Translations under genes and position numbers: made by a program
Notes under the pieces: model-generated
Database searches by the model: none
The model's input: only the letters and a program-made list of their open reading frames with translations
What the model was told of the DNA's origin: nothing
Shown here: positions 1 through 64,000 of the stretch, one piece after another
How positions within the stretch are numbered: the first letter of the stretch is position 1
Layout of the letters: every line of letters begins with the position of its first letter
Source: Leisingera sp. ANG-M1
GTDB taxonomy: Bacteria; Pseudomonadota; Alphaproteobacteria; Rhodobacterales; Rhodobacteraceae
DNA: 64,000 bases
Direction: 5' to 3'
NCBI RefSeq assembly: GCF_000813745.1
Contig: NZ_JWLC01000012.1
Location: 1-64,000 of the forward strand

Positions 1-321
1 CTTCATGCCGAAGTTCGGGCCCAGGCTCGCTTCGCGGATACAGATCATCGCATTCTTGCCGATCCGGTTCAGGCCGTCGCCCAGGCCCACGGTGGTGGTG
101 GTCTTGCCTTCGCCCGCAGGCGTCGGGTTGATCGCGGTCACCAGAATCAGCTTGCCGTCTTCTTTGCCCTGAACCGAGTTGATAAACTCCTGGCTCACCT
201 TCGCCTTGTCGTGGCCGTAGGGCAGCAGATCGTCGTTCGAGATCCCGATCTTCGCGCCAATCTCCTGGATCGGCTTCTTCTGCGCTTCACGCGCAATCTC
301 AATGTCACTCTTGTAGCTCAT
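1..321 (-). CDS. fhs: Formate-tetrahydrofolate ligase, N-terminal part (cut by window edge)
   Basis: Fhs makes 10-formyl-THF from formate, THF and ATP in the cytoplasm and can run in reverse to release formate during C1 oxidation. The 107 visible residues begin [14 protein letters not shown] and contain [20 protein letters not shown]-like sequence, the P-loop-like nucleotide site of this family (around residues 60-80). The start is the ATG complement at 319-321. The remaining roughly 450 residues lie left of the window. Its position next to gmaS-mgsABC and dmm fits a role in handling C1 units freed from methylamines. This part of the context is inference; the family call is firm. Confidence 0.95.
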
Positions 322-499
322 GGCCCTCTCCCTGTTGCCATCTCTTCCGGTTCAGGCCCCGCCGCTGATTTTCCCCGCGAGGCAAGATATATTCCTATTA
401 CTCAAATTATTTTCCTGCACGTCAACACATTCCTGCAGGATTTTGCCTGAAAAACAGGGGGATTTTGCTGTTTCTGCCGCGGATCGGAAACAGGCCGAA

Positions 500-516
500 T
501 TTCACCCTGGGTGAAA
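500..516. promoter_or_regulatory. Perfect 17-bp palindrome upstream of fhs
   Basis: TTTCACCC-T-GGGTGAAA: 8-bp arms around one central base, about 180 bp upstream of the fhs start. It has no adjoining T-tract, so it looks like a protein-binding site rather than a terminator. The binding protein is unknown. Confidence 0.5.
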
Positions 517-526
517 GCGGCGCATA

Positions 527-545
527 TGCGGCAAAGCCTGCCGCA
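527..545. promoter_or_regulatory. Inverted repeat TGCGGCA-N5-TGCCGCA
   Basis: Seven-base perfect arms with a 5-base spacer, between the gmaS terminator and fhs. It abuts the T-tract of the terminator at 555-575, so it may be an operator for fhs or a secondary hairpin. The rest of 322-623 shows no gene; it also holds a direct repeat of TTCCTGCA at about 413-436. Confidence 0.4.
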
Positions 546-575
546 AACAAAAGAGGCCCGGGCGATGCCCGGGCC
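543..575 (-). terminator. Rho-independent terminator of the gmaS operon
   Basis: Read on the minus strand, a perfect 9-bp stem GGCCCGGGC / GCCCGGGCC with a 3-base loop is followed by CTCTTTTG. It lies about 50 bp past the gmaS stop. Confidence 0.8.
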
Positions 576-623
576 GTGCGTAGTCCAATCCGAAGACCGG
601 ACAGGGGGAATCAGAGGCAGGAC

Positions 624-1955
624 TCAGATATCCAGCGTGTTGTCCTTCTCCCAGCGGGAGAAGTGATTGACGAAGGAGTTCCACTCCTGCTGCTTCATCT
701 TCATGTAGGCGTTGGAGAACTCCTCGCCCATCATGCTCTTCAGCTCTTCGTCCTGATCATAGAAGCGCAAGGCATCCAGCATGTTCAGCGGCAGCTTCGG
801 CGCATCGGTGATGGTGTGGCCTTCGGCATACATGTCGATGTCGTGGCGCGGGCCGGGATCCGCCTTGGTGCGGATGCCGGAGAGGCCCGCGGCGATGATC
901 ACCGCCTGAAGCAGATAGGGGTTCACCGCACCGTCGGGCAGACGCAGCTCAAACCGGCCGGGGCCCGGGACACGCACCATGTGGGTGCGGTTGTTGCCGG
1001 TCCAGGTGACGGTGTTCGGCGCCCAGGTGGCACCGGACATGGTGCGCGGCGCGTTGATCCGCTTATAGGAGTTCACCGTCGGGTTGGTGATCGCCGCCAG
1101 CGCCGAGGCGTGTTTCATGATGCCGCCAAGGAAGTGGCCGCCCTGCTCTGACAAGCCCAGCTCAGCAATGTCACCTTCGCCCTTTTCGCCGGCAAACACG
1201 TTGACGCTGGCGTCCTTGCCCGGCGCGTCCCAGACCGAGATATGCGCGTGGCAGCCGTTGCCGGTCAGGCCCTCAACGGGCTTGGGCATGAAGGTCGCCC
1301 GGAAACCGTGCTTTTCCGCGACGGATTTGGCCATGAACTTGAAGAAGCTGTGCTTGTCCGCGGTCGCCAGAGCGTCGTCAAAGTCCCAGTTCATCTCCCA
1401 CTGGCCGTTGGCGTCTTCGTGGTCGTTCTGATAGGCGCCCCAGCCCAGCTCCAGCATGTAATCGCTGATCTCGCGGATCACATCGAGGCGGCGCATCATT
1501 GCCTGCTGGTCGTAGCAGGGCTTCTCCGCAGTATCGAAGGGGTCCGAGATCTCTTCGCCTTCCGGGGTCAGCAGGAAGAATTCGGCTTCGATGCCGGTCT
1601 TCACATGCAGGCCCTCGTCCGCGGCTTCCTTGATCAGGCGGCGCAGCACGTTGCGCGGCGCCTGGGCGACATCCTCGCCTTCCATCACGCAGTTGCCCGG
1701 CACCCAGGCGATTTCCTTGTTCCAGGGCAGCTGGATCACTGCCTCCGGATCCGGCACCGCCAGCATGTCCGGATGCGCCGGAGTGAGGTCGAGCCAAGTG
1801 GCAAAACCGGCAAAGCCGGCCCCGTCTTCCTGCATATCCGCAATCGCCCGTGCCGGCACCAGTTTGGCGCGCTGGCCACCGAACAAGTCGGTGAAGGAGA
1901 TCATGAAATATTTAACGCCTTTTTCTTTTGCGAAAGCAGCCAGATCTGTCGTCAT
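624..1955 (-). CDS. gmaS: Gamma-glutamylmethylamide synthetase (glutamine synthetase family)
   Basis: 443 residues of the glutamine synthetase fold. GmaS ligates monomethylamine to glutamate with ATP, giving gamma-glutamylmethylamide, the first step of the indirect methylamine pathway. Visible features are the beta-grasp start (residues 15-100), the metal-ligand motif EAEFF near residue 125, GNGCHAHIS near 237, and NRTHMVRVPGPGRFELR near 325-345, the ATP/glutamate-binding stretch. Assignment as GmaS instead of an ordinary GlnA/GlnT rests on the neighbours mgsC, mgsB and mgsA directly upstream in the same orientation. It is the last gene of that transcript, before a strong terminator. Sequence alone does not exclude a glutamine synthetase III-type GlnT. 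Confidence 0.88.
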   Translation of the reverse strand: MTTDLAAFAKEKGVKYFMISFTDLFGGQRAKLVPARAIADMQEDGAGFAGFATWLDLTPAHPDMLAVPDPEAVIQLPWNKEIAWVPGNCVMEGEDVAQAPRNVLRRLIKEAADEGLHVKTGIEAEFFLLTPEGEEISDPFDTAEKPCYDQQAMMRRLDVIREISDYMLELGWGAYQNDHEDANGQWEMNWDFDDALATADKHSFFKFMAKSVAEKHGFRATFMPKPVEGLTGNGCHAHISVWDAPGKDASVNVFAGEKGEGDIAELGLSEQGGHFLGGIMKHASALAAITNPTVNSYKRINAPRTMSGATWAPNTVTWTGNNRTHMVRVPGPGRFELRLPDGAVNPYLLQAVIIAAGLSGIRTKADPGPRHDIDMYAEGHTITDAPKLPLNMLDALRFYDQDEELKSMMGEEFSNAYMKMKQQEWNSFVNHFSRWEKDNTLDI

Positions 1956-2031
1956 GGTCCTACTTCCTTTCCCTGTTGCATGTTGCTTGTAAAAGAGGCG
2001 CGGCCAGTAACCAGCCGCGCCCCGAAAATCA

Positions 2032-3363
2032 TCAGAACCCTGCTTTGCCCGGGTACCAGTCGGTGCCCGCCAGCGGCACGCGCGCCATAGCGGCGGCCTC
2101 CATGGTCAGGGCGCACAGATCCTCGGGTTCGAGGTTGTGCAGGTGGTTGTGGCCGCAGGCGCGGGCAATGGTCTGGGCTTCCAGGGTCATCACCTTGAGA
2201 TAGTTGCGCAGACGGCGGCCCGCATCAACCGGGTCGACGCGCTTCATCAGCTCGGCGTCCTGGGTGGTGATGCCCGCCGGGTCCATGCCTTCGTGCCAGT
2301 CGTCATAGGCGCCGGTGGTGGTGCCCAGCTTCTGGTACTCGCTCTCCCATTTCGGGTCGTTGTCGCCCAGCGCGATCAGCGCCGCGGTGCCGATGGCCAC
2401 CGCGTCAGCGCCCAGCGCCATCGCCTTGGCCACGTCCGCACCCGTGCGGATGCCGCCGGAAACGATCAGCTGCACTTCGCGGTGCACGCCCAGGTCCTGC
2501 AGCGCCTGCACGGCAGGGCGGATACAGGCCAGGGTCGGCAGGCCGACATGCTCGATGAACACGTCCTGGGTTGCAGCGGTGCCGCCCTGCATGCCGTCCA
2601 AAACCACAACGTCGGCGCCGGCTTTCACGGCCAGTGCAGTGTCGTAGTAGGGACGGGTGCCGCCCACTTTCACATAGATCGGCACCTGCCAATCGGTGAT
2701 TTCGCGCAGCTCCAGGATCTTAATCTCCAGGTCATCCGGGCCGGTCCAGTCCGGGTGGCGGCAGGCAGAGCGCTGGTCGATGCCTTTGGGCAGGCAGCGC
2801 ATCTCTGCAACCCGGTCCGAGATCTTCTGGCCAAGCAGCATGCCGCCGCCGCCGGGCTTGGCGCCCTGGCCGACCACAACTTCGATGGCGTCCGCTTTGC
2901 GCAGGTCATCCGGGTTCATGCCGTAGCGGGACGGCAGATACTGATAGACCAGTTTCGAGGAATGACCGCGTTCTTCCGGGGTCATGCCGCCGTCACCGGT
3001 GGTGGTGGAGGTACCGGCTGCGGATGCGCCGCGGCCTAGGGCCTCTTTTGCGGGGCCGGACAGCGCGCCGAAGCTCATGCCGGCGATGGTGACCGGGATA
3101 TCCAGCTCAATCGGCTTCTTGGCGAAACGGGTGCCCAGGGTCACTTTGGTTTCGCATTTCTCGCGATAGCCTTCCAGCGGGTAACGCGAGACCGAGGCGC
3201 CGAGGAACAGCAGGTCATCGAAATGCGGGACCCGGCGCTTGGCGCCGCCGCCGCGGATGTCGTAGATCCCGGTGGCTGCCGCGCGGCGGATTTCCGCGTT
3301 GATCGGGTTGGTGAAAGTCGCCGACTGGATCGGCTCGGTACGGGGGATGTTCTTGTTATCCAT
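2032..3363 (-). CDS. mgsC: N-methylglutamate synthase subunit C (glutamate synthase-like FMN domain)
   Basis: 443 residues related to the FMN-binding central domain of GltB. The protein is expected to carry the synthase site that turns gamma-glutamylmethylamide and a glutamate/2-oxoglutarate acceptor into N-methylglutamate. Seen: an N-terminal lead ending in the MSFGALS stretch (about residue 95), VGQGAKPGGGGMLLG near 165 and ISGGIRTG-like VSGGIRTGADVAKAMALGAD near 300, all hallmarks of the glutamate synthase barrel. It lacks the amidotransferase and GXGXG domains, which are encoded separately by the next two genes. This split into three genes is typical of Mgs. It is the third gene in the mgsA-B-C-gmaS order, 17 bp after mgsB. 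Confidence 0.88.
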   Translation of the reverse strand: MDNKNIPRTEPIQSATFTNPINAEIRRAAATGIYDIRGGGAKRRVPHFDDLLFLGASVSRYPLEGYREKCETKVTLGTRFAKKPIELDIPVTIAGMSFGALSGPAKEALGRGASAAGTSTTTGDGGMTPEERGHSSKLVYQYLPSRYGMNPDDLRKADAIEVVVGQGAKPGGGGMLLGQKISDRVAEMRCLPKGIDQRSACRHPDWTGPDDLEIKILELREITDWQVPIYVKVGGTRPYYDTALAVKAGADVVVLDGMQGGTAATQDVFIEHVGLPTLACIRPAVQALQDLGVHREVQLIVSGGIRTGADVAKAMALGADAVAIGTAALIALGDNDPKWESEYQKLGTTTGAYDDWHEGMDPAGITTQDAELMKRVDPVDAGRRLRNYLKVMTLEAQTIARACGHNHLHNLEPEDLCALTMEAAAMARVPLAGTDWYPGKAGF

Positions 3364-3380
3364 GCCTTTTGATCCTGTCC

Positions 3381-4064
3381 TTAGTACGCTTGCGCGTTGT
3401 CGACGTCGAAGTTGTAGAGCTGGCGGGCCGAGCCGTAGCGCTTGAACTCTTCCGGCTTGGCGTCGGAGCCCGCGCGTTCCAGCAGATCCTTGAGGATCTC
3501 GATATGCTCGGGCCGCATCTCTTTCTCGATGCAGTCGGCGCCCAGGCTCTTGACCGAGCCGCGCACGAACAGGCGCGCTTCATAGCAGCTGTCGCCCAGC
3601 GCATCGCCGGCATCGCCGCAGACAACCAGGTTGCCCGCCTGCGCCATGAAGGCGCACATATGGCCGATGTTGCCGTGCACGACGATGTCGATGCCTTTCA
3701 TCGAGATACCGCAGCGCGAGGACGCATTGCCCTTGATGACCAGCAGCCCGCCATGGCCGGTGGCACCGGCATACTGGCTGGCATCGCCTTCGACGATCAC
3801 CTGGCCGGACATCATGTTCTCGGCCACGCCGGGGCCAACCGAGCCTTCGACGCGCACGGTCGCCTGCTGGTTCATGCCGGCACAGTAATAGCCGGTGGAA
3901 CCCTTGACGGTCACGTCGATCGGCGAGTCCAGGCCCACGGCAATCGCATGGCTACCCTTGGGGTTGACGATTTCCCAGGCAGTCTTGTTGGTTCCGCCGT
4001 TCTGCTCCTGCAGGGTCGAGTTCAGACCGCGCAGGCCATTTGCTTCAAGATCGTATGTCTGCAT
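3381..4064 (-). CDS. mgsB: N-methylglutamate synthase subunit B (GXGXG domain)
   Basis: 227 residues corresponding to the C-terminal beta-helix (GXGXG) domain of glutamate synthase. Repeating glycine-rich turns are visible: GSHAIAVGLD, GSTGYYCAGMN, GSVGPGVAENM, GNIGHMCAFMAQAGN and CGDAGDALGDS. This domain is structural in GltB and probably joins the amidotransferase and FMN subunits. The ATG at 4062-4064 (MQTYDLEANG) was chosen because longer readings run into the mgsA stop region. It follows mgsA by one base and precedes mgsC by 17 bp, so the three are surely one transcript. Confidence 0.87.
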   Translation of the reverse strand: MQTYDLEANGLRGLNSTLQEQNGGTNKTAWEIVNPKGSHAIAVGLDSPIDVTVKGSTGYYCAGMNQQATVRVEGSVGPGVAENMMSGQVIVEGDASQYAGATGHGGLLVIKGNASSRCGISMKGIDIVVHGNIGHMCAFMAQAGNLVVCGDAGDALGDSCYEARLFVRGSVKSLGADCIEKEMRPEHIEILKDLLERAGSDAKPEEFKRYGSARQLYNFDVDNAQAY

Positions 4065-4065
4065 C

Positions 4066-4962
4066 TTAGTGGTTCCAGAAGTAAACGGTTGCGGGTTCGG
4101 GCTCCCAGACCTTGGCATCTTCGATGCCCGGCAGGTTCACCAGCGCGCGGTATTCGGAACCGAAAGCCACATACTGGTCGGTTTCCGCCATCACGGCCGG
4201 CTTACAGGCGATCGGGTCGCGGACCACGCCAAAGCCGTCCTTGGTGCCCACCACGAAGTTGAAGAACCCGTCCAGGTCTTCCAGGGTGCCTTCCAGCGCT
4301 TCACCCAGGGTGGCGCCGTTCTGCATCTTCCAGGTCAGATAGGCCGCGCCGACTTCGGTGTCGTTCTGGCTTTCGATCCGCACACCGTCGCGGCGCAGCT
4401 TGCGGCGCAGCGAGTTGTGGTTGGAAAGCGAGCCGTTGTGCACCAGGCACTGGTCCGAGCCGGTCGAGAACGGGTGTGCGCCCTCGGTGGTCACGGCAGA
4501 TTCGGTGGCCATACGAGTGTGGCCGATGCCGTGAGTGCCGCTCATGCCGCGCACGTCGAAACGCTCGGCGACTTTCTCGGGCAGACCCACTTCCTTGTAG
4601 ATCTCAATGGTGTCGCCTGCGCTCATGACGCGCATGCCGGGGCGCAGCTCGGCCAGCGCGCTGCGCGCCTCTTCGGCCTTGCCCGCGGCCACATCCAGCA
4701 CCGCGTGGGTATCGATCACCCGGATCGACACATCGCTGCTCAGCGCTTCGGCCAGGGCGCCGTCCAGCCCGTCAAAGGCCTCCTCCGGCGCATCCGACTG
4801 AACGGTCAGCTTGGTGCGTCCGTCCGCTTCGGATCCGTAGATTGCAATGCCCGCACTGTCGGGACCGCGGTCCGTCATGGTGATGAGCATATCGGTGAGC
4901 ATATCGCCCAGTTTTGGCTCTAGTGATTTGTCTTTCAGAAAAAGACCGACAATCCCGCACAT
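4066..4962 (-). CDS. mgsA: N-methylglutamate synthase subunit A (class II glutamine amidotransferase)
   Basis: 298 residues. The protein begins MCGIVGLF, so Cys2 becomes the N-terminal nucleophile of an Ntn-type glutamine amidotransferase after Met removal. GTHGIGHTRMATES near residues 145-155 and the NGSLSNH motif near 180 are the substrate-binding loops of the GltB/PurF class. In the Mgs complex this subunit probably strips methylamine from gamma-glutamylmethylamide and channels it to MgsC. It is the first gene of the mgsABC-gmaS transcript. A terminator at 5052-5080 separates it from the upstream amt transcript, so a promoter should lie in 4963-5050, although no clear -35/-10 was found there. 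Confidence 0.87.
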   Translation of the reverse strand: MCGIVGLFLKDKSLEPKLGDMLTDMLITMTDRGPDSAGIAIYGSEADGRTKLTVQSDAPEEAFDGLDGALAEALSSDVSIRVIDTHAVLDVAAGKAEEARSALAELRPGMRVMSAGDTIEIYKEVGLPEKVAERFDVRGMSGTHGIGHTRMATESAVTTEGAHPFSTGSDQCLVHNGSLSNHNSLRRKLRRDGVRIESQNDTEVGAAYLTWKMQNGATLGEALEGTLEDLDGFFNFVVGTKDGFGVVRDPIACKPAVMAETDQYVAFGSEYRALVNLPGIEDAKVWEPEPATVYFWNH

Positions 4963-5051
4963 GGGTGTGCCTCCTGCTTTTCATCTCGAATCAACGCTAG
5001 CAGTTTGCCGGCAGTCGTTCAACTCTTATGAAACTTATTTTCCCCTGAAGG

Positions 5052-5080
5052 AAAGAAAAGGCGCGCCGTCTGGCGCGCCT
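5052..5080 (-). terminator. Rho-independent terminator after the amt-small protein transcript
   Basis: On the minus strand, AGGCGCGCC-AGAC-GGCGCGCCT forms a 9-bp stem followed by TTTTC. It starts 16 bp after the stop of the 71-residue ORF and isolates amt from mgsA. Confidence 0.8.
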
Positions 5081-5095
5081 CTGGTTGGGTCCGGG

Positions 5096-5311
5096 TCAAT
5101 ACTTCTCCAGCAAAGAGTGTATTTTTTCCCTATCTCCCATCTGCTTAGCCTTCTTGAGGTGTTCGCCCTCTCGGACAAACTGGATCCGGTGCCAAGCGAT
5201 CCAGAAGATCACCCCCAGGACAACCATCAATCCTTCTGATCCTTGGAAGGGGTAAACCGGGCCCACTTCTGCCAGGTCGACTGCCCAGCTGTCGTATCCG
5301 ATCGTAGACAT
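5096..5311 (-). CDS. Small single-helix membrane protein linked to amt
   Basis: 71 residues; no known family recognised. One hydrophobic segment, LMVVLGVIFWIAWHRI (about residues 28-43), is followed by a charged tail rich in Lys, Glu and Arg (EGEHLKKAKQMGDREK), predicting a short N-terminal part outside and a cytoplasmic tail. A good ribosome site (AAGGAG) precedes the ATG. It sits 11 bp after the Amt gene and before the shared terminator, so the two are co-transcribed. An accessory subunit or regulator of the transporter is the simplest idea, but that is inference from position only. Confidence 0.75.
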   Translation of the reverse strand: MSTIGYDSWAVDLAEVGPVYPFQGSEGLMVVLGVIFWIAWHRIQFVREGEHLKKAKQMGDREKIHSLLEKY

Positions 5312-5322
5312 TTCAAATCTCC

Positions 5323-6696
5323 TTATTCAGCTGGAACGCCGCCGCCATTCACCGCAGCCTTGTCGGCGGCAATGATTTCGGCCTTGGCATCTTCGTAGGC
5401 ATGGTGCTCGGCGTAATCGAGGCCCTGCAGTTCCACCTCTTCCGGGATCCGCAGCACGCCGGCAGCGGCCTGCATCTTGGCGATCACAAAGCCCGGCAGC
5501 CAGCCCAGCACGCCAAACATGATCACCGCACCGATGGTCTGGCCAACCGGGTTCACCGCGGCAAAGCCTTCATACGGGGAGCTCGGTGCGCCCCACAGCA
5601 GGAAGCCGGAGATGATCAGGCCGACAACGCCCGAGTAGCCGTGCACGGCAACCGCGCCGACCGCATCGTCGATCTTGAAAGTGCGCTCGACCCAGTAGTG
5701 CAGCTTGTAGACGATCACGACACCAACGGCGCCCACCAGCATCGCCTGGATCGGGTGATACAGGTCATTGCCCGCGGAAGCAGTGATGATGCCCGCCAGG
5801 CCGCCGGAGAAGGTCCAGAACGCATCGCCGCGCGACACCACATAGGCCGCCATCAAACCGCCAGAGAGCGACATCAGGAAGTTGAAGGTGATCGCGGACA
5901 GCGACGTCGGAGCCAGATAGATGTTGGTTGCCGTCCAGGTTTCGCCGGTGATCAGACCGCCAATGCCTTCGGGCGAGATCGCCGGAATGTTGCAGGCGGC
6001 ATAGAAGCCCCAGAAACCGGAGTAGATCAGGAAGATACCAATGGTCAGCATCCAGGGGTTATGCGGCGGGATATCGCGCGGGGTGCCGTCAGCGGCAAAC
6101 TTGCCCAGGCGCGGGCCCAGCACCATAATCACGCCCAATGCGTAACCGCCGGCAATCGCGTGGATAACACCGGACGCATAGGCATCGTGGTAGCCCAGAT
6201 ACTTCACCATCCAGCCTTCGGCATGCCAGCCCCAGGCCGCGTCGATGATCCAGAACACCGAGCCGATCATCACCGCATGCACCCACAAGGCGGACGAGCG
6301 GATCCGCTCGATCACCGCGCCGGACACGATCGAGGCAGCAGTCCAGGAGAACAGCAGGAACGCTGCCCAGAACACGCCGGTGATCCGGTCGGAAAGGTTG
6401 GTGCCCATGTTTTGCGACCACGGCAGGTTTGCCGAACCAGCGTCGTGGTTCAGGCCGCCGAAGAACGGGAAGCTGGGGAAGGCCCAATAGATCCACCAGC
6501 CGAAGAAGAAGAAGGTCACCGTGACCAGCGGAATGATCATGATGTTCTTCATCAATGTGTGCATGTGGTTGCGGTGGCGGCTGGCGCCGACCTCATACAT
6601 GCAGAACCCCACGTGAATGAGGAACATGAAGACAACGGTCACCCAGTAATAAAACTCGGTGAACACCGTTGTTAACGCGTTCAGATTTCCATCCAA
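5323..6696 (-). CDS. Divergent ammonium/methylammonium transporter (Amt family)
   Basis: 457 residues, about eleven membrane segments, Amt/Rh/Mep family. The pore twin-histidine pattern is kept: H in GVIHAIAGG (about residue 190) and H in AVHGYSGVVG (about 350). The Asp eight residues before the first His is also kept, but the usual DFAGG signature reads DAYAS. Translation most likely starts at TTG 6694-6696, with AGGAGG eight bases upstream. The gene is divergent from dmmD and shares the 555-bp gap with it, and it is followed by a small membrane protein. Lying amid methylamine genes, it is a candidate importer of methylammonium; ammonium scavenging is the alternative. Confidence 0.85.
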   Translation of the reverse strand: MDGNLNALTTVFTEFYYWVTVVFMFLIHVGFCMYEVGASRHRNHMHTLMKNIMIIPLVTVTFFFFGWWIYWAFPSFPFFGGLNHDAGSANLPWSQNMGTNLSDRITGVFWAAFLLFSWTAASIVSGAVIERIRSSALWVHAVMIGSVFWIIDAAWGWHAEGWMVKYLGYHDAYASGVIHAIAGGYALGVIMVLGPRLGKFAADGTPRDIPPHNPWMLTIGIFLIYSGFWGFYAACNIPAISPEGIGGLITGETWTATNIYLAPTSLSAITFNFLMSLSGGLMAAYVVSRGDAFWTFSGGLAGIITASAGNDLYHPIQAMLVGAVGVVIVYKLHYWVERTFKIDDAVGAVAVHGYSGVVGLIISGFLLWGAPSSPYEGFAAVNPVGQTIGAVIMFGVLGWLPGFVIAKMQAAAGVLRIPEEVELQGLDYAEHHAYEDAKAEIIAADKAAVNGGGVPAE

Positions 6697-7251
6697 TTTT
6701 TTGCCCTCCTGTTGGCAGTGTTCCCGGGCATTTTTTGCCTCTTGGGAATATTATTTTACCTTATTATTGGGTCTCAGCGGGCAGACCTGTCAATCTTCAT
6801 GTGAAAATTTGTTCACCAGCAGGGAACTTCATGCCGCTTTTGGCGCCCCCTTCCTGCCGCTTTCCAGACCAGTTAAGTCCCGGGCGCCCAAAGACTTAGC
6901 GCTAACTGGCCCTGACCGGTTCCGGGCGGCGGCACCCCATTGCTGCGACCGCCAAACCCATGCCCCAACTGCGCATTTGCGACGGAATCACGCGAATCTC
7001 CGGCACTGCGCCCGCATGATTCTCCCCCGGAACGGGTTGGCCAGCGCTTACTGCAACCGTAAGCCTGATGTCGAAAAAGACCATTTCAGGCCAATTCATG
7101 CCGCAAACCCATTCGAAACCGGCATTTTCGGCAAAATCTTTTTCCTGTTAGGAATAATCATTGACATTGAACCCCCTCCCTTGGCTAACTGGACCAGACC
7201 AATGGAACCAAATCAAGAATTTTGGTCCGCACCAATAGGGAGAAACGAACA
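6697..7251. other. Divergent promoter region between amt and dmmD
   Basis: 555 bp without a convincing gene. It is AT-richer than its surroundings near 6730-6770 and 7130-7170. A possible -35 TTGACA lies at 7161-7166, just ahead of the paired operators at 7189-7235 that lead into dmmD. The amt ribosome site is at its left end. No riboswitch-like fold was recognised. Confidence 0.5.
7189..7235 (+). promoter_or_regulatory. Paired operator-like palindromes upstream of dmmD
   Basis: Site 1 (7189-7202) reads CTGGACCAGACCAA and site 2 (7222-7235) reads TTGGTCCGCACCAA. Site 1 reverse-complemented gives TTGGTCTGGTCCAG, so both fit TTGGTCYGNWCCAA. Centres are 33 bp apart. Nearly the same arrangement occurs upstream of tmm. 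TGGT-N4-ACCA resembles the operators of FadR-type GntR proteins, and such a regulator is encoded at 18004-18729. Confidence 0.7.
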
Positions 7252-8397
7252 ATGGCCATCATCTGGCGGACTTCAGCACTGGCCCAGCGCCACAAGGAAA
7301 TCGGCGGCGAGCTGGAAGATTGGAACGGCATGGGAACCGCCTGGTTCTATGACCACAGCCCCGAGCGCGCCAAAGCCGACTATGAGGCGATCCGCACCAA
7401 GGCCGGCCTGATGGATGTGTCCGGCCTGAAGAAAGTCCACGTGGTGGGCGAGCACGCCGCGCAGGTCATCGACCGGGTCACCACCCGCAACGTCGAAAAG
7501 ATCATGCCGGGCCGCTCCACCTATGCCTCGATCCTGAATGACCAGGGCAAATTCGTGGACGACTGCATCATCTACCGCCTGTCGGTGAACAGCTGGCTGG
7601 TGGTGCATGGCACCGGCACCGGCATGGAGCAGCTGAACACGGTCGCGGCCGGCAAGAACTGCTCGGTGATCTTCGACGACAACATGCACGACATGTCGCT
7701 GCAGGGCCCGGTTGCCGTGGACTTCCTGGCCGAATACGTGCCCGGCATCCGCGATCTGGCCTATTTCGGCATCATCCAGACCAAGCTGTTCGGCTGCCCG
7801 GTGATGATCTCACGCACCGGCTACACCGGCGAGCGCGGCTATGAGATCTTCTGCCAGGCCAAAGACGCGGTTCACCTGTGGGACAGCATCCTGGACAAGG
7901 GCAAGGGCATGGGCATCGTGCCGGTGCAGTTCTCCACCCTCGACCTGCTGCGCACCGAAAGCTACCTGCTGTTCTATCCGGGCGACAACTCGGAAACCTA
8001 CCCGTTCGACAACGAGACCTGCGGCGACACCCTGTGGGAGCTGGGCCTCGAGTTTACCGTCTCTCCGGGCAAGACCGGCTTCATCGGCGCCGAGAACCAC
8101 TATGCCGCCGAAGGCAAAGAGCGGTTCAAGATCTACGGCGTCCAGCTGGAGGGCACCACCCCGGCGGATGAAGGCGCAGACCTGCTGCAGAACGGCGAAA
8201 AGGTCGGCGTGGTCACTTACGGCATGTACTCCGACGTGAACAAACACAACGTGGGCATCGCGCGGATGCCGGTGGCTTGCGCCAAGCCGGGCACCGAGCT
8301 GACTGTCCGCAACGGCGACGGCACCGAGATTGCCGCCACCGCCGCCGAGATGCCCTTCTACGACAAGGACAAATCGATCCGCACCGCAAAGGGCTGA
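7252..8397 (+). CDS. dmmD: Dimethylamine monooxygenase THF-binding subunit (GcvT-like)
   Basis: 381 residues with the aminomethyltransferase (GcvT/DmdA) fold. Residues 40-240 form the folate-binding part ([18 protein letters not shown] near 50, [14 protein letters not shown] near 190) and the last 90 residues the C-terminal barrel. In dimethylamine monooxygenase this subunit is thought to trap the formaldehyde released by oxidative demethylation as methylene-THF. The ATG at 7252 follows GGGAGAAACGAACA; the in-frame GTG at 7222 lies inside the operator and was rejected. It is first in dmmDABC. Letter assignment follows my memory of the published dmmDABC order and should be checked. Confidence 0.85.
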
Positions 8398-8407
8398 TCC
8401 GGATCCC

Positions 8408-8432
8408 GGGCGTCTCCATCCCGGAGGCGCCC
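8408..8432 (+). other. Intercistronic hairpin between dmmD and dmmA
   Basis: GGGCGTCTCC-N5-GGAGGCGCCC, a 10-bp stem with one G-U pair, followed by GCTTTCG rather than a true T-tract. It may set relative expression of dmmD and dmmABC or act as a weak terminator. Confidence 0.45.
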
Positions 8433-8469
8433 GCTTTCGTTCACCCGGACTGCAGGAAAAGCGACCCAC

Positions 8470-9081
8470 ATGTCTAAGACCGTATTCCCCCCTTCGATCA
8501 AAAGCCGCCCCGTCTACGGCGAGCTTGAAGCCCGCGCCGGCAGCGGCCACCTGATGATTGCCGACGCCGAGGGCGCTGAGGCGATCCTCGATCTGGCCAA
8601 ATCCGCCGACGCGGCGTTCTGGGCCAAGGCCCATATCATCTACATCCCCAAGGGCACCGGCACCAAATACAGCAGCCAGCTGGAAGAGCTGGGTGCTGGC
8701 CAGTACTACGCAGGCCCCTCCTACGAGGCCGCGCAAAGCCGCATCCGCCGCGCTCTGCTGGACTGCCACATGGGTACCCAGGTATACCTCACCGGCACCG
8801 AAAGCCTGATGGGCCAGGCCATGGCCGAGGCCACCGCCGCCGGCATTCCGCATACCGCGATCCAGACCGAGCACCGCGGCTCCACCGCGCGGCGCATGCA
8901 ATGCGTGCACTGCAAGGGCATCACCGAGGACGTCACCACCGACCCGTTCGAATGCAGCCACTGCGGCCTCAGCCTGTTCGTGCGCGATCACTATTCGCGC
9001 CGTCTCGCCGCCTTCCAGGGCGTGCGGGTGGATGCCGAAGATCCGGGCAACATCCCCGAAAAAGTGGAGCTGTTCAAATGA
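8470..9081 (+). CDS. dmmA: Dimethylamine monooxygenase subunit DmmA-like protein
   Basis: 203 residues. The N-terminal 130 residues form an alpha/beta domain without an obvious catalytic motif. The C-terminus holds a four-Cys zinc-ribbon or iron-binding motif, C145-x2-C148 and C162-x2-C165, then a basic stretch RDHYSRRL. This pattern fits the DmmA-like family. The gene overlaps the next by ATGA, so translation is coupled to the reductase subunit. The role within the complex is probably structural or in electron transfer to the haem subunit; the sequence does not settle it. Confidence 0.82.
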   Translation: MSKTVFPPSIKSRPVYGELEARAGSGHLMIADAEGAEAILDLAKSADAAFWAKAHIIYIPKGTGTKYSSQLEELGAGQYYAGPSYEAAQSRIRRALLDCHMGTQVYLTGTESLMGQAMAEATAAGIPHTAIQTEHRGSTARRMQCVHCKGITEDVTTDPFECSHCGLSLFVRDHYSRRLAAFQGVRVDAEDPGNIPEKVELFK

Positions 9082-10043
9082 GTGCTGGCACCGCAAAACT
9101 GAATGTCACCGTGGCCGAGGTCAAACCGATCAACGACCTCGTCACCCGTTTCAAATTCGTCCGCACCGGCGGCGGCGACCTGCCCACCTTCTCGGGCGGC
9201 GCCCATACCGTGGTGGAAATGCAGGACGGCGATATCACCCGGCTCAATGCCTATTCGCTGATGTCCGACCCGGCCGACCGCGGCGCCTACATGATCTCGG
9301 TGCGCCGCGATGACGAAGGCCGCGGCGGCTCCAAATTCATGCATTCCCAGGTGAAAGAGGGCATGGAGATGGTGATCTCCAACCCGGTCAACCTGTTCTC
9401 GCTGGATCTGCGCGCCAAAAAGCACCTGATGCTGGCCGGCGGCATCGGCATTACGCCGTTCATTGCCCAGATGCATCAGCTGTCTATGATGGGCGGCCAG
9501 TTTGAGCTGCATTACTCGGTACGCACTGCCTCGCTAGGCACCTATGCCGAAGAGTTGTCAGCGCAGTACCCGGGCAAGGTGCATATCTATCACGACGACC
9601 AGGACGAAGCGATTGACCTCAATACCCTGCTCGCTACTCAGCCGCTTGGTACTCATGTCTATGTCTGCGGCCCCAAGGGCATGATCAACTGGGTGCACGG
9701 CACCTCCGAGGACATGGGCTGGCCGCGCGAGGCTGTGCATTCCGAGGAATTCCTGGCGCCTGCATCGGGCAAGCCGTTTGAGGTGAAATGCGCCGTGTCC
9801 AACAAAGTGGTCCAGGTCGGCGAGCACCAGTCTCTGCTGGAAGCACTGGAAGCGGCGGGCATCGACGCCCCCTATCTCTGCCGCGGCGGCGCCTGCGGTC
9901 AGTGCGAGACCAATGTCATCGGCTATGACGGCAAGTTCCTGCACTACGACCACTGGCTGACCGACGAGCAGAAGGCAGGCGGCAAGCACATCATGCCCTG
10001 CGTCTCGCGCTTTGAAGGCAAAACCCTGGTCCTGGACCGCTGA
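9078..10043 (+). CDS. dmmB: Dimethylamine monooxygenase reductase subunit (ferredoxin reductase type)
   Basis: 321 residues, phthalate dioxygenase reductase/VanB class. An N-terminal flavin-binding barrel contains the RLNAYSLMSDP stretch (about residue 55; the usual RxYS pattern); the nucleotide-binding domain has LAGGIGITPFIAQ (about 118) and YVCGPKGMI (about 195). The C-terminal plant-type [2Fe-2S] domain has C-RGGA-C-GQ-C near residue 270 and a last Cys in MPCVSR. It passes electrons from NAD(P)H via FMN and the iron-sulfur cluster to the haem subunit. It overlaps dmmA by four bases and is followed by dmmC after 11 bp. Confidence 0.88.
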   Translation: MSAGTAKLNVTVAEVKPINDLVTRFKFVRTGGGDLPTFSGGAHTVVEMQDGDITRLNAYSLMSDPADRGAYMISVRRDDEGRGGSKFMHSQVKEGMEMVISNPVNLFSLDLRAKKHLMLAGGIGITPFIAQMHQLSMMGGQFELHYSVRTASLGTYAEELSAQYPGKVHIYHDDQDEAIDLNTLLATQPLGTHVYVCGPKGMINWVHGTSEDMGWPREAVHSEEFLAPASGKPFEVKCAVSNKVVQVGEHQSLLEALEAAGIDAPYLCRGGACGQCETNVIGYDGKFLHYDHWLTDEQKAGGKHIMPCVSRFEGKTLVLDR

Positions 10044-10054
10044 GGGAGACAGAT

Positions 10055-11098
10055 ATGACCATCCAATTCAACGACGAAACCTTCCACGGCGACTTCACCT
10101 TCAAGAACTCGGACTGGGCGATCAAACGCTTCCCCTTCCCGTTCCACGAAGACAGCTACATGTATTCCGTGAACATGGAGCCGCATAAGTCCTACCGCCC
10201 CGGCTCGGTGTTCGAAAAAACCTTCGACGTGGACGAGCATTATGTGGCGGAAATGAAGGACCGCGCCCGCGTCCTGGCCGACGACCCGCTGCGCTGCCAG
10301 TCGCTGCCGCATATGACGCTGGCAGGCTGGGACCTGGTCGAGCTGATCATGGAAGCCAAAGCGGCCGAATACCCGGATCTGTTTGAACTGCATAAAGACG
10401 GCAACCGCTGGCGCTGGATCAACAAGCCGCTCGGCATCGACGACACCTTCACTTTCCTCGATGAAAGCACCCTGCCTTACGGGCCGATGGAATACATCAC
10501 CCGCCAGACTCAGGGCGACTTTGCGGTGCTCGACCAGCGCGACGACAACCTGTGGATGGATGCCGGCATGGTCACCACCCAGGCCGACTGGTCTCTGGAC
10601 TTCGACATCGGCATGAACTTCTTCGAATGGCACGCGCCGGTGCCGAAGGCGCACGAGATGGGCATCTTCGTCCGCGCGCTGAAGTTCCTCTTGAACATCC
10701 AGCAGGGCCAGCCCGCCCGCCGCCTGAACTGGACCATGACGGTCAATCCTCTGCTCGACACCTCCCCGGAGAACTACCACAAATGGGGCACCATGAAGCA
10801 GGGGCTCACGATGGAGAACATCGGCGAGAAGCAGCACCTGCGGGTCGAACTGCAGACCTTCTTCCGGCTGCCGCGCTCCAACGCACTGGTGTTCCCGATC
10901 CGCTGCTACCTGATCCGGTTTGAAGATCTGGTGACAGTGCCGAAATGGGGCCGCCGCCTGCACCGGGTGATCCGCGATCTGCCCGAGGAGCTGGCCACCT
11001 ACAAGGGCTTCATCGATAACCGCCCGCTGATGGTGGAATGGCTGTCGCAGTACGACGACGGCAGCCCGACCTCGGACGGTATCTGGCCCGACGATTGA
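10055..11098 (+). CDS. dmmC: Dimethylamine monooxygenase haem subunit (DUF3445, oxidative N-demethylase)
   Basis: 347 residues matching the DUF3445 / haem-dependent oxidative N-demethylase family, a PAS-related fold that binds haem and oxidises secondary amines. Tell-tale stretches are FPFHEDSYMYSVNMEPHKSY near the N-terminus, VLDQRDDNLWMDAG near 155, and LPRSNALVFPIRCYLI near 270. It is the catalytic subunit converting dimethylamine and O2 to methylamine and formaldehyde. It is last in the operon. A loose stem (GGCGGGCC/GGCCCGCC, 21-base loop) follows at about 11112 but has no T-tract. Confidence 0.87.
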   Translation: MTIQFNDETFHGDFTFKNSDWAIKRFPFPFHEDSYMYSVNMEPHKSYRPGSVFEKTFDVDEHYVAEMKDRARVLADDPLRCQSLPHMTLAGWDLVELIMEAKAAEYPDLFELHKDGNRWRWINKPLGIDDTFTFLDESTLPYGPMEYITRQTQGDFAVLDQRDDNLWMDAGMVTTQADWSLDFDIGMNFFEWHAPVPKAHEMGIFVRALKFLLNIQQGQPARRLNWTMTVNPLLDTSPENYHKWGTMKQGLTMENIGEKQHLRVELQTFFRLPRSNALVFPIRCYLIRFEDLVTVPKWGRRLHRVIRDLPEELATYKGFIDNRPLMVEWLSQYDDGSPTSDGIWPDD

Positions 11099-11207
11099 TC
11101 CCGAGCGGACCTGGCGGGCCGTCCCTACCCCCTGTCACTTAGGCCCGCCTCACTGACTGCCGTTGCTTTGCGCTCCGGCAGTTTCTTTTTTACCTATAGG
11201 GGGGGTG

Positions 11208-11394
11208 CTCCCGCCCCTGCATCAGACGGCTGGCTTCGCCTGCCCCCTGTGCAGCGTTGGGCCGGGCAGCGCGCTTCGCGCGCTGCGGGCGGCAGATAGC
11301 AAGCTTAAGGCAATACGCAACCGCGCCGCGCATCGCGCGGCGCTACGCCCAACTGCGCAAGGACATCTTCAGATGTTCCTGAAGCAGGCGGGAG
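11208..11394. repeat. Structured intergenic repeat, copy 1
   Basis: Bounded by CTCCCGC (11208) and GCGGGAG (ending 11394). Inside are a GC hairpin (GCGCGC-TTCG-GCGCGC around 11272), the core GCGCCGCGCATCGCGCGGCGC followed by TACGCCCAAC, and a small hairpin ACATCT-TC-AGATGT near 11363. Four further copies share the frame. It fills the 311-bp gap between dmmC and the XRE regulator gene. Confidence 0.65.
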
Positions 11395-11409
11395 CACACC
11401 CGCCGCAGG

Positions 11410-12066
11410 TCAGCTCGACTGCGGATAGGAAATGATCGACAGGTAGCGGGCCGGCAGTTTCACCAGCCCTTCCGGCCCATGCGGCGCGTCGGCATCGAAG
11501 AACAGCGTATCCCCGGCCTTCAGGGAAAACACCTTGTCGCCATGCCGGTAGTCCACTTCGCCCTCCAGCATGTAAAGCATCTCGATGCCGTCGTGCTGGA
11601 AGGTCGGGAACACATCCGACTCTTCGGTGAGGGTGATCATGTAGGGTTCAACCACCACACCGGATGCATTTGCCCCCAAGTGACCTAAAAGCTGGTATTG
11701 GTGCCCAGCCCTTGTGCCCGCACGCTCAGTCTCCATCCCCTCGCCCGATCTGGTATGAACCGCCTCCCGGGTTTCTTCAAAGCGGCGGAAGAACGACGTG
11801 ATCGGCACGCTCAAAGCATTGGCCAGCAGCTGCAGCGTGGTCAGCGACGGCGAGGTATTGCCATTCTCGATCTTCGACAGCATCCCGATCGACAAGCCCG
11901 TCAGATTGGCCAGATCCGCCACCGTGATCCCCTGCTGGCGCCGGAACGAGCGGACCTCGCGGCCGATCGCTACTTCCAGGACTTTTTCCGCGCCATCGCG
12001 GACTCGATGCGGATCTTGGGAAAGGTTGTTGGCCACTGCGTCGGTATCGTCTTTGGGTTTTGCCAC
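11410..12066 (-). CDS. XRE-cupin transcriptional regulator
   Basis: 218 residues. A helix-turn-helix of the XRE class (about residues 45-95: GITVADLANLTGLSIGMLSKIENG) is followed by a small cupin domain (about 145-215: HDGIEMLYMLEGEVDYRHGD). Such proteins sense small molecules in the cupin and regulate amino acid, polyamine or sulfur use. A GTG start at 12064-12066 is chosen because AAGGAAG lies at proper distance; an upstream in-frame start exists at 12147. It is adjacent to but convergent with dmmC. Its target is unknown; the ABC transporter operon behind it is a candidate. Confidence 0.85.
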   Translation of the reverse strand: MAKPKDDTDAVANNLSQDPHRVRDGAEKVLEVAIGREVRSFRRQQGITVADLANLTGLSIGMLSKIENGNTSPSLTTLQLLANALSVPITSFFRRFEETREAVHTRSGEGMETERAGTRAGHQYQLLGHLGANASGVVVEPYMITLTEESDVFPTFQHDGIEMLYMLEGEVDYRHGDKVFSLKAGDTLFFDADAPHGPEGLVKLPARYLSIISYPQSS

Positions 12067-12242
12067 TGTGTTATCTTCCTTCTGGACGGCCTCTGACAAG
12101 CGCGCAGCGGGGATTACGCAAAAACTTTTACGGACACAAGAAACCACGCGAAAATTATTTTACTGCCATTACCAGTTTTTCCCAAGCCCTCACCGTCACA
12201 GGAAAGAAATTTGTTGCCCCGCCGCTCCAGCCCGGAACATCG

Positions 12243-12266
12243 AAACCCGGGGCCAAGGGCCCCGGG
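12243..12266 (-). terminator. Probable terminator of the ABC transporter operon
   Basis: On the minus strand CCCGGGGCC-CTT-GGCCCCGGG, a perfect 9-bp stem, followed by TTTCG. The T-tract is short, but it lies 30 bp after the last gene of the operon. Confidence 0.6.
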
Positions 12267-12296
12267 CTTGCTCCAGCTGCCGCAAAACGCAGCGTC

Positions 12297-12905
12297 TCAG
12301 TCATCCAGCAGCAGCAGACAGGCCCCGAGCACCTTGCGGGTGCCATCAAACACCACCGGCTTCTCACCGCGCCACCGGCTGGCATGACGGTGGTCCACGG
12401 GCCAGCCGGACGTCAGGCTGCGCAGGGTCTCTTCCGTTTCAGAAGCAATCGCACCGATCCTGATTTTGAGATTGCCGTGGTAGGTCTCCCGGTGCAGCGC
12501 CTCCATACGCAAATGAAACAGCGACGAGCGGCTGCGCGGAGCGATAAACATCTCCGCCACTTGCTCCGAGGCCCCGCTCCAAACCCGCAACGCGCGGGCT
12601 TGCAGCTTCTCAGCCTCCTCCAGCGCCCCCGACCGGAACGCCAGCACCGCCAGATTGGCGGGGGCTGCGGCCTGCCGCAAGTCTGCGCCAGGAAAGGCAA
12701 TCCGCGCCAGCAGACCAGCCAGCCGGAACAGGCGCATCGCCTTGCGCACATGCCCCGCCGCAGCCTCTGCCAGCGCCCGCTCCATCAGCCGCTCCCAGAT
12801 CAGGTCGGCGCGGGACCAGCCAGCCGCGCGCGCCACCCGCATTTCCGCGTCCTGCTTAAAGCCCCAGATACGCGGCGCGGACGTGTTCGTTTCCGTGAAG
12901 CTCAT
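12297..12905 (-). CDS. Helical protein of unknown function closing the ABC operon
   Basis: 202 residues, mostly alpha-helical, Ala/Arg/Leu-rich; no family recognised. The middle (ALAEAAAGHVRKAMRLFRLAG, then APANLAVLAFRSGALEEAEK) has the spacing of TPR-like helix pairs. The start ATG at 12903-12905 has GGAGGG upstream and overlaps the end of the ATPase gene by 50 bp; a longer reading would overlap by 200 bp and was rejected. There is no signal peptide, so it is probably cytoplasmic. Its stable place at the end of the transporter operon suggests a linked role, but none can be named. Confidence 0.72.
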   Translation of the reverse strand: MSFTETNTSAPRIWGFKQDAEMRVARAAGWSRADLIWERLMERALAEAAAGHVRKAMRLFRLAGLLARIAFPGADLRQAAAPANLAVLAFRSGALEEAEKLQARALRVWSGASEQVAEMFIAPRSRSSLFHLRMEALHRETYHGNLKIRIGAIASETEETLRSLTSGWPVDHRHASRWRGEKPVVFDGTRKVLGACLLLLDD

Positions 12906-13563
12906 CTGCAGGTCCCTCCATTGCTGCATTTCCGGTTTCCAGGACATAGGCGTAGTCAGCCAGTTCCAGCGCCAGCTCCGCATTCTGCTCGACCAAGACG
13001 ACCGACAGACCGTTGGCGTTGATCTCCTCAACGATCTGAGCAATTTCCTCGACAATCACCGGCGCCAGCCCCATCGACGGCTCGTCCATCAAGAGCAGCC
13101 GCGGCTTGGACATCAGCGCGCGGCCGATGGCCAGCATCTGCTGTTCGCCGCCCGACATCGTCTTGGCCATCTGGGTGCGCCGTTCGCGCAGCCGCGGGAA
13201 ACGTTTGAAGACATCTTCCAGATCCGCCTCAATCGCTTCCTTGTCCTTGCGCAGGAATGCCCCGGTGCGCAGGTTCTCCTCCACCGTCATGTCGGGGAAA
13301 ATCCGCCGCCCCTCCGGCACATGGGCGATACCGTTGGCCACCACCTTATGCGCGGGCAGATGGTCGATCCGCTTGCCCTCAAAGGTGATCTCGCCCGCGG
13401 TGATCGGCAGCATCCCCGACATCGCCCGCAGGGTGGTGGTCTTGCCTGCCCCGTTGCCACCGATGATGGTGACGATCTTTCCCTCCGGCACCGCCACCGA
13501 GATGTTCCGGATGGCGTTGATCTTGCCGTAGTTGACGGCGATGTTCTTCATCTCAAGCAACAT
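12856..13563 (-). CDS. ABC transporter ATPase, LivF class
   Basis: 235 residues. Walker A GGNGAGKTT near residue 35, signature MSGGEQQMLAIGRALM near 135, Walker B PRLLLMDEP near 155, then the D-loop and switch His region. With the next gene upstream it forms the ATPase pair of a branched-chain amino acid/amide-type (HAAT) importer. Start codon overlaps the end of the LivG-like gene by 11 bp. The substrate is unknown; position between dmm and tmm suggests a methylated amine or amide. Confidence 0.9.
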   Translation of the reverse strand: MLLEMKNIAVNYGKINAIRNISVAVPEGKIVTIIGGNGAGKTTTLRAMSGMLPITAGEITFEGKRIDHLPAHKVVANGIAHVPEGRRIFPDMTVEENLRTGAFLRKDKEAIEADLEDVFKRFPRLRERRTQMAKTMSGGEQQMLAIGRALMSKPRLLLMDEPSMGLAPVIVEEIAQIVEEINANGLSVVLVEQNAELALELADYAYVLETGNAAMEGPADELHGNEHVRAAYLGL

Positions 13564-14320
13564 GGCGCGCGCCTCCCAGATAGGCCTCGATCACCGCCGG
13601 ATGGTTGCGGATCTCCTGCGGGCCGCCCTCGGCCAGGAACTTGCCAAAGCTCATGCAGGTGATGTTGTCGCACAGCCCCATGATCGCCTGCATGTCATGC
13701 TCAACGATCAGGATGGTGATCCCGTCGGCCTTAAGCCGTTTCATCAGATCCATCATCTGCCGGGTTTCTTCCGGGTTCATGCCGGTGAAGGGCTCATCCA
13801 GCAGGATCACATCCGGGTGGCTGGCATAGGCCACCGCCATGCCCAGCGCCCGCTGATGCCCGTGGCTCAGGTCGCCCGCCCGCTCCTGCATCACGTGATC
13901 CAGGCCAAAGAACTCCAGCGCCTCCTTGGCCCGCGCCTCGGCGCCGCTGCGGTCTTCCTTGTCCCAGCCGATGATCGCGGCAAAGATATTGGGGCGGAAC
14001 GGCATATGGGTGCCGACCAGCGCATTCTCCAGCACCGTCAGCTCGGCAAACAAAGTCGAATGCTGGAACGTCCGCACCACCCCGCGCCGGGCCACCTCAT
14101 GCATCTGCAGGCCGGAGATATCCTCCCCCCGCAAGAGCACCTGCCCCGATGTCGGCTTGTAAAACCCCGAAATCATATTGAACGTCGTGGTCTTGCCCGC
14201 CCCGTTCGGGCCGATCAGACCGTGGATCGAGCCATGCGCCACCTTGAACGACAGGCTGTCCACCGCAATCAGGCCGCCAAACCGCATGGTCAGGTCTTTG
14301 ACTTCAAGAAAATCGGTCAT
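13553..14320 (-). CDS. ABC transporter ATPase, LivG class
   Basis: 255 residues. Walker A GPNGAGKTT near residue 37, signature LSHGHQRALGMAVAYAS near 152, Walker B VILLDEPFTGMNPEE near 170, and the C-terminal extra segment FGKFLAEGGPQEI typical of the BCA subfamily. The signature LSHGHQ is a common variant of LSGGQ in this class. It overlaps the permease gene by ATGA and the second ATPase gene by 11 bp, showing a tight operon. Confidence 0.9.
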   Translation of the reverse strand: MTDFLEVKDLTMRFGGLIAVDSLSFKVAHGSIHGLIGPNGAGKTTTFNMISGFYKPTSGQVLLRGEDISGLQMHEVARRGVVRTFQHSTLFAELTVLENALVGTHMPFRPNIFAAIIGWDKEDRSGAEARAKEALEFFGLDHVMQERAGDLSHGHQRALGMAVAYASHPDVILLDEPFTGMNPEETRQMMDLMKRLKADGITILIVEHDMQAIMGLCDNITCMSFGKFLAEGGPQEIRNHPAVIEAYLGGARHVA

Positions 14321-15297
14321 TCTGCCGGGCTCCGTTCCGGCGCGCCGCCAGCAGCGCGTCTTTTGGTGAGTTTCTGCACGATGCTTTCCAGGCCGTTGGG
14401 CAGGAACAGGATCGACAGGATCATGATGGCGCCGTAGATCAGCGGCCGCATCTGTTCGAGCCCCAGCTCGCGCAGAACAACTTCGTTGATGACGGTCAGC
14501 ACCACACAGCCCAGGATCGGCCCATAGAAAGTCGCGGTGCCGCCAACAATCGCCCAGGTCAGCACAAAGACCATCAGGTCGATGTCAAAGGCATTGGGGT
14601 TGATGGTGCCCACGTAATGCGCCAGCAGCGCGCCGGAGATGCCGGCAAAGCCCGAGGCAATGGCAAAGGCCAGCGTCCGGTAGGCCCGCACATTCACGCC
14701 CGAGGCCTGCGCCAGCTTGTCCTGCCAATGCACCGCATGGAAGGTGAGGCCAACCGGCGACTTCTCAATCCGCCACAGGATCCACAGGCAGACCGCCACA
14801 ACAACGCCTGCAAAGTAGTAGTAGGACGTCGGCTCGAAGAAATCGAACTGGTAGAAGCCAACCGAGAAATCCGGCATCGGGTCGATCCCCTTGATCCCCT
14901 TGGCGCCGCCAAATGGATCACGGAACCGTTTCCACAGCAGGCGGATGATCTCACCGGCCGCAAACGAGCCTATCAGGAAATAAAACCCTTTCATCCGGAA
15001 CAGCGGGAAAGACAAAAGCACCGCAATCAGTGCCGCAATGACCCCGCCCAGCAGCATCGACACCGGCACATAGACGCCCAGCTTCTTGGTCAGCAGCGCC
15101 GAGCTATAGGCCCCCACCCCCATGATCACCACGTGCCCCAGCGACCATTCGCCGGTCAGGGTCAGCAGCCGGTAGCTCGCCACCAGCAGCACATTGATGG
15201 TCAGGAACACCAGGATTTCCTGCTGCGAGAAGCTGAGCCCATGCGGCAGGGCGATCAGCGCGGCCAGCGCCGCAATCCATATCAGGAACTTAGGCAC
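14317..15297 (-). CDS. ABC transporter permease, LivM class
   Basis: 326 residues with about nine to ten hydrophobic segments and the permease loop around GEWSLGHVVIMGVGAYSSAL (about 55-75), typical of LivM. The GTG at 15295-15297 (VPKFLIW) is chosen, with GGGAG eight bases before it; a TTG 15 bp upstream is possible. It overlaps the LivH-like gene by 8 bp. The C-terminus ends in a charged tail. Confidence 0.88.
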   Translation of the reverse strand: MPKFLIWIAALAALIALPHGLSFSQQEILVFLTINVLLVASYRLLTLTGEWSLGHVVIMGVGAYSSALLTKKLGVYVPVSMLLGGVIAALIAVLLSFPLFRMKGFYFLIGSFAAGEIIRLLWKRFRDPFGGAKGIKGIDPMPDFSVGFYQFDFFEPTSYYYFAGVVVAVCLWILWRIEKSPVGLTFHAVHWQDKLAQASGVNVRAYRTLAFAIASGFAGISGALLAHYVGTINPNAFDIDLMVFVLTWAIVGGTATFYGPILGCVVLTVINEVVLRELGLEQMRPLIYGAIMILSILFLPNGLESIVQKLTKRRAAGGAPERSPAE

Positions 15298-16159
15298 GGT
15301 CCGCACTCCCAAACAGGCCAGTGGGCTTCACGATCAGCACCAGCAGCATCAGCGACAGCCCGACGATGTCGGCCAGCACGCCGTCCCAGAAAGTGGTCAC
15401 GAATGTATGCACCAGCGCATAGGCAACCGAGGCAACGATGGCACCCTCCAGCGAGCCGACCCCGCCGACAATGATGACGATGAATGCCGTGACGATCACC
15501 GAATGCCCCATATGCGGGTTGACCGAGACCAGCGGCGCCGTCAGCGCACCGGCAATCCCCGCCAGGCCTGCACCGATGAACATGGCAATCCTGGCGGTCT
15601 GGGTGATCGAGATGCCCTGCAGCGCCGCGGCTTCAGGATCCTGGGCAGACGCCCGCAGCGCCCAGCCGAATTTTGTCCGTTTCAGGAAGTACCAAAGCGC
15701 CGACAGCAGCACGATGGCGGCGATGATCACATACAAACGCGCCACCGGCAGCCGCACTTTCTCGGAGAACGCAATCACCTCCTGCGTGACCGGCGGGATA
15801 TGCACCATCCGCACGCCAAATCCCATCACCGCCAGCGCCTGCAGAATCATTAGGAACCCGATCGAGGCCACCAGCCCGCCCAAGGGGTTGTCCTTCAACG
15901 GCCGGAACAGTGCCTTCTCCATCAGCAGGCCCAGGCAGCCCACAAACAGAAGCCCCGCCGCCACGGCCAGAAAAAACGGCACATTCAGCCCGGCATATAG
16001 CGCCACAATGGCATAGGCGCCCGCCATGAACAGTTCGCCATGGGCAAAGTTGATCACCCCCATGACACCAAAGATGAGCACAAGCCCCACAGCAACAAGG
16101 GAAATATAGCTCGCAGCATACACGGCGTTGAGGCCGGTCTGCGCCAAAAGGTCCAGCAT
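15290..16159 (-). CDS. ABC transporter permease, LivH class
   Basis: 289 residues, about eight membrane segments. GVINFAHGELFMAGAYAI near residues 35-50 is the LivH signature and GGVGSLEGAIVASVAYAL near 230 is the second conserved loop. It pairs with LivM to form the membrane channel. A strong hairpin sits between it and the upstream binding-protein gene. Confidence 0.9.
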   Translation of the reverse strand: MLDLLAQTGLNAVYAASYISLVAVGLVLIFGVMGVINFAHGELFMAGAYAIVALYAGLNVPFFLAVAAGLLFVGCLGLLMEKALFRPLKDNPLGGLVASIGFLMILQALAVMGFGVRMVHIPPVTQEVIAFSEKVRLPVARLYVIIAAIVLLSALWYFLKRTKFGWALRASAQDPEAAALQGISITQTARIAMFIGAGLAGIAGALTAPLVSVNPHMGHSVIVTAFIVIIVGGVGSLEGAIVASVAYALVHTFVTTFWDGVLADIVGLSLMLLVLIVKPTGLFGSADRA

Positions 16160-16187
16160 TGGATTGTCTCTTTTTTCAGTCGGTCCC

Positions 16188-16214
16188 GCGGTGCGGGGAC
16201 TTGTCCCGCACCGC
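16188..16214 (-). other. Intercistronic hairpin behind the binding-protein gene
   Basis: GCGGTGCGGG / CCCGCACCGC, a perfect 10-bp stem with a 7-base loop, in the 75-bp gap between the binding-protein gene and the permease gene. There is no T-tract after it on the minus strand. Such hairpins commonly protect binding-protein mRNA so that more of it is made than of the membrane parts. Confidence 0.6.
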
Positions 16215-16234
16215 CTGATTGCCTGCCTGAAAGG

Positions 16235-17524
16235 TCAGCTGCGCTGATCCCACATCTGGTCATAAGCTTTCATATGCTTGACCAGCAGATCGCCATGTTT
16301 GGCGTACCAGTCCGGGATTGAGCGGAACTCCTTGATCGTGGCCTTGCCGCCCTCGATCGCCACCACCGGCCAGTCGCCGACCAGCGCATTGTCGATGCCA
16401 AAGAGCTCGGTGCCCCACCAGTCGGCATCGCCAAAGGCATGTTTGCCCTTGCCCTGCTTCATCGCCGAGGCCACCGCATCCGGGCTGGCCGACCCGGCCT
16501 TCTCAGCCGCCGCCTTCCACAGATCCATGATCGAGGCATATTCCCAGCTCACCGCGCCCCACTGGCCCGGATGCCGCTTGTTGAACTCGGCAAAAAAGCC
16601 GTTCGGGTCGGTGAAGTTGATGTTGTCGCCATTCAGCGCCGGATCATCAAAATCCGGGAACTGGAAGACGAACCCTTCCATGAACTCTTCCGAGGTCTTG
16701 GCGATCATCTGATCATAGAAATCCGCGGTGCAGGAGATGATCTGCCCCTTGAACCCCTGCTGGAACAGCTGCTCAGCAATCGGGTGCACATAGTCGGAAT
16801 AGCAGGTGTCGAGGCAGACGATATCCGGGTTCTTGCTGATCAGGCGGGTCACAACCGGGGCAAAATCGGTGGTCGCCGGGTCAAACAGCAGCGGATCGTC
16901 CAGCATCTCAATGCCCGCCGCCTCAAACGCGGCCAGGTAGGTCGCCACCGAGGGCAGCCCCAAAGCATCGTCCTGCGCGCACATCACCGCGGTTTTCAGC
17001 TCCGGCTTGTTCTCGGCCAGCCACTCCACGCCGGTGACGTTGTAGATCGGATGCACCTCGGCCGGCGCAATCAGCGTGTTGGTATCGGGCGACAGGTCCG
17101 ACGGCAGCAGGGTCGAGAACAGCATGCCGGTCTTGTCCGCCACCGGCTGCACGCCGGGCCAAGTGTCGCCGCCCAGCATCATGATGAAACTCACACCGTC
17201 CTCGCGGATCAGCTTGGTGGCGCCGGTGCGCGCCTTGGCCGGGTCGTATTCGTTGTCATAGGCCACGAACTCGACATTGTGGCTGCCATCGCCCAGCTTG
17301 ATGCCGCCCGCGGCATTCACCCGCTCGGCCCAGATCTCGCAGCCGTCCAGCCCGGGCTTGCCCCAGGCCGCCACCGCGCCGGTCAAAGGCGCCAGAAAGC
17401 CGATCTTGATGGTGCTGCCCGCTGCCAGCGACGCGCCCGGCAGCCCGGCGCTCATTGCGGCAGCTGCTGTCGAATGAAGGAACGTCCGCCGGGTCAGCCC
17501 CGATTTCACGATCTTGGAAATCAT
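16235..17524 (-). CDS. ABC transporter substrate-binding protein (amide/urea-like), Tat signal
   Basis: 429 residues. The N-terminus has a twin-arginine leader, LTRRTFLHSTAAAAM, ending near AxA at LAAG (about residue 35), so export is probably by Tat. The mature part (KIGFLAPLTGAVAAWGKPG) is a two-lobe periplasmic binding protein of the branched-chain amino acid/urea-amide class. The ribosome site GGGAGAAGAAG directly precedes the ATG. It is first in the operon and feeds the LivH/M/G/F-type genes. A close paralogue without a leader is at 18736-20037. The ligand cannot be read from the sequence. Confidence 0.88.
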   Translation of the reverse strand: MISKIVKSGLTRRTFLHSTAAAAMSAGLPGASLAAGSTIKIGFLAPLTGAVAAWGKPGLDGCEIWAERVNAAGGIKLGDGSHNVEFVAYDNEYDPAKARTGATKLIREDGVSFIMMLGGDTWPGVQPVADKTGMLFSTLLPSDLSPDTNTLIAPAEVHPIYNVTGVEWLAENKPELKTAVMCAQDDALGLPSVATYLAAFEAAGIEMLDDPLLFDPATTDFAPVVTRLISKNPDIVCLDTCYSDYVHPIAEQLFQQGFKGQIISCTADFYDQMIAKTSEEFMEGFVFQFPDFDDPALNGDNINFTDPNGFFAEFNKRHPGQWGAVSWEYASIMDLWKAAAEKAGSASPDAVASAMKQGKGKHAFGDADWWGTELFGIDNALVGDWPVVAIEGGKATIKEFRSIPDWYAKHGDLLVKHMKAYDQMWDQRS

Positions 17525-18003
17525 CTTCTTCTCCCATGTTGGACCCGCCTGTTTGTTTTTGCGGCGGTGTGTTCTGCGGAATGAGGCCCACTTGCGGGAC
17601 CCGCGGGTTCAGCCCAACGTCACTGAACCAGTTAATCCAAATTGGACCCATCCTGGCTCAAGGCTGGCAGCCACATGGTTCACCGTCAAGAAATTTTCTT
17701 TCACTTTCGGGACCGAAAAGGCACCAAAACCAGACCAAAGGCACAGAAATGCGGCAAATGAAGTCTTAAAAACGGCATTAAAACATGCCTTTACCCCTCA
17801 CCTTAACAAGGCAAGCAGAAAACCAATTTTTGAACCAATTTCCGCATCTTTCTTGCCGTCCGGTGCGGAAACCGGTAGGCTGAAAGCCAATCACAGCTGC
17901 GTCAGATGGTTGCAAAAAGGCCTCTAAAGCCGGTATTGGCACCTCTGTTGCAGTGACCAGGAGCAGGGGATTCTCCCGCTCAGCCGGCCGGGAAAACCAG
18001 ATT
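17525..18003. promoter_or_regulatory. Divergent control region between transporter operon and GntR gene
   Basis: 479 bp without a gene. At 17725-17738 the sequence CAAAACCAGACCAA matches 11 of 14 bases of the dmmD operator site 1. A perfect inverted repeat TTTCGG-GA-CCGAAA lies at 17705-17718. Around 17622-17647 are degenerate half-sites (CTGAACCA, CCAAATTGG). GGCAT-N6-ATGCC occurs near 17773. These suggest control of the ABC operon by the same regulator as dmm and tmm, more weakly supported than at those promoters. Confidence 0.45.
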
Positions 18004-18729
18004 ATGAGCTCAGCGGAAGAAACCACGTCGCAGATCCTGACCACCCATTCGGTGGGCGCCACCGTGCAGGTGGTGATCGACACTTTGTTTGCCCGCATCA
18101 AATCCGGCACCTATCCGGTCGACACCCGGCTGCCATCGGAACGCACCCTGGCCTCGGAACTGGGTGTTGCCCGCAATACCGTACGCGAAGCATTGGATGT
18201 GCTGGCTGCGCAAAACGTGATCCACCGCCGTCCGGGCTCCGGCAGTTTTGTCAAATTCCGCTCCGATCCCAAGCCCGAGGCCACGTACTCCTCGCTTGCC
18301 AAAGAAGTCTCGCCGCTGGACCACCTGGTGGTACGCGGCATCCTGGAGCCGGAGCTGATCCGCCTGGCCGTGATCAACATGACCCCGCGCCAGATCGAGG
18401 AACTGGACGAGATCCTCTCCCGCATCGAGGCCGTGCGCACCGACACGGATGCGTTCATCGAGGCGGAGGAAGACCTCTACCGCAAGATCGCCGAGGGCTC
18501 CGGCAACCCGCTACTGCATTCCTGCTACGAGCTGACGATCGAGGCCTGCCGTCTTTCCTACCGCACCGCCCTGCGCCGCCGCCACCTGACGCCGCAGCGG
18601 ATGCAGGACTACCAGAAGCGTTACAACACGCTGTTCAACGCCATCGCCTCGCGGGATGTGGAATCCGCGGTGGAGTTCATCAAGCTGCACCTGATCGACG
18701 AACAGAAACTGCTGCTGCAGGAAGTCTGA
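18004..18729 (+). CDS. FadR-type GntR transcriptional regulator
   Basis: 241 residues. A winged helix (about residues 20-90: GTYPVDTRLPSERTLASELG, then NTVREALDVLAAQNVIHRRPGSGSFV) is followed by an all-helical FCD ligand domain (about 105-235) with acidic and His residues that could hold a metal or carboxylate. Start ATG 18004 (MSSAEETTS) is preferred; an in-frame GTG at 17953 is possible. It lies between the ABC operon (divergent) and the leaderless binding protein (convergent). FadR-class operators look like TGGT-N4-ACCA, which is what the tmm and dmmD promoters carry. Confidence 0.88.
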   Translation: MSSAEETTSQILTTHSVGATVQVVIDTLFARIKSGTYPVDTRLPSERTLASELGVARNTVREALDVLAAQNVIHRRPGSGSFVKFRSDPKPEATYSSLAKEVSPLDHLVVRGILEPELIRLAVINMTPRQIEELDEILSRIEAVRTDTDAFIEAEEDLYRKIAEGSGNPLLHSCYELTIEACRLSYRTALRRRHLTPQRMQDYQKRYNTLFNAIASRDVESAVEFIKLHLIDEQKLLLQEV

Positions 18730-18735
18730 ACCGGT

Positions 18736-20037
18736 TTATCCCAGAACCGCCCGCGCACTGGCTTCATTGCCAGGCGCCGCGCTTTCCAGCCGCTGATGCC
18801 ACAGCTGCCCCAGCGCCGCCATTTCCGCCTTCAGCAGGTTGGAATGCTGCGCCAGCCAGCCCGGAATCGACCCGAACCCGGCAATCCGCGCCCTGCCCTC
18901 CTGGATAGTAACCACCGGCCAATCCCCAACCAAAGCGTTGGAAATCCCAAAGATTTCCTCGCCCCACCATTCCGCATGGCCAAAGGCGTGGGTGACATGC
19001 CCCAGCTGTTTCATCGCCGCCAGCACGGACGGGGACTCGACCGAGCCCGCCTTCTCCACTGCGCTGTGCCAGATGTCGAGGATCGCCACATATTCCCAGC
19101 TCACCGCCGACCAGGTGCCCGGGAAACGGCGGTTGTATTCCTCATAAAACGTGTGCGGCTGGTTGAAGAAAAATGCCTTCTCCCGCAGCAGCGGATCGTC
19201 GAAGTCCGGGAACTGAAACAGCACCCCTTCCATGAACTCTTCCGAGGTCCGCTCCACCAGCTTGCCGTAGCCATCCATGGTGCAGCTGATGATCTGACCC
19301 TTGAACCCCTTGGCATAGGCGTATTCGGTCATCGCATGCACCATCGGGGTATACGACGAGCACCAGCACAGGATATCGGCGCCGCTTTCCAGCATCGGAT
19401 CGACCACTGGCCCCGGGTCCATTGAGCGCGCATCATACTGCACTTCCCGCAGGATCTTCTTGCCCGCTGCCTTGAAGGCCGCACGGTAGACCGCCTGCGT
19501 CGGCAGTCCCAGCAGATCCATCTGGCTGCACAAGGCCACTGTCTTCAGCTCCGGCCGGTTCTCGGCCAGCCAGGTGACGCCGGTCACATTCTGGATCGGA
19601 TGCGCTTCGCTCGGCGCAATCAGATAAGGCGTATCCGGCGACAGATCGGTTGGAAGCAGGGTCGAGGTCAGCACCTTGTTGCGCATCAAGAGATCCTGCA
19701 CCGGCGCAAAGGTGTCGCCGCCCAGCATCAGCATCAGCTTGACGTTGTGTTTTTGGACCAGTTCCACCGCGCCTTCCAGGGCGCGGTCCGGGTTGTAGCC
19801 GCAGTCGTAGGAATGGATCCGAATCGGATAGCGGCGGCCGCCAACCAGCACCCCGCCGGCCTTGTTCAGCCCGTCTTCCCAGATCCGGCAGCCGTTCAAT
19901 CCGGGCAGCCCCCAGCTCTCCACACGGCCCGAAAGCGGGCCTAGAAAGCCGATATTCACTGATTCTGTCATCCCCACCGACAGCCGCGGCAGCGCCGCGC
20001 GGGCCGTCAGCTGATGTGCAAAACTGGTCGTCTTCAT
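18736..20037 (-). CDS. Leaderless substrate-binding-protein-like sensor (AmiC/UrtA-like fold)
   Basis: 433 residues closely resembling the neighbouring binding protein: shared stretches include [43 protein letters not shown] and [10 protein letters not shown]. The N-terminus [22 protein letters not shown] has no hydrophobic core, twin-Arg motif or lipobox, and another ATG (MTESVNIGF, about 19971) sits right at the start of the mature-like fold. It is thus probably cytoplasmic, like AmiC, which senses amides. The reading frame runs on upstream through the antisense of tmm; the ATG at 20037 has AGGA at proper distance. It is divergent from tmm. Confidence 0.82.
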
Positions 20038-20141
20038 GCTTTGAATCCTAACAATAATTTTGCGCGCTTCCAGTCCAATTGCGAAGAATCTTATTCCTCC
20101 AGTGAAAATTGGTTGACTTACCGGCCCAAATTTGGACCTAT

Positions 20142-20187
20142 TTGGATCAGACCAAATGAACCAAATAAAGACATTGGTCTGAACCAA
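20142..20187 (+). promoter_or_regulatory. Paired operator-like palindromes upstream of tmm
   Basis: Site 1 (20142-20155) TTGGATCAGACCAA and site 2 (20174-20187) TTGGTCTGAACCAA; site 1 reverse-complemented is TTGGTCTGATCCAA. Centres are 32 bp apart, about three turns of DNA. A half-site GAACCAAAT lies between them as at dmmD. A possible -35 TTGACT is at 20113-20118. The 162-bp gap also holds the start of the divergent sensor gene, which may be controlled too. Confidence 0.72.
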
Positions 20188-20199
20188 TGGGAGAGCCAC

Positions 20200-21546
20200 A
20201 TGACCAAGAAACGCATTGCCATCATCGGCGCAGGCCCGTCCGGCCTGGCGCAGTTGCGGGCATTCCAGTCCGCAGCCAACAAGGGGGAAGAGATCCCCGA
20301 AATCGTCTGCTTCGAAAAGCAGGACAACTGGGGCGGCCTGTGGAATTACACCTGGCGCACCGGCCTGGATGAAAACGGTGAGCCGGTGCACTGCTCGATG
20401 TACCGCTACCTGTGGTCCAACGGCCCCAAGGAGGGCCTGGAGTTTGCCGACTATTCCTTTGAGGAGCATTTCGGCAAGCAGATCGCATCCTACCCGCCGC
20501 GCGCCGTGCTGTTCGACTATATTGAAGGCCGGGTGAAAAAAGCCGATGTGCGCAAGTGGATCCGCTTCAACTCGCCGATCCGCTGGGTGGAATACAACGA
20601 GGACAAGGGCAATTTCACCGTCACCGTCCACGACCACGCCAAGGACAGCACCTACAAAGAAGATTTCGACCACGTGATCTGCGCCTCGGGCCACTTCTCG
20701 ACCCCGAACGTGCCGTTCTACCCGGGTTTTGACACCTTCAACGGCCGCGTCCTGCACGCCCATGACTTCCGCGACGCCCGCGAATTCGCAGGCAAGGACA
20801 TCCTGATCCTCGGCGCCTCCTATTCGGCCGAAGACATCGGTTCCCAGTGCTGGAAATACGGCGCCAAGTCGATCACCACCTCCTACCGGACCGAGCCGAT
20901 GGGCTTCAAATGGCCGGACAACTGGGACGAGGTTCCGGCGCTGGAATCGGTCAGCGGCAACACCGCCACCTTCGTTGACGGCACCCAGAAAGAGGTTGAC
21001 GCGATCATCCTCTGCACCGGCTACAAGCACTACTTCAACTTCCTGCCGGATGATCTGCGCCTGAAGACCGCCAACCGCCTGGCCGCTGCCGACCTCTACA
21101 AAGGCGTGGTCTATGCCCATAACCCCAAGATGTTCTACCTGGGCATGCAGGACCAGTGGTTCACCTTCAACATGTTCGACGCGCAGGCCTGGTGGGTCCG
21201 CGACGCGATCATGGGCAAGATCGAGATCCCGGCGGACAAGGAAACCCTGCTGGCCGACGTGAAAGAGCGCGAAGAGCGCGAAGAAGCCTCGCCGGACGTC
21301 AAATACGCGATCAAATATCAGGGCGACTACGTGCTGGAGCTGATCGAAGAGACCGACTACCCCACCTTCGACGTGGCTGGCGCCTGCCAGGCTTTCTACG
21401 AGTGGAAGGGGCACAAGGCGGAGGACATCATGGCTTTCCGCAACAACTCCTACAAATCGGTCATCACCGGCACCATGGCGCCCGTGCACCACACCCCGTG
21501 GAAAGACGCCTTGGACGACACGCTGGAAGTATATCTGCAAAACTAA
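20200..21546 (+). CDS. tmm: Trimethylamine monooxygenase
   Basis: 448 residues, bacterial flavin-containing monooxygenase. Tmm oxidises trimethylamine to its N-oxide with NADPH and O2. Seen: FAD motif GAGPSGL near residue 10, the FMO fingerprint [11 protein letters not shown] near 180, the NADPH motif [10 protein letters not shown] near 204, and CTGYKHYF near 310. Length is that of known Tmm. Start ATG 20200 ([10 protein letters not shown]) follows GGGAGAGCCAC; the frame is open further upstream but crosses the operators. The same enzyme type also oxidises dimethyl sulfide and other amines. Confidence 0.93.
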
Positions 21547-21554
21547 GCAGATCC

Positions 21555-21588
21555 GCCTGCGCCGTTTGCCTTCCTGTACGGCGCAGGC
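21555..21588 (+). terminator. Hairpin after tmm
   Basis: GCCTGCGCCGT / ACGGCGCAGGC, an 11-bp perfect stem with a 12-base loop, starting 8 bp after the tmm stop. It has no clear T-tract, so termination is likely but weak. Confidence 0.5.
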
Positions 21589-21637
21589 ACCCCTTCGCTG
21601 CTGTGCGAATCCCCCTTCGCAAGCTAAGATCCACCTC

Positions 21638-22642
21638 ATGCAGCGCGGCAAAAACATGACTCTCGGATTTTTGATTTTCCCCGGCTTTCCAATGGCCTGC
21701 CTGACCTCGGCCATCGAACCCCTGCGCGCGGCAAACGAAATTGCCGGCACTGATACTTTCCGATGGAAACTTGTGTCCGAGACCGGCGCCAGCGTGAATG
21801 CCTCTGCCAACGTCGCCTTCCAGCCCGACTGCTCGCTGGATCAGGCCGATGAAATCGACACCTTGTTCCTGCTCTCCAGCCCGCAAGGCAAGTTCGAAGA
21901 CCCCAAGAGCTCGAATGGCAAGCTGCGCCATTTGGCCCGCCACGGCACCAAGATGGGCGCGGTTTCAGGCGGCGTTTTCCCGCTGGCACGCTCCGGCCTC
22001 TTGGACGGGCACAGCTGCTCGGTCCATTGGTGCTACAAGGCTGCCTTCACCGCAGAGTTCCCTTCGCTTGCCACCACCGACGACGTGATCGTGCTTGACC
22101 GCCGCCGATTTACGGCCAGCGGCGCTGCGGCGATGTTCGACCTGTCACTCAAGCTGATTGAACAGGCCCTGGGCGATGCAGTGATGACTGAGGTCGCCTG
22201 CTGGTTCCAGCACCCGATGGTCCGCGCCGAGGGTGTGCGCCAGAAGATCCCCGCCTTCAAAACCGACAGCACCGCTGACAGCCTGCCGCCGCCGGTGGCC
22301 AAGGCGGTCGAGCTCTTTGCCGATAACCTGGAACACCCGGTCTCGATCCGCGATGCCGCCAGCCAGATCGGTGTCTCGCCGCGCCAGCTGGAGCGCAGCT
22401 TCAAATCCTCCACCGGCCAGAGCCCGGCAATTTACTACCGCACCCTGCGGATGAATGCCGCCCGGCAGCTGGTGATGTATTCCCGCGACTCGATCACCTC
22501 GATCGCCAATGCGGTGGGCTACGCCACCTCCTCGACCCTGTCGCAGCACTACCGCGAAAGCTTCGGCGTCACCCCGCAGGAGGAACGCCGCAAGGTGAAC
22601 CTGTTCCGGGTCCAGGACAACCGTCCGATCCCCTCCGCCTGA
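21638..22642 (+). CDS. GlxA-family AraC transcriptional regulator
   Basis: 334 residues. An N-terminal DJ-1/glutamine amidotransferase-like domain (GFLIFPGFPMACLTSAIEPLR at its start, about 6-170) joins a C-terminal AraC helix-turn-helix (about 225-320: SIRDAASQIGVSPRQLERSFK, then ITSIANAVGYATSSTLSQHYR). Relatives include GbdR, CdhR and SouR, which respond to betaine, carnitine or sarcosine in pseudomonads. A start at 21656 (MTLGF) is equally possible. Place between tmm and the mgd/sox genes suggests control of methylated-amine breakdown. That link is inference. Confidence 0.85.
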   Translation: MQRGKNMTLGFLIFPGFPMACLTSAIEPLRAANEIAGTDTFRWKLVSETGASVNASANVAFQPDCSLDQADEIDTLFLLSSPQGKFEDPKSSNGKLRHLARHGTKMGAVSGGVFPLARSGLLDGHSCSVHWCYKAAFTAEFPSLATTDDVIVLDRRRFTASGAAAMFDLSLKLIEQALGDAVMTEVACWFQHPMVRAEGVRQKIPAFKTDSTADSLPPPVAKAVELFADNLEHPVSIRDAASQIGVSPRQLERSFKSSTGQSPAIYYRTLRMNAARQLVMYSRDSITSIANAVGYATSSTLSQHYRESFGVTPQEERRKVNLFRVQDNRPIPSA

Positions 22643-22646
22643 CGCA

Positions 22647-23627
22647 TCAGCTTCCCATGATCCGTTTGCGGCGCTCCTTCATTACCGCGTCAGCCTCGAC
22701 CGTGCCGTCGTGGAAGGAGCCGAACACCTTGTCCCAGGGCACCTCCAGCGAGCCGTAATTGCACTCGAAATAACGGTGGTGCATCTGGTGGTGAAAGGTG
22801 CCCAGCGTCAGCCGGTTCTTGTCCTTCATCAGCAACCCTTCGAACCCAGTATGGGTGGTTGCTGCGGTCAGCGCGTTGAACTGCAGGTGGTAGAGGATAT
22901 GAACCGGATGCGCCGCCACCACCCAGTGGATCAGCACTGAGCCGAGGAAAATCAGATGCTCCACCGGGTGCATCGACATGCCTGACCAGGGGCCGACGTT
23001 GATATTGCGGTGATGCAGCGCGTGCACGTGCTTGTAGAAGAACGGCACATGCAGCAGCCGGTGGATCCAGTAGAAGTAAAAGCTCTCCCAGATCGGGATC
23101 AGCCAGAACAATGCAATGAACCAGACCGGATGCGCCGCCCAGGTGATCATGGGGGCATAGCCATTGGCCATCGCCCAGAACATCAGCACCTCGTAAGCGG
23201 TCCAAAAGAACACGCCGCTGGTCATGGTCCAGAACATATTGTCCCGGATCTGTCCGCCCAGCGTGAACTGGCGGCCGTTCTTCATCAGCGGCCGCGGATC
23301 GTATTTCAGCCGCTGCCCCTGCGCGGTGAAACTGTAGAAATAGAGATGCAGCAGCCCGGCCACCCCTGCCATCAGAACCAGGTTGCGCAGGTACATCGGC
23401 GCGATCCAGCTGAGCGATAGATTTTGGCTCTCCTCCAGAGGCGGCTGGAACCAGTAGAAGGAGATCAGCGCAATGCCCGCAATGATCAGCTTTTCCGAGA
23501 TCAGGAACCAGCCGTTCAGCCACCACTTCAGCGCCGCAACCGGCCGCGGCGGCCAGTGAAACAGTGGCGAGGTCTGCAGCGGCAATGCCGGCAAGTGGTT
23601 CCAGCCTTTCAGTTCCTGTTCGCTCAT
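22647..23627 (-). CDS. Sterol desaturase / fatty acid hydroxylase family membrane protein
   Basis: 326 residues, integral membrane di-iron enzyme. Histidine boxes HRLLH (about residue 191), HALHH (about 205) and HHQMHH (about 285) match the family, with HPVEH and HPVHI adding possible ligands. Four to six hydrophobic segments are visible between residues 40 and 250. Substrate unknown; members hydroxylate or desaturate lipids, carotenoids or sterol-like compounds. It ends four bases from the AraC gene (convergent) and is divergent from a LysR gene with a palindromic control region between, so that LysR protein probably regulates it. Confidence 0.85.
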   Translation of the reverse strand: MSEQELKGWNHLPALPLQTSPLFHWPPRPVAALKWWLNGWFLISEKLIIAGIALISFYWFQPPLEESQNLSLSWIAPMYLRNLVLMAGVAGLLHLYFYSFTAQGQRLKYDPRPLMKNGRQFTLGGQIRDNMFWTMTSGVFFWTAYEVLMFWAMANGYAPMITWAAHPVWFIALFWLIPIWESFYFYWIHRLLHVPFFYKHVHALHHRNINVGPWSGMSMHPVEHLIFLGSVLIHWVVAAHPVHILYHLQFNALTAATTHTGFEGLLMKDKNRLTLGTFHHQMHHRYFECNYGSLEVPWDKVFGSFHDGTVEADAVMKERRKRIMGS

Positions 23628-23691
23628 CTGCTGCCCTCCCTTCAGGATAGCGATAGCCTGCCGCGGAATTTCATCTTTGAAAAACAGAATA

Positions 23692-23721
23692 TTCAGATAA
23701 TCTTCCTCTGAAATTCAGAGG
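23692..23721. promoter_or_regulatory. LysR-type operator between desaturase and LysR genes
   Basis: TTCAGA (23692-23697), nine bases, TCTGAA (23707-23712), one base, then TTCAGAGG. The last part forms a perfect 17-bp palindrome CCTCTGAA-A-TTCAGAGG at 23705-23721, ending six bases before the LysR start. Three alternating half-sites in a 99-bp divergent gap are a typical LysR autoregulation layout. Confidence 0.65.
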
Positions 23722-23726
23722 TAAAG

Positions 23727-24671
23727 ATGCCCTTCACCCTCAAAGCCATGCGCTATTTCACCACTGCCTTGCAGCACGGCAGCATCAGCCGCGCCGCCGA
23801 GGAGCTGCATGTGGCGGCATCCGCCGTCTCGGCGGCAATTGACCAGATCGAGGCGCAGTTTCAGCTTCAGCTCATCACCCGCCACCGCGCCCGCGGCATC
23901 GAACCCACCCGGGCAGGCCGCGACATGGCCCGCAAGTTCACGCGTCTCTTGGAAGATTACGACTTAATCCTGGCCGAGGGCGCCGAGCTGAAACAGGAGT
24001 TCACCGGCAGTTTCCGTCTTGGCTATTACGCGCCCGTGGCCCCCGGCTTCCTGCCGCAAATCCTCGCGCCCTTCCTGGCGCCCCGGCATCAGGTCGCGCT
24101 GGAGCTGGAGGAATGCCACAACGATGCCGCCCAGGCAGGCTTGCAGGACGGCCGCTATGACGCAATCCTGTTTGTCCCGGACGGCAGCCACCCGCAAATC
24201 GACTACGAGGTGCTGCTGCAGGCGCCGCCGTATGCACTGCTGCACCCTGGTCATCCGCTGGCGGAAAACGAAGCGCTCAGCCTCTCCGACCTGGCAAATG
24301 AACCGCTGATCGCACTGAACCGCCCGATGGTCACGGATTATCAGCTGCGCCTCTTTGCCGGCCTCACCCGACGTCCCGAAACCATCGTGCAGGCCAACAC
24401 CACCGAGATGGTCCGTGCCATGGTCGCCGCGGGCCACGGCTGTGCCATCCTGAACATGCGCCCCGCCACCGATCTCAGCTATGGCGGCCAGCCGCTGGCG
24501 GCGCGGCCAATCGCGGACGGCGGCACCCCGCTGTCACTGGCCGTCGGCTATAACCGCACCAACCCGCGCCGCATCACCAGCACGTTTGCCAAAGCCTGCA
24601 AAGACTGGGCCGCCAGCCCCGCCGCCGCCGAGTTCATTGTGCTGCCGCCAAATGAAACAAGCGCCCCGTAA
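23727..24671 (+). CDS. LysR-family transcriptional regulator
   Basis: 314 residues. Helix-turn-helix at about residues 18-60 (GSISRAAEELHVAASAVSAAIDQIE), then a two-lobe effector domain from about residue 92. It is divergent from the sterol desaturase-like gene and convergent with mgdD, 33 bp apart. Control of the desaturase is the more likely role because of the operator between them; effector unknown. A hairpin overlapping the stop codon (24661-24681) with a run of seven T at 24692-24698 may end its transcript. Confidence 0.87.
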   Translation: MPFTLKAMRYFTTALQHGSISRAAEELHVAASAVSAAIDQIEAQFQLQLITRHRARGIEPTRAGRDMARKFTRLLEDYDLILAEGAELKQEFTGSFRLGYYAPVAPGFLPQILAPFLAPRHQVALELEECHNDAAQAGLQDGRYDAILFVPDGSHPQIDYEVLLQAPPYALLHPGHPLAENEALSLSDLANEPLIALNRPMVTDYQLRLFAGLTRRPETIVQANTTEMVRAMVAAGHGCAILNMRPATDLSYGGQPLAARPIADGGTPLSLAVGYNRTNPRRITSTFAKACKDWAASPAAAEFIVLPPNETSAP

Positions 24672-24703
24672 GCCGGAGCGCCTGCCAAATTCTTTTTTTG
24701 GTC

Positions 24704-25285
24704 TTAAATCGCCGACTGCGCCGCCGCCACCAGCGCGTGGTGCAGCGACCCGGCAGAGCTGCGCGGCCCCACAATCGAGTATTTCTGCCCCGGCTCATGG
24801 CACAGCAGGAAGACCCCCAGATGCTCCATCGAGGTGCGGCTGGCATCACCCGGTTTGCCCGTCCGGATATTGGCGTTGCAAAGGCGTTCTAGCACGTCAA
24901 AGCAGCGGCTGCCTTCCATGTCGAAGCGGCACCAGCCGTCGGTCTGCTCCACCACGGAACCGGCGTCGCCCACCGCTTCCTTCAGCTCCCCCGCCAGCAG
25001 CTCGTGGCTGTCATGCGGCGCCGAGACCATCCACAAGTCCGGCCCCATCCACCAGGCTGCAAACTCGCCATTTGCGTTCCAGCTTGCAGGCTCCGGCAAA
25101 GCCCCGCCCAGATAGGAGGCGGCGGCGGATTTCACCGCATCTTCACTGCCCTGGCGCGCCGCCAGAGAGGCCAGCGCCCGGTCCGTTACTTCACGGATCA
25201 GCAGCCCGGCAAAAGCATCCACATGCGGTTCATACCCGCCCAGGGGAGAGACCGCTTTCAGACCATGATTATCGAACTTACCCAC
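24704..25285 (-). CDS. mgdD: N-methylglutamate dehydrogenase / sarcosine oxidase gamma subunit
   Basis: 193 residues of the SoxG family, whose fold is related to GcvT and which lies against the alpha subunit's folate domain. The C-terminal part GRCFDVLERLC-like ... RTSMEHLGVFLLCHEPGQKY is typical. The GTG at 25283-25285 (VGKFDNHGL) is chosen, with GGGGAG seven bases upstream; it overlaps the alpha gene by 8 bp. A longer reading to 25327 would overlap by 50 bp. Last gene of the four-gene operon. Confidence 0.83.
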   Translation of the reverse strand: MGKFDNHGLKAVSPLGGYEPHVDAFAGLLIREVTDRALASLAARQGSEDAVKSAAASYLGGALPEPASWNANGEFAAWWMGPDLWMVSAPHDSHELLAGELKEAVGDAGSVVEQTDGWCRFDMEGSRCFDVLERLCNANIRTGKPGDASRTSMEHLGVFLLCHEPGQKYSIVGPRSSAGSLHHALVAAAQSAI

Positions 25286-28200
25286 GGAGACGCTCCCCTT
25301 CCGGATCCACAAAATGCGCGCTGACAACTTCGACCTGGACTTCCTTGCCCTCCAGCGGATTGACCGCGCGGATCACCTCGCCTTTGCGGCTGTCGCCGCT
25401 TTTCAGGAAGCCGATCCCGATCGAACAGCCCAGCACCGGCGAATAGGCGGCCGAGGTGATATAGCCCTGATCGGTTGCTGCGCTGACCTCGCCATCGGCG
25501 TTCATCAGATGCGCCCCGGCCTGCACCGGATCAGCGGCATTCACCGGCTTGAAACCAACCAGCTTCAGCGCATTCTCCTGGTTCATGCCTTCGCGTTCAC
25601 TCAGCGTATTGCCGATGCAGTCCTTTTTCTTGCTGACCATCCGGCCCATGCCGAGGTTCAGCGCCGAGGTGGTGCCGTTCAGCTCGTTACCGGCGGCATG
25701 GCCCTTCTCGATCCGCATGACGCCCAGCGCCTCGGTGCCATAAGGCACCGCGCCGAACTCCTCGCCTGCTTCCATCAGCTTGCGGATCATCGCATCGCCG
25801 TAACGGGTCGGAACCGCGATCTCATAGGCCAGCTCGCCAGAGAAGGAGATCCGGAACAGCCGCGCCCGGCAGCCGCCTGCCACAGTGACTTCACCGCAAG
25901 CCATGAAGGGGAACGCCTCATTCGAGATGTCGAACTCAGGGTCCACAACCTTTTGCAGCAGCTTCCGGGCATTCGGACCCGCCACCGCGAACTGCGCCCA
26001 GGCCTCGGTGGTCGAGATCAGCTGCACATCCATGTCAGGGAACAGGCACTGGCGCGCAAATTCCATGTTGCGGTAAACCAGAACTGCGTTGGCGGTGGTG
26101 GTGGTCACTACAAAATGATCCTCGGCAAAACGCGCCGCGGTGCCGTCGTCATAGGCAATGCCATCCTCGCGCAGCATCAGGCCGTAGCGGACCTTGCCCA
26201 CCGGCAGCTTGGCAAAGGCATTGGCATACATCTTGTTCAGGAACGCCGCCGCATCCTTGCCCTGCACGTCGATCTTGCCCAGCGTGGTCACGTCGCAGAT
26301 GCCCACCGAGTTGCGGGTCTGCAGCACCTCGCGGTCCACCGACTGACGCCAATGGGTCTCGCCCGCCTTGGGGAACCACTGGGCGCGCAGCCATTGGCCG
26401 ACCTCGACAAACTCGGCGCCCTGCTCCTCCGCCCATTTGTGGCTGGGGGTCTTGCGGGTGGGGCGGAATTCCTCGCCCACGGACCGGCCTGCCATCACGC
26501 CAAACGAGACCGGCGTATAGGGCGGGCGGAACATGGTGGTGCCGACCTCGGGGATCTGCTTGCCTGCCAGTTCAGCCATGATCGCCAGGCCGCCCATGTT
26601 GGAGGTCTTGCCCTGATCGGTCGCCATGCCAAGGGTGGTGTAGCGCTTCAGATGCTCGACCGAGCGGAAGTTCTCCTGATGCGCCAGCTTCACGTCCTTG
26701 ACGGTGACATCGTTCTGCTGGTCCAGCCAGGCGCGGCCCTTGCCTTCCTTGACGTACCAGAAGGGAGTCACGTTGATGGGCGCATCCTCGGCCTCGGGCA
26801 GATCGCCCGCCTTGGCCTCAATTCCCAGCTCCGACAGTGCGGCCACGGCGCCCTCGGCACCGGCCCGCAACGCGGCAGCGGTGGAGAAATCACCATTCGC
26901 AGCCCCAGCCACCGACATGTTTTGCGGCAGTGTCCCCGCGGGGACAAAAGCGGCAATGTCTTCGCGCCAGGCCGGACGGCCGCGCTGGTGGCAGGTCAGA
27001 TGCACATTCGGGTTCCAGCCGCCGGAGACCGCCAGCGCACCGCAGGGCACATCGCGGGTGGTGCCATTGGCCAAACGCACGCGCGCCCACTCCAGACCCA
27101 GCCGGCCCTTGGTATCAACCACCTGGGCACCAGCAAACAGCTCGGCACCGTCCACTTTCGGCGCATCCGCACGGGTATCAATGACCGCAGTCACTTTCAC
27201 ACCCTTGGCGATCAGGTCCGCCGCCGTGCGGTGGCCGTCGTCGTTGTTGGTGAAGACCGCAACCGTCTGGTCCGGCGTCACCGCCCAGCGGTTGGCATAG
27301 GCACGCACGGCACCGGCCAGCATCACGCCGGGACGGTCGTTGTTCTCAAAGGCAATGGGCCGCTCGGTTGCACCCGCCGCCAGCATCGCCCGCTTGGAGT
27401 AGATCCGCCACAGGATCTGCCGCGGCTTGCCTGTTTCCGGTGCCAGCACGTGGTCGGCAGTGCGCTCCACCGCGCCATAGATGCCATGGTCATAGGCCCC
27501 GATGATCGAGGTGCGCGGCATCACCCGCACATTCGGCATCGACGCCAGCTCAGCCTGCGCCTGCTCCACCCAAGCCGCGCCGGTCAGGTCGCCAATGCCA
27601 AAGGTCTCGGCATTCAGACGCCCGCCCAGCAGGAAGTCCTCATCCGCAATGACCACCTGCGCCCCGGCACGGCCCGCGGTCAGCGCCGCCATCAGGCCGG
27701 TGGGCCCGGCCCCGATCACCAAGAGATCGCAATGCAGGAAGCCCTTGTCATAGGCATCCGGGTCATCCTCAAAGCTGATGCTGCCCAGGCCCGCTGCCTT
27801 GCGGATGATGGGTTCGTACAGCTTTTCCCAGAAGGCCGCAGGCCACATGAAGGTCTTGTAGTAGAACCCCGCGGTCAGGAAGTTCGAGAACCGGTCGTTC
27901 ACCGCCATGAAGTCATGCTTCAGCGACGGCCAGCGGTTCTGCGAGTTTGCCTCCAGCCCGTCATAAAGCTCGGCCACGGTGGCGCGGGTGTTCGGCTCCT
28001 GCCGCCCGCCGCTGCGCAGCTCGACCAGCGCATTGGGCTCTTCCGAGCCAGAAGTCAGCACCCCGCGCGGACGATGGTATTTGAACGACCGGCCCATCAG
28101 CCGCACGCCGTTCGCGAGCAGGGCTGAAGCCAGGGTGTCGCCCTCAAACCCCTTGTAGCGCTTGCCGTCAAAGGTGAAGTTCAGCGCCTTGCTGCCCTTG

Positions 28201-28304
28201 ATCAGCCCGCCATCCAGGCGGTTCACCTGCACGCCCTTGCGGGCACCGGTGCTGCCGTCGGCCTGGAACGCAACCGTTCCTGCATTCATCACTGCGTCAG
28301 TCAT
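25278..28304 (-). CDS. mgdC: N-methylglutamate dehydrogenase / sarcosine oxidase alpha subunit
   Basis: 1008 residues, SoxA-type. Domains: an N-terminal ferredoxin-like segment (about 40-120: FEGDTLASALLANGVRLMGRSFKYHRPRG), an NAD-binding Rossmann domain (GAGPTGLMAALTAGRAGAQ near 197), and a C-terminal GcvT-like folate domain (about 610-1000). In this enzyme type the amine is oxidised in the beta subunit and the methylene group is passed to THF in the alpha subunit. In context the substrate is probably N-methylglutamate, closing the path that starts at gmaS; sarcosine is the alternative and sequence alone cannot decide. Confidence 0.9.
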   Translation of the reverse strand: MTDAVMNAGTVAFQADGSTGARKGVQVNRLDGGLIKGSKALNFTFDGKRYKGFEGDTLASALLANGVRLMGRSFKYHRPRGVLTSGSEEPNALVELRSGGRQEPNTRATVAELYDGLEANSQNRWPSLKHDFMAVNDRFSNFLTAGFYYKTFMWPAAFWEKLYEPIIRKAAGLGSISFEDDPDAYDKGFLHCDLLVIGAGPTGLMAALTAGRAGAQVVIADEDFLLGGRLNAETFGIGDLTGAAWVEQAQAELASMPNVRVMPRTSIIGAYDHGIYGAVERTADHVLAPETGKPRQILWRIYSKRAMLAAGATERPIAFENNDRPGVMLAGAVRAYANRWAVTPDQTVAVFTNNDDGHRTAADLIAKGVKVTAVIDTRADAPKVDGAELFAGAQVVDTKGRLGLEWARVRLANGTTRDVPCGALAVSGGWNPNVHLTCHQRGRPAWREDIAAFVPAGTLPQNMSVAGAANGDFSTAAALRAGAEGAVAALSELGIEAKAGDLPEAEDAPINVTPFWYVKEGKGRAWLDQQNDVTVKDVKLAHQENFRSVEHLKRYTTLGMATDQGKTSNMGGLAIMAELAGKQIPEVGTTMFRPPYTPVSFGVMAGRSVGEEFRPTRKTPSHKWAEEQGAEFVEVGQWLRAQWFPKAGETHWRQSVDREVLQTRNSVGICDVTTLGKIDVQGKDAAAFLNKMYANAFAKLPVGKVRYGLMLREDGIAYDDGTAARFAEDHFVVTTTTANAVLVYRNMEFARQCLFPDMDVQLISTTEAWAQFAVAGPNARKLLQKVVDPEFDISNEAFPFMACGEVTVAGGCRARLFRISFSGELAYEIAVPTRYGDAMIRKLMEAGEEFGAVPYGTEALGVMRIEKGHAAGNELNGTTSALNLGMGRMVSKKKDCIGNTLSEREGMNQENALKLVGFKPVNAADPVQAGAHLMNADGEVSAATDQGYITSAAYSPVLGCSIGIGFLKSGDSRKGEVIRAVNPLEGKEVQVEVVSAHFVDPEGERLRG

Positions 28305-28588
28305 TTGCTGCGCCCCCTTGCCCGGGCCACATCGCGGGCCAGTTCGACATTCAGGATTTCATGGGTCACGGTGTTGCGGGTCACCACCAGCCAGGAGCGG
28401 TCGCCCTGCTCGTGGAACCACAGCTCGCGGTGCTCGCCCGCCGGGTTGTCGCGCAGGTACAGGTAGTCGTGGAACTGCCCTGCCGCGTCATCAGCTTCCC
28501 AGTCGGGACGGTCGATCAGGGTCGCATCACCCAGATAGGTAAACTCCTGGCTGTCCCGCGGCCCGAGGATCGGATGGTTGATAATCAT
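28301..28588 (-). CDS. mgdB: N-methylglutamate dehydrogenase / sarcosine oxidase delta subunit, zinc ligands missing
   Basis: 95 residues of the SoxD family. In characterised sarcosine oxidases delta binds zinc through CPxCGPR near the N-terminus and H-x3-C in HxxGCRxW. Here the first motif reads HPILGPR and the second HEQGDRSW, and the whole protein has no cysteine, so three of four ligands are gone. The rest of the family pattern (GPRDSQEFTYLG, RDNPAGEHRELWFHEQG, RNTVTHEI) is intact. It overlaps the alpha gene by four bases. The missing zinc site may mark N-methylglutamate dehydrogenase rather than sarcosine oxidase. Confidence 0.85.
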   Translation of the reverse strand: MIINHPILGPRDSQEFTYLGDATLIDRPDWEADDAAGQFHDYLYLRDNPAGEHRELWFHEQGDRSWLVVTRNTVTHEILNVELARDVARARGRSK

Positions 28589-28604
28589 CGCTGTCTTCCT
28601 TTCC

Positions 28605-29855
28605 TCAGTGCAGGTTCGGCTGGGCGCCCTGGCCCTTTTCGTCGATCATGCAGCCGCGGCGGAACCGGTCGAGCCGGTATTCCGTGGCCACCTTATGCGG
28701 CGTGTCCGTTGCCAGCAGATGCGCATAGCACCAGCCCGAGGCCGGGGTCGCCTTGAACCCGCCGTAGCACCAGCCGCCGTTGAAATAGAGGCCGTCCACA
28801 TGGGTCTTGTCGATGAAGGGAGAGCCGTCCATCGACATATCCATGACACCGCCCCAGCTGCGCAGCATCCGCACCCGGCCCAGCGCCGGGATCAGCGCCA
28901 TACCGCCTTCGATCACATCCTCGACCACCGGCAGATTGCCGCGTTGCGCGTAGGAGTTGTACATGTCCAGATCGCCGCCGAAGACCAGGCCGCCCTTGTC
29001 CGACTGGCTGCAATAGAAGTGGCCCGCGCCAAAGGTGATCACCCCATCCAGCACCGGCTTCAGACCTTCGGATACAAAGGCCTGCAGCACATGGCTTTCG
29101 ATCGGTAGGCGCATGCCCGCCTTCTCCATCACCCGGCTGGAGGAGCCGGCCACGCAGCTTGCCACCTTGTTGGCGCCGATGAAGCCCTTGGTGGTCTCCA
29201 CGCCCAGGCACTTGCCGTTCTCGATCTTAAAACCGGTGACCTCGCAGTTCTGGATAATGTCGACGCCGCGCAGGTCGGCGCCGCGGGCATAGCCCCAGGC
29301 CACCGCATCGTGGCGCACGGTGCCGCCGCGGCGGTGCAAGAGGCCGCCCTTGATCGGGAAACGCGCGTTGTTGAAGTTCAGGAACGGGTACATCGCCCGG
29401 ACACCGTCCACATCCAGCAGCTCCGCGTCCGATCCATTCAGGATCATCGCATTGCCCCGGCGCCGCGCCGCGTCGCGCTGCGCGTCCGTGTGCACCAGGT
29501 TCAGAATGCCGCGCTGGCTGACCATGGCGTTATAGTTGAAGTCCTGCTCCAGCCCTTCCCACAGCTTCAGCGACAGCTCGTAAAACGGCTCATTGCCGTC
29601 CAGCAGGTAGTTGGAGCGGATGATGGTGGTGTTGCGGCCCACATTGCCGCCGCCGATCCAGCCCTTCTCTATCACCGCGACATTGGTGATGCCGTGGTTC
29701 TTGGCCAGGTAATACGCCGTCGCCAGCCCGTGGCCGCCGCCGCCGATGATCACCACATCGTAGCTTTTCTTGGGTTCCGGATCGCGCCAGGTCGGGCGCC
29801 ATCCCTTGTGGCCCGTCAGGGCCTCCTTGATCACTTTCAGGCCGGAATACCGCAT
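28605..29855 (-). CDS. mgdA: N-methylglutamate dehydrogenase / sarcosine oxidase beta subunit
   Basis: 416 residues, SoxB-type flavoprotein. The dinucleotide motif GGGGHGLATAYYLA lies near residue 37, IGGGNVGRNTTIIRSNYL near 67, the conserved RRGGTVRHDAVAWGYARGA near 180 (the region of covalent flavin attachment in sarcosine oxidases), and GGWCYGGFKATPASGWC near 365. This subunit oxidises the N-methyl group. First gene of the mgdABCD transcript, 16 bp before the delta gene. Downstream THF and Fhs would convert the C1 unit to formate. Confidence 0.9.
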   Translation of the reverse strand: MRYSGLKVIKEALTGHKGWRPTWRDPEPKKSYDVVIIGGGGHGLATAYYLAKNHGITNVAVIEKGWIGGGNVGRNTTIIRSNYLLDGNEPFYELSLKLWEGLEQDFNYNAMVSQRGILNLVHTDAQRDAARRRGNAMILNGSDAELLDVDGVRAMYPFLNFNNARFPIKGGLLHRRGGTVRHDAVAWGYARGADLRGVDIIQNCEVTGFKIENGKCLGVETTKGFIGANKVASCVAGSSSRVMEKAGMRLPIESHVLQAFVSEGLKPVLDGVITFGAGHFYCSQSDKGGLVFGGDLDMYNSYAQRGNLPVVEDVIEGGMALIPALGRVRMLRSWGGVMDMSMDGSPFIDKTHVDGLYFNGGWCYGGFKATPASGWCYAHLLATDTPHKVATEYRLDRFRRGCMIDEKGQGAQPNLH

Positions 29856-29934
29856 GATGTCCTCTCAACTGTCCCGGTAAGGGTCGTCGAGAAACGCCGC
29901 CTTTCACAGAGCGATATCGGACGCCGGACACGCC

Positions 29935-29956
29935 ATTTGCGTCATATTCCGCAAAT
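29935..29956. promoter_or_regulatory. Inverted repeat upstream of mgdA
   Basis: ATTTGCG-N8-CGCAAAT, perfect 7-bp arms, 80 bp upstream of the mgdA start. A related block TCTGC-N10-GCAGA at 30102-30121 shares TGCGTCA and C-GCA core letters. Likely an operator; candidates are the GlxA/AraC or XRE-cupin proteins of this island. The remaining 29856-30127 gap shows nothing else clear. Confidence 0.5.
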
Positions 29957-30127
29957 CACCAATGCAGATGCAGCATGGATTCCGGCGCAATCACAGCGGG
30001 ATTTTAGTATCAACAAACTGTTTTTACGCAATAAAATTGAAATTCAGCACAAGTTCAGAGAAACCACCGCGTCACACCGGTTTGCGCCAACCGCCCCGGC
30101 ATCTGCGTCAAATGCGGCAGAAACGAC

Positions 30128-30568
30128 TCACTCCGAAAGGTCGATCTGATCCAGCTCGTTCAACAGATCCAAAAGCGCCTCATAGCGCTCCGCTCCCATC
30201 TTGGCCCGGGTGCGGTTCATCAGCTCAAGACTCGCGTCAATGTTGTCGGCGATGATTTCCTCGCCCGCCGGCGCAATCCGAACCACCTGGCGGCGGCGGT
30301 CTTCGGTGTCGCGTTCGCGGCTGATCAGCTGCTTCTCCTCCAGCTTCTGCAGGATCCGCGTCAGGCTCGGCAGCAGCAGGCAGGCCTTGTCGGCAATCTG
30401 GGTCGGATCGATCGGCCCGTCCTCCTGCACCACCCGCAGCACCCGCCACTGCTGTTCAGTCAGATCAGCGCCGCTCAAGAGGGCGCGGATCGGCCCCATC
30501 ACACGCTCGCGCGCCCGAAGAAGCGCAATCGGAAGGGATCGGTCTGTGGCCGGCATCATCTTGGTCAT
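30128..30568 (-). CDS. hpaR: Homoprotocatechuate operon regulator HpaR (MarR family)
   Basis: 146 residues. Winged helix of the MarR class: LTEQQWRVLRVV near residue 37, QIADKACLLLPSLTRILQKLEEKQLI near 57-82, and the wing RERDTEDRRRQVVRI near 85. The length and N-terminal RSLPIALLRARERVMGPIR match HpaR, a repressor released by 4-hydroxyphenylacetate or its products. It is divergent from hpaF, as expected for this regulator. Confidence 0.9.
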   Translation of the reverse strand: MTKMMPATDRSLPIALLRARERVMGPIRALLSGADLTEQQWRVLRVVQEDGPIDPTQIADKACLLLPSLTRILQKLEEKQLISRERDTEDRRRQVVRIAPAGEEIIADNIDASLELMNRTRAKMGAERYEALLDLLNELDQIDLSE

Positions 30569-30624
30569 ATCCGATTATCACCCCCCTTCCGGGTAAACGC
30601 AATTGCCGCTTGGATTTCTTCTGC

Positions 30625-30653
30625 TTGACTCACGGTACTCCAATTGGTAAACA
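30625..30653 (+). promoter_or_regulatory. hpaF promoter with HpaR-type operator
   Basis: Possible -35 TTGACT at 30625-30630 and -10 TAAACA at 30648-30653, 17 bp apart. The near-palindrome TACTCCAATTGGTA (30636-30649) lies between them, ideally placed for repression by the divergent HpaR. Confidence 0.55.
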
Positions 30654-30682
30654 TGTTAAGTAATTCACGAGAGGTAACGCAG

Positions 30683-31074
30683 ATGCCGCACATCACGCTG
30701 GACTACTCAGCCAACATGGAGGAGCGCACCGATATCGCCGCGCTTTGCAGCCACTTGCGGCAGGCAGCAGCGGCCACTGGCGTGTTTCCCCTGGCGGGTA
30801 TCCGGGTGCGCGCGTTCGCGGCAAACTATGTCTCGATTGCCGATGGCAATCCGCAGCACGGTTACATCGACATCTCGGTGCGGCTGCGTGCCGGCCGCGA
30901 CCTGGACACCCGCAAGCGCGCCGCCCAGGCGGTGTTTGAGGCGGCGCAATCCTTCCTTGAACCGGCCATGCAGCAGCACTCCATCGCGCTCTCGCTTGAG
31001 ATGCGCGACATCGACCCCGGGCTTTCCCCAAAATGCGGCACCATCCGCGACCATATGCAGAAGGCGGACCAGTG

Positions 31075-31075
<1 letters not shown>
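30683..31075 (+). CDS. hpaF: 5-carboxymethyl-2-hydroxymuconate isomerase
   Basis: 130 residues, tautomerase superfamily, with the catalytic N-terminal proline (MPHITLDYS). The enzyme isomerises 5-carboxymethyl-2-hydroxymuconate in homoprotocatechuate degradation. The ATG at 30683 follows GAGAGGTAACGCAG; an in-frame upstream start at 30644 is discarded because it displaces Pro1. It overlaps hpaE by one base (TGATG). Confidence 0.92.
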
Positions 31076-32586
<1,511 letters not shown>

Positions 32587-32594
32587 TCCGCTTC

Positions 32595-32643
32595 TTCCTC
32601 TTGCCCCAAATATCCCGGGGAGCGCGAGGGGCCGGCCCCTCGC
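32595..32643. repeat. Short intergenic repeat, TTCCTCTTGCCCCAAATATC type, copy 1
   Basis: A C/T-rich lead, then CCAAATATCCCGGGG, then a hairpin GAGGGGCC/GGCCCCTC. It lies between hpaE and hpaD. A second copy at 62361-62412 shares the layout CTTCTT-CT-CC-AAATA-C-CGGGG plus a GC hairpin. Confidence 0.55.
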
Positions 32644-32665
32644 CCTATCAACTGGAGACACCCTC

Positions 32666-33520
32666 ATGGGAGAAATCGTTCTCGCCGCCAAATGCACCCA
32701 TGTGCCTACCATGCTGATGTCGGAACAGCCCGGCCGGCTGGAGGGCGCCCGCAAGCCCGCCATCGACGGCCACCGGGAAATCGCCCGCCGCGCCAAGGAA
32801 CTCGGCGCCGATACCATCGTGATCTGCGACACCCATTGGGTGATCAACGCAGGCTATCACATCAACGCCAACAGCCGGTTCAAAGGGCTGTTCACCTCCA
32901 ACGAATTCCCGCAGTTCATCCAGAACCTGCCCTATGAGTACGAGGGCAATCCGGCACTTGGCGACGCCATCGCGGCAGCGGCCTCGGACAAGGGCGTCTA
33001 TACCCTGTCGCATCAGCTCGACTCTCTGGAACTGGAATACGGCACCCTGGTGCCGATGCGCTTCATGAGCCGCGAGGGCGACTTCAAAGTGGTCTCCATC
33101 GCCGCCTGGTGCACTGTCCATGACCACGACGAAAGCCGGGTGATCGGCGAAGCCATTCGCGAGGCGGTTGAAGCCTCGGACAGCAAGGTTCTGCTGGTCG
33201 CCTCCGGCTCGCTCAGCCACAAGATTTGGGCAAACAGGGACTATGCCGCCAACAACGGCACCTTCACCATCAGCTCAGAGTTCAACCGCCAGATGGACTT
33301 GCGGGTGCTGGAGCTGTGGCAGAAGGGTGACCATGCCACCTTCCTCAGGATGCTGGGCGAATACGCCGACTTCTGCTGCGGCGAAGGTTCCATGCACGAC
33401 ACCGCCATGCTCTACGGCGCGCTTGGCTGGGACAGCTACACCGCCCCTTGCGAAGTGATCACCGAGTATTTCCCCAGTTCCGGCACCGGCCAGACCAACG
33501 TGATCTTCCCGGTTCAGTAA
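32666..33520 (+). CDS. hpaD: Homoprotocatechuate 2,3-dioxygenase, class III (LigB-type)
   Basis: 284 residues; class III extradiol dioxygenase closely resembling E. coli HpaD (AAKCTHVPTML, DTHWVINAGYHIN, LEYGTLVPMR, FPSSGTGQ-NVIFP). Iron ligands expected in this fold are the His of THVP and DTHW near residues 12 and 57 and a downstream Glu (LELEYGT). It cleaves 3,4-dihydroxyphenylacetate between carbons 2 and 3. Directly downstream is a second enzyme of an unrelated fold assigned to the same step. Confidence 0.92.
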   Translation: MGEIVLAAKCTHVPTMLMSEQPGRLEGARKPAIDGHREIARRAKELGADTIVICDTHWVINAGYHINANSRFKGLFTSNEFPQFIQNLPYEYEGNPALGDAIAAAASDKGVYTLSHQLDSLELEYGTLVPMRFMSREGDFKVVSIAAWCTVHDHDESRVIGEAIREAVEASDSKVLLVASGSLSHKIWANRDYAANNGTFTISSEFNRQMDLRVLELWQKGDHATFLRMLGEYADFCCGEGSMHDTAMLYGALGWDSYTAPCEVITEYFPSSGTGQTNVIFPVQ

Positions 33521-33533
33521 TAGGAGACCCCCA

Positions 33534-34514
33534 ATGCCCGTCCCTGCCCCGAACCTCTATCCGCCCTTCAACATCGTGCGGCTCAGCCACGTCGAATACG
33601 CCGTGACCGACCTGGCCGCCTCCCGTGCCTTCTATGTGGACACGCTTGGCCTGCAGGTGACGCATGAGGACTCCGTGCGCATTTATCTCCGCGCAATGGA
33701 GGAACGCGGCCACCACTGCATCGTGCTGGTGCAGGCGGATGAGGCCTCGGTCGGGGTGCTGGGCTTCAAGCTTTATGATGAACCGGATCTGGACAAGGCG
33801 GCAGAGTTCTTCGCCTCCAAGGACCTTCCCGTCGAGTGGGTCGACCGCCCCCACATGGGCCGCACCTTACGCACCCGCGACCCCTGGGGCATCCCGCTGG
33901 AGTTCTACGTCAAAATGGACCGGCTGGAGCCGATTCATCAGCAGTACAGGCTCTATAACGGGGTAAAACCGCTCCGCATCGACCATTTCAACATGTTCAG
34001 CGCGGATGTGGACGCCGCAGTCGCCTTCTATAATGAAATGGGCTTCCGGACCACCGAGTTCACCGAGGATGACGAGAGCGGCAAGGTCTGGGCCGCCTGG
34101 ATGCACCGCAAGGGCGGCGTGCATGACGTGGCCTTCACCAACGGCCTGGGCCCACGCCTGCACCACACCGCCTTCTGGGTGCCGACCCCGTTGAACATCA
34201 TTGACCTGCTCGACCTGATGTCGACCACCGGCTATGTCGGCAACATCGAGCGCGGCCCCGGCCGCCACGGCATCTCCAACGCCTTCTTCCTCTACGTGCG
34301 CGACCCCGACGGCCACCGGATTGAGATCTACTGCTCCGATTACCAGACCGTCGACCCGGATCTGGAGCCGATCAAATGGTCGCTCACCGACCCGCAGCGC
34401 CAGACCCTCTGGGGCGCCCCGGCGCCACGCAGCTGGTTCGAAGAAGGCTCAGTCTTCGAAGGCGCAGAACCGAAACCAAGCGCCTTGAAAGCCCAGCCGA
34501 TTATTGCACCCTGA
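33534..34514 (+). CDS. Second homoprotocatechuate 2,3-dioxygenase, type I (VOC fold)
   Basis: 326 residues, vicinal oxygen chelate fold with two repeated modules. Ligand set H-H-E is visible: His in RIDHFNMFS (about residue 145), His in RLHHTAFWV (about 210) and Glu in GHRIEIYCSD (about 264). Overall resemblance is to the Fe/Mn homoprotocatechuate dioxygenases of Brevibacterium and Arthrobacter, including GPGRHGISNAFFLYV near 245. It follows hpaD by 13 bp. It could serve the same substrate with another metal, or a different catechol such as a substituted one. A C-terminal tail extends past the fold. Confidence 0.87.
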   Translation: MPVPAPNLYPPFNIVRLSHVEYAVTDLAASRAFYVDTLGLQVTHEDSVRIYLRAMEERGHHCIVLVQADEASVGVLGFKLYDEPDLDKAAEFFASKDLPVEWVDRPHMGRTLRTRDPWGIPLEFYVKMDRLEPIHQQYRLYNGVKPLRIDHFNMFSADVDAAVAFYNEMGFRTTEFTEDDESGKVWAAWMHRKGGVHDVAFTNGLGPRLHHTAFWVPTPLNIIDLLDLMSTTGYVGNIERGPGRHGISNAFFLYVRDPDGHRIEIYCSDYQTVDPDLEPIKWSLTDPQRQTLWGAPAPRSWFEEGSVFEGAEPKPSALKAQPIIAP

Positions 34515-34575
34515 CGCCACACAGGACCGCACCCGTGCGCGGTCCGCGCTTTGGGCAGGCACAAAGGAATACGAC

Positions 34576-35988
34576 ATGAAATGGGATGAATTCTCCGAAT
34601 GGGGCCGCAAGGCCGCGGACTGGGCGCAGGACTACCACCTGACCGTCGGCGACAGGCCGGTACGGGCCCAAACCGCACCGGGAGACATGCTGAACGCCCT
34701 GCCCGCAACCCCGCCAGAGGACGGAGAGGGGATGGAGGCGATCTTCCGTGACTTCGAAGACATCGTGATGCCCGGCATTACTCACTGGCAGCACCCGCGC
34801 TTCTTCGCCTATTTCAACTCCAACGCGGCGGCGCCCTCGGTGCTGGCAGAGTTCCTCGCCTCTGCCATCGCGCCGCAATGCATGCTGTGGCAGACCTCCC
34901 CCGCAGCGACTGAGATGGAAACACGGATGATGGACTGGCTGCGCCAGGCGCTGGACCTGCCGGACCAGTTCCAGGGCGTCATTCAGGACTCCGCCTCCTC
35001 CGCCACCCTTGCCGCAGTGCTGACCATGCGGGAGAAAGCGCTGAACTGGCAGGGCAACCAGCAGGGCCTGTTCGGCCAGAAAACACTCCGGATTTACTGT
35101 TCATCTGAGGTTCACACATCCATCGACCGCGCCATCTGGGTTGCCGGCATCGGCCAGCAAAATCTGATCCGTGTGCCGATCAAAGGCGATTGGCGCGGCA
35201 TGGACGCTGATGCGCTGGAGGACGCTATCCAGGCCGACCTCGCAGCTGGCCACCAGCCCGCGGGCGTCATCCTCTGCGTCGGCGGCACCGGCGTTGGCGC
35301 CACCGACCCGGTGGACCAGGTGCTGGACGTCGCTGAAAAGCATGGCCTCTACACCCATATCGACGCCGCCTGGGCCGGCTCCGCGATGATCTGCCCGGAA
35401 TACCGCCACTACTGGCCGGGGGTGGAGCGTGCCGACAGCATCGTCTTCAATCCGCACAAATGGCTCGGCGTGCAATTCGACTGCTCCGCCCATTTCCTCA
35501 AGAACCCGGATGACTTGGTGCAAACCCTCGCGATCAGTCCGGAGTACCTCAAAACCCACGGCCATGACGGCATCATCAACTATTCCGAATGGTCGGTGCC
35601 GCTGGGCCGCCGCTTCCGGGCGCTCAAGATCTGGTTCCTGATCCGCACCTACGGGCTTGAGGGCCTGCGCCAGCGGCTGCGCAATCACATCAACTGGTCG
35701 AACCAGCTGCACGACAGGCTCAAGTTAGAGCCTTATTTTGAGATCACCACTGCACCGATGTGGTCGCTCTGGTCGTTTCGCTATGCCCCCGATGGCGCCT
35801 CGGACTTGGACGATCTGAACCTCGCATTGGTCAATGCGATCAACGACGACGGCCGCATCTACCTGACCCAGACCCGCCTCGACGGCCAACTGGTGATCCG
35901 CTTCCAGGCAGGCCAGTTCGAGACCACCGAAGCAGACGTGATGATGGCTTTCGATGTCATCACCGAAATCGCAAGGAGCCTGACCTGA
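34576..35988 (+). CDS. Pyridoxal phosphate-dependent aromatic amino acid decarboxylase
   Basis: 470 residues, group II decarboxylase. PLP lysine in FNPHKWLG (about residue 295), HIDAAWAGSA near 265 with the cofactor-binding Asp, and HPRFFAYFNS near the N-terminus. Relatives decarboxylate DOPA, tyrosine, phenylalanine or tryptophan. Inside an hpa operon this points to aromatic amino acids entering via amine and aldehyde to hydroxyphenylacetates, e.g. DOPA to dopamine to homoprotocatechuate. The ATG at 34576 was chosen; the upstream frame has no family sequence. ATGA overlap with hpaG shows co-expression. Amine oxidase and aldehyde dehydrogenase genes are not beside it. Confidence 0.88.
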   Translation: MKWDEFSEWGRKAADWAQDYHLTVGDRPVRAQTAPGDMLNALPATPPEDGEGMEAIFRDFEDIVMPGITHWQHPRFFAYFNSNAAAPSVLAEFLASAIAPQCMLWQTSPAATEMETRMMDWLRQALDLPDQFQGVIQDSASSATLAAVLTMREKALNWQGNQQGLFGQKTLRIYCSSEVHTSIDRAIWVAGIGQQNLIRVPIKGDWRGMDADALEDAIQADLAAGHQPAGVILCVGGTGVGATDPVDQVLDVAEKHGLYTHIDAAWAGSAMICPEYRHYWPGVERADSIVFNPHKWLGVQFDCSAHFLKNPDDLVQTLAISPEYLKTHGHDGIINYSEWSVPLGRRFRALKIWFLIRTYGLEGLRQRLRNHINWSNQLHDRLKLEPYFEITTAPMWSLWSFRYAPDGASDLDDLNLALVNAINDDGRIYLTQTRLDGQLVIRFQAGQFETTEADVMMAFDVITEIARSLT

Positions 35989-36839
35989 TGCGCTTTGCCA
36001 CCTACAACGCCAATGGCGAGGCCTTTTATGGCGCGGTCACAGATGCGGGCATGATTGCCCTGTCGCCGCAGTTCCCGGACTGGCCCACGATGCGCGACGT
36101 GATTGCCGCCGAAGGTCTCCCGAAACTGGCAGAGGCCGCCGAAGGCCAGCCCGTCACCCACACGGAATTCACCTATGAAATCCCGGTCCCAAACCCGGAA
36201 AAGATCATCTGCGTCGGCGTCAACTTCCCGGACCGCAACGCGGAGTACAAGGACGGCTCTTCCCAGCCCAAGCACATGTCCCTGTTCCCCCGCTTCCCGC
36301 GCTCCTTCACCGGCGCCGAACGCCCGCTGATCCGCCCGCCGGAAAACCACACGCTGGATTACGAGGGCGAGGTCGCCGTGGTGATCGGCAAGGCAGGCCG
36401 CCGGATCAAACCGGAAGACGCCTACGATCACATTGCGGCTCTAACACTGGCGAATGAGGGCACCATCCGCGACTGGGTGCGCCACGCCAAGTTCAACGTG
36501 ACGCAAGGCAAGAACTGGGACAATTCCGGTTCCATCGGGCCCTGGCTGGTGCCTTTCACCGATGCTGCACAGCTGGATAAGGCCCGCATCCTCACCCGCG
36601 TGAATGGAGAAGTCCGCCAGGACGACACCCTGGCCCGCATGATGTTCCCGATCCGCGAGGAGATTGCCTATATCTCCACTTTCACCACCCTGCAGCCCGG
36701 TGACGTGATCATCACCGGCACACCGACAGGTGCAGGTGCGAGGTTTGAACCGCCGAAATACCTGACCCCCGGCGATGTGGTAGAGGTCGAGGTCGAAGGC
36801 ATCGGCATCCTGCGAAACACGGTTAAGGATGAGGCATGA
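35988..36839 (+). CDS. hpaG: Homoprotocatechuate pathway decarboxylase/isomerase (FAH family)
   Basis: 283 residues, one fumarylacetoacetate hydrolase domain. Metal ligands Glu/Glu/Asp are seen in LDYEGEVAVVIGK (about residue 125) and the GRR-KPEDA-YDHIAALTLANE region. The TGTPTGAG motif near 240 binds substrate. E. coli HpaG is a fused double-domain protein of about 430 residues; here there is only a single domain, so this protein may do both decarboxylation and isomerisation or form a homodimer. It overlaps the next gene by four bases. Confidence 0.87.
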   Translation: MRFATYNANGEAFYGAVTDAGMIALSPQFPDWPTMRDVIAAEGLPKLAEAAEGQPVTHTEFTYEIPVPNPEKIICVGVNFPDRNAEYKDGSSQPKHMSLFPRFPRSFTGAERPLIRPPENHTLDYEGEVAVVIGKAGRRIKPEDAYDHIAALTLANEGTIRDWVRHAKFNVTQGKNWDNSGSIGPWLVPFTDAAQLDKARILTRVNGEVRQDDTLARMMFPIREEIAYISTFTTLQPGDVIITGTPTGAGARFEPPKYLTPGDVVEVEVEGIGILRNTVKDEA

Positions 36840-37636
36840 CCCCGGAGCAGCATCAGGAAGCCGCAGAAAAACTGTTCCGAGCCGAGGCAACTGGCCAGCA
36901 ATGCGGCCTGCTTTCCTTGGCCTATCCCGGCATGACGCTGGACGACGCATATGCGGTGCAACAGGCTCTAATCCGGCAGAAACTGGCCTCCGGCCGCAAG
37001 AAAATCGGCTGGAAGATCGGCCTCACCAGCCGCGCCATGCAGCAGGCGCTGAACATCACCACCCCCGACAGCGGCGTTCTGCTGGACGACATGGCGTTCG
37101 AAAACGGCAGCACCGTCCCGGCAGGACGTTTTATCCAGCCGCGGGTCGAGGCGGAGATTGCCTTCATCATGAAATCCCCGCTCGCAGGCGCCGAGTGCTC
37201 CCGCGAAGACGTTCTGGCCGCCACGGATTATGTGACACCGTCGCTGGAGATCCTCGACACCCGCCTCCTGCGCGCAGACCCGGCAACCGGCCAGGCCCGC
37301 ATCATCACCGACACCATCAGCGACAACGCCGCCAATGCCGGCGTGCTGCTGGGCGCCGAACGCCACGCGGTTGACGCTCATGATCTGCGCTGGGTGGGCG
37401 CCATCACCGCCCGCAACGGCACGGTCGAGGAAACCGGCCTCGGCGCCGGCGTTCTGAACGATCCCGCCACCTCGGTCCTGTGGCTGGCGCGGAGGATGGC
37501 GGAATATGGACAACAGATCGAGGCCGGGGATATCGTGCTCTCGGGCTCTTTCATCCGCCCCATCGAATGCCCGCCGGGCACGGAGATCGCCGCAGATTTC
37601 GGCCCCTTCGGTTCCGTATCCATCAATTTCGCCTGA
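36836..37636 (+). CDS. hpaH: 2-oxo-hept-4-ene-1,7-dioate hydratase
   Basis: 266 residues of the HpaH/MhpD hydratase family. KKIGWKIGLTSRAMQQALNI near residue 57 and PRVEAEIAFIMK near 102 carry the metal-binding acidic residues. The enzyme adds water to the dienoate before aldol cleavage by HpaI. It overlaps hpaG by ATGA and is 11 bp ahead of hpaI. Confidence 0.92.
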   Translation: MTPEQHQEAAEKLFRAEATGQQCGLLSLAYPGMTLDDAYAVQQALIRQKLASGRKKIGWKIGLTSRAMQQALNITTPDSGVLLDDMAFENGSTVPAGRFIQPRVEAEIAFIMKSPLAGAECSREDVLAATDYVTPSLEILDTRLLRADPATGQARIITDTISDNAANAGVLLGAERHAVDAHDLRWVGAITARNGTVEETGLGAGVLNDPATSVLWLARRMAEYGQQIEAGDIVLSGSFIRPIECPPGTEIAADFGPFGSVSINFA

Positions 37637-37647
37637 CAGGAGGCCCC

Positions 37648-38418
37648 ATGCCCGCACCCACAAACAGCTTCAAACAGGCTCTATCACAGGGAAAGCGGCA
37701 GATCGGCTGCTGGATGAGCTTTGCCGACGGCCAGATCGCCGAGATCATGGGCACCTGCGGTTTCGACTGGCTGGTGATCGACGGCGAGCATGCGCCCAAC
37801 GACATCCGCTCGATCCGCGACCAACTGATGGCACTGGCGGCCTCTCCCAGCCATCCAGTGGTGCGGGTGCCGGTGGGCGAGACCTGGATGATCAAGCAGG
37901 TGCTGGATGCCGGTGCCCAGACAATGCTGGTGCCGATCGTGGAAAGCGCTGAACAGGCCCGCGAGCTGGTCCGCGCCTGCCACTACCCGCCCAAGGGCGT
38001 GCGCGGCGTTGGCGCCACGGCGGCGCGCGCCACCATGTTCGGCACGGTCTCCGAGTATATCCAGACCGCCGATCAGGAGGTATGCCTGCTGGTGCAGGTG
38101 GAAAACCGCGCCGGAATGGAGGCACTGGACGAGATCCTGAAGGTCGAAGGCATCGACGGCGTCTTCATCGGCCCCGCGGACCTGTCCACCGACATGGGCC
38201 ATCAAGGCAACTCTGCCCATCCGGAGGTGCGCGCCGCAATTGCTGATGCCATCACCCGAATCAAGGCCGCAGGCGTCGCCCCCGGCATCCTCGGCACAAC
38301 TGAGGAAGCAACACAGGCCTACGCGGACATGGGCGCGCAGTTCCTGGCTGTTGGAATCGACGTGATGGTGCTGGCCCGCAACGCCCGCGATCTGGCCGCC
38401 AAGTGGAAGGCGGTCTAA
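37648..38418 (+). CDS. hpaI: 4-hydroxy-2-oxoheptanedioate aldolase
   Basis: 256 residues, class II pyruvate aldolase of the HpcH/HpaI family. DWLVIDGEHAPND near residue 40 holds the catalytic His; VENRAGMEALDEI near 150 and FIGPADLSTDMG near 173 carry metal ligands Glu and Asp. It splits the C7 acid to pyruvate and succinic semialdehyde. GGAGG precedes the ATG. Succinic semialdehyde dehydrogenase and the 4-hydroxyphenylacetate hydroxylase HpaBC are absent from the window. Confidence 0.92.
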   Translation: MPAPTNSFKQALSQGKRQIGCWMSFADGQIAEIMGTCGFDWLVIDGEHAPNDIRSIRDQLMALAASPSHPVVRVPVGETWMIKQVLDAGAQTMLVPIVESAEQARELVRACHYPPKGVRGVGATAARATMFGTVSEYIQTADQEVCLLVQVENRAGMEALDEILKVEGIDGVFIGPADLSTDMGHQGNSAHPEVRAAIADAITRIKAAGVAPGILGTTEEATQAYADMGAQFLAVGIDVMVLARNARDLAAKWKAV

Positions 38419-38446
38419 CGGCGGACCGCAAACCGCAACGGAAGCT

Positions 38447-38575
38447 CTCCCGCGCCTGCCCATTGCCCTGGCAAAGCCAGAGCAGCGGCAGCAGCCTTGG
38501 GCGTGGCACCGCGCGATGCGCGGTGCCACGCCCAACGGGAGGAAGGTATTTCCAATGCCTGACGACGGGCGGGAG
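38447..38575. repeat. Structured intergenic repeat, copy 2
   Basis: CTCCCGC at 38447, GCGGGAG ending at 38575. The core is a long hairpin, TTGGGCGTGGCACCGCGC / GCGCGGTGCCACGCCCAA, around 38494-38535, then a smaller stem GGTATTTCCAATGCC. It fills the 190-bp gap between hpaI and the DUF4139 gene. Confidence 0.7.
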
Positions 38576-38608
38576 AGCCACAATGGCAGGTCCGGGCCCG
38601 CCGCCGGA

Positions 38609-40267
38609 TCAGCGCAGCACCATGCCTTCCGGCCATCTAAGCGTGGTGTCCAAGCGGATGGCACGGCTTTCGCCCGCAGCCAACTCCATGTCCCAGGCCA
38701 GGATCCCGCGCTGTTTTTCCACGTTTTCCTCCGAGGGCCGCGGCTTGGCGCTCCAGGCAATCCCCAGATCCTCCTGCTGCGAATAGGGCACCCGGTCCAG
38801 AACCCGCAGCGGCCAAGCCTGCCCGGTCAGATTTTCCACCTCAAGCTCCACGTTCTGCACCTGCTCATTGCTGCGCGAGATCAGCCCCTGGCCGCCTTCG
38901 CTCTGGTCCAGCACATCGCGGCGCACCTGCAGGCCTTCAATCGGACCGAAACCAGCCTTTGCCTCTGCCCCTGGCGCGAGGCCTTCAAAATACTCGACCG
39001 CCACCAGCTTTCCATCGGCAAACCGCTGCACGTATTCCGAGGCCAGCAACGGCTCGCCGAAACTGTTGGTGAAAGCTGCAACCCGGTAGGCCGTTTCATC
39101 CTGGGCAGGAACCGCCACCGCTGTCAGTTCCGCTGCAACCGTCAGGCTGTCCATCTCCAACCGCAGCAGGTCCGCGCCAGGCGCCACCGTGACCGGCTCA
39201 CCGAAACTGTATACTACAGCCGCACCGCCCGCATCCGCGCTCCAAGGCGCGGCCTCTTCATAGATGGCAGCCGGTTCTATCACCGGTTCGGCCAGGGCGC
39301 TCATTTCAGCTCCGTCCGACAGCAGCCGTTTCTGCGTGCGCGGCGGTTCCGGCTCGGTGATCCTGCGCAGCCAGGGCCGCAGCACCGACGGGCCGCCCTG
39401 GCCGGAGGGCTTTGCCGTGGACAGCGTCAGCGCAACATCCTCCCAGGTCTCGCCGGTGCTCTGCTGCAGCACAACGGCCCGTTTCAGGGTGACTGTTGTC
39501 TCATCTCCCGTGTCAAGGTGCAGCTCATAGGAGGGCGACCAGCCGGTGCTGCCCCTGCCCTCCGTCAAATAGCGGACGGCCACCATCCCTTCGACCTCCT
39601 GTTCGACCGCCACATCCACGGCAATGAACAGCCGGTCTTCATCCTCCAGCTGGATTGCCGCCAAAGCCGCACGGGCTGCGTCCAGCTCATCCTCCAGAGC
39701 CTCCAGCTGCAGCTCAATCCGGCGGGCGTTGCTCTCTGCGCTCACGGCTGCCTGACCAGCCTTGCCCGCTTCGCGCGCAATCATCCGGGCAACTGCGCCC
39801 AGCGCGACCGCATCTGCCTGCGCCAGGCCTTCATTGGCCCCCAGCTGCTGCAAAAAGCCGATCGAAGCCTCCGCTGCCCGCGCCTCGGCCCGGGCCTGGC
39901 CGGCCTCGTCACGGACTGCGGCAATGCTGGCTTCCGCCTCGCGCACCCGCGCTTCGGCCGCCGCGGCCTCCGGATCGCCAGCCTGGCGCGGCGGCACGAA
40001 ATCCTCCCGCATCAAAGTTGCGATGCGGCGGGCGCCCGCCACCTCGACTTGCAAGGTGTCCAGTTCCGCCGTGCGCGGCACGTTCTGCAGGATCAGCCTG
40101 TGCCGTCCTGGCGGCAGCGGCACCGCCGCCCTGCGGGTCACTTCGGCGAGGCCCGGGTAAAGGGTCACTTCCGCGACCCTGCTGGTCACAGGAATGGTTT
40201 CTGCCGCGGCTGGAACCGCGGCGAAAGCAAAGAGGTATGGAAGAACAGGCTTCAAGGAAATTCGCAT
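38609..40267 (-). CDS. DUF4139 / mucoidy inhibitor A-like exported protein
   Basis: 552 residues. A signal peptide (MRISLKPVLPYLFAFAAVPAAAETI) predicts export, with cleavage after AAA around residue 23. An N-terminal DUF4140-like strand region (VAEVTLYPGLAEVTRR) is followed by a coiled coil rich in Ala, Glu and Arg (about residues 95-185) and a large beta domain (DUF4139; TGWSPSYELHLDTG near 225). MuiA was named from an effect on mucoidy, but its biochemical role is unknown. ATG 40267 was chosen for the leader; the open frame begins upstream at 40453. Confidence 0.85.
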   Translation of the reverse strand: MRISLKPVLPYLFAFAAVPAAAETIPVTSRVAEVTLYPGLAEVTRRAAVPLPPGRHRLILQNVPRTAELDTLQVEVAGARRIATLMREDFVPPRQAGDPEAAAAEARVREAEASIAAVRDEAGQARAEARAAEASIGFLQQLGANEGLAQADAVALGAVARMIAREAGKAGQAAVSAESNARRIELQLEALEDELDAARAALAAIQLEDEDRLFIAVDVAVEQEVEGMVAVRYLTEGRGSTGWSPSYELHLDTGDETTVTLKRAVVLQQSTGETWEDVALTLSTAKPSGQGGPSVLRPWLRRITEPEPPRTQKRLLSDGAEMSALAEPVIEPAAIYEEAAPWSADAGGAAVVYSFGEPVTVAPGADLLRLEMDSLTVAAELTAVAVPAQDETAYRVAAFTNSFGEPLLASEYVQRFADGKLVAVEYFEGLAPGAEAKAGFGPIEGLQVRRDVLDQSEGGQGLISRSNEQVQNVELEVENLTGQAWPLRVLDRVPYSQQEDLGIAWSAKPRPSEENVEKQRGILAWDMELAAGESRAIRLDTTLRWPEGMVLR

Positions 40268-40358
40268 GGCATCTCTCGAAAAAATCGCAGCAGGCTGAAA
40301 CCGCCTGCCCGATGCCAATCCTAACGGCCGCCTGCCCGCCTGGCCAGCAGGCCGGGGT

Positions 40359-40691
40359 TCAGGGCTGCGAAGGCCCGAAACGCAGTTCCAGTTCATCGGC
40401 ATCAATGCCCAGGCCGTCGCAGGAGGATATTGCCGCCTGGTTCTGCGCATCATGGACCCACAGATCGCCTTCGCGCCGCTTCAGGCAAATCCCCTTGCGG
40501 CGCAGGCCGCGGCACAGGGTGAACCAGTCGCCGGCCGCCGCAATCTCCGCTTCCAGATGCTGCCGAAGCTCAGCTGCCGACACGCAATTCAGCTTCGGCT
40601 GCGACAGGATCTGCGCCAGCGCGCCTTTCGGCTCAGCCGCGGCGGCGGGGACGACGGGAGCGGCGTTGCTGAAATCCTGCAGTGCGATCAT
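40359..40691 (-). CDS. Hypothetical protein, 110 residues
   Basis: A small soluble protein, family not recognised. An Ala/Pro-rich start (NAAPVVPAAAAEPKGA) is followed by a compact domain with LRQHLEAEIAAAGDWFTLCRGLRRKG and a repeated acidic/basic pattern ending IDADELELRFGPSQP. Codon use looks normal for the window. Transcribed like asd, but 91 bp before the DUF4139 gene; independence unclear. Confidence 0.65.
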   Translation of the reverse strand: MIALQDFSNAAPVVPAAAAEPKGALAQILSQPKLNCVSAAELRQHLEAEIAAAGDWFTLCRGLRRKGICLKRREGDLWVHDAQNQAAISSCDGLGIDADELELRFGPSQP

Positions 40692-40764
40692 GGCTGTGTT
40701 CCTCTTTGTCTGCTGTCCTCCTCAAATTAGCCGGACAGCCGCACACAAGGCAGCCGTGCAAAAG

Positions 40765-40794
40765 AAAAGGGGCCGCCTCTTCCGAAGCAGCCCC
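40765..40794 (-). terminator. Rho-independent terminator of asd
   Basis: On the minus strand GGGGCTGC / GCGGCCCC (8 bp, one G-U pair), loop of 10, then TTTTC. It begins about 20 bp after the asd stop. Confidence 0.75.
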
Positions 40795-40814
40795 CTATCC
40801 CAAAGGATAAAATT

Positions 40815-41837
40815 TTAGCCTTTCTTCAGAACCTCACGGCCCAGCAGCTCGGCAATCTGCACCGCGTTCAGCGCCGCGCCCTTGCGCAGGTTGTCGCTGA
40901 CACACCACAGGTTGATGCCGTTCTCGATGGTCGAGTCCTGGCGGATGCGGCTGATGAAAGTGGCAAAATCGCCCGCGCATTCGATCGGCGAGACGTAGCC
41001 GCCGGCTTCGCGCTTGTCGATCACCATGATACCCGGCGCCTCGCGCAGGATGTCGCGTGCTTCGTCCTCGTCCAGGAACTCTTCGAACTCGATGTTCACG
41101 GCTTCGGAGTGGCCGACAAACACCGGCACGCGGACGCAGGTTGCGGTGACCTTGATCGACGGGTCGACGATCTTTTTGGTTTCCACAACCATCTTCCACT
41201 CTTCCTTGGTCGAGCCGTCTTCCATGAAGACGTCGATCTGCGGAATGACGTTGAAGGCGATCTGCTTCTGGAATTTCTTCGGCTCAACCTCGGTGGTCGG
41301 GTTGTAGATCGCCTTGGTCTGATCCCACAGCTCGTCCATGCCGTCTTTGCCGGCGCCCGACACCGACTGGTAAGTCGAAACCACAACGCGCTTGATCTTG
41401 GCGCGGTCGTGCAGCGGCTTCAGCGCCACCACCATCTGCGCGGTCGAGCAGTTGGGGTTGGCGATGATGTTTTTGTTCTTGTAGTCGTGGATCGCTTCCG
41501 GGTTGCACTCCGGCACAATCAGCGGAATGTCCGGGTCGTAGCGGTAGAGCGAGGAGTTATCGATCACCACGCAGCCCGCCGCAGCCGCCTTGGGCGCGTA
41601 ATCCTTGGTCGCGGCAGAACCCACGGCAAACAGCGCCATGTCCCAGCCCGCAAAATCAAAGGTGTCCAGATCCTGGGTAGTGAGTGTCTTATCGCCAAAG
41701 CTGACTTCAGTGCCGAGAGAACGGCGGCTTGCCAGCGCAGCGATCTCATCCACAGGGAACTGGCGCTCGGCCAGGATGTTCAGCATTTCGCGGCCCACGT
41801 TGCCAGTGGCGCCAACGACGACGATGCGGTAACCCAT
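40815..41837 (-). CDS. asd: Aspartate-semialdehyde dehydrogenase
   Basis: 340 residues. VVGATGNVGREMLNIL at the N-terminus binds NADP; catalytic Cys in NPNCSTAQM (about residue 132); the second-domain catalytic His is in the RVPVFVGHSEA region (about 240). Makes aspartate semialdehyde for lysine, threonine, methionine and cell-wall diaminopimelate. Length is usual. Single gene with its own terminator. Confidence 0.95.
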   Translation of the reverse strand: MGYRIVVVGATGNVGREMLNILAERQFPVDEIAALASRRSLGTEVSFGDKTLTTQDLDTFDFAGWDMALFAVGSAATKDYAPKAAAAGCVVIDNSSLYRYDPDIPLIVPECNPEAIHDYKNKNIIANPNCSTAQMVVALKPLHDRAKIKRVVVSTYQSVSGAGKDGMDELWDQTKAIYNPTTEVEPKKFQKQIAFNVIPQIDVFMEDGSTKEEWKMVVETKKIVDPSIKVTATCVRVPVFVGHSEAVNIEFEEFLDEDEARDILREAPGIMVIDKREAGGYVSPIECAGDFATFISRIRQDSTIENGINLWCVSDNLRKGAALNAVQIAELLGREVLKKG

Positions 41838-41919
41838 TTGTCTGTTTCTCCAGTATCACCCGGCCTCATGGCCGGCGGCGGAGTATTACTGCCATCGGAG
41901 ACAAGTTTAAAGTCCCCTC

Positions 41920-43092
41920 TCAGTCCATGCTGTCCCGGCTGAGCAGATAAATTGCGCATCCCGCGCCCAGACACACCAAAAAGAACGTGAAAATCCCTGT
42001 ATAGGGCAAAGTTAGGTCCGCACCGGTCATTTCTGCGTGAATGCGCCCGGTGGCAAACTGCATGATTCCCACGCCGCCGATGCCAAACAGGTTCAAGAGC
42101 GTGACACCCCGCCCGGCCAGATGCGGCGGCACAAAGGCGCGGCCATGCGCCATGATCACCGGGAAAGAGGCGCCGAAAAAGCCGACAGCAGCCATCATCA
42201 CCACCGGCATCCAGACGGGTGCTCCGCCGGCCAGGATCAGCCCGCCTAAGCTCGCACAGCCCAGCACGTTGCCGCCCAGGATCAGCCATTTGCGGGTGCC
42301 CAGCACCCGGTCCAGCGGCCCATAGGCAAAGGTCCCGGCAATCATCGCCGCCCCCATCACCAGCGTCGCCAGCCCCACGGCTTGGGTGCTGAGGCCATAG
42401 ACATCGTTCAGGTAGGGCCCGATCCACAGCCCCCTGAGCGCGCCCGAGGGCGCATAGGCCACCAGCATCAGCGGAAAGATCGCCCACATCACCGGCATTT
42501 TCAGCAAATCAAAGACCGATCCTTTGTGCTCGCCCTCCGGCTTGTCCGGGTCCGAGACGGTCACGAAAATCCCCGCGGCCACGACAGCCGAGATCACAGC
42601 CAGACCCGCCAGCGTCCCGCGCCAGCCGAACAGGTCCACCGCCAGCGCCGTCGGGTAAGAGGCCACCAGATTGCCGGCCGACCCCACGCCCAGCATCACA
42701 GCCGCCAAAGTGGCAAAGCGGGCGGGCGGGTACTGCCGCGCAAAAATGTAGTAGGAAGCCATCAGCACCGGCGAGCAGCCAATGCCGATCAGGAACATCG
42801 CGACGCTCACATGCAAAGGCGCCGTGGCAGCGGCAAACAGCGCCGCACCGCCGCCGCCGCCCAGCAGAAGCAGCAAGGCCGCAGTCCGCCGCGGCCCCAC
42901 ATGGTCCAGTGCCCAGCCCACCGGCAGCTGCATCGCCGCAAAGGACAGGAACCACATGCCCGAGGCAAAGGCGAGATCATCCGGCGCCGCGCCGATGTCC
43001 TGCCCCAGCACGCCCGACAGCACCGCCAGGAAGGCGCGGAAAAACTGGCTCAGCACATAGGCCAGGCATAACAATATCAATCCCGCCTGCAT
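41920..43092 (-). CDS. MFS transporter
   Basis: 390 residues with about twelve hydrophobic segments and the family loops (GWALDHVGPRRTAALLLLLGG near residue 65; GPLDRVLGTRKWLILGG near 260). Start ATG 43090-43092 (MQAGLILL) is preferred because the upstream frame codes a Cys/Arg-rich segment with no family match. Substrate unknown. It ends 82 bp upstream of asd on the same strand. Confidence 0.82.
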   Translation of the reverse strand: MQAGLILLCLAYVLSQFFRAFLAVLSGVLGQDIGAAPDDLAFASGMWFLSFAAMQLPVGWALDHVGPRRTAALLLLLGGGGGAALFAAATAPLHVSVAMFLIGIGCSPVLMASYYIFARQYPPARFATLAAVMLGVGSAGNLVASYPTALAVDLFGWRGTLAGLAVISAVVAAGIFVTVSDPDKPEGEHKGSVFDLLKMPVMWAIFPLMLVAYAPSGALRGLWIGPYLNDVYGLSTQAVGLATLVMGAAMIAGTFAYGPLDRVLGTRKWLILGGNVLGCASLGGLILAGGAPVWMPVVMMAAVGFFGASFPVIMAHGRAFVPPHLAGRGVTLLNLFGIGGVGIMQFATGRIHAEMTGADLTLPYTGIFTFFLVCLGAGCAIYLLSRDSMD

Positions 43093-43221
43093 TTCCCGCC
43101 CCCCGTGATCTTTTCTTCTGCCGCACAGCTTGCATGTTTGGCCCCGCGGCACAATTCGTTTAGGCAGGAACGGCGGGTCACCGGGAGCAGGCCGCGGAAA
43201 CAGGCAGCGGGGCGGAACGAC

Positions 43222-44385
43222 ATGACAACCGACACTTTCTACGCCAGCCTGCCCAAGATCCGCGCCTTCGCCAGCCTTTCAGGCCCTGAAGGTTTTGCAC
43301 CGCTGCCGCCGGACTGGCACCTCTGCTGCACCGACATCGTGAATTCCACCGGCCTGGTGGCGGCGGGCCGCTACAAGACCGTGAACATGATCGGCGCCGC
43401 GGTGATTGCCGCCATGCGCAACGCGCTGCAGGGCGAGGCCTTCCCCTTTATCTTCGGCGGCGACGGCGCCTCCTTTGCAGTGCCGCCCCGGCACCGCGAT
43501 ACCGCAGAGCAGGTGCTGGCAGGGCTGCGCGCCTGGACCGAGGCGGAATACGGCATCGGCCTGCGGGCAGCGATGCTGCCGCTGGCCTGGATCCGGGCCG
43601 AGGGGCTTGATGTGCAAGTTGCCCGGTATGCAGTGTCAGACTATGCGGATTTTGCCATGTTCAGTGGCGGCGGCCTGGCCTGGGCCGAAGCGCAGATGAA
43701 AGCCGGCGCCTTTGAAGTGCCGCCCGCGCTGCTGGCCGAGCCGCCCGATCTGGCCGGCCTCTCCTGCCGCTGGAGCAACACGCCCGCACGCAATGGAATC
43801 ATCCTGTCGGTGGTCGCCTTGCCCGCGCCTGATACGAAACCGCAGGATTTTGCCAGGCTTTCCGCCGAAGTGCTGGAACTGGCCGGCCAGTTGGAGGGCG
43901 GCGGCCATCCAGTTCCGAAAACCGGCCCGAAACTGCAGTTTCCGCCCGCCGGGCTCCACCTCGAGGCACAGTCCTCCCGCGGCAAAACCCCGCTTTTTTT
44001 AAGGAAGCTTTACCTATTCTTCCACAGCGCCTTTGCCGGGCTGATCTTTGCCACCAAACGCCGGGCCGGCAGCTTTGACCCGGTACATTACCTGTCCGTG
44101 CTCAAGGCCAACTCCGACTTCCGCAAATTCGACGACGGGCTGAAAATGACGCTGGATTGCACTCCCGGGATCCGCGACCGGATCCGGCAGCATCTGGAAC
44201 AGGCGGCAGCCGGGGGCCTGGTGCACTTCGGCCTCCATGAACAGAACGCAGCTATGGTCACCTGCATCGTGCCATCGCCCTTGGAGGACGATCACATCCA
44301 CTTTGTTGACGGCGCGGCTGGTGGCTATACGCAAGCAGCGGCCAATCTGGCGGCGGCGTTCGGCAGCAGGAAGCAAGAGCGCTGA
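43222..44385 (+). CDS. DUF3095 protein, nucleotidyl cyclase-like
   Basis: 387 residues. LCCTDIVNSTGLVAAGRYKTVN near residue 36 resembles the first metal loop of class III adenylyl cyclases (Asp plus Asn-Ser-Thr), and FPFIFGGDGASFAVP near 75 resembles the GGDEF/cyclase beta hairpin. The C-terminal half (from about 250) contains a hydrophobic patch LYLFFHSAFAGLIF and a second domain ending in a Gly/Ala-rich part. Function of DUF3095 is not established. ATG 43222 was chosen; the frame is open upstream but across the divergent MFS start. Confidence 0.82.
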   Translation: MTTDTFYASLPKIRAFASLSGPEGFAPLPPDWHLCCTDIVNSTGLVAAGRYKTVNMIGAAVIAAMRNALQGEAFPFIFGGDGASFAVPPRHRDTAEQVLAGLRAWTEAEYGIGLRAAMLPLAWIRAEGLDVQVARYAVSDYADFAMFSGGGLAWAEAQMKAGAFEVPPALLAEPPDLAGLSCRWSNTPARNGIILSVVALPAPDTKPQDFARLSAEVLELAGQLEGGGHPVPKTGPKLQFPPAGLHLEAQSSRGKTPLFLRKLYLFFHSAFAGLIFATKRRAGSFDPVHYLSVLKANSDFRKFDDGLKMTLDCTPGIRDRIRQHLEQAAAGGLVHFGLHEQNAAMVTCIVPSPLEDDHIHFVDGAAGGYTQAAANLAAAFGSRKQER

Positions 44386-44744
44386 CGTCATGACCTGGCT
44401 TAAATGCCGGTCCTGCTGCCATATCCTTCCAGCCTGCTTTCGCCGGCATCATTCCTCTCTCCGCCAGGTCCAGGAGCTGACGCACGGGCGATGCCCGGTC
44501 CAGCGCCGCCGAGGTGCCATCGTGACCGCCGCCCGGGCCGAAACCGAGGCTCATTAGCCCAGTCCCGGCAGCCCAAAGAGGGTTTGGCAGAATCCCTTGC
44601 CGAATCCCCTATTCGCTGGCGCTGCCGGGTCCGTTGCGCCGCATTGTCCCTAAATTCGAAGGATTTGCCCCCTCGCCCGGAAACCTTTTGACAACCTGTG
44701 CGGCGCAAATTGGCAGACGTGCCGTGGGGGCATGATGAATTTGG
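44386..44744. other. Intergenic stretch without recognised gene
   Basis: 359 bp. Short open frames on both strands are Pro/Arg/Ser-rich translations typical of GC-rich non-coding DNA. The last 100 bp become AT-richer and probably carry the promoter of the next gene. No hairpin with T-tract was found. Confidence 0.5.
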
Positions 44745-45134
44745 GTGAATGTGGTGGCCAATATACTAACAGTGATGCACTCGGAGACAGTGCGCCTTGA
44801 TCCTGACAAACTTACCGCGCTGTATGAACAGCTCGGTGAAACCGGTGCCGAGGACGTGGTCTGCCGGGCCGTTGAGGAAATGGCAGTCCGCCTGACGCAT
44901 TGCGAGCGCCTGTGGCGTCAGAATGACATGATGAACCTGCGCAAGAGCGCCCGCTCGCTGATCGCAATTGCCGATCAGATCGGCATGACGGCGCTGGCAT
45001 CGATTGCGGGTGACGTGACCCAGGCCATTGATGCCGACGACGGGCCGGCGGTTGCCGCCATTCTGTTCCGGCTGATGCGGGTTGGAGAACGCTCTCTCAC
45101 CGCAGTCTGGGACGAGCAGGACATGACGATCTGA
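44745..45134 (+). CDS. Small helical protein, possibly histidine-phosphotransfer-like
   Basis: 129 residues from GTG 44745, or 119 from ATG 44775 (MHSETVRLDP). Four predicted helices; the spacing recalls Hpt four-helix bundles but no HxLKG phosphorylation motif was seen (the closest is ARSLIAIADQIG). No exported signal. It stands alone between the DUF3095 and aminopeptidase genes. Confidence 0.6.
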   Translation: MNVVANILTVMHSETVRLDPDKLTALYEQLGETGAEDVVCRAVEEMAVRLTHCERLWRQNDMMNLRKSARSLIAIADQIGMTALASIAGDVTQAIDADDGPAVAAILFRLMRVGERSLTAVWDEQDMTI

Positions 45135-45219
45135 TTCTTCCAGGCTCTGCGGGGCTTGCAGGCCGCGCTGCGGCAGCTACTCTGGCGCATCAAGACTGAT
45201 CCGAACCCGGAGTATCCTC

Positions 45220-46602
45220 ATGCCGCCCGTCTTTGCCGTTCCCAGCCCGGACGCCTGTCCGGTGCATGTCATCGATAGCGATTCTTCCGACAGCTGGCTT
45301 TCAGGCCAGCCGCAGCGCGTTCAGGCCTGGGCAAAAGCGCAGGGATTCACCGGCGCCTGCGGCCAAGCCCTGGCGGTGCCTGCGGAAGACGGATCCATCA
45401 GCATGGCGCTGGCCGGATACGGCAGCCCTGCGCAACGGGCACGCCGCCGCTTTGTGCTGGCGGAAGCCGCGCAAAAACTGCCTGCCGGGACTTACCGGAT
45501 CGCCTCCGGGCTTCCAGCCGCCGCAGCAAGCACTGAGACGCTGGGCTGGCTGCTGTCTCAATACCGCTTCGACCGGTACAAAGACGGCAAGGGCGAAGCC
45601 GCTGCGCTGGTCGCGCCGGACGGCCTTGATGCAGGCGCAGTCGAATCGCTGGCCGCCGCCGAATGCCTGACCCGTGATCTGATCAACACGCCCGCCTCGG
45701 ACATGGGGCCGGACGAACTGCAAGCAGCAGCCTTTGCGCTGGCCGGGGAGTTTGGCGCCACAGCCTCTGCGGTTCTGGGCAACGATCTGCTGACGCAGAA
45801 CTTCCCGCTGATTCACACTGTTGGCCGCGCCTCGGACCGCAGTCCGCGGCTGATCGACCTGCGCTGGGGCGATGCCGGCCCCAAGCTGACCCTGGTCGGC
45901 AAAGGCGTGTGCTTTGACACCGGCGGGCTGAACCTCAAGCCCGGCAACAGCATGGCGCTGATGAAAAAGGATATGGGCGGTGCCGCCAATGTCCTGGGGC
46001 TGGCCCGGATGATCATGGCCGCAGGCCTGCCCGTGCAGCTGCGGGTGCTGATCCCCGCAGTGGAAAACGCCGTCTCAGGCCCCGCCTTCCGGCCCGGCGA
46101 TGTGCTCACCTCGCGCAAAGGCCTGACGGTCGAGGTCAACAACACCGACGCCGAAGGCCGCCTGGTGCTGGCCGACGCCCTGGCGCTGGCTGCCGAGGAC
46201 GAACCCGATCTGCTGGTCTCGATGGCGACCCTCACCGGCGCTGCGCGTGTGGCAGTGGGGCCGGACCTCTCGCCCTTCTACACCGATCATGACGCCGATG
46301 CTGCCGCTCTGTCCGTAAGCGCCGCTGCCAATGCCGACCCCGTCTGGCGGATGCCCTTCCACGCGCCGTATGAAAAGATGATCGAACCCGGCATCGCTGA
46401 CTTGGACAATGCGCCTTCGGGCGGTTTTGCAGGTTCCATCACCGCGGCGCTGTTTCTGCGCCGCTTTGCCGGCGAGGCCCGCTACATGCATTTCGATATC
46501 TACGGCTGGACCCCGGCCGCGGCGCCCGGCCGCCCCAAGGGCGGCGCCCTGCAAGGCGCCCGCGCGCTGTTTGCGGCGCTGCCCGGCATGCTGGAGCTCT
46601 GA
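45220..46602 (+). CDS. Leucyl aminopeptidase family (M17) protein
   Basis: 460 residues. The zinc-binding core is complete: GKGVCFDTGGLNLKPG near residue 227, KKDMGGAANVLG near 250, and the M17 signature NTDAEGRL near 308. Removes N-terminal residues from peptides in the cytoplasm. The N-terminal domain is short compared with E. coli PepA (about 500 residues). Four bases separate it from the NlpC/P60 gene, so the two are one transcript: peptide trimming paired with cell-wall peptide hydrolysis. Confidence 0.9.
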   Translation: MPPVFAVPSPDACPVHVIDSDSSDSWLSGQPQRVQAWAKAQGFTGACGQALAVPAEDGSISMALAGYGSPAQRARRRFVLAEAAQKLPAGTYRIASGLPAAAASTETLGWLLSQYRFDRYKDGKGEAAALVAPDGLDAGAVESLAAAECLTRDLINTPASDMGPDELQAAAFALAGEFGATASAVLGNDLLTQNFPLIHTVGRASDRSPRLIDLRWGDAGPKLTLVGKGVCFDTGGLNLKPGNSMALMKKDMGGAANVLGLARMIMAAGLPVQLRVLIPAVENAVSGPAFRPGDVLTSRKGLTVEVNNTDAEGRLVLADALALAAEDEPDLLVSMATLTGAARVAVGPDLSPFYTDHDADAAALSVSAAANADPVWRMPFHAPYEKMIEPGIADLDNAPSGGFAGSITAALFLRRFAGEARYMHFDIYGWTPAAAPGRPKGGALQGARALFAALPGMLEL

Positions 46603-46606
46603 ACCG

Positions 46607-47452
46607 ATGGCCGACCGCCGCCTGACCCCGGCAAACAGCCGCGTCGCTGCCGCTTATCTTGAGGATCTGCCGGAAGGAGTTGAGCGGGTAGACGGCACCG
46701 CCGCCCGCATCGGAGTGCCGGTTGCCGACCTGCTGCGCGCGCCCAATGGCGCACGCGACCGCCAGCTTGTTTATGGCGAGCCGGTCACCGTCTACGAAGA
46801 GCACGAGGGCTGGGCCTTTCTGCAGGCGGCCAAGGACGGCTATGTCGGCTATGTCGGCTATGTGCCTGGCACCGCCCTGATCCCGGTTTTCGAGGCCACC
46901 CATTGGGTCAGCGCCCCCGCCACCCACGCCTATACCGCGGATGATTTCAAATCGCCCGAGACCCGCGCCCTCAGCCATGGCAGCCGGGTGCAGGTGCTGG
47001 GCGGCGCCGGGCAGTTACCTGGGCGGTTCCTGGAAACCAACCTCGGCTTCATCCCCGCCCGCCACCTGTCGCCTTTGGGCGCCCATGCGGATGACACCGT
47101 GGCAGTGGCCGAACTGTTCCTCGGCACGCCGTATCTCTGGGGCGGCAACAGCCGTTTTGGCATCGACTGCTCCGGCCTGGTGCAGGCGGCCTTGCTGGCC
47201 TGCGGTATCCCCTGCCCCGGCGACAGCGACATGCAGGAGGCAGAACTGGGGGCACCGGCCCCGTCCGGAGATTACCAGCGCGGCGACCTCTTGTTCTGGA
47301 AAGGCCATGTGGCAATGGTGCGGGACGCGCAAACGCTGATCCATGCCAATGCTCATGACATGGCGGTGGCACTTGAACCCATAGATGCCGCCATCGAACG
47401 GATTCAGACGCAGGGCGACGGCCCGGTCACCGCGCACAAACGGCTGGCCTAA
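46607..47452 (+). CDS. NlpC/P60 cell-wall peptidase with SH3-like domains
   Basis: 281 residues. Two SH3b-like regions (about 45-90 and 110-150) precede the NlpC/P60 papain-like domain: catalytic Cys in FGIDCSGLVQ (about 185), His in GHVAMV (about 245), and a polar third residue in IHANAHD. No signal peptide, so the protein is cytoplasmic or moved by a non-classical route, as for YkfC-type recycling enzymes. The neighbour M17 aminopeptidase supports murein peptide recycling. The sequence GYVGYVGYV marks a short tandem repeat in the first SH3 region. Confidence 0.88.
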   Translation: MADRRLTPANSRVAAAYLEDLPEGVERVDGTAARIGVPVADLLRAPNGARDRQLVYGEPVTVYEEHEGWAFLQAAKDGYVGYVGYVPGTALIPVFEATHWVSAPATHAYTADDFKSPETRALSHGSRVQVLGGAGQLPGRFLETNLGFIPARHLSPLGAHADDTVAVAELFLGTPYLWGGNSRFGIDCSGLVQAALLACGIPCPGDSDMQEAELGAPAPSGDYQRGDLLFWKGHVAMVRDAQTLIHANAHDMAVALEPIDAAIERIQTQGDGPVTAHKRLA

Positions 47453-47499
47453 CGCGCATTCGCCACCTCAGGCGGCAAAAATCCTACAAAGAGTGTTGG

Positions 47500-47521
47500 C
47501 CGGAAAATTCGAATTTTCCGG
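47500..47521. repeat. Perfect 22-bp palindrome, GGAAAATT family
   Basis: CCGGAAAATTC and its exact reverse complement back to back, between the convergent NlpC/P60 and DUF2794 genes. It can act as a terminator for both strands. A similar palindrome (9-bp arms, CAC centre) is at 58733-58753, also followed by a C-rich stretch. Confidence 0.55.
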
Positions 47522-47547
47522 TCCCCGCTCCGCCGCGATCCCTGCGG

Positions 47548-47892
47548 CTACTCCACGGAGCGGATCAGCTTGCGCTCCAGCACCCGCAGCACGGTCTTCA
47601 GATCCGCGCCGCGCTTGAGGATGTGACCGTCCATACCGACTACCGAATACTGCCCCTGCCGCTGCCGCAGCTTGGGGCGCTTTTCGATACGGTAGAGCGG
47701 ATGCTCTGCCGTGCGCCGGAAGACCGAGAACACTGCCAGATCACGCAAGGAAGAAATCCCGTAGTCACGCCATTCGCCCGCCGCCACCATCCGCCCGTAA
47801 AGCGAAAGAATGACCGACAGTTCCCGCCGGTCAAATGCGACTTGCTGAGGAATGGGAGATCCGGGAAAAGGCTGCACCTGATCAAAGCTCAT
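47548..47892 (-). CDS. DUF2794 family protein
   Basis: 114 residues. VAFDRRELSVILSLYGRMVAAGEWRDYGI and RRTAEHPLYRIEKRPKLRQRQGQYSVVGMDG are the conserved family blocks, known only from alphaproteobacteria. Function unknown; small, basic and soluble. Confidence 0.85.
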   Translation of the reverse strand: MSFDQVQPFPGSPIPQQVAFDRRELSVILSLYGRMVAAGEWRDYGISSLRDLAVFSVFRRTAEHPLYRIEKRPKLRQRQGQYSVVGMDGHILKRGADLKTVLRVLERKLIRSVE

Positions 47893-48007
47893 AAGATAAA
47901 GCTTGCCTCATTTGCCCGGCAAATCAAGGTTTATGACGTTCGAATTTTCCTGTGATGCACCCGGCGCACAGGCTTTGCACTGCGGTTTCACCGGGTTTTG
48001 AAGGGGT

Positions 48008-48697
48008 TCAGGCCGCCGCCAGCTCCCCGCACTGCACGCCCAGGATCTGCTCTAAGGCCACCCGCCCCGGCGCCGTCAGCATCAGGCCGCGCTTGTGCCG
48101 GTGCCGCTTGACCCAGCCGCTGTCCAAGGCGTGATCCAGGATCTGCCGGCCCATCGGGCCGGCCACATGCAGCTTGCGCTCGGTCCAGTCGAGGCAGGGC
48201 CTGGCAAAGGGCTGGCGCGCGGGTTTCTCCGGCAGCACAACCCCCATCTTCAGCCATTCCCCGGCCGGTTCCGCACGAAAGGCCCCGTGCTCCTCGGCCA
48301 GCATACCGCGGTCCAGAAACGCCCGGGTCATCGCCACCGCCAATGGCCCCGCCAAGTGGTCATAGCAGCTGCGCAGCTGCGCCAGGCCGCCCGCCTTGCG
48401 CTGCTGGGCCCGATGCAGGCTGTCGGCGGGCGCAATTGCCGCCAGCTGCTCCAGCGCATGGGCCACCTCGGCGCTGGCCAGCCGGTGATAGACGCAGCGG
48501 CCGCGCTTTTCAGCCAGCACAAGTCCCGCGTCCTGCAGCATCCGCAGATGTGCCGAAGCGGTCTGCGGCGTCACCCCGGCCGCCGCTGCCAGCTCCTTAT
48601 TGGTATAGGCGCGGCCTTCCATCAGCTCGCACAGCATCTGGGTGCGGCTAGCGTCGCTGATGGCCTGGCCCAGGATATCGAAACGCGGTGTGGTCAT
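48008..48697 (-). CDS. ArsR-type winged-helix regulator, long form
   Basis: 229 residues, about twice a minimal ArsR. The helix-turn-helix lies at about residues 25-75 (YTNKELAAAAGVTPQTASAHLRMLQDAGLVLAEKRGR). The C-terminal 130 residues hold a conserved domain with RSCYDHLAGPLAVAMTRAFL and CLDWTERKLHVAGPMG, found in ArsR relatives of unknown signal; it contains Cys and His that might bind a ligand. Downstream of imuB on the same strand, 74 bp away. Confidence 0.85.
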   Translation of the reverse strand: MTTPRFDILGQAISDASRTQMLCELMEGRAYTNKELAAAAGVTPQTASAHLRMLQDAGLVLAEKRGRCVYHRLASAEVAHALEQLAAIAPADSLHRAQQRKAGGLAQLRSCYDHLAGPLAVAMTRAFLDRGMLAEEHGAFRAEPAGEWLKMGVVLPEKPARQPFARPCLDWTERKLHVAGPMGRQILDHALDSGWVKRHRHKRGLMLTAPGRVALEQILGVQCGELAAA

Positions 48698-48771
48698 AGC
48701 TTTATCCTACGCCCTTACGGCCCTGAGGCCCAAGAAAAACCCTTCGTCCCCCGCCGAACTGTCCGCGCCGT

Positions 48772-50466
48772 TCAGGCAAAGGAGCCATGGCAGAACCAGC
48801 CCCTGGACAGCGCGCCGCCATGGGCAAAAAACAGCCACAGCCGGGTACCGCAGGCGGTCGCCACCACCCAGTAGTCGCGCACCCCGCTGCGCCACTCGGG
48901 GTCCTCCAGCCACCATTCGGGCGCGATCCGCTCGGGGCCCTCGGCATGCGCCAGCTCCCAGTCCTGGCCCCGCCAGCGGAAACGCCCCGGCAGCTGCGGC
49001 ACATCCGGCGCATGGACCAGCTCGGGCCGCCACAGCAGCAGCGGCCGCGGCCGCGGGGACCGCGGCCACTCCCCTGACGCAGGCTCGGACCAGGCTGCGG
49101 CCTGCACGGTGAAAGTCTTCTCCGGAATATGGCTTTCGGCGGGGTGATAGCGGGTAATCGCCTCCAGCCCCAGCCGGGCGCCAAGGCGGCCGATCAGATC
49201 CTCCAGCGCCGCCGCATTCTCCTGCCGCCCCTCCTGCCGCGCCCGCGCCGCGGCGCCTGCCTCGGCATGGCCCGCGGGGGTGCGGTCATGGATGGCTTCG
49301 GTCTGCAACGCCTCCAGCCGCAGCATGTCGATGCCATAGCCCGCGTCGATCTGCTCCAGCTTCATCTCAAGCAACGGCCGGATGCGGGCCGGATCGCGGG
49401 TCGCCCGCGCCAGGCCGACCGCCACCGCCTCCATCGCCTGATCACAGCGGTGCGCCTCCAGCCGCAGGCTGCGCAGGCCCCGGCCGCGCGCCTCCAGCCG
49501 GGCGCAGAGCCGCGGCAGCATCCGGTCGATTCCGGCCAGGAGATCCTCCATCAGCCCGATCGGATCCGGCAGGGTCAGCCGCACCGCAAAATGGTCCGGG
49601 CTGCGCGCAGGCGAGACCGGCTCGGGCGCGCTGCCCATCGCCTGGTCCAGCCGCAGGACCAGCCCACGGCCGAAACGGCGCGCCAGCCCAGCGCGCGGCT
49701 GTCCCAGCAGATCGCCGATCCGCCGCAATCCCAGCCGGTTCAGCTGCGCCACGGTGGCGCCGTCCAGCCGCAGCGCCGCCACCGGCAAGGGCCCAAGCGC
49801 GGCATAGGCCTGCCCCGGTTCGGCAATCCGCCCCGTCTGCGGCGGCACCGCCTGGACCTGCGGCGCGGCACCGCCGCGGGTCCAGTGGCGGCGCTTGGCG
49901 CTTTGCCGCGGTGTGCGCTTCTGCGCCCGGGCGCGGGTCGCGGGCGCCTCCTGGTCGATGGCATCGCCGGAGCGGTCCGGCGCCGCTTCCTGCCCGGCGT
50001 AGCGCGCCAGCGCCCAGGCGGCGCCGAGGGTGTCGGCCAGCCCCATCTGCACGCTGAGGCCCATTTCTGCGCAGTCCGTCCCCGCCGCCTCCATCAGCGC
50101 CGCCTCGCCGCCGAACAGATGGGCGCAGCCGCTGATGTCCAGCACCAGCCCGTCCTCCTCTGCCTCGGCCACCCAGGGGCTGAACTTGCCCGCCCAGCGC
50201 CTGAGCGCGGCCAGAAACGCAGCCTCGGCAGCGCGGTTGCGCGGCCGCACCACCAGCGCAGCGCACATCGCATGGGCATCGCGCAACGGCTGGCCCGCCT
50301 GCAAGCCCTCTGCCAAAGCAGCTGCGTTTAACGCAGAAATAACCTGCGTGTTGGACACTTCGCAGGCAACGGCCAGCGGCCCGGTGATGCCGCCGCGCTC
50401 AGCCCGCATGGCACGCTCCGCCCCAAGACGCGGAAACCAAAGCGAGAGGATGCGGCGGTGAAGCAT
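48772..50466 (-). CDS. imuB: ImuB-type Y-family polymerase-like protein
   Basis: 564 residues. Begins LHRRILSLWFPRLGAERA; where active Y-family polymerases have an Asp-containing metal motif this has LWFPRL, as in ImuB, so it is probably catalytically inactive and acts as an adaptor for DnaE2 at the clamp. FSPWVAEAEEDGLVLDISGCAHLFGGE near 110 is typical. The C-terminal part ends DYWVVATACGTRLWLFFAHGG. An SOS box lies 83 bp upstream. No imuA or dnaE2 flanks it, unlike the usual cassette. Start could also be at 50472. Confidence 0.88.
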   Translation of the reverse strand: MLHRRILSLWFPRLGAERAMRAERGGITGPLAVACEVSNTQVISALNAAALAEGLQAGQPLRDAHAMCAALVVRPRNRAAEAAFLAALRRWAGKFSPWVAEAEEDGLVLDISGCAHLFGGEAALMEAAGTDCAEMGLSVQMGLADTLGAAWALARYAGQEAAPDRSGDAIDQEAPATRARAQKRTPRQSAKRRHWTRGGAAPQVQAVPPQTGRIAEPGQAYAALGPLPVAALRLDGATVAQLNRLGLRRIGDLLGQPRAGLARRFGRGLVLRLDQAMGSAPEPVSPARSPDHFAVRLTLPDPIGLMEDLLAGIDRMLPRLCARLEARGRGLRSLRLEAHRCDQAMEAVAVGLARATRDPARIRPLLEMKLEQIDAGYGIDMLRLEALQTEAIHDRTPAGHAEAGAAARARQEGRQENAAALEDLIGRLGARLGLEAITRYHPAESHIPEKTFTVQAAAWSEPASGEWPRSPRPRPLLLWRPELVHAPDVPQLPGRFRWRGQDWELAHAEGPERIAPEWWLEDPEWRSGVRDYWVVATACGTRLWLFFAHGGALSRGWFCHGSFA

Positions 50467-50548
50467 GGGCAACGGGTCGGCAACGGGGGCAAAGCATGCG
50501 GCAGCGCAAGCCGCAAGCAGGCCAGATTATGGGAGTGTCACACTATAT

Positions 50549-50563
50549 GTTCTTATTTTGTTC
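50549..50563. promoter_or_regulatory. Alphaproteobacterial SOS (LexA) box
   Basis: GTTC-TTATTTT-GTTC, an exact match to the GTTC-N7-GTTC consensus known for LexA of this class. It lies between imuB (minus) and the cytochrome c' gene (plus, starting at 50603), and damage control of imuB is the expected role. Confidence 0.8.
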
Positions 50564-50602
50564 TTGTCATTTGATTCGATCAAGCTGCCGGGGGATGCCG
50601 CG

Positions 50603-51079
50603 ATGAAGCTCCGCCTCGCCAAAGCCGCTGCCTTTCTGGCAGTCATTGCCGCCCTGGCCATCGGCAGTTCCGCTCCCAGCACCGCCGGCAATGGCTTGAA
50701 CAAGCACGTGACGCGCCGGATTGCTCTGATGACCTCGCAGAAGGCCGCCATGGATGAACTCACCAGCATGATGGCCGGGCGCAGCTATTTCGATCCTGCC
50801 AAAGCCAAGGCGGCCCGGCGGCTGCTGGTCAAATCCACCGGGTCGATCCGCAAGCATTTCAAGAAACCGCGGCTGGATCCGCGCTCAAATGCCCGGCCTC
50901 TGATCTGGCACGCCTGGAAGGATTTCGAGGCCCGCGCGGACTTGGCCCAGACTGCCGCCAAATCACTCAATGCGCGCACCCTGCCCGGGCTGCGCCGGAC
51001 TCTGCCCAGCCTGATGCAAAGCTGCATCAGCTGCCACGAGACCTTCCGCAACACGCCGAATACATTCATCACTCATTGA
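50603..51079 (+). CDS. Cytochrome c' family protein
   Basis: 158 residues. A Sec signal peptide (MKLRLAKAAAFLAVIAALAIGSS; cleavage near AGN) is followed by a four-helix bundle and a single haem site CISCHETFR near the C-terminus, the cytochrome c' layout. Periplasmic. Such proteins bind NO or carry electrons. ATG 50603 is set by the leader; the frame is open further upstream over the SOS box. Confidence 0.87.
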   Translation: MKLRLAKAAAFLAVIAALAIGSSAPSTAGNGLNKHVTRRIALMTSQKAAMDELTSMMAGRSYFDPAKAKAARRLLVKSTGSIRKHFKKPRLDPRSNARPLIWHAWKDFEARADLAQTAAKSLNARTLPGLRRTLPSLMQSCISCHETFRNTPNTFITH

Positions 51080-51104
51080 ACCGTTCGAACCACTAAGCAG
51101 CCGT

Positions 51105-51126
51105 GCGGGACAGTCCCCTGTCCCGC
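51105..51126. terminator. Bidirectional hairpin between cytochrome c' and TetR genes
   Basis: GCGGGACAG / CTGTCCCGC, perfect 9-bp stem with a 4-base loop in the 57-bp convergent gap. No T-tract on either side. Confidence 0.5.
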
Positions 51127-51136
51127 CTCCCCGGCT

Positions 51137-51754
51137 TCAGGCGCCGTAACGGGCCAGGAAAGTGTCGATCGCGCCGCTGATCACCCGTTCCAGCTCGGCT
51201 TCGGAAAAGCTCTCGTCAATCTTGAACAGGAAACGCAGGAACACATCCGCCTTGCACAGCTCGATGAATTGCGCCGCTGCCAGATCGACGTCCGCAATTG
51301 CCAGCTCGCCGCGCTCAGCCGCCACCGCCAGGTAATCGCGGATCTGCCCGTGCAGCACCATCGGGCCGCTTTCATAGAACATCGGCCCCAGTTCCGGAAA
51401 CCGGTCGGCCTCGGCCACGAAAATCCGGAACAGCTGCAGGCTGAAACCGTTCAGCAGCACTCCGTGCACCCGCTCTGCTGCCAGCCGCAGCACATCGCGC
51501 GGGCCGCAGCAGCCCTCCGCCAGATCCAGCGAGCTGTCCGCCTGCTGCACGCAGACCGAGCGCACCACCTCCATGAACAGCACCCGCTTGTCGGGGAAAT
51601 AACTGTACAGCGTCGCCTTGGACACGCCGGCCGCCTTGGCAATCTTGTCGACGCTGGCGCCCTCGAATCCGTCCGCCAGGAACACCTCGCGTGCGCCCTC
51701 CAGGACCTGGTCGAATTTCCGGCCGGTGCGCAGAACGCTGGCTTGCTGGTTCAT
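51137..51754 (-). CDS. TetR-family transcriptional regulator
   Basis: 205 residues. Helix-turn-helix at about 15-60 (ASVDKIAKAAGVSKATLYSYFPDKRVLFMEVV), then a TetR C-terminal domain of the AefR-like type (YAEADRFPELG-like stretch VAEADRFPELGPMFYESGP). Divergent from mbfA over 146 bp; it could regulate mbfA or itself, but the iron box there suggests Irr for mbfA. Confidence 0.87.
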   Translation of the reverse strand: MNQQASVLRTGRKFDQVLEGAREVFLADGFEGASVDKIAKAAGVSKATLYSYFPDKRVLFMEVVRSVCVQQADSSLDLAEGCCGPRDVLRLAAERVHGVLLNGFSLQLFRIFVAEADRFPELGPMFYESGPMVLHGQIRDYLAVAAERGELAIADVDLAAAQFIELCKADVFLRFLFKIDESFSEAELERVISGAIDTFLARYGA

Positions 51755-51871
51755 GAGGTCTCCTCAGGATACGGGCTAGGGGCAGCAGGATCTGCCCCTA
51801 ATGTAATCCGGGACGCCGCTTTGCAACAGGGTTGCTGTGCCGTCTTGCAGCTGCTCAAGGAACCGTTATGT

Positions 51872-51886
51872 TTAGAATCATTCTAA
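51872..51886 (+). promoter_or_regulatory. Iron-control element (Irr-type box) upstream of mbfA
   Basis: TTAGAAT-C-ATTCTAA, a perfect 15-bp palindrome matching the ICE motif bound by Irr in alphaproteobacteria, ending 14 bp before the mbfA start, where binding would block transcription. Confidence 0.75.
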
Positions 51887-51900
51887 TTTGAGGGCATCCC

Positions 51901-52875
51901 ATGCGTTTTTTCACCCAGCGCAAACACTTTGCAGAGCTGACCGGGCAGCAGGTTCTGGCCCTGGCGATCTCCTCGGAAGAGGATGATGCGCGCATCTACC
52001 GCGGCTTTGCCGCACGGCTGCGGGCGGACTACCCCGCCAGCGCGGCGCTGTTCGACGGCATGGCAGCAGAAGAGGACGCGCACCGCGCCCAGCTGATTGC
52101 CCTGCATGAGGCGCGTTTCGGCCCGGCGATACCGCTGATCCGGCGCGAGCATGTGGCGGGGTTTTACGCCCGCCGCCCTGTTTGGCTGACGGAGAACCTG
52201 AGCCTGGACCGCATCCGCGACGAGGCCCGCGCGATGGAGCGTGACGCCGAGCGTTTCTACACCGCCGCCGCTGCCCGCACACAGGATGCCGCCACACGCA
52301 GGCTGCTGGGCGATCTGGCCGCGGCGGAAGCGGGCCACCAGGCCCGGGCCGGAGAACTTGAGGAGGCGCATCTGGACGACGGTACCCGTGCCGACGAGGA
52401 CAGGGCCGCCCACCGCCAGTTTGTGCTGACCTGGGTGCAGCCCGGCCTGGCGGGACTGATGGACGGCTCGGTCTCCACCCTGGCACCGATCTTTGCCACC
52501 GCATTTGCCACCCAGGACACCTGGACCACGTTTCTGGTCGGGGTGGCAGCCTCGGTCGGGGCCGGCATCTCGATGGGCTTCACCGAAGCCGCCTCGGACG
52601 ATGGTGAACTTTCTGGACGCGGCTCGCCGGTCAAGCGCGGCCTGGCCTCCGGCGTGATGACCACCGTGGGCGGTCTCGGCCACGCCCTGCCGTACCTGAT
52701 CCCCGAGTTCTGGACCGCCACCACGCTCGCCCTGCTGATTGTCTTTGTTGAGCTTTGGGCGATTGCCTGGATCCAGAACCGCTTTATGCAAACACCGTTC
52801 TGGCGCGCCACGATGCAAGTGGTGCTGGGCGGCGCCCTGGTGCTGGGCGCCGGCGCGCTCATCGGCAGCGGCTAG
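51901..52875 (+). CDS. mbfA: Membrane-bound ferritin-like iron exporter
   Basis: 324 residues. An N-terminal ferritin-like di-iron domain (about 15-150) with SSEEDDARIYRGFA and AAEEDAHRAQL supplying Glu and His ligands is joined to a C-terminal VIT1-like membrane part (from about 180: PGLAGLMDGSVSTLAPIFA, three to five segments). MbfA proteins export iron when it is plentiful and protect from peroxide; they are repressed by Irr at low iron, consistent with the box upstream. Confidence 0.9.
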   Translation: MRFFTQRKHFAELTGQQVLALAISSEEDDARIYRGFAARLRADYPASAALFDGMAAEEDAHRAQLIALHEARFGPAIPLIRREHVAGFYARRPVWLTENLSLDRIRDEARAMERDAERFYTAAAARTQDAATRRLLGDLAAAEAGHQARAGELEEAHLDDGTRADEDRAAHRQFVLTWVQPGLAGLMDGSVSTLAPIFATAFATQDTWTTFLVGVAASVGAGISMGFTEAASDDGELSGRGSPVKRGLASGVMTTVGGLGHALPYLIPEFWTATTLALLIVFVELWAIAWIQNRFMQTPFWRATMQVVLGGALVLGAGALIGSG

Positions 52876-52892
52876 TCACCGCGCCGGTGGCA

Positions 52893-53052
52893 CTCCCGCC
52901 CGCTCCGGAGCAGCCCAAGGCTGCCCTTCCCGGTTGGGCCCGGCAGCGCTGGCGCGCTGCAGATGGCGCCTGCGGACAGCACCGGGTCAGGGATGAGCAT
53001 GCTTCCCGGAAACCCTCCGGGTGGGCAGTCTGTTTTCCAGCGGGCGGAACTC
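52893..53052. repeat. Structured intergenic repeat, copy 5 (degenerate)
   Basis: CTCCCGC at 52893, then GTTGGGCCCGGCAGCGC and related hairpin sequence; the right end is poor (GCGGGCGGAACTCC). It occupies most of the 306-bp gap between mbfA and the pyruvyltransferase-like gene. The remaining bases to 53181 show nothing clear. Confidence 0.5.
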
Positions 53053-53181
53053 CGGCAGCGGCCGCAACCAGTCAGGCGGTCTCAGAACATATTTGCTCAT
53101 AAAGCGCTTCCCGGCAGCCTCCCTGCGCCGTGCACTGCACGGCGCCCCTGGCCCAAGCCGGCATTATGCATGGGGCATCAG

Positions 53182-53931
53182 TTAACCCAGGTTGCGCACC
53201 TTTTCGTAAAACGCCCGGTTGCGGGCCCGCGCATCTTCCAGCACCCCTTCCCGCGTTTCCGCCGCAGCGAGTTTGTCCGGCCAGTCCTGCGGACCGGCAA
53301 ACACCGGATTCTCCCGGAACTGGCGGAATTTGTCGCTAAAGGGCACCGACAGCACCCGGTGCCCCAGGCACATCGCCCAAAAGGTGCCGTGGTAGGAATT
53401 GGCCACCACGATCTCGCCGCTGGCGAGAAAGGCAAGCGCCTCCTCCATATCCGCCTGCCCATTGGTCAGTTCCGGGATCCCCGCCACCCGCGCCAAGCCG
53501 TCCGGCTTCTGCGTGTGGCTGAACAGCACAACTTCATGCTCCGGTTCCGCCTGGACCTCGAACAGCGGCGACATGGCGCTGGGGCAGGGCACAAACTCAC
53601 ACCCCGGAACATCCCAGTTCCGGGAGGACATCAAGGCGCAAATTCCCTGCAGGATATCAAATTCGATGCTGGCAGCCGCGGTGCGGCCGATACCGACGCC
53701 CCGGATCACCCGGTGCTTCGCCTCCGGCGTGCCGTAGATCACCGAATTCACGCAGTCCCCGAAAACCTGCCCGCCCCCGAGCACAGCCAGCCGGCTGGGC
53801 GGCGGGGTCTCGCTGAAGTCCAGAAAAGCGGTTTCACCAAACTGGAAATAGAGACCTGGCGAGCAGTACAGATCACCGGTGTTGCGGCCCTTGCGGCGGT
53901 GCTGAAAGACGGTATCTAGCATGGCCGGCAT
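53182..53931 (-). CDS. Polysaccharide pyruvyltransferase-like protein
   Basis: 249 residues. The C-terminal block VVANSYHGTFWAMCLGHRVLSVPFSDKF (from about residue 185) is characteristic of the CsaB/pyruvyltransferase family, which adds ketal pyruvate to surface sugars. GGGQVFGDCVNSVIYG near residue 50 recalls the N-terminal loop. Shorter than most members (about 300-380), so N-terminal sequence may be lost. Alternative start at 53922. Alone between two repeats, without other polysaccharide genes. Confidence 0.72.
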   Translation of the reverse strand: MPAMLDTVFQHRRKGRNTGDLYCSPGLYFQFGETAFLDFSETPPPSRLAVLGGGQVFGDCVNSVIYGTPEAKHRVIRGVGIGRTAAASIEFDILQGICALMSSRNWDVPGCEFVPCPSAMSPLFEVQAEPEHEVVLFSHTQKPDGLARVAGIPELTNGQADMEEALAFLASGEIVVANSYHGTFWAMCLGHRVLSVPFSDKFRQFRENPVFAGPQDWPDKLAAAETREGVLEDARARNRAFYEKVRNLG

Positions 53932-53969
53932 TTAAACCGCCACCCGCCCGAAAAGCCCGTATTTCCTGC

Positions 53970-54071
53970 CTCCCGCAAAGGCACTCCGCCGGCAGGGCCG
54001 CGCCGTGCGCAGCGCGGCGCCACGCCCAACTGTGAGGGGCATTCTCCAGAATGCCCATGAACAGGCGGGAG
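53970..54071. repeat. Structured intergenic repeat, copy 3
   Basis: CTCCCGC at 53970 and GCGGGAG ending 54071. Core GCCGCGC-CGTGCGCA-GCGCGGC then GCCACGCCCAAC, and a hairpin GGCATTCT-CC-AGAATGCC near 54038-54055. Lies between the pyruvyltransferase-like and AEC genes. Confidence 0.65.
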
Positions 54072-54131
54072 TACCCCCTCGCCTTGAAATCAGCCTTTGC
54101 CAATTGGTCAATTCAGGTTACCAATCCGCCA

Positions 54132-55055
54132 ATGGCCGAGATTTTCTTCCGCACCCTGCCCTTCTTTGCAATCATCGCCCTCGGCTACGGCGCCGGGCGC
54201 AGCCGGTTCTTTACCGAAGAGGCCACCGCCTATCTCACCAAATTCGTCTTCTACTTTCCGCTCTCGGCAATGATCTTCCGCTTTGCCGCAAACCTCTCCT
54301 TTGCCGAAGTCTTCGACCCGGCGCTGATCCTCGGCTATCTGGCCGGCACGCTGGCGGTCTACCTGCTGGTATCCGCCGTCGCCATGATCCGCAGGCTGGA
54401 CATGCAGACCGCAGCAGTCGAGGCGCAATGCGCGGCGATCGGCAACGTCGGTTTCCTCGGCCTGCCGATGATGGCAACCCTGTTCGGGCCCGCGTCAGTG
54501 GCGCCGATGATGCTGGTGCTGAGCGTGGACCTGGTGGTGTTCTCCTCACTGATCGTCATCCTGATCAATGCAGGCCGCGGTCAAGGCCCCGGGCTGGGGA
54601 CGCTGAAACTGGTCGGGCTGGGCCTGCTCAAGAACCCGATGATACTGGCAATTTGCGCAGGCCTCGCCTGGTCGGCGTCAGAGCTCCGGCTTCCGGTGCC
54701 GGTGAATGACTTCCTCACCCTGCTCGGTGCAGCCGCCACGCCCGGCGCGCTGTTTGCCATCGGTGCCTCGCTCGCCTCGAAATCCGCCGAGCGGCTGCAG
54801 GTCGCAGGCTGGCTCAGCTTTGCCAAGCTGGTGCTGCACCCGGCCTGCGTCGCCCTCGGCGTGCTGTGGCTGATGCCGGTGGCGCCGTATTCCGCAGCCA
54901 TCGCAATTGCAGCAGCCGCACTGCCGGTCGCAGGCAATGTCTACATGCTGGCGCAGCATTACGGCGTCGCGCCGCAGCGGGTCTCGGCCGCCATCCTGAT
55001 TTCCACATTACTGTCGATCGCCACCGTTCCTGCCGTCATCGCCTGGGTTTCCTGA
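54132..55055 (+). CDS. AEC family transporter (auxin efflux carrier-like)
   Basis: 307 residues, about ten hydrophobic segments arranged as two five-helix halves (1-150 and 165-300), the AEC/PIN-like fold. Members move malonate, malate or other small organic acids. ATG 54132 (MAEIFFRTLPF) chosen. An upstream in-frame start (54051) would fall inside repeat copy 3. Confidence 0.85.
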   Translation: MAEIFFRTLPFFAIIALGYGAGRSRFFTEEATAYLTKFVFYFPLSAMIFRFAANLSFAEVFDPALILGYLAGTLAVYLLVSAVAMIRRLDMQTAAVEAQCAAIGNVGFLGLPMMATLFGPASVAPMMLVLSVDLVVFSSLIVILINAGRGQGPGLGTLKLVGLGLLKNPMILAICAGLAWSASELRLPVPVNDFLTLLGAAATPGALFAIGASLASKSAERLQVAGWLSFAKLVLHPACVALGVLWLMPVAPYSAAIAIAAAALPVAGNVYMLAQHYGVAPQRVSAAILISTLLSIATVPAVIAWVS

Positions 55056-55080
55056 CTGAGGCCTGCACAACCCGGGAAGG

Positions 55081-55211
55081 CTCCCGCGCCCGCAGGACGC
55101 CCTGACTGGCGTCAGCGCGTCCTTGGCGGCCTTGGGCCCGGCCCGGCGCTGTGCGCCGGGCCGGGCCCAAGGGGAGCGGAGCATGCCCCATGCTCCGGCC
55201 ACAGGCGGGAG
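55081..55211. repeat. Structured intergenic repeat, copy 4
   Basis: CTCCCGC at 55081 and GCGGGAG ending 55211. Contains nested hairpins: GGACGCCCTGACTGGCGTC region, CTTGGGCCCGGCCCGGCG / CGCCGGGCCGGGCCCAAG around 55128-55171, and GGAGCATG-CCC-CATGCTCC at 55179-55197. Lies in the 296-bp gap before fghA. Confidence 0.7.
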
Positions 55212-55351
55212 CCATTCCTTGCCTGGGCCGCGGATGTTTGCGATTTCGCAAGCCTTCTGCCGCAAAAACAGGCATTGCCGCCGCCCGCCCGCTGGACGCT
55301 GCCGCGATCAGCCGTTAGCGATAGGGCTAACAGATTCAAGGAGCCTCACGC

Positions 55352-56185
55352 ATGGAAACCGTTTCCGAGAACCGCGCCTTTGGCGGCACCCAGGGCGTCT
55401 ACAAGCACGCCAGCAGCGCCACCGGCTGCGACATGACCTTTGGCCTGTTCCTGCCGGAAGAGGCCCAGGACGGCCCGGTGCCGGTGCTGTGGTACCTCTC
55501 GGGCCTCACCTGCACCCATGAAAACGCCATGACCAAGGCAGGCGCCCAGGCCTGGTGCGCCGAGCAGGGCATCGCCATTGTTTTCCCCGACACCAGCCCC
55601 CGCGGCGAAGGCGTCGCTAACGATGACGCCTACGACCTGGGCCAGGGCGCGGGCTTCTATGTAAACGCCACCCAGGAACCTTGGGCGCCGCATTTCCGCA
55701 TGTGGGACTACGTGGCCGAGGAGCTGCCCGCACTGCTGGGTGAAAAATTCGCCATCGACCTGGACCGTCAGGCAATCACCGGCCACTCGATGGGCGGCCA
55801 TGGCGCACTGACCTTGGCGATGAACCTGCCGGGCCGTTACAAGTCGGTTTCTGCCTTTGCGCCGATCTCCAACCCGACCGCATCGGACTGGGGCCGCAAG
55901 CAGCTGAGCGCCTATCTGGGCGACGATGAAGCGGCCTGGGCCAAGCATGACGCCACCCTCTTGATGCGCGAGAAAGGCTTTGACGGCCCGATCCTGATCG
56001 ACACCGGCACCTCGGACCAGTTCATCGACCTGCTGAAGCCCGAAGCGCTGGCCCACGCCGCGGCCGAGCGCCGCCAGCAGGCCGTCCTGCGGATGCAGCC
56101 GGGCTACGACCACAGCTATTTCTTCGTGTCGACCTTCATGGAGGAGCACGTCTCCTTCCACGCCGACGCACTGTACCAGAGCTAA
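55352..56185 (+). CDS. fghA: S-formylglutathione hydrolase
   Basis: 277 residues, esterase D family. Catalytic Ser in GHSMGGHGALT (about 147), Asp in TGTSDQFID (about 220) and His in PGYDHSYFF (about 255). Splits S-formylglutathione to formate and glutathione, the second step of glutathione-dependent formaldehyde oxidation. It serves the formaldehyde made by Tdm and Dmm. Followed by sthA after 18 bp. Confidence 0.93.
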   Translation: METVSENRAFGGTQGVYKHASSATGCDMTFGLFLPEEAQDGPVPVLWYLSGLTCTHENAMTKAGAQAWCAEQGIAIVFPDTSPRGEGVANDDAYDLGQGAGFYVNATQEPWAPHFRMWDYVAEELPALLGEKFAIDLDRQAITGHSMGGHGALTLAMNLPGRYKSVSAFAPISNPTASDWGRKQLSAYLGDDEAAWAKHDATLLMREKGFDGPILIDTGTSDQFIDLLKPEALAHAAAERRQQAVLRMQPGYDHSYFFVSTFMEEHVSFHADALYQS

Positions 56186-56203
56186 GAGACAAAGGACGCG
56201 GCC

Positions 56204-57700
56204 ATGAGTGACGAATTTGATTATGACCTGATCATCATCGGTTCCGGCCCCTCGGGCCGCGCCGCCGCCATCCAGGCGGGCAAACTGCACCGCCGGGTGC
56301 TGGTGATCGACCGCAAGGACCGGCTCGGGGGCGTGTCGGTGCACACCGGCACCATCCCGTCGAAAACCCTGCGCGAGACCGTGCTGAACCTGTCGGGCTG
56401 GCGCGAGCGCTCCTTCTACGGCCGCTCCTACCGGGTCAAGGATGACATCCTTGCCGAGGACCTGAAGGCGCGCCTGCACAAGACCCTGGACCACGAGGTC
56501 GATGTGCTGGAGCATCAGTTCAACCGCAACCACGTGGACACCCTGCTGGGCCTGGCCAAATTCGTTGGCCCGAACGAGGTAGAGGTCGCGACTGAGGCCG
56601 GCGAAACCACCCGGCTGACGGCGGAGAAATTCCTGATTTCCACCGGCACCAAGACCTACCGGCCGGACTACGTGCCCTTCAACGGCTCCACCATCGTTGA
56701 CGGCGACGAGTTCCTCGAGATGGCGGAAATCCCGCGTTCGCTGGTGGTCATCGGCGCCGGCGTCATCGGGGTGGAATATGCCACCATGTTCTCCGCCCTC
56801 GATGTGCGCGTCACCCTGATCGAGCCGCGCGAGACCTTCCTCGACTTCATCGACAAGACCCTGATCCAGGAATTCACCCATCAGATCCGCGAAAACGGTG
56901 TCGACCTGCGGCTGGGCTCGGCAGTGGAAAACATCGAAGACGCGGGCGAACATGTCGAGGTCACCCTGGCCAACGGCCGCCATGTGCGCGCCGAAATGCT
57001 GCTGTTTGCGGCCGGCCGCATGGGCGCCACCGGCGCCTTGAACCTCGAGGCTACCGGGCTGAAGACCGACCACCGCGGCCGCCTCAGCGTGGATCGAAAG
57101 ACCTACCAGACCGAAGTGCCGCATATCTATGCCACCGGCGATGTGATCGGCCACCCGTCGCTGGCCTCCACCTCGCTGCAGCAGGGCCGGGTTGCTGCCT
57201 GCCACGCGCTTGACACCCCCACCATGCCGGAAAGCCCCTGGTATCCTTACGGCATCTATTCGGTGCCGGAAATGTCCACCTGCGGCATGTCCGAGGAGGA
57301 GCTGAAAGAGCGCGGCATCCCCTACGAAGTCGGCGAAGCACGCTTCCGCGAGACCTCGCGCGGCCACATCATGGGGCTGGAGCACGGTATGCTGAAGATG
57401 CTCTTGTCCTTGAAAACCCGCCGGGTGCTGGGCGTGCAAATCGTCGGCGAAGGCGCCACCGAGCTGATCCACATCGGCCAGGCGGTGATGAACCTGCAAG
57501 GAACCGTGGACTACTTCGTGCAGAACACCTTCAACTACCCGACTCTGGCAGAGGCCTATAAGGTTGCCGGGCTGGACGCCTTCAACCGGATGCCGATCCC
57601 GGAAGAATTCAAGGTGAAAAAACCGTCCCGCAAGGCCAAGGCCAAACCTGCACCCAAGGCGGAAAAACCGGCTGAGGCAGAACAGAAGGCGGCCGAGTGA
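56204..57700 (+). CDS. sthA: Soluble NAD(P) transhydrogenase, Si-specific
   Basis: 498 residues of the pyridine nucleotide-disulfide oxidoreductase fold. FAD motif [14 protein letters not shown] near residue 13; the redox Cys pair is absent: [17 protein letters not shown] has Ser where many relatives have Cys, as suits a transhydrogenase. The second dinucleotide site [16 protein letters not shown] is near 185. Balances NADPH and NADH. The C-terminal 30 residues are a Lys/Ala/Pro-rich tail absent from the core family. It may use reducing power from formaldehyde oxidation encoded next door. Confidence 0.9.
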
Positions 57701-58155
57701 CCGCGCTCTACATCGACGCTGACGCCTGCCCGGTCAAGCAGGAGGCCGAGCGGGTCGCCACCCGCCACGGGCTGCGCATGTTTGTGGTCTCTAACGGCGG
57801 CTTGCGGCCTTCGCAGAACCCGCTGGTGGAAACCGTGATCGTGGCTGAGGGCGCCGATGTGGCCGATATGTGGATCGCAGAGCGCTGCGGGCCAGGCGAT
57901 GTGGTGGTGACGGGCGACATCCCGCTGGCCGCCAAATGCATCGAGGCCGGTGCCCGGGTGCTGCGCCACAACGGCGAGCGCTTCACTGAGGCCAACATCG
58001 GCCAGCAGCTGGCAATGCGCGACCTGATGGCCGATCTGCGCGCCGCCAACCCTTTGGGGGTTCAGGGCGGCGGCAAGGGCTTCACCAAGGCCGACCGTTC
58101 GCGGTTTCTCGATGCGCTGGAGCGGGAGCTCAGGGCAGCCAAGGCAGGCCGCTAG
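57697..58155 (+). CDS. YaiI/YqxD (DUF188) family protein
   Basis: 152 residues. [17 protein letters not shown] and [29 protein letters not shown] are the family hallmarks, with conserved Asp residues in a PIN-like fold. Activity unknown. GTG start overlaps the sthA stop (GTGA), so translation is coupled. Confidence 0.9.
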
Positions 58156-58490
58156 CCCATAGCGGCCTTCAGCGGCGCCAGATCCCCTTCCAGCACCGGC
58201 CGCAGGAAAGTCCGGTCATAGCGGCGGACGATACTGTTCTGCCTGGCGAATTCAAAGGCAGCCAGACAATCCGCATCCTCGAAACTCCGGGCCCGGTAGT
58301 CCTCATAGGCGGCCAGCGACGGGAAGGAAAACAGCGCCACCGCCAGGTCATTGGCGCTTTCATGCGGCAGGAAATAGCCGTGATGGGTGCCGCCAAAGCG
58401 CTCCACCAGCGGGATCCAGGCCTTGGCGTAAATCTCGAAGGCATCTACTTTGTCCGGATCAATTTCATAGGTGATGTAGCAGGTTATCAT
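58152..58490 (-). CDS. NIPSNAP family protein
   Basis: 112 residues, dimeric alpha/beta-barrel like. [25 protein letters not shown] and [12 protein letters not shown] are typical. Cytoplasmic, function unknown. ATG 58490 chosen over the longer frame. Convergent with the YaiI-like gene, overlapping it by four bases at the stops. Confidence 0.85.
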
Positions 58491-58835
58491 TGCACGGCTT
58501 TCTTTCTGATTTCCCCGGAAGGCTAGGCAAACCGCCTGGCAATTCCCAATGAGATTGTGTGATCCGCCATTCACAAAAGCCGATGCCCTGCCGACGCGCT
58601 GCATCTTGCCCTCGGACTGGCGCGTTCAGGGCGGACCCTGCCCAGAAGCGGTTCTAAGCAAGGAAGCCTGCCAACAGTCAGAAACACTGTCTAAGAGTTC
58701 AGCGTTGAAGAATTCCTGTTAAGAATTTTGCCCGGAAAATTCACAATTTTCCGCCCCCCGCCCCATTGCCAGCCCCAGTCATTTACGCCACTGATCCTCC
58801 ATACACCCCACGATTGATCCCGGCGGAACCCTCTG
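58491..58835. other. Divergent intergenic region with GGAAAATT palindrome
   Basis: 345 bp without a gene. A palindrome CGGAAAATT-CAC-AATTTTCCG lies at 58733-58753, related to the one at 47500-47521. Otherwise only likely promoters of the NIPSNAP and DMT genes. Confidence 0.5.
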
Positions 58836-59795
58836 ATGAACACGCAGGCGCAGGTCAATATCTTCGGGCTGCTGGCGGCGGCCGGAGCCGGCGTGGCCTT
58901 CTCTGTCATCGACATGATTTTCAAGTTCCTGTCCGGCGACTACCCACTGTATGAAGTCGTGCTGTTCCGCTCTGTTGTGGCGATGATTGTCATGCTCGCC
59001 GTGATTGTTCCGCTCGAGGGCGGCTACAGCCGCCTGCGCACCCATCAGCCGAAACTGCACCTGCTGCGCTGCTGCGCGGTTCTGTTTGCTAACCTCTGTT
59101 TCTTCACTGGCCTCGCCATCCTGCCCCTCGCTGAGGCCGTCGCCATTGCCTTTGCCACCCCGCTGATCGTCACCACCCTGTCGGCGCTGTTCCTAGGCGA
59201 GCGCCCCGGCCCCTGGCGCTGGGGTGCGGTCTGCGCGGGTTTCCTGGGCGTTCTGATCATCATGCGCCCCGGCCCCGGCACCTTCCAGGCCGCCGCGCTG
59301 CTGCCCTTTTTCGGCGCCTGCGGCTATGCCACCCTGCATGTGCTGACCCGCCGCGCAGGCAGTTCGGAAAGCGGCGCAACCCTCGCGTTCTATCCGATGC
59401 TGGGCTTTCTGATCGTCAGCGCCCTGGCCGGCCTCATGTTCGGCGACGGGCGGTACGAAGGCAGCGGCGCCGCACTTGATTTCATCCTGCGCGCCTGGAT
59501 CTGGCCCGCGCCGCAGGACTGGCCCTATCTGATCGGGGTGGGCCTGGCGGGCTCCGTCGGCGGCTACCTGGTCAGCCAGGCCTACCGCCTGAATGAAGCC
59601 GCCCTTGCCGCGCCGTTCGAATACATCGCCATGCCGATGTCGGTGATCTGGGGCGTTCTGATCTTCAACGAATGGCCGGATCCCGCGGTCTGGGCCGGCA
59701 GCAGCCTGATCATCGCCTCCGGCCTCGTCTCGGTGTGGCGCGAAACCCGCCGCAAGCATCCCCCCTCCCGCCCCCGGCCGCGGGCAGCTGGATAA
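58836..59795 (+). CDS. DMT superfamily (EamA) transporter
   Basis: 319 residues with ten hydrophobic helices in two EamA repeats (about 8-140 and 155-290); the second ends EYIAMPMSVIWGVLIFNEWPD, a family mark. Efflux of amino acids or other metabolites is typical. 19 bp before the HAD gene on the same strand. Confidence 0.87.
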   Translation: MNTQAQVNIFGLLAAAGAGVAFSVIDMIFKFLSGDYPLYEVVLFRSVVAMIVMLAVIVPLEGGYSRLRTHQPKLHLLRCCAVLFANLCFFTGLAILPLAEAVAIAFATPLIVTTLSALFLGERPGPWRWGAVCAGFLGVLIIMRPGPGTFQAAALLPFFGACGYATLHVLTRRAGSSESGATLAFYPMLGFLIVSALAGLMFGDGRYEGSGAALDFILRAWIWPAPQDWPYLIGVGLAGSVGGYLVSQAYRLNEAALAAPFEYIAMPMSVIWGVLIFNEWPDPAVWAGSSLIIASGLVSVWRETRRKHPPSRPRPRAAG

Positions 59796-59814
59796 ACAGG
59801 AAGGAAACCATCCG

Positions 59815-60435
59815 ATGCCTATCGACGCTGTCGTTTTCGACATTGGCCGCGTGCTGATCGAATGGGAGCCCGAGCGTTTCTATGACAGCCGGATCGGAGA
59901 AACCCGCCGCAGGCAGCTGTTCGAGGAGGTGCCCCTGCACGCCGTCAATCTGGAGATCGACCGCGGCGCGCCCTTCCAGGCTTCTGTCTATGCCTTGGCA
60001 GATCAGCACCCGCAGTGGAGCGAAGAAATCCGCTGGTGGCACGACTGCTGGCTGCAGATGGTGCAGCGGGAGATCCCGCACTCTCTCCGTCTGATGCAAG
60101 CACTGCAGGCCAAGGGCCTGCCGGTCTTCGCACTCAGCAATTTCGGCGCCGAAACTTTTGAGATCGCTTGCGCGGCCTATCCTTTCCTGCGTGGCTTTGA
60201 CCACACATGCGTCTCTGCGCATCTGAAATGCATCAAGCCAGAGCCGGAAATCTATGCCATTCTGGAACGCGGAACCGGAGCGGCGCCGGACAGGCTTTTG
60301 TTCACCGACGACCGCCCGGAGAACATCGAAGCCGCCCGGATACGCGGCTGGCAGACCCATCTTTTCACCGCTCCCGCCGCCTTTGCTGCGCGGCTGGTGC
60401 AGGAGGGGCTGCTAACAGAACAAGAGGCCGCCTGA
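59815..60435 (+). CDS. HAD-superfamily hydrolase (YihX-like)
   Basis: 206 residues. Motif I VFDIGRVLIEW (nucleophile Asp near residue 8), motif II FALSNFG near 105, motif III KCIKPEPEIY near 138, motif IV FTDDRPENIEAA near 160. Related to sugar phosphatases such as YihX. Probably cotranscribed with neighbours. Confidence 0.88.
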   Translation: MPIDAVVFDIGRVLIEWEPERFYDSRIGETRRRQLFEEVPLHAVNLEIDRGAPFQASVYALADQHPQWSEEIRWWHDCWLQMVQREIPHSLRLMQALQAKGLPVFALSNFGAETFEIACAAYPFLRGFDHTCVSAHLKCIKPEPEIYAILERGTGAAPDRLLFTDDRPENIEAARIRGWQTHLFTAPAAFAARLVQEGLLTEQEAA

Positions 60436-60489
60436 AGCGGCACCAAGGGCTGCCCTGAACGGCCCGTAGCGGAGGCAAAGGCGCAAGAC

Positions 60490-61407
60490 ATGAGTATTCC
60501 TTTCATCAGTTTCGACGCGGGCGAGGCCGTTCTGGACTGGATCAGCTTCACGCGGGCCCTGGCCCAAGGCCATGATCTGCCCAAGGCAGAGATCGGCGAC
60601 ACCTTCCTCTATCGCGGTCCCGACACCCTGCTCAGCCGCTCTGCCTGGATCGACGGCATGGGAATTGCGGTGAAGTCGGCCACCATTTTCCCTGGCAACC
60701 CCGATACCGGCAAGCCGATGATCAACGGTGCAGTCTGCCTCTACTCCGATTTGGACGGCACGCCCGAGGCGCTGGTGGATTTCCACCTGGTGACCAAGTG
60801 GAAGACTGCGGGCGACAGCCTGCTCGGCGCACTTCGGCTAGCCCGCCCGGACGCCCGCGAGATCCTGATCGTCGGTGCAGGCACTGTCGGCGCCTCGCTG
60901 ATCGAGGCTTTCTCTGCGGGCTTCCCGCAAGCGCAGATCCGGGTCTGGAACCGAACCGGTGCCAAGGCCGAAGAGCTCTGCGCCCAGTACCCCGGCACCA
61001 AGGCCGCGCCGGAACTGGAAAGCGCAGTGCGCACCGCAGATATCATCGTCACCTGCACAATGTCTTCTGAGCCCGTGATCAAAGGGGACTGGCTGCGCCC
61101 CGGCCAGCACCTCAACATGATCGGCGCCTACCGCCCCGACATGCGCGAAGCCGACGACGCAGCGCTGAGGCGCGCGCAGATCTTCTGCGACAGCTTCGAC
61201 ACCACGCTTGACCATATCGGCGAGTTCAAGATCCCGCTGGCCGATGGCACCATCCAGCGCAGCGACGTGCTGGCCGATTTCTATGCGCTTGAAAACTTCC
61301 CCGCCTATGATCCAGGCAAGATCACCCTGTTCAAAAACGGCGGCGGCGCCCATCTCGACCTGATGACCAGCCATCACGTCCTGCAAAAGTGGAAGGAAAA
61401 CGCATGA
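60490..61407 (+). CDS. Ornithine cyclodeaminase/mu-crystallin family protein
   Basis: 305 residues. NAD-binding motif GAGTVGASLIEAFSAG near 125; HLVTKWKTAGDSLLGALRLA near 98 holds the conserved Lys/Thr. Members are ornithine cyclodeaminases, imine reductases or ketimine reductases, and the exact substrate cannot be told. ATGA overlap with the alpha/beta hydrolase gene. Confidence 0.85.
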   Translation: MSIPFISFDAGEAVLDWISFTRALAQGHDLPKAEIGDTFLYRGPDTLLSRSAWIDGMGIAVKSATIFPGNPDTGKPMINGAVCLYSDLDGTPEALVDFHLVTKWKTAGDSLLGALRLARPDAREILIVGAGTVGASLIEAFSAGFPQAQIRVWNRTGAKAEELCAQYPGTKAAPELESAVRTADIIVTCTMSSEPVIKGDWLRPGQHLNMIGAYRPDMREADDAALRRAQIFCDSFDTTLDHIGEFKIPLADGTIQRSDVLADFYALENFPAYDPGKITLFKNGGGAHLDLMTSHHVLQKWKENA

Positions 61408-62339
61408 GCTGGCCGCTGGTACTAAGTGCTCTTGTCCTGATCCTGATCATCCTGCCGCTGCTGCGCGAGAAACTGCGCAAGCCAATGAACGCCGCCGCAA
61501 GGCAGGATGCGCCCGGAGGCTTCGCGCAGCTCTCCGGCGGCCTCACCCACTACCGCTGGAGCGGCCCGCTGCGCGGCCCCGTCGCGGTCTGCATCCATGG
61601 GCTGACGACACCTTCCTTCGTCTGGGACGGGGTTGCCGAAGGCCTGGCCGCCATGGGCTACCGGGTGCTGAGCTACGACCTTTACGGGCGCGGCTACTCA
61701 GACCGCCCCGAAGGCCTGCAGGACCGGGCCTTTTTCCTCACCCAGCTCGAGGAGCTGCTGGAGGACCAGAAGGTGGGCGAGGATTTCACCCTGATCGGCT
61801 ATTCCATGGGCGGCGCCATTGCCACCGCCTTTGCCTCGGCCCATCCCGGCCGGGTGCGCGAGATCATCCTGCTGGCGCCCGCGGGTTTCGGCAGCAGCCC
61901 GGGCCGCCTGACCTGGGCCGTCCGGCAATTGCCGGCGGTGGGCGACTGGCTGATGCAGGCGCTCTACCCTGCCCTGCACATCCGCGGCACAAATGCCGAG
62001 CGCGCGCTGCCCAGCTCGGTACCGGGCATCGTCGACCTGCAGCAGCGTGAGCTGGGCTACCGCGGCTTCATCCCTGCAGTGCTTGCTTCCCTGCGCGGAA
62101 TCCTGAACGAGGACTTCACCGCCGACCACCGCCGCCTGCACCAGGCAGGGGTTCCGGTGCTGGCGGTCTGGGGCCAAGAGGACAGGGTGATCCCGCCGAA
62201 CACGGCCGGCCGGGTTGCCGAACACGGCCGTTCCATCCGCCAGGAGGAAATCGCAGGCGCCGGCCACGGCCTGCCCTATACCCACACCGACCAAGTGCTG
62301 GAAATCATCTCCAGAAACCACCGCCGCGGCCTGAACTGA
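61404..62339 (+). CDS. Alpha/beta hydrolase with N-terminal membrane anchor
   Basis: 311 residues. One hydrophobic segment at residues 3-18 (WPLVLSALVLILIILPLL), then the hydrolase fold: oxyanion loop CIHGLTTPS near 65, nucleophile Ser in GYSMGGAIAT near 135, acid in GQEDRVIPP near 255, His in GAGHGLPYTHTD near 282. Ester or other hydrolase; substrate unknown. Confidence 0.87.
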   Translation: MSWPLVLSALVLILIILPLLREKLRKPMNAAARQDAPGGFAQLSGGLTHYRWSGPLRGPVAVCIHGLTTPSFVWDGVAEGLAAMGYRVLSYDLYGRGYSDRPEGLQDRAFFLTQLEELLEDQKVGEDFTLIGYSMGGAIATAFASAHPGRVREIILLAPAGFGSSPGRLTWAVRQLPAVGDWLMQALYPALHIRGTNAERALPSSVPGIVDLQQRELGYRGFIPAVLASLRGILNEDFTADHRRLHQAGVPVLAVWGQEDRVIPPNTAGRVAEHGRSIRQEEIAGAGHGLPYTHTDQVLEIISRNHRRGLN

Positions 62340-62360
62340 GCCTCTGATCAAGGCACAGCT

Positions 62361-62412
62361 TCTGCTTCTTTCTGGTCCTAAATACCTCGGGGTCCGGGGC
62401 AGCGCCCCGGCT
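62361..62412. repeat. Short intergenic repeat, copy 2
   Basis: CTTCTTTCTGGTCCTAAATA, then CCTCGGGGTC and CCGGGGC-AGC-GCCCCGG hairpin. Matches the layout of the copy at 32595. Situated between convergent genes. Confidence 0.55.
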
Positions 62413-62443
62413 TCCCGGACCGCCGCAATCCCTGCCGCCAGGT

Positions 62444-63682
62444 TCAGGCCGCCGCCGCCCGCAGCGGCCGCTCCTTCACCGGCAGATGCACAATCGCGCT
62501 GAACGCGCCGACCGCCACGCCGATCCACCAGACAAAGGTGTAATCGCCGTAGGTGTCATACATCCGCCCGCCCAGCCAGACGCCCAGGAAGCTGCCCAGC
62601 TGGTGGCTGAAGAACACGATGCCGTAAAGCGTGCCCATGTAGCGCAAGCCATAGATATGCGCGACCAGGCCCGAGGTCAGCGGCACTGTCGCCAGCCACA
62701 GCGACCCCATCACGATTGAGAACACGATGACGCTCAGCGGCGTGATCGGCACCATGATAAACGCCGCCGCCGCCAGCGTCCGCCCGGTATAGATCAGTGC
62801 CAGCAGGTATTTCTTGGAATAGCGCTTGCCCAGGTAACCGGCCAGCAAGGTGCCGCCCACATTGGCCGCGCCAATCAGCGAGATCGCCACCGCCCCCAGG
62901 GCTGAAGTCGAGGTGATCCCCATGGAATAGAGCGCCCCGCCCGGCTGGATCGGTCCGCACATCTCGGTGACAAAAGCCGGGAAATGCGCGGTGACAAAGG
63001 CCAGCTGGTAGCCGCAGCTGAAAAAGCCAAGGAAGATCAGCGTGTAAGACGGGTCCTTGAACGCCTTCATCAGGATCGCGCCCATGCTCTCTTCCAGCTC
63101 CGCCTTGCTGGCGGCCTCAGGCGCCCGCATCAGCGGCAGCAGCGCTATCAGCGCCAGCACCACACCGGCAAAGACCAGGAAAATCGTCTGCCAGGGCAGG
63201 AAGCCCAGCATCCATTCCGCCGTTGGCGCCCCAAAGATCTGCCCGGCCGAGCCGGCCGCGGTGACAATCGCCAGCGACATCGACCGGTTCTCGTCGGAAC
63301 TCGCCCGTCCAACCACCGCCAGCACCACTCCGAAACCGGTGCCCGCGATGCCAAAACCCACCAGCCATTCATAAGACTGCATCTCAAACGGCGTCGTCGA
63401 CCAGGCGCTCAGCACCAGCCCGGCGGCATAGACAATCGCCCCCATGATGATCGCCTTGCGGTCGCCGATTTTCTCGGCAATGGCGCCGAATATCGGCTGC
63501 CCGATGCCCCAGGCCAGGTTCTGGATGGCAATCGCCAAGGAGAATTCCGAACGCAGCCAGCCGAACTCCTCGGCAATCGGGATCTGAAAGACACCAAAGG
63601 AGGCACGCACTGCAAAGCTCACCATGATGATGATGCAGCCCACGATCAGAACGGGGGTAAACAGCGGCGCGGAACGGTCCAT
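62444..63682 (-). CDS. MFS transporter, oxalate/formate antiporter-like
   Basis: 412 residues, twelve helices. FGVFQIPIAEEFGWLRSEFSLAIA at the N-terminus and IFGAIAEKIGDRKAIIMGA (about 64) are typical of the OFA/monocarboxylate group. GMRYMGTLYG-like GLRYMGTLYGIVFFSHQLGSFLG near 350 is the second conserved stretch. Monocarboxylate uptake is plausible; not proven. Confidence 0.85.
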   Translation of the reverse strand: MDRSAPLFTPVLIVGCIIIMVSFAVRASFGVFQIPIAEEFGWLRSEFSLAIAIQNLAWGIGQPIFGAIAEKIGDRKAIIMGAIVYAAGLVLSAWSTTPFEMQSYEWLVGFGIAGTGFGVVLAVVGRASSDENRSMSLAIVTAAGSAGQIFGAPTAEWMLGFLPWQTIFLVFAGVVLALIALLPLMRAPEAASKAELEESMGAILMKAFKDPSYTLIFLGFFSCGYQLAFVTAHFPAFVTEMCGPIQPGGALYSMGITSTSALGAVAISLIGAANVGGTLLAGYLGKRYSKKYLLALIYTGRTLAAAAFIMVPITPLSVIVFSIVMGSLWLATVPLTSGLVAHIYGLRYMGTLYGIVFFSHQLGSFLGVWLGGRMYDTYGDYTFVWWIGVAVGAFSAIVHLPVKERPLRAAAA

Positions 63683-63831
63683 GGCGTCTCTCCTGACAGG
63701 TCCGGCAACCCTCAGGGATTATGTTGCAGGCGTCAAATCAGGAATTCTGGATGCTGGGTTAAGGAGATTTGATGTGAGAGAGACCGAAGCGCACAAACAG
63801 CTTGGTTTGAAACCGCCTCAAAGCCGCGCGC

Positions 63832-64000
63832 CTAATAGTTACGCTCGTCAAGCAAAGCCAATACTATATTTTGATCATGCTCATCTTTGCCAATAAAGTG
63901 CCCATGGTCCCAATTTCCATCCTTCTCAGCCTCATCCGCACAACTCATTACAAAGCGGGCAAAGGCACGCATCTCCTTGGCGCTCAGAAAGCATAGTGAA
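63832..64000 (-). CDS. C-terminal fragment of an unidentified gene (cut by window edge)
   Basis: 55 codons open from the right edge to a TAG at 63832-63834. The translation reads ...LSAKEMRAFARFVMSCADEAEKDG...HDQNIVLALLDERNY, acidic and helical, no family recognised. The DNA here is clearly AT-richer than the rest of the window, including the preceding 63683-63831 spacer, hinting at foreign origin. Confidence 0.6.
   Translation of the reverse strand, partial: SLCFLSAKEMRAFARFVMSCADEAEKDGNWDHGHFIGKDEHDQNIVLALLDERNY

Follow-up and report, generated by a model that had tools for sequence, protein, structure and literature searches.

Paired palindromes upstream of tmm and dmmDABC in Leisingera are candidate compound operators of the GntR-FCD repressor TmoR

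Introduction

The closest described systems are two regulators of methylated-amine catabolism in Ruegeria pomeroyi. In strain DSS-3, the accessible part of the published report describes TmoR as a repressor of tmm that binds its promoter and leaves dmm unchanged, and TmaR as an AraC-type master activator of the pathway that binds the tmm and dmm promoters of R. pomeroyi (PMC13390433). The DNA sites of FadR-subfamily regulators, according to the available portion of a comparative study, carry TKGT/ACMA boxes in which GT and AC are typically separated by 3 nt, or by 2 nt in several groups, with a gap of 4 nt in the HutC subfamily (PMC4494728). An earlier note on the DNA analyzed here had proposed an undescribed regulon in which one FadR-type regulator serves tmm, dmm and a transporter. 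As TmoR repression of tmm is already published for R. pomeroyi (PMC13390433, accessible part), the regulon is not wholly undescribed; for the operator sequence, its 4-nt spacing and TmoR control of dmm, the accessible portions of the open-access literature searched give no record.

The Leisingera locus shares with the R. pomeroyi TmoR-tmm system the regulator family, the gene order tmm-SBP-tmoR and an operator upstream of tmm, but here the same operator also stands at the dmm operon, whereas TmoR in R. pomeroyi affects tmm and not dmm. In their inverted TGGT/ACCA half-sites, which fit the TKGT/ACMA pattern, and their association with an FCD-type protein, the sites resemble those of the FadR subfamily. 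They depart from them in often having a second palindrome and an additional direct half-site, and in a GT-AC gap of 4 nt at 61 of 75 loci (3 nt at 10, 2 nt at three and 6 nt at one), a spacing that typifies the sites of a subfamily and does not define the protein. Against the typical FadR gap of 3 nt, or 2 nt in some groups, in the part of PMC4494728 available, the sites here mostly have the 4 nt that the earlier note's TGGT-N4-ACCA also gives. TmaR is reported to act, where these sites also stand, at both tmm and dmm (PMC13390433, accessible part); its presence does not predict the sites.

Results

In the window, by which we mean the whole 64-kb stretch of DNA analyzed, dmmD (7252-8397, plus strand, start codon at 7252; open reading frame, PF01571/PF08669) encodes a GcvT-like protein 80% identical to that of R. 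pomeroyi strain SZCCDBG043 and is the first gene of dmmDABC. The remaining genes occupy 8470-11098 on the same strand, with dmmA at 8470-9081 (PF22290/PF22289, DmmA) and a dmmC-type HODM gene (PF11927) at 10055-11098; the gene ending at 10043 we take to be dmmB from its position, and the letter order of the dmm genes likewise follows position and the usual naming. An XRE-cupin regulator is encoded after dmmC (11410-12147, minus strand). The tmm gene itself lies at 20200-21546 on the plus strand (trimethylamine monooxygenase; NF058570 with 833 bits, the cut-off being 675), preceded by a divergent gene for a periplasmic binding-protein-like product (18736-20037, minus strand, start placed by eye; PF13458 on 18736-20010) and followed by an AraC/DJ-1 regulator gene (21638-22642, plus strand). 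The latter is a probable TmaR ortholog, 54% identical to the product of the SZCCDBG043 gene between dmm and the sarcosine-oxidase-like genes, and a second match of 60% lies on C13 of the same genome. Between the two promoters, as the earlier note had it, lies a GntR gene, tmoR (plus strand, about 18001-18729, the frame being open from 17953), whose product, a predicted repressor, has the GntR winged helix and FCD domains (PF00392 and PF07729, both above cut-off) and is 63% identical to the SZCCDBG043 protein in the same tmm-SBP-tmoR arrangement. Its separation from tmm by one gene agrees with the order in R. pomeroyi (L033).

Each promoter carries two copies of TTGGTCYGNWCCAA, the first inverted. 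At dmmD, O1 (7189-7202, minus strand, reading CTGGACCAGACCAA on the plus strand) has one mismatch and O2 (7222-7235, plus strand, TTGGTCCGCACCAA) has none, both being recovered by the mismatch search and by the matrix described below; at tmm, O1 (20142-20155, minus strand, plus-strand TTGGATCAGACCAA) and O2 (20174-20187, plus strand, TTGGTCTGAACCAA) match without mismatch. The site centres are 33 bp apart at dmmD and 32 bp apart at tmm, and within each pair an extra plus-strand half-site, GAACCAAAT, adjoins O1 (7205-7213 and 20158-20166). This arrangement, including the intervening half-site and the unusual likeness of the two blocks, is as the earlier note had claimed. Putative promoters, placed by eye and by conservation, comprise TTGACA (7161-7166) and a -10-like CTAACT (7185-7190) at dmmD, spanning 7161-7190, and TTGACT (20113-20118) and a -10-like CCTATT (20137-20142) at tmm, spanning 20113-20142; a simple promoter scan reported neither. 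Just 5' of the TTGAC of dmmD stands a second element, the dyad TTCCTGTTAGGAA (7142-7154, plus strand), which has no tie to TmoR, and the element TTCCTCCAGTGAAAA (20094-20108, plus strand) lies 5' of the TTGAC of tmm.

Both pairs, the one at 7189-7235 ahead of dmmD and the one at 20142-20187 ahead of tmm, are genuine and lie far outside what chance would give. With up to three mismatches TTGGTCYGNWCCAA has 67 matches in the whole window, against 38.5 expected and a maximum of 53 in 100 shuffles, and the 100-bp stretches upstream of dmmD and tmm align with a score of 31, while none of 2000 dinucleotide-preserving shuffles exceeded 16. When a 14-bp matrix was built solely from tmm promoters that do not belong to L001-L010 (64 loci, 48 after dereplication), the four sites took ranks 1-4 in the window (21.6, 17.7, 16.2 and 14.6), the fifth score being 11.8 at 41314, within long open frames. 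Across the 5.37-Mb genome (91 contigs), TGGWYCNGACCAANNGAACCAAA with up to three mismatches occurs at the dmmD and tmm places only, and its reversed control occurs once.

The tmm operator is widespread in relatives and travels with TmoR. The family sample held 33 non-own tmm genomes, reduced to 32 by dropping one with tmm at a contig edge and no upstream sequence (G102), and was scored for N3/N4 palindromes within 100 bp of the tmm promoter. A score of at least 10 was reached in 9/10 genomes with TmoR against 1/22 without (Fisher 3.4e-6), and of at least 7 in 10/10 against 2/22. Of the ten positives in the family sample, four also belong to the training set (G053, G089, G078 and G134, which are L014, L016, L019 and L025), and the six outside it all score at least 10. 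Counts of TTGGT/ACCAA, which involve no training, were 1-5 in each of the ten TmoR-bearing promoters, and among the 22 TmoR-less promoters they were 0 in 18 and 1 in four (Mann-Whitney p 1e-6). With every candidate scored, none of the 22 TmoR-less genomes holds a TmoR relative above 36% identity. The separation is less clean when 150 bp are scored with the full 14-bp matrix, three of the 22 TmoR-less promoters exceeding 8 (10.1, 13.1 and 15.5) and one TmoR-bearing promoter reaching only 6.1. These p-values and counts overstate independence, as presence and absence are linked by phylogeny and the 19 same-genus promoters considered below amount to one descent. Among the named loci, TmoR is found for 74 of 80, inside the tmm locus at 64 and elsewhere in the genome at 10; of these 74, partly training loci, 71 have a tmm operator of at least 10 and all have one of at least 7. 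Five named loci without TmoR score below 1, and a metagenome-assembled genome (L058), set apart as an exception, has an operator of 18.3 with no TmoR found. In two draft genomes (L047 and L053) the tmm promoter is alignable with those of TmoR-bearing relatives and the half-sites are missing, the best TmoR relatives found being only 33-35% identical, so that repressor and operator are missing together; in L053 both TmaR and XRE are kept, no more than 8 kb from tmm. On this comparison the probable cognate factor of both blocks is the GntR-FCD protein encoded at about 18001-18729, TmoR.

The dmmD operator has a much narrower spread. Its O1 (CTGGACCRGACCAA) is present in 19/19 same-genus dmmD promoters, five of which precede a divergent dmmD (68-69%), and O2 is intact in 14 of the 19 and broken in five. 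Outside the genus a single relative (L164) carries the operator, and the other dmmD promoters scored, R. pomeroyi included, lack it. This description covers a family sample of 19 non-own dmmD genomes, from which G030 was dropped with dmmD at a contig edge, and a 27-locus set from which L190 (no upstream sequence) and L184 (30 bp only) were dropped; the 19 dmmD promoters outside L002-L008 were judged by eye rather than scored as a set. In R. pomeroyi SZCCDBG043 the operator stands at tmm with a score of 15.9 and is missing from the dmmD promoter, matching the DSS-3 report in its accessible part (PMC13390433). In relatives, which the earlier note had proposed to scan, the operator is widespread at tmm (9/10 TmoR-bearing family genomes) and was found at dmmD only in the same genus and L164, so that it does not make a general roseobacter regulon for TMA and DMA. 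The dmm operator looks like a recent addition in Leisingera's own lineage.

The sequence around the dmmD operator is itself closer to tmm promoters than to other dmmD promoters, which suggests promoter duplication. With the operator excluded, the L164 dmmD promoter matches a tmm promoter at 31/36 bases (score 23.5), against a shuffle maximum of 13.0 and 11.5 for the best other dmmD promoter; the Leisingera promoter gives 18.0 against 14.5, with shuffle maxima of 12.5, a smaller margin than in L164. In each of the 14 captured dmmD promoters tested, the upstream part scored above the shuffle maximum against tmm promoters, and above the best other dmmD promoter. This comparison used a TTGAC anchor for the tmm promoters but not for the other dmmD promoters, and its shuffles ignore shared elements.

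Discussion

Taken together, our comparison favors the reading, to which we assign a probability of roughly 0.78, that both blocks are compound TmoR operators repressing tmm and dmmDABC, the tmm operator being widespread with TmoR and the dmm operator being lineage-specific and most simply a duplicated tmm-type promoter. A TmoR dimer would occupy TTGGT-N4-ACCAA at O1, a site overlapping the probable -10/start region, assisted by the adjoining half-site and by O2 deeper in the leader, and would thereby block transcription of both tmm and dmmDABC. If R. pomeroyi is a guide, TmoR may be released by DMA and, less strongly, by TMAO, and DMA would then act as a direct inducer of the enzyme by which it is consumed. 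The sites, their conservation, their association with TmoR, the restriction of the dmm site to few lineages and the likeness of the promoters were obtained directly; binding, repression, effector and direction of duplication are predictions from comparison.

Other readers of the sites have to be weighed against TmoR. TmaR, reported at tmm, dmm and other R. pomeroyi promoters (PMC13390433, accessible part), has a probable ortholog beside tmm here (21638-22642), yet its relatives occur in 6/10 TmoR-bearing and 9/22 TmoR-less genomes (p 0.45, with up to 14 candidates scored per genome), and all nine TmoR-less genomes that have them score below 7 for the operator. The motif is gone from L053 even though TmaR is kept; the sites sit at or after the probable start, where an activator would be unexpected; and no such site stands at the tdm-like loci, the counterpart of which TmaR targets in R. 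pomeroyi, so that TmaR is an unlikely reader. The XRE-cupin regulator (11410-12147) adjoins dmm, is present in 10/10 TmoR-bearing genomes, and at eight loci (e.g., Celeribacter and Shimia thalassica) stands beside tmm in the usual place of tmoR. However, seven of those eight have TmoR elsewhere in the genome, XRE relatives (41-77% identity) are also found in 15/22 TmoR-less genomes, all scoring below 10 (10/10 versus 15/22, p 0.07, up to 18 candidates scored per genome), and L053, L068 and L077 have XRE and lack the motif; XRE is very unlikely to read the sites. We give an equally slight chance to the idea that the inverted pairs form a leader RNA hairpin masking the ribosome-binding site. The tmm leader does fold well (z -5.0, 0/200 shuffles as good), but the dmmD leader folds poorly (z -1.1, 30/200 as good), each hairpin arm is already a DNA palindrome, and of 75 loci 29 have a single palindrome of at least 10 and three have none. 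On these grounds all three readings were rejected.

A more serious question is whether TmoR binds at both genes with the dmm site having arisen by convergence. The sequences are short, the conserved TTCC and TTGAC elements could be common for other reasons, and the TTGAC anchor tilts the comparison toward tmm promoters. Against this, the dmmD-tmm alignment is near-gapless from the TTCC element to the Shine-Dalgarno, and all 14 captured promoters surpassed both comparisons. We regard convergence as possible though doubtful, and lean modestly toward the whole tmm promoter-operator module having been copied before dmmDABC in the Leisingera lineage, where it would place a DMA-consuming enzyme directly under a DMA-sensing repressor and would have been kept even with a divergent dmmD coding sequence. 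On such a reading the tmm-type promoter was set before dmmD in Leisingera and one relative.

The analysis supplies a concrete candidate for the TmoR operator, none being given in the open literature searched, and a species-specific prediction, that TmoR controls dmm in Leisingera and not in R. pomeroyi. Such control would depart from the published regulon of tmm but not dmm, given an operator in 19/19 same-genus dmmD promoters; and as dmm expression in R. pomeroyi does not respond to TmoR, while both promoters are bound by TmaR in that species (PMC13390433, accessible part), co-control is likely. In a pathway important to marine nitrogen, the locus is also a compact candidate example of regulation rewired through the copying of a promoter.

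Of the single FadR-type regulator proposed for tmm, dmm and a transporter, the tmm and dmm parts are supported here by comparison and the transporter site is not: the weaker copy placed at 17725-17738 before the ABC operon has more than three mismatches to TTGGTCYGNWCCAA and a matrix score of -3.1. That intergenic region peaks at 9.0 for a 14-bp site, at 17604. Thirteen relatives share the gene order, and two of them have a palindrome of at least 10 somewhere in the region (L013, 12.7; L046, 14.5), so that the transporter, or tmoR itself, may still be under such control. Two tdm-like loci of the same genome were also considered and rejected, with best scores of only 8.0 in 5.2 kb and 7.3 in 5.0 kb, and five places with other single palindromes, among the matches listed, lie in or at long open frames; further members with one site each may exist in the genome. 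A non-palindromic pair of direct half-sites, ACCAATTTTTGAACCAATTT, lies 5' of tmoR (17822-17841, plus strand), exact or near in some close relatives and missing in others; with low confidence, it is a possible weak autoregulatory site. R. pomeroyi has a single palindrome upstream of dmmD, scoring 10.5, which sits some 171 bp from the start and outside the promoter. The dmmD promoters of L039, L054, L184 and L185 have direct ACCAA half-sites and no palindromes, and might represent a weak parallel case.

Results and discussion

The window encodes dmmDABC-like genes, an XRE-cupin regulator (11410..12147), an ABC-transporter operon, a GntR-FCD regulator (~18001-18729), a binding-protein gene, tmm (98% identical to that of Leisingera sp. 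ANG-Vp) and an AraC regulator, the probable TmaR ortholog (21638-22642), together with gmaS-mgs-like genes and sarcosine-oxidase-like genes that are probably mgd; several of these names are assumed from gene position and customary naming. The paired palindromic sites that an earlier note described before dmmD (O1, 7189-7202; O2, 7222-7235) and tmm (20142-20155 and 20174-20187) lie where it placed them, and the two upstream stretches align with a score of 31, where 2000 shuffles gave no more than 16. Scored with a matrix whose training set excluded the L001-L010 tmm promoters (64 loci from L011-L080 of our named tmm set, reduced to 48 by dereplication), these sites rank 1-4 across the 64 kb, and the ANG-M1 genome holds two copies of the composite block when up to 3 mismatches are allowed. 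The proposal of one regulator for tmm, dmm and a transporter is supported by comparison for a TmoR-linked operator at tmm, and for dmm within the genus and in one relative outside it (L164); the weaker copy at 17725 before the ABC operon fails both pattern search and matrix scoring, and this particular transporter site is not supported.

By domain, position and identity, the window's GntR-FCD protein is the ortholog of TmoR. In R. pomeroyi DSS-3, the published account (PMC13390433) describes TmoR as binding the tmm promoter and repressing tmm, with DMA as main effector and with tdm and downstream genes unaffected; TmaR is an activator of tdm and dmm there, and a mild repressor of tmm. Of 149 family genomes, ANG-M1 included, 34 have tmm and 11 encode TmoR at 57% identity or above, all 11 with tmm. 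At the 32 tmm promoters other than our own, the palindrome scores at least 10 in 9/10 with TmoR versus 1/22 without, and at least 7 in 10/10 versus 2/22; four of these ten double as training loci, and the remaining six all score 10 or more. Separation is weaker when 150 bp are scored with the complete 14-bp matrix (above 8 in 9/10 versus 3/22; Mann-Whitney p 4e-5). TmaR and the XRE-cupin protein were considered as readers of the motif and rejected, as the presence of neither predicts it. When all candidates were scored in a second search, no TmoR relative exceeded 36% identity in any of the 22 tmm genomes that lack TmoR. Seven of these (G001, G004, G037, G072, G079, G090, G101) carry a distant GntR relative (29-36%) within ~10 kb of tmm, perhaps a diverged equivalent that reads a different operator.

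TmoR lies inside the tmm locus at 64 of the 80 named loci. Among the other 16, checked genome-wide, ten encode it elsewhere and retain the operator, five lack both, and L058, a MAG, is an exception with the operator and no TmoR found. In the TmoR-less drafts L047 and L053, the tmm promoter is alignable with those of TmoR-bearing relatives, yet the half-sites are lost; L053 still has TmaR and XRE near tmm, and the L047 flank is too short to judge these neighbors. At L064, L069, L072, L073, L076, L078 and L079 the slot beside tmm is taken by an XRE-cupin gene, with tmoR elsewhere in the genome. A direct half-site pair, ACCAATTTTTGAACCAATTT, lies upstream of tmoR at 17822-17841, exact or near in some close relatives (e.g., L001, L009, L010, L013) and not in others; tmoR autoregulation is possible.

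Half-site scoring over spacings of 1 to 6 nt, with weights taken from a matrix whose seed had a 4-nt spacing, gave a GT-to-AC distance of 4 nt in 61/75 loci and 3 nt in 10/75. By contrast, a survey of FadR-subfamily operators (PMC4494728) gives 3 nt, or 2 in several groups, and lists 4 nt for the HutC subfamily. O1 falls at or just 3' of the probable -10, and O2 lies close to the Shine-Dalgarno, positions that fit a repressor; these promoter elements were called by eye and conservation, and a simple scan did not pick them up.

The dmmD gene is present in 19 of 20 same-genus genomes besides ANG-M1, with the block in all 19 promoters and O2 intact in 14. In five of these genomes (L145-L149) the usual Leisingera promoter precedes a dmmD that is divergent (68-69%), which suggests exchange of the coding sequence. 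L164 also has O1 at dmmD. The operator was found in 0/18 other-genus family dmmD promoters (best 6.7; ten of these genomes have TmoR) and in 0/24 other promoters with upstream sequence in L164's comparison set (best 7.4). It is likewise absent from the dmmD promoter of R. pomeroyi SZCCDBG043, in agreement with the published absence of a TmoR effect in DSS-3. The dmmD promoters of L039, L054, L184 and L185 have direct ACCAA half-sites and no palindrome, perhaps a weak parallel link to TmoR.

Leisingera-type dmmD and tmm promoters align nearly without gaps, and outside the operator the former are closer to tmm promoters than to other dmmD promoters, most clearly in L164. Scores against tmm and other dmmD promoters are 23.5 (31/36 bases) and 11.5 for L164 (shuffle maxima 13.0 and 12.5), and 18.0 and 14.5 for the window's own dmmD promoter (maxima 12.5), in a comparison tilted toward a tmm-like result because only the tmm set was anchored on TTGAC. 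Promoter duplication is the simplest reading of these alignments, though unproven.

We propose that TmoR would keep tmm and dmm down when methylated amines are absent, and that DMA would release both. At the ANG-M1 loci, the tdm-like genes, the predicted source of DMA, lack an operator site of this kind, so tdm would continue to be controlled by other means. TmaR probably retains a role at the tmm and dmm promoters. TmoR regulation of tmm is already known; the operator sequence and the dmm branch appear new within the literature searched.

A TTTCC-N5-GGAAA-like element precedes the TTGAC of tmm by ~10 bp (20094-20108), and a dyad also lies before dmmD (7142-7154). One regular expression finds the tmm element in family tmm promoters in 6/10 with TmoR and 7/22 without (shuffles 0.3%), with no tie to TmoR presence, and a related dyad occurs in 10/18 other-genus dmmD promoters (shuffles 1%); TmaR and the XRE-cupin protein are candidate readers. 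The ANG-M1 genome also has two full-length TMAO-demethylase-like genes, L160 (contig C16) and L161 (contig C17), at 1239 and 1077 bits (cut-off 1100), on contigs other than those of tmm and dmm.
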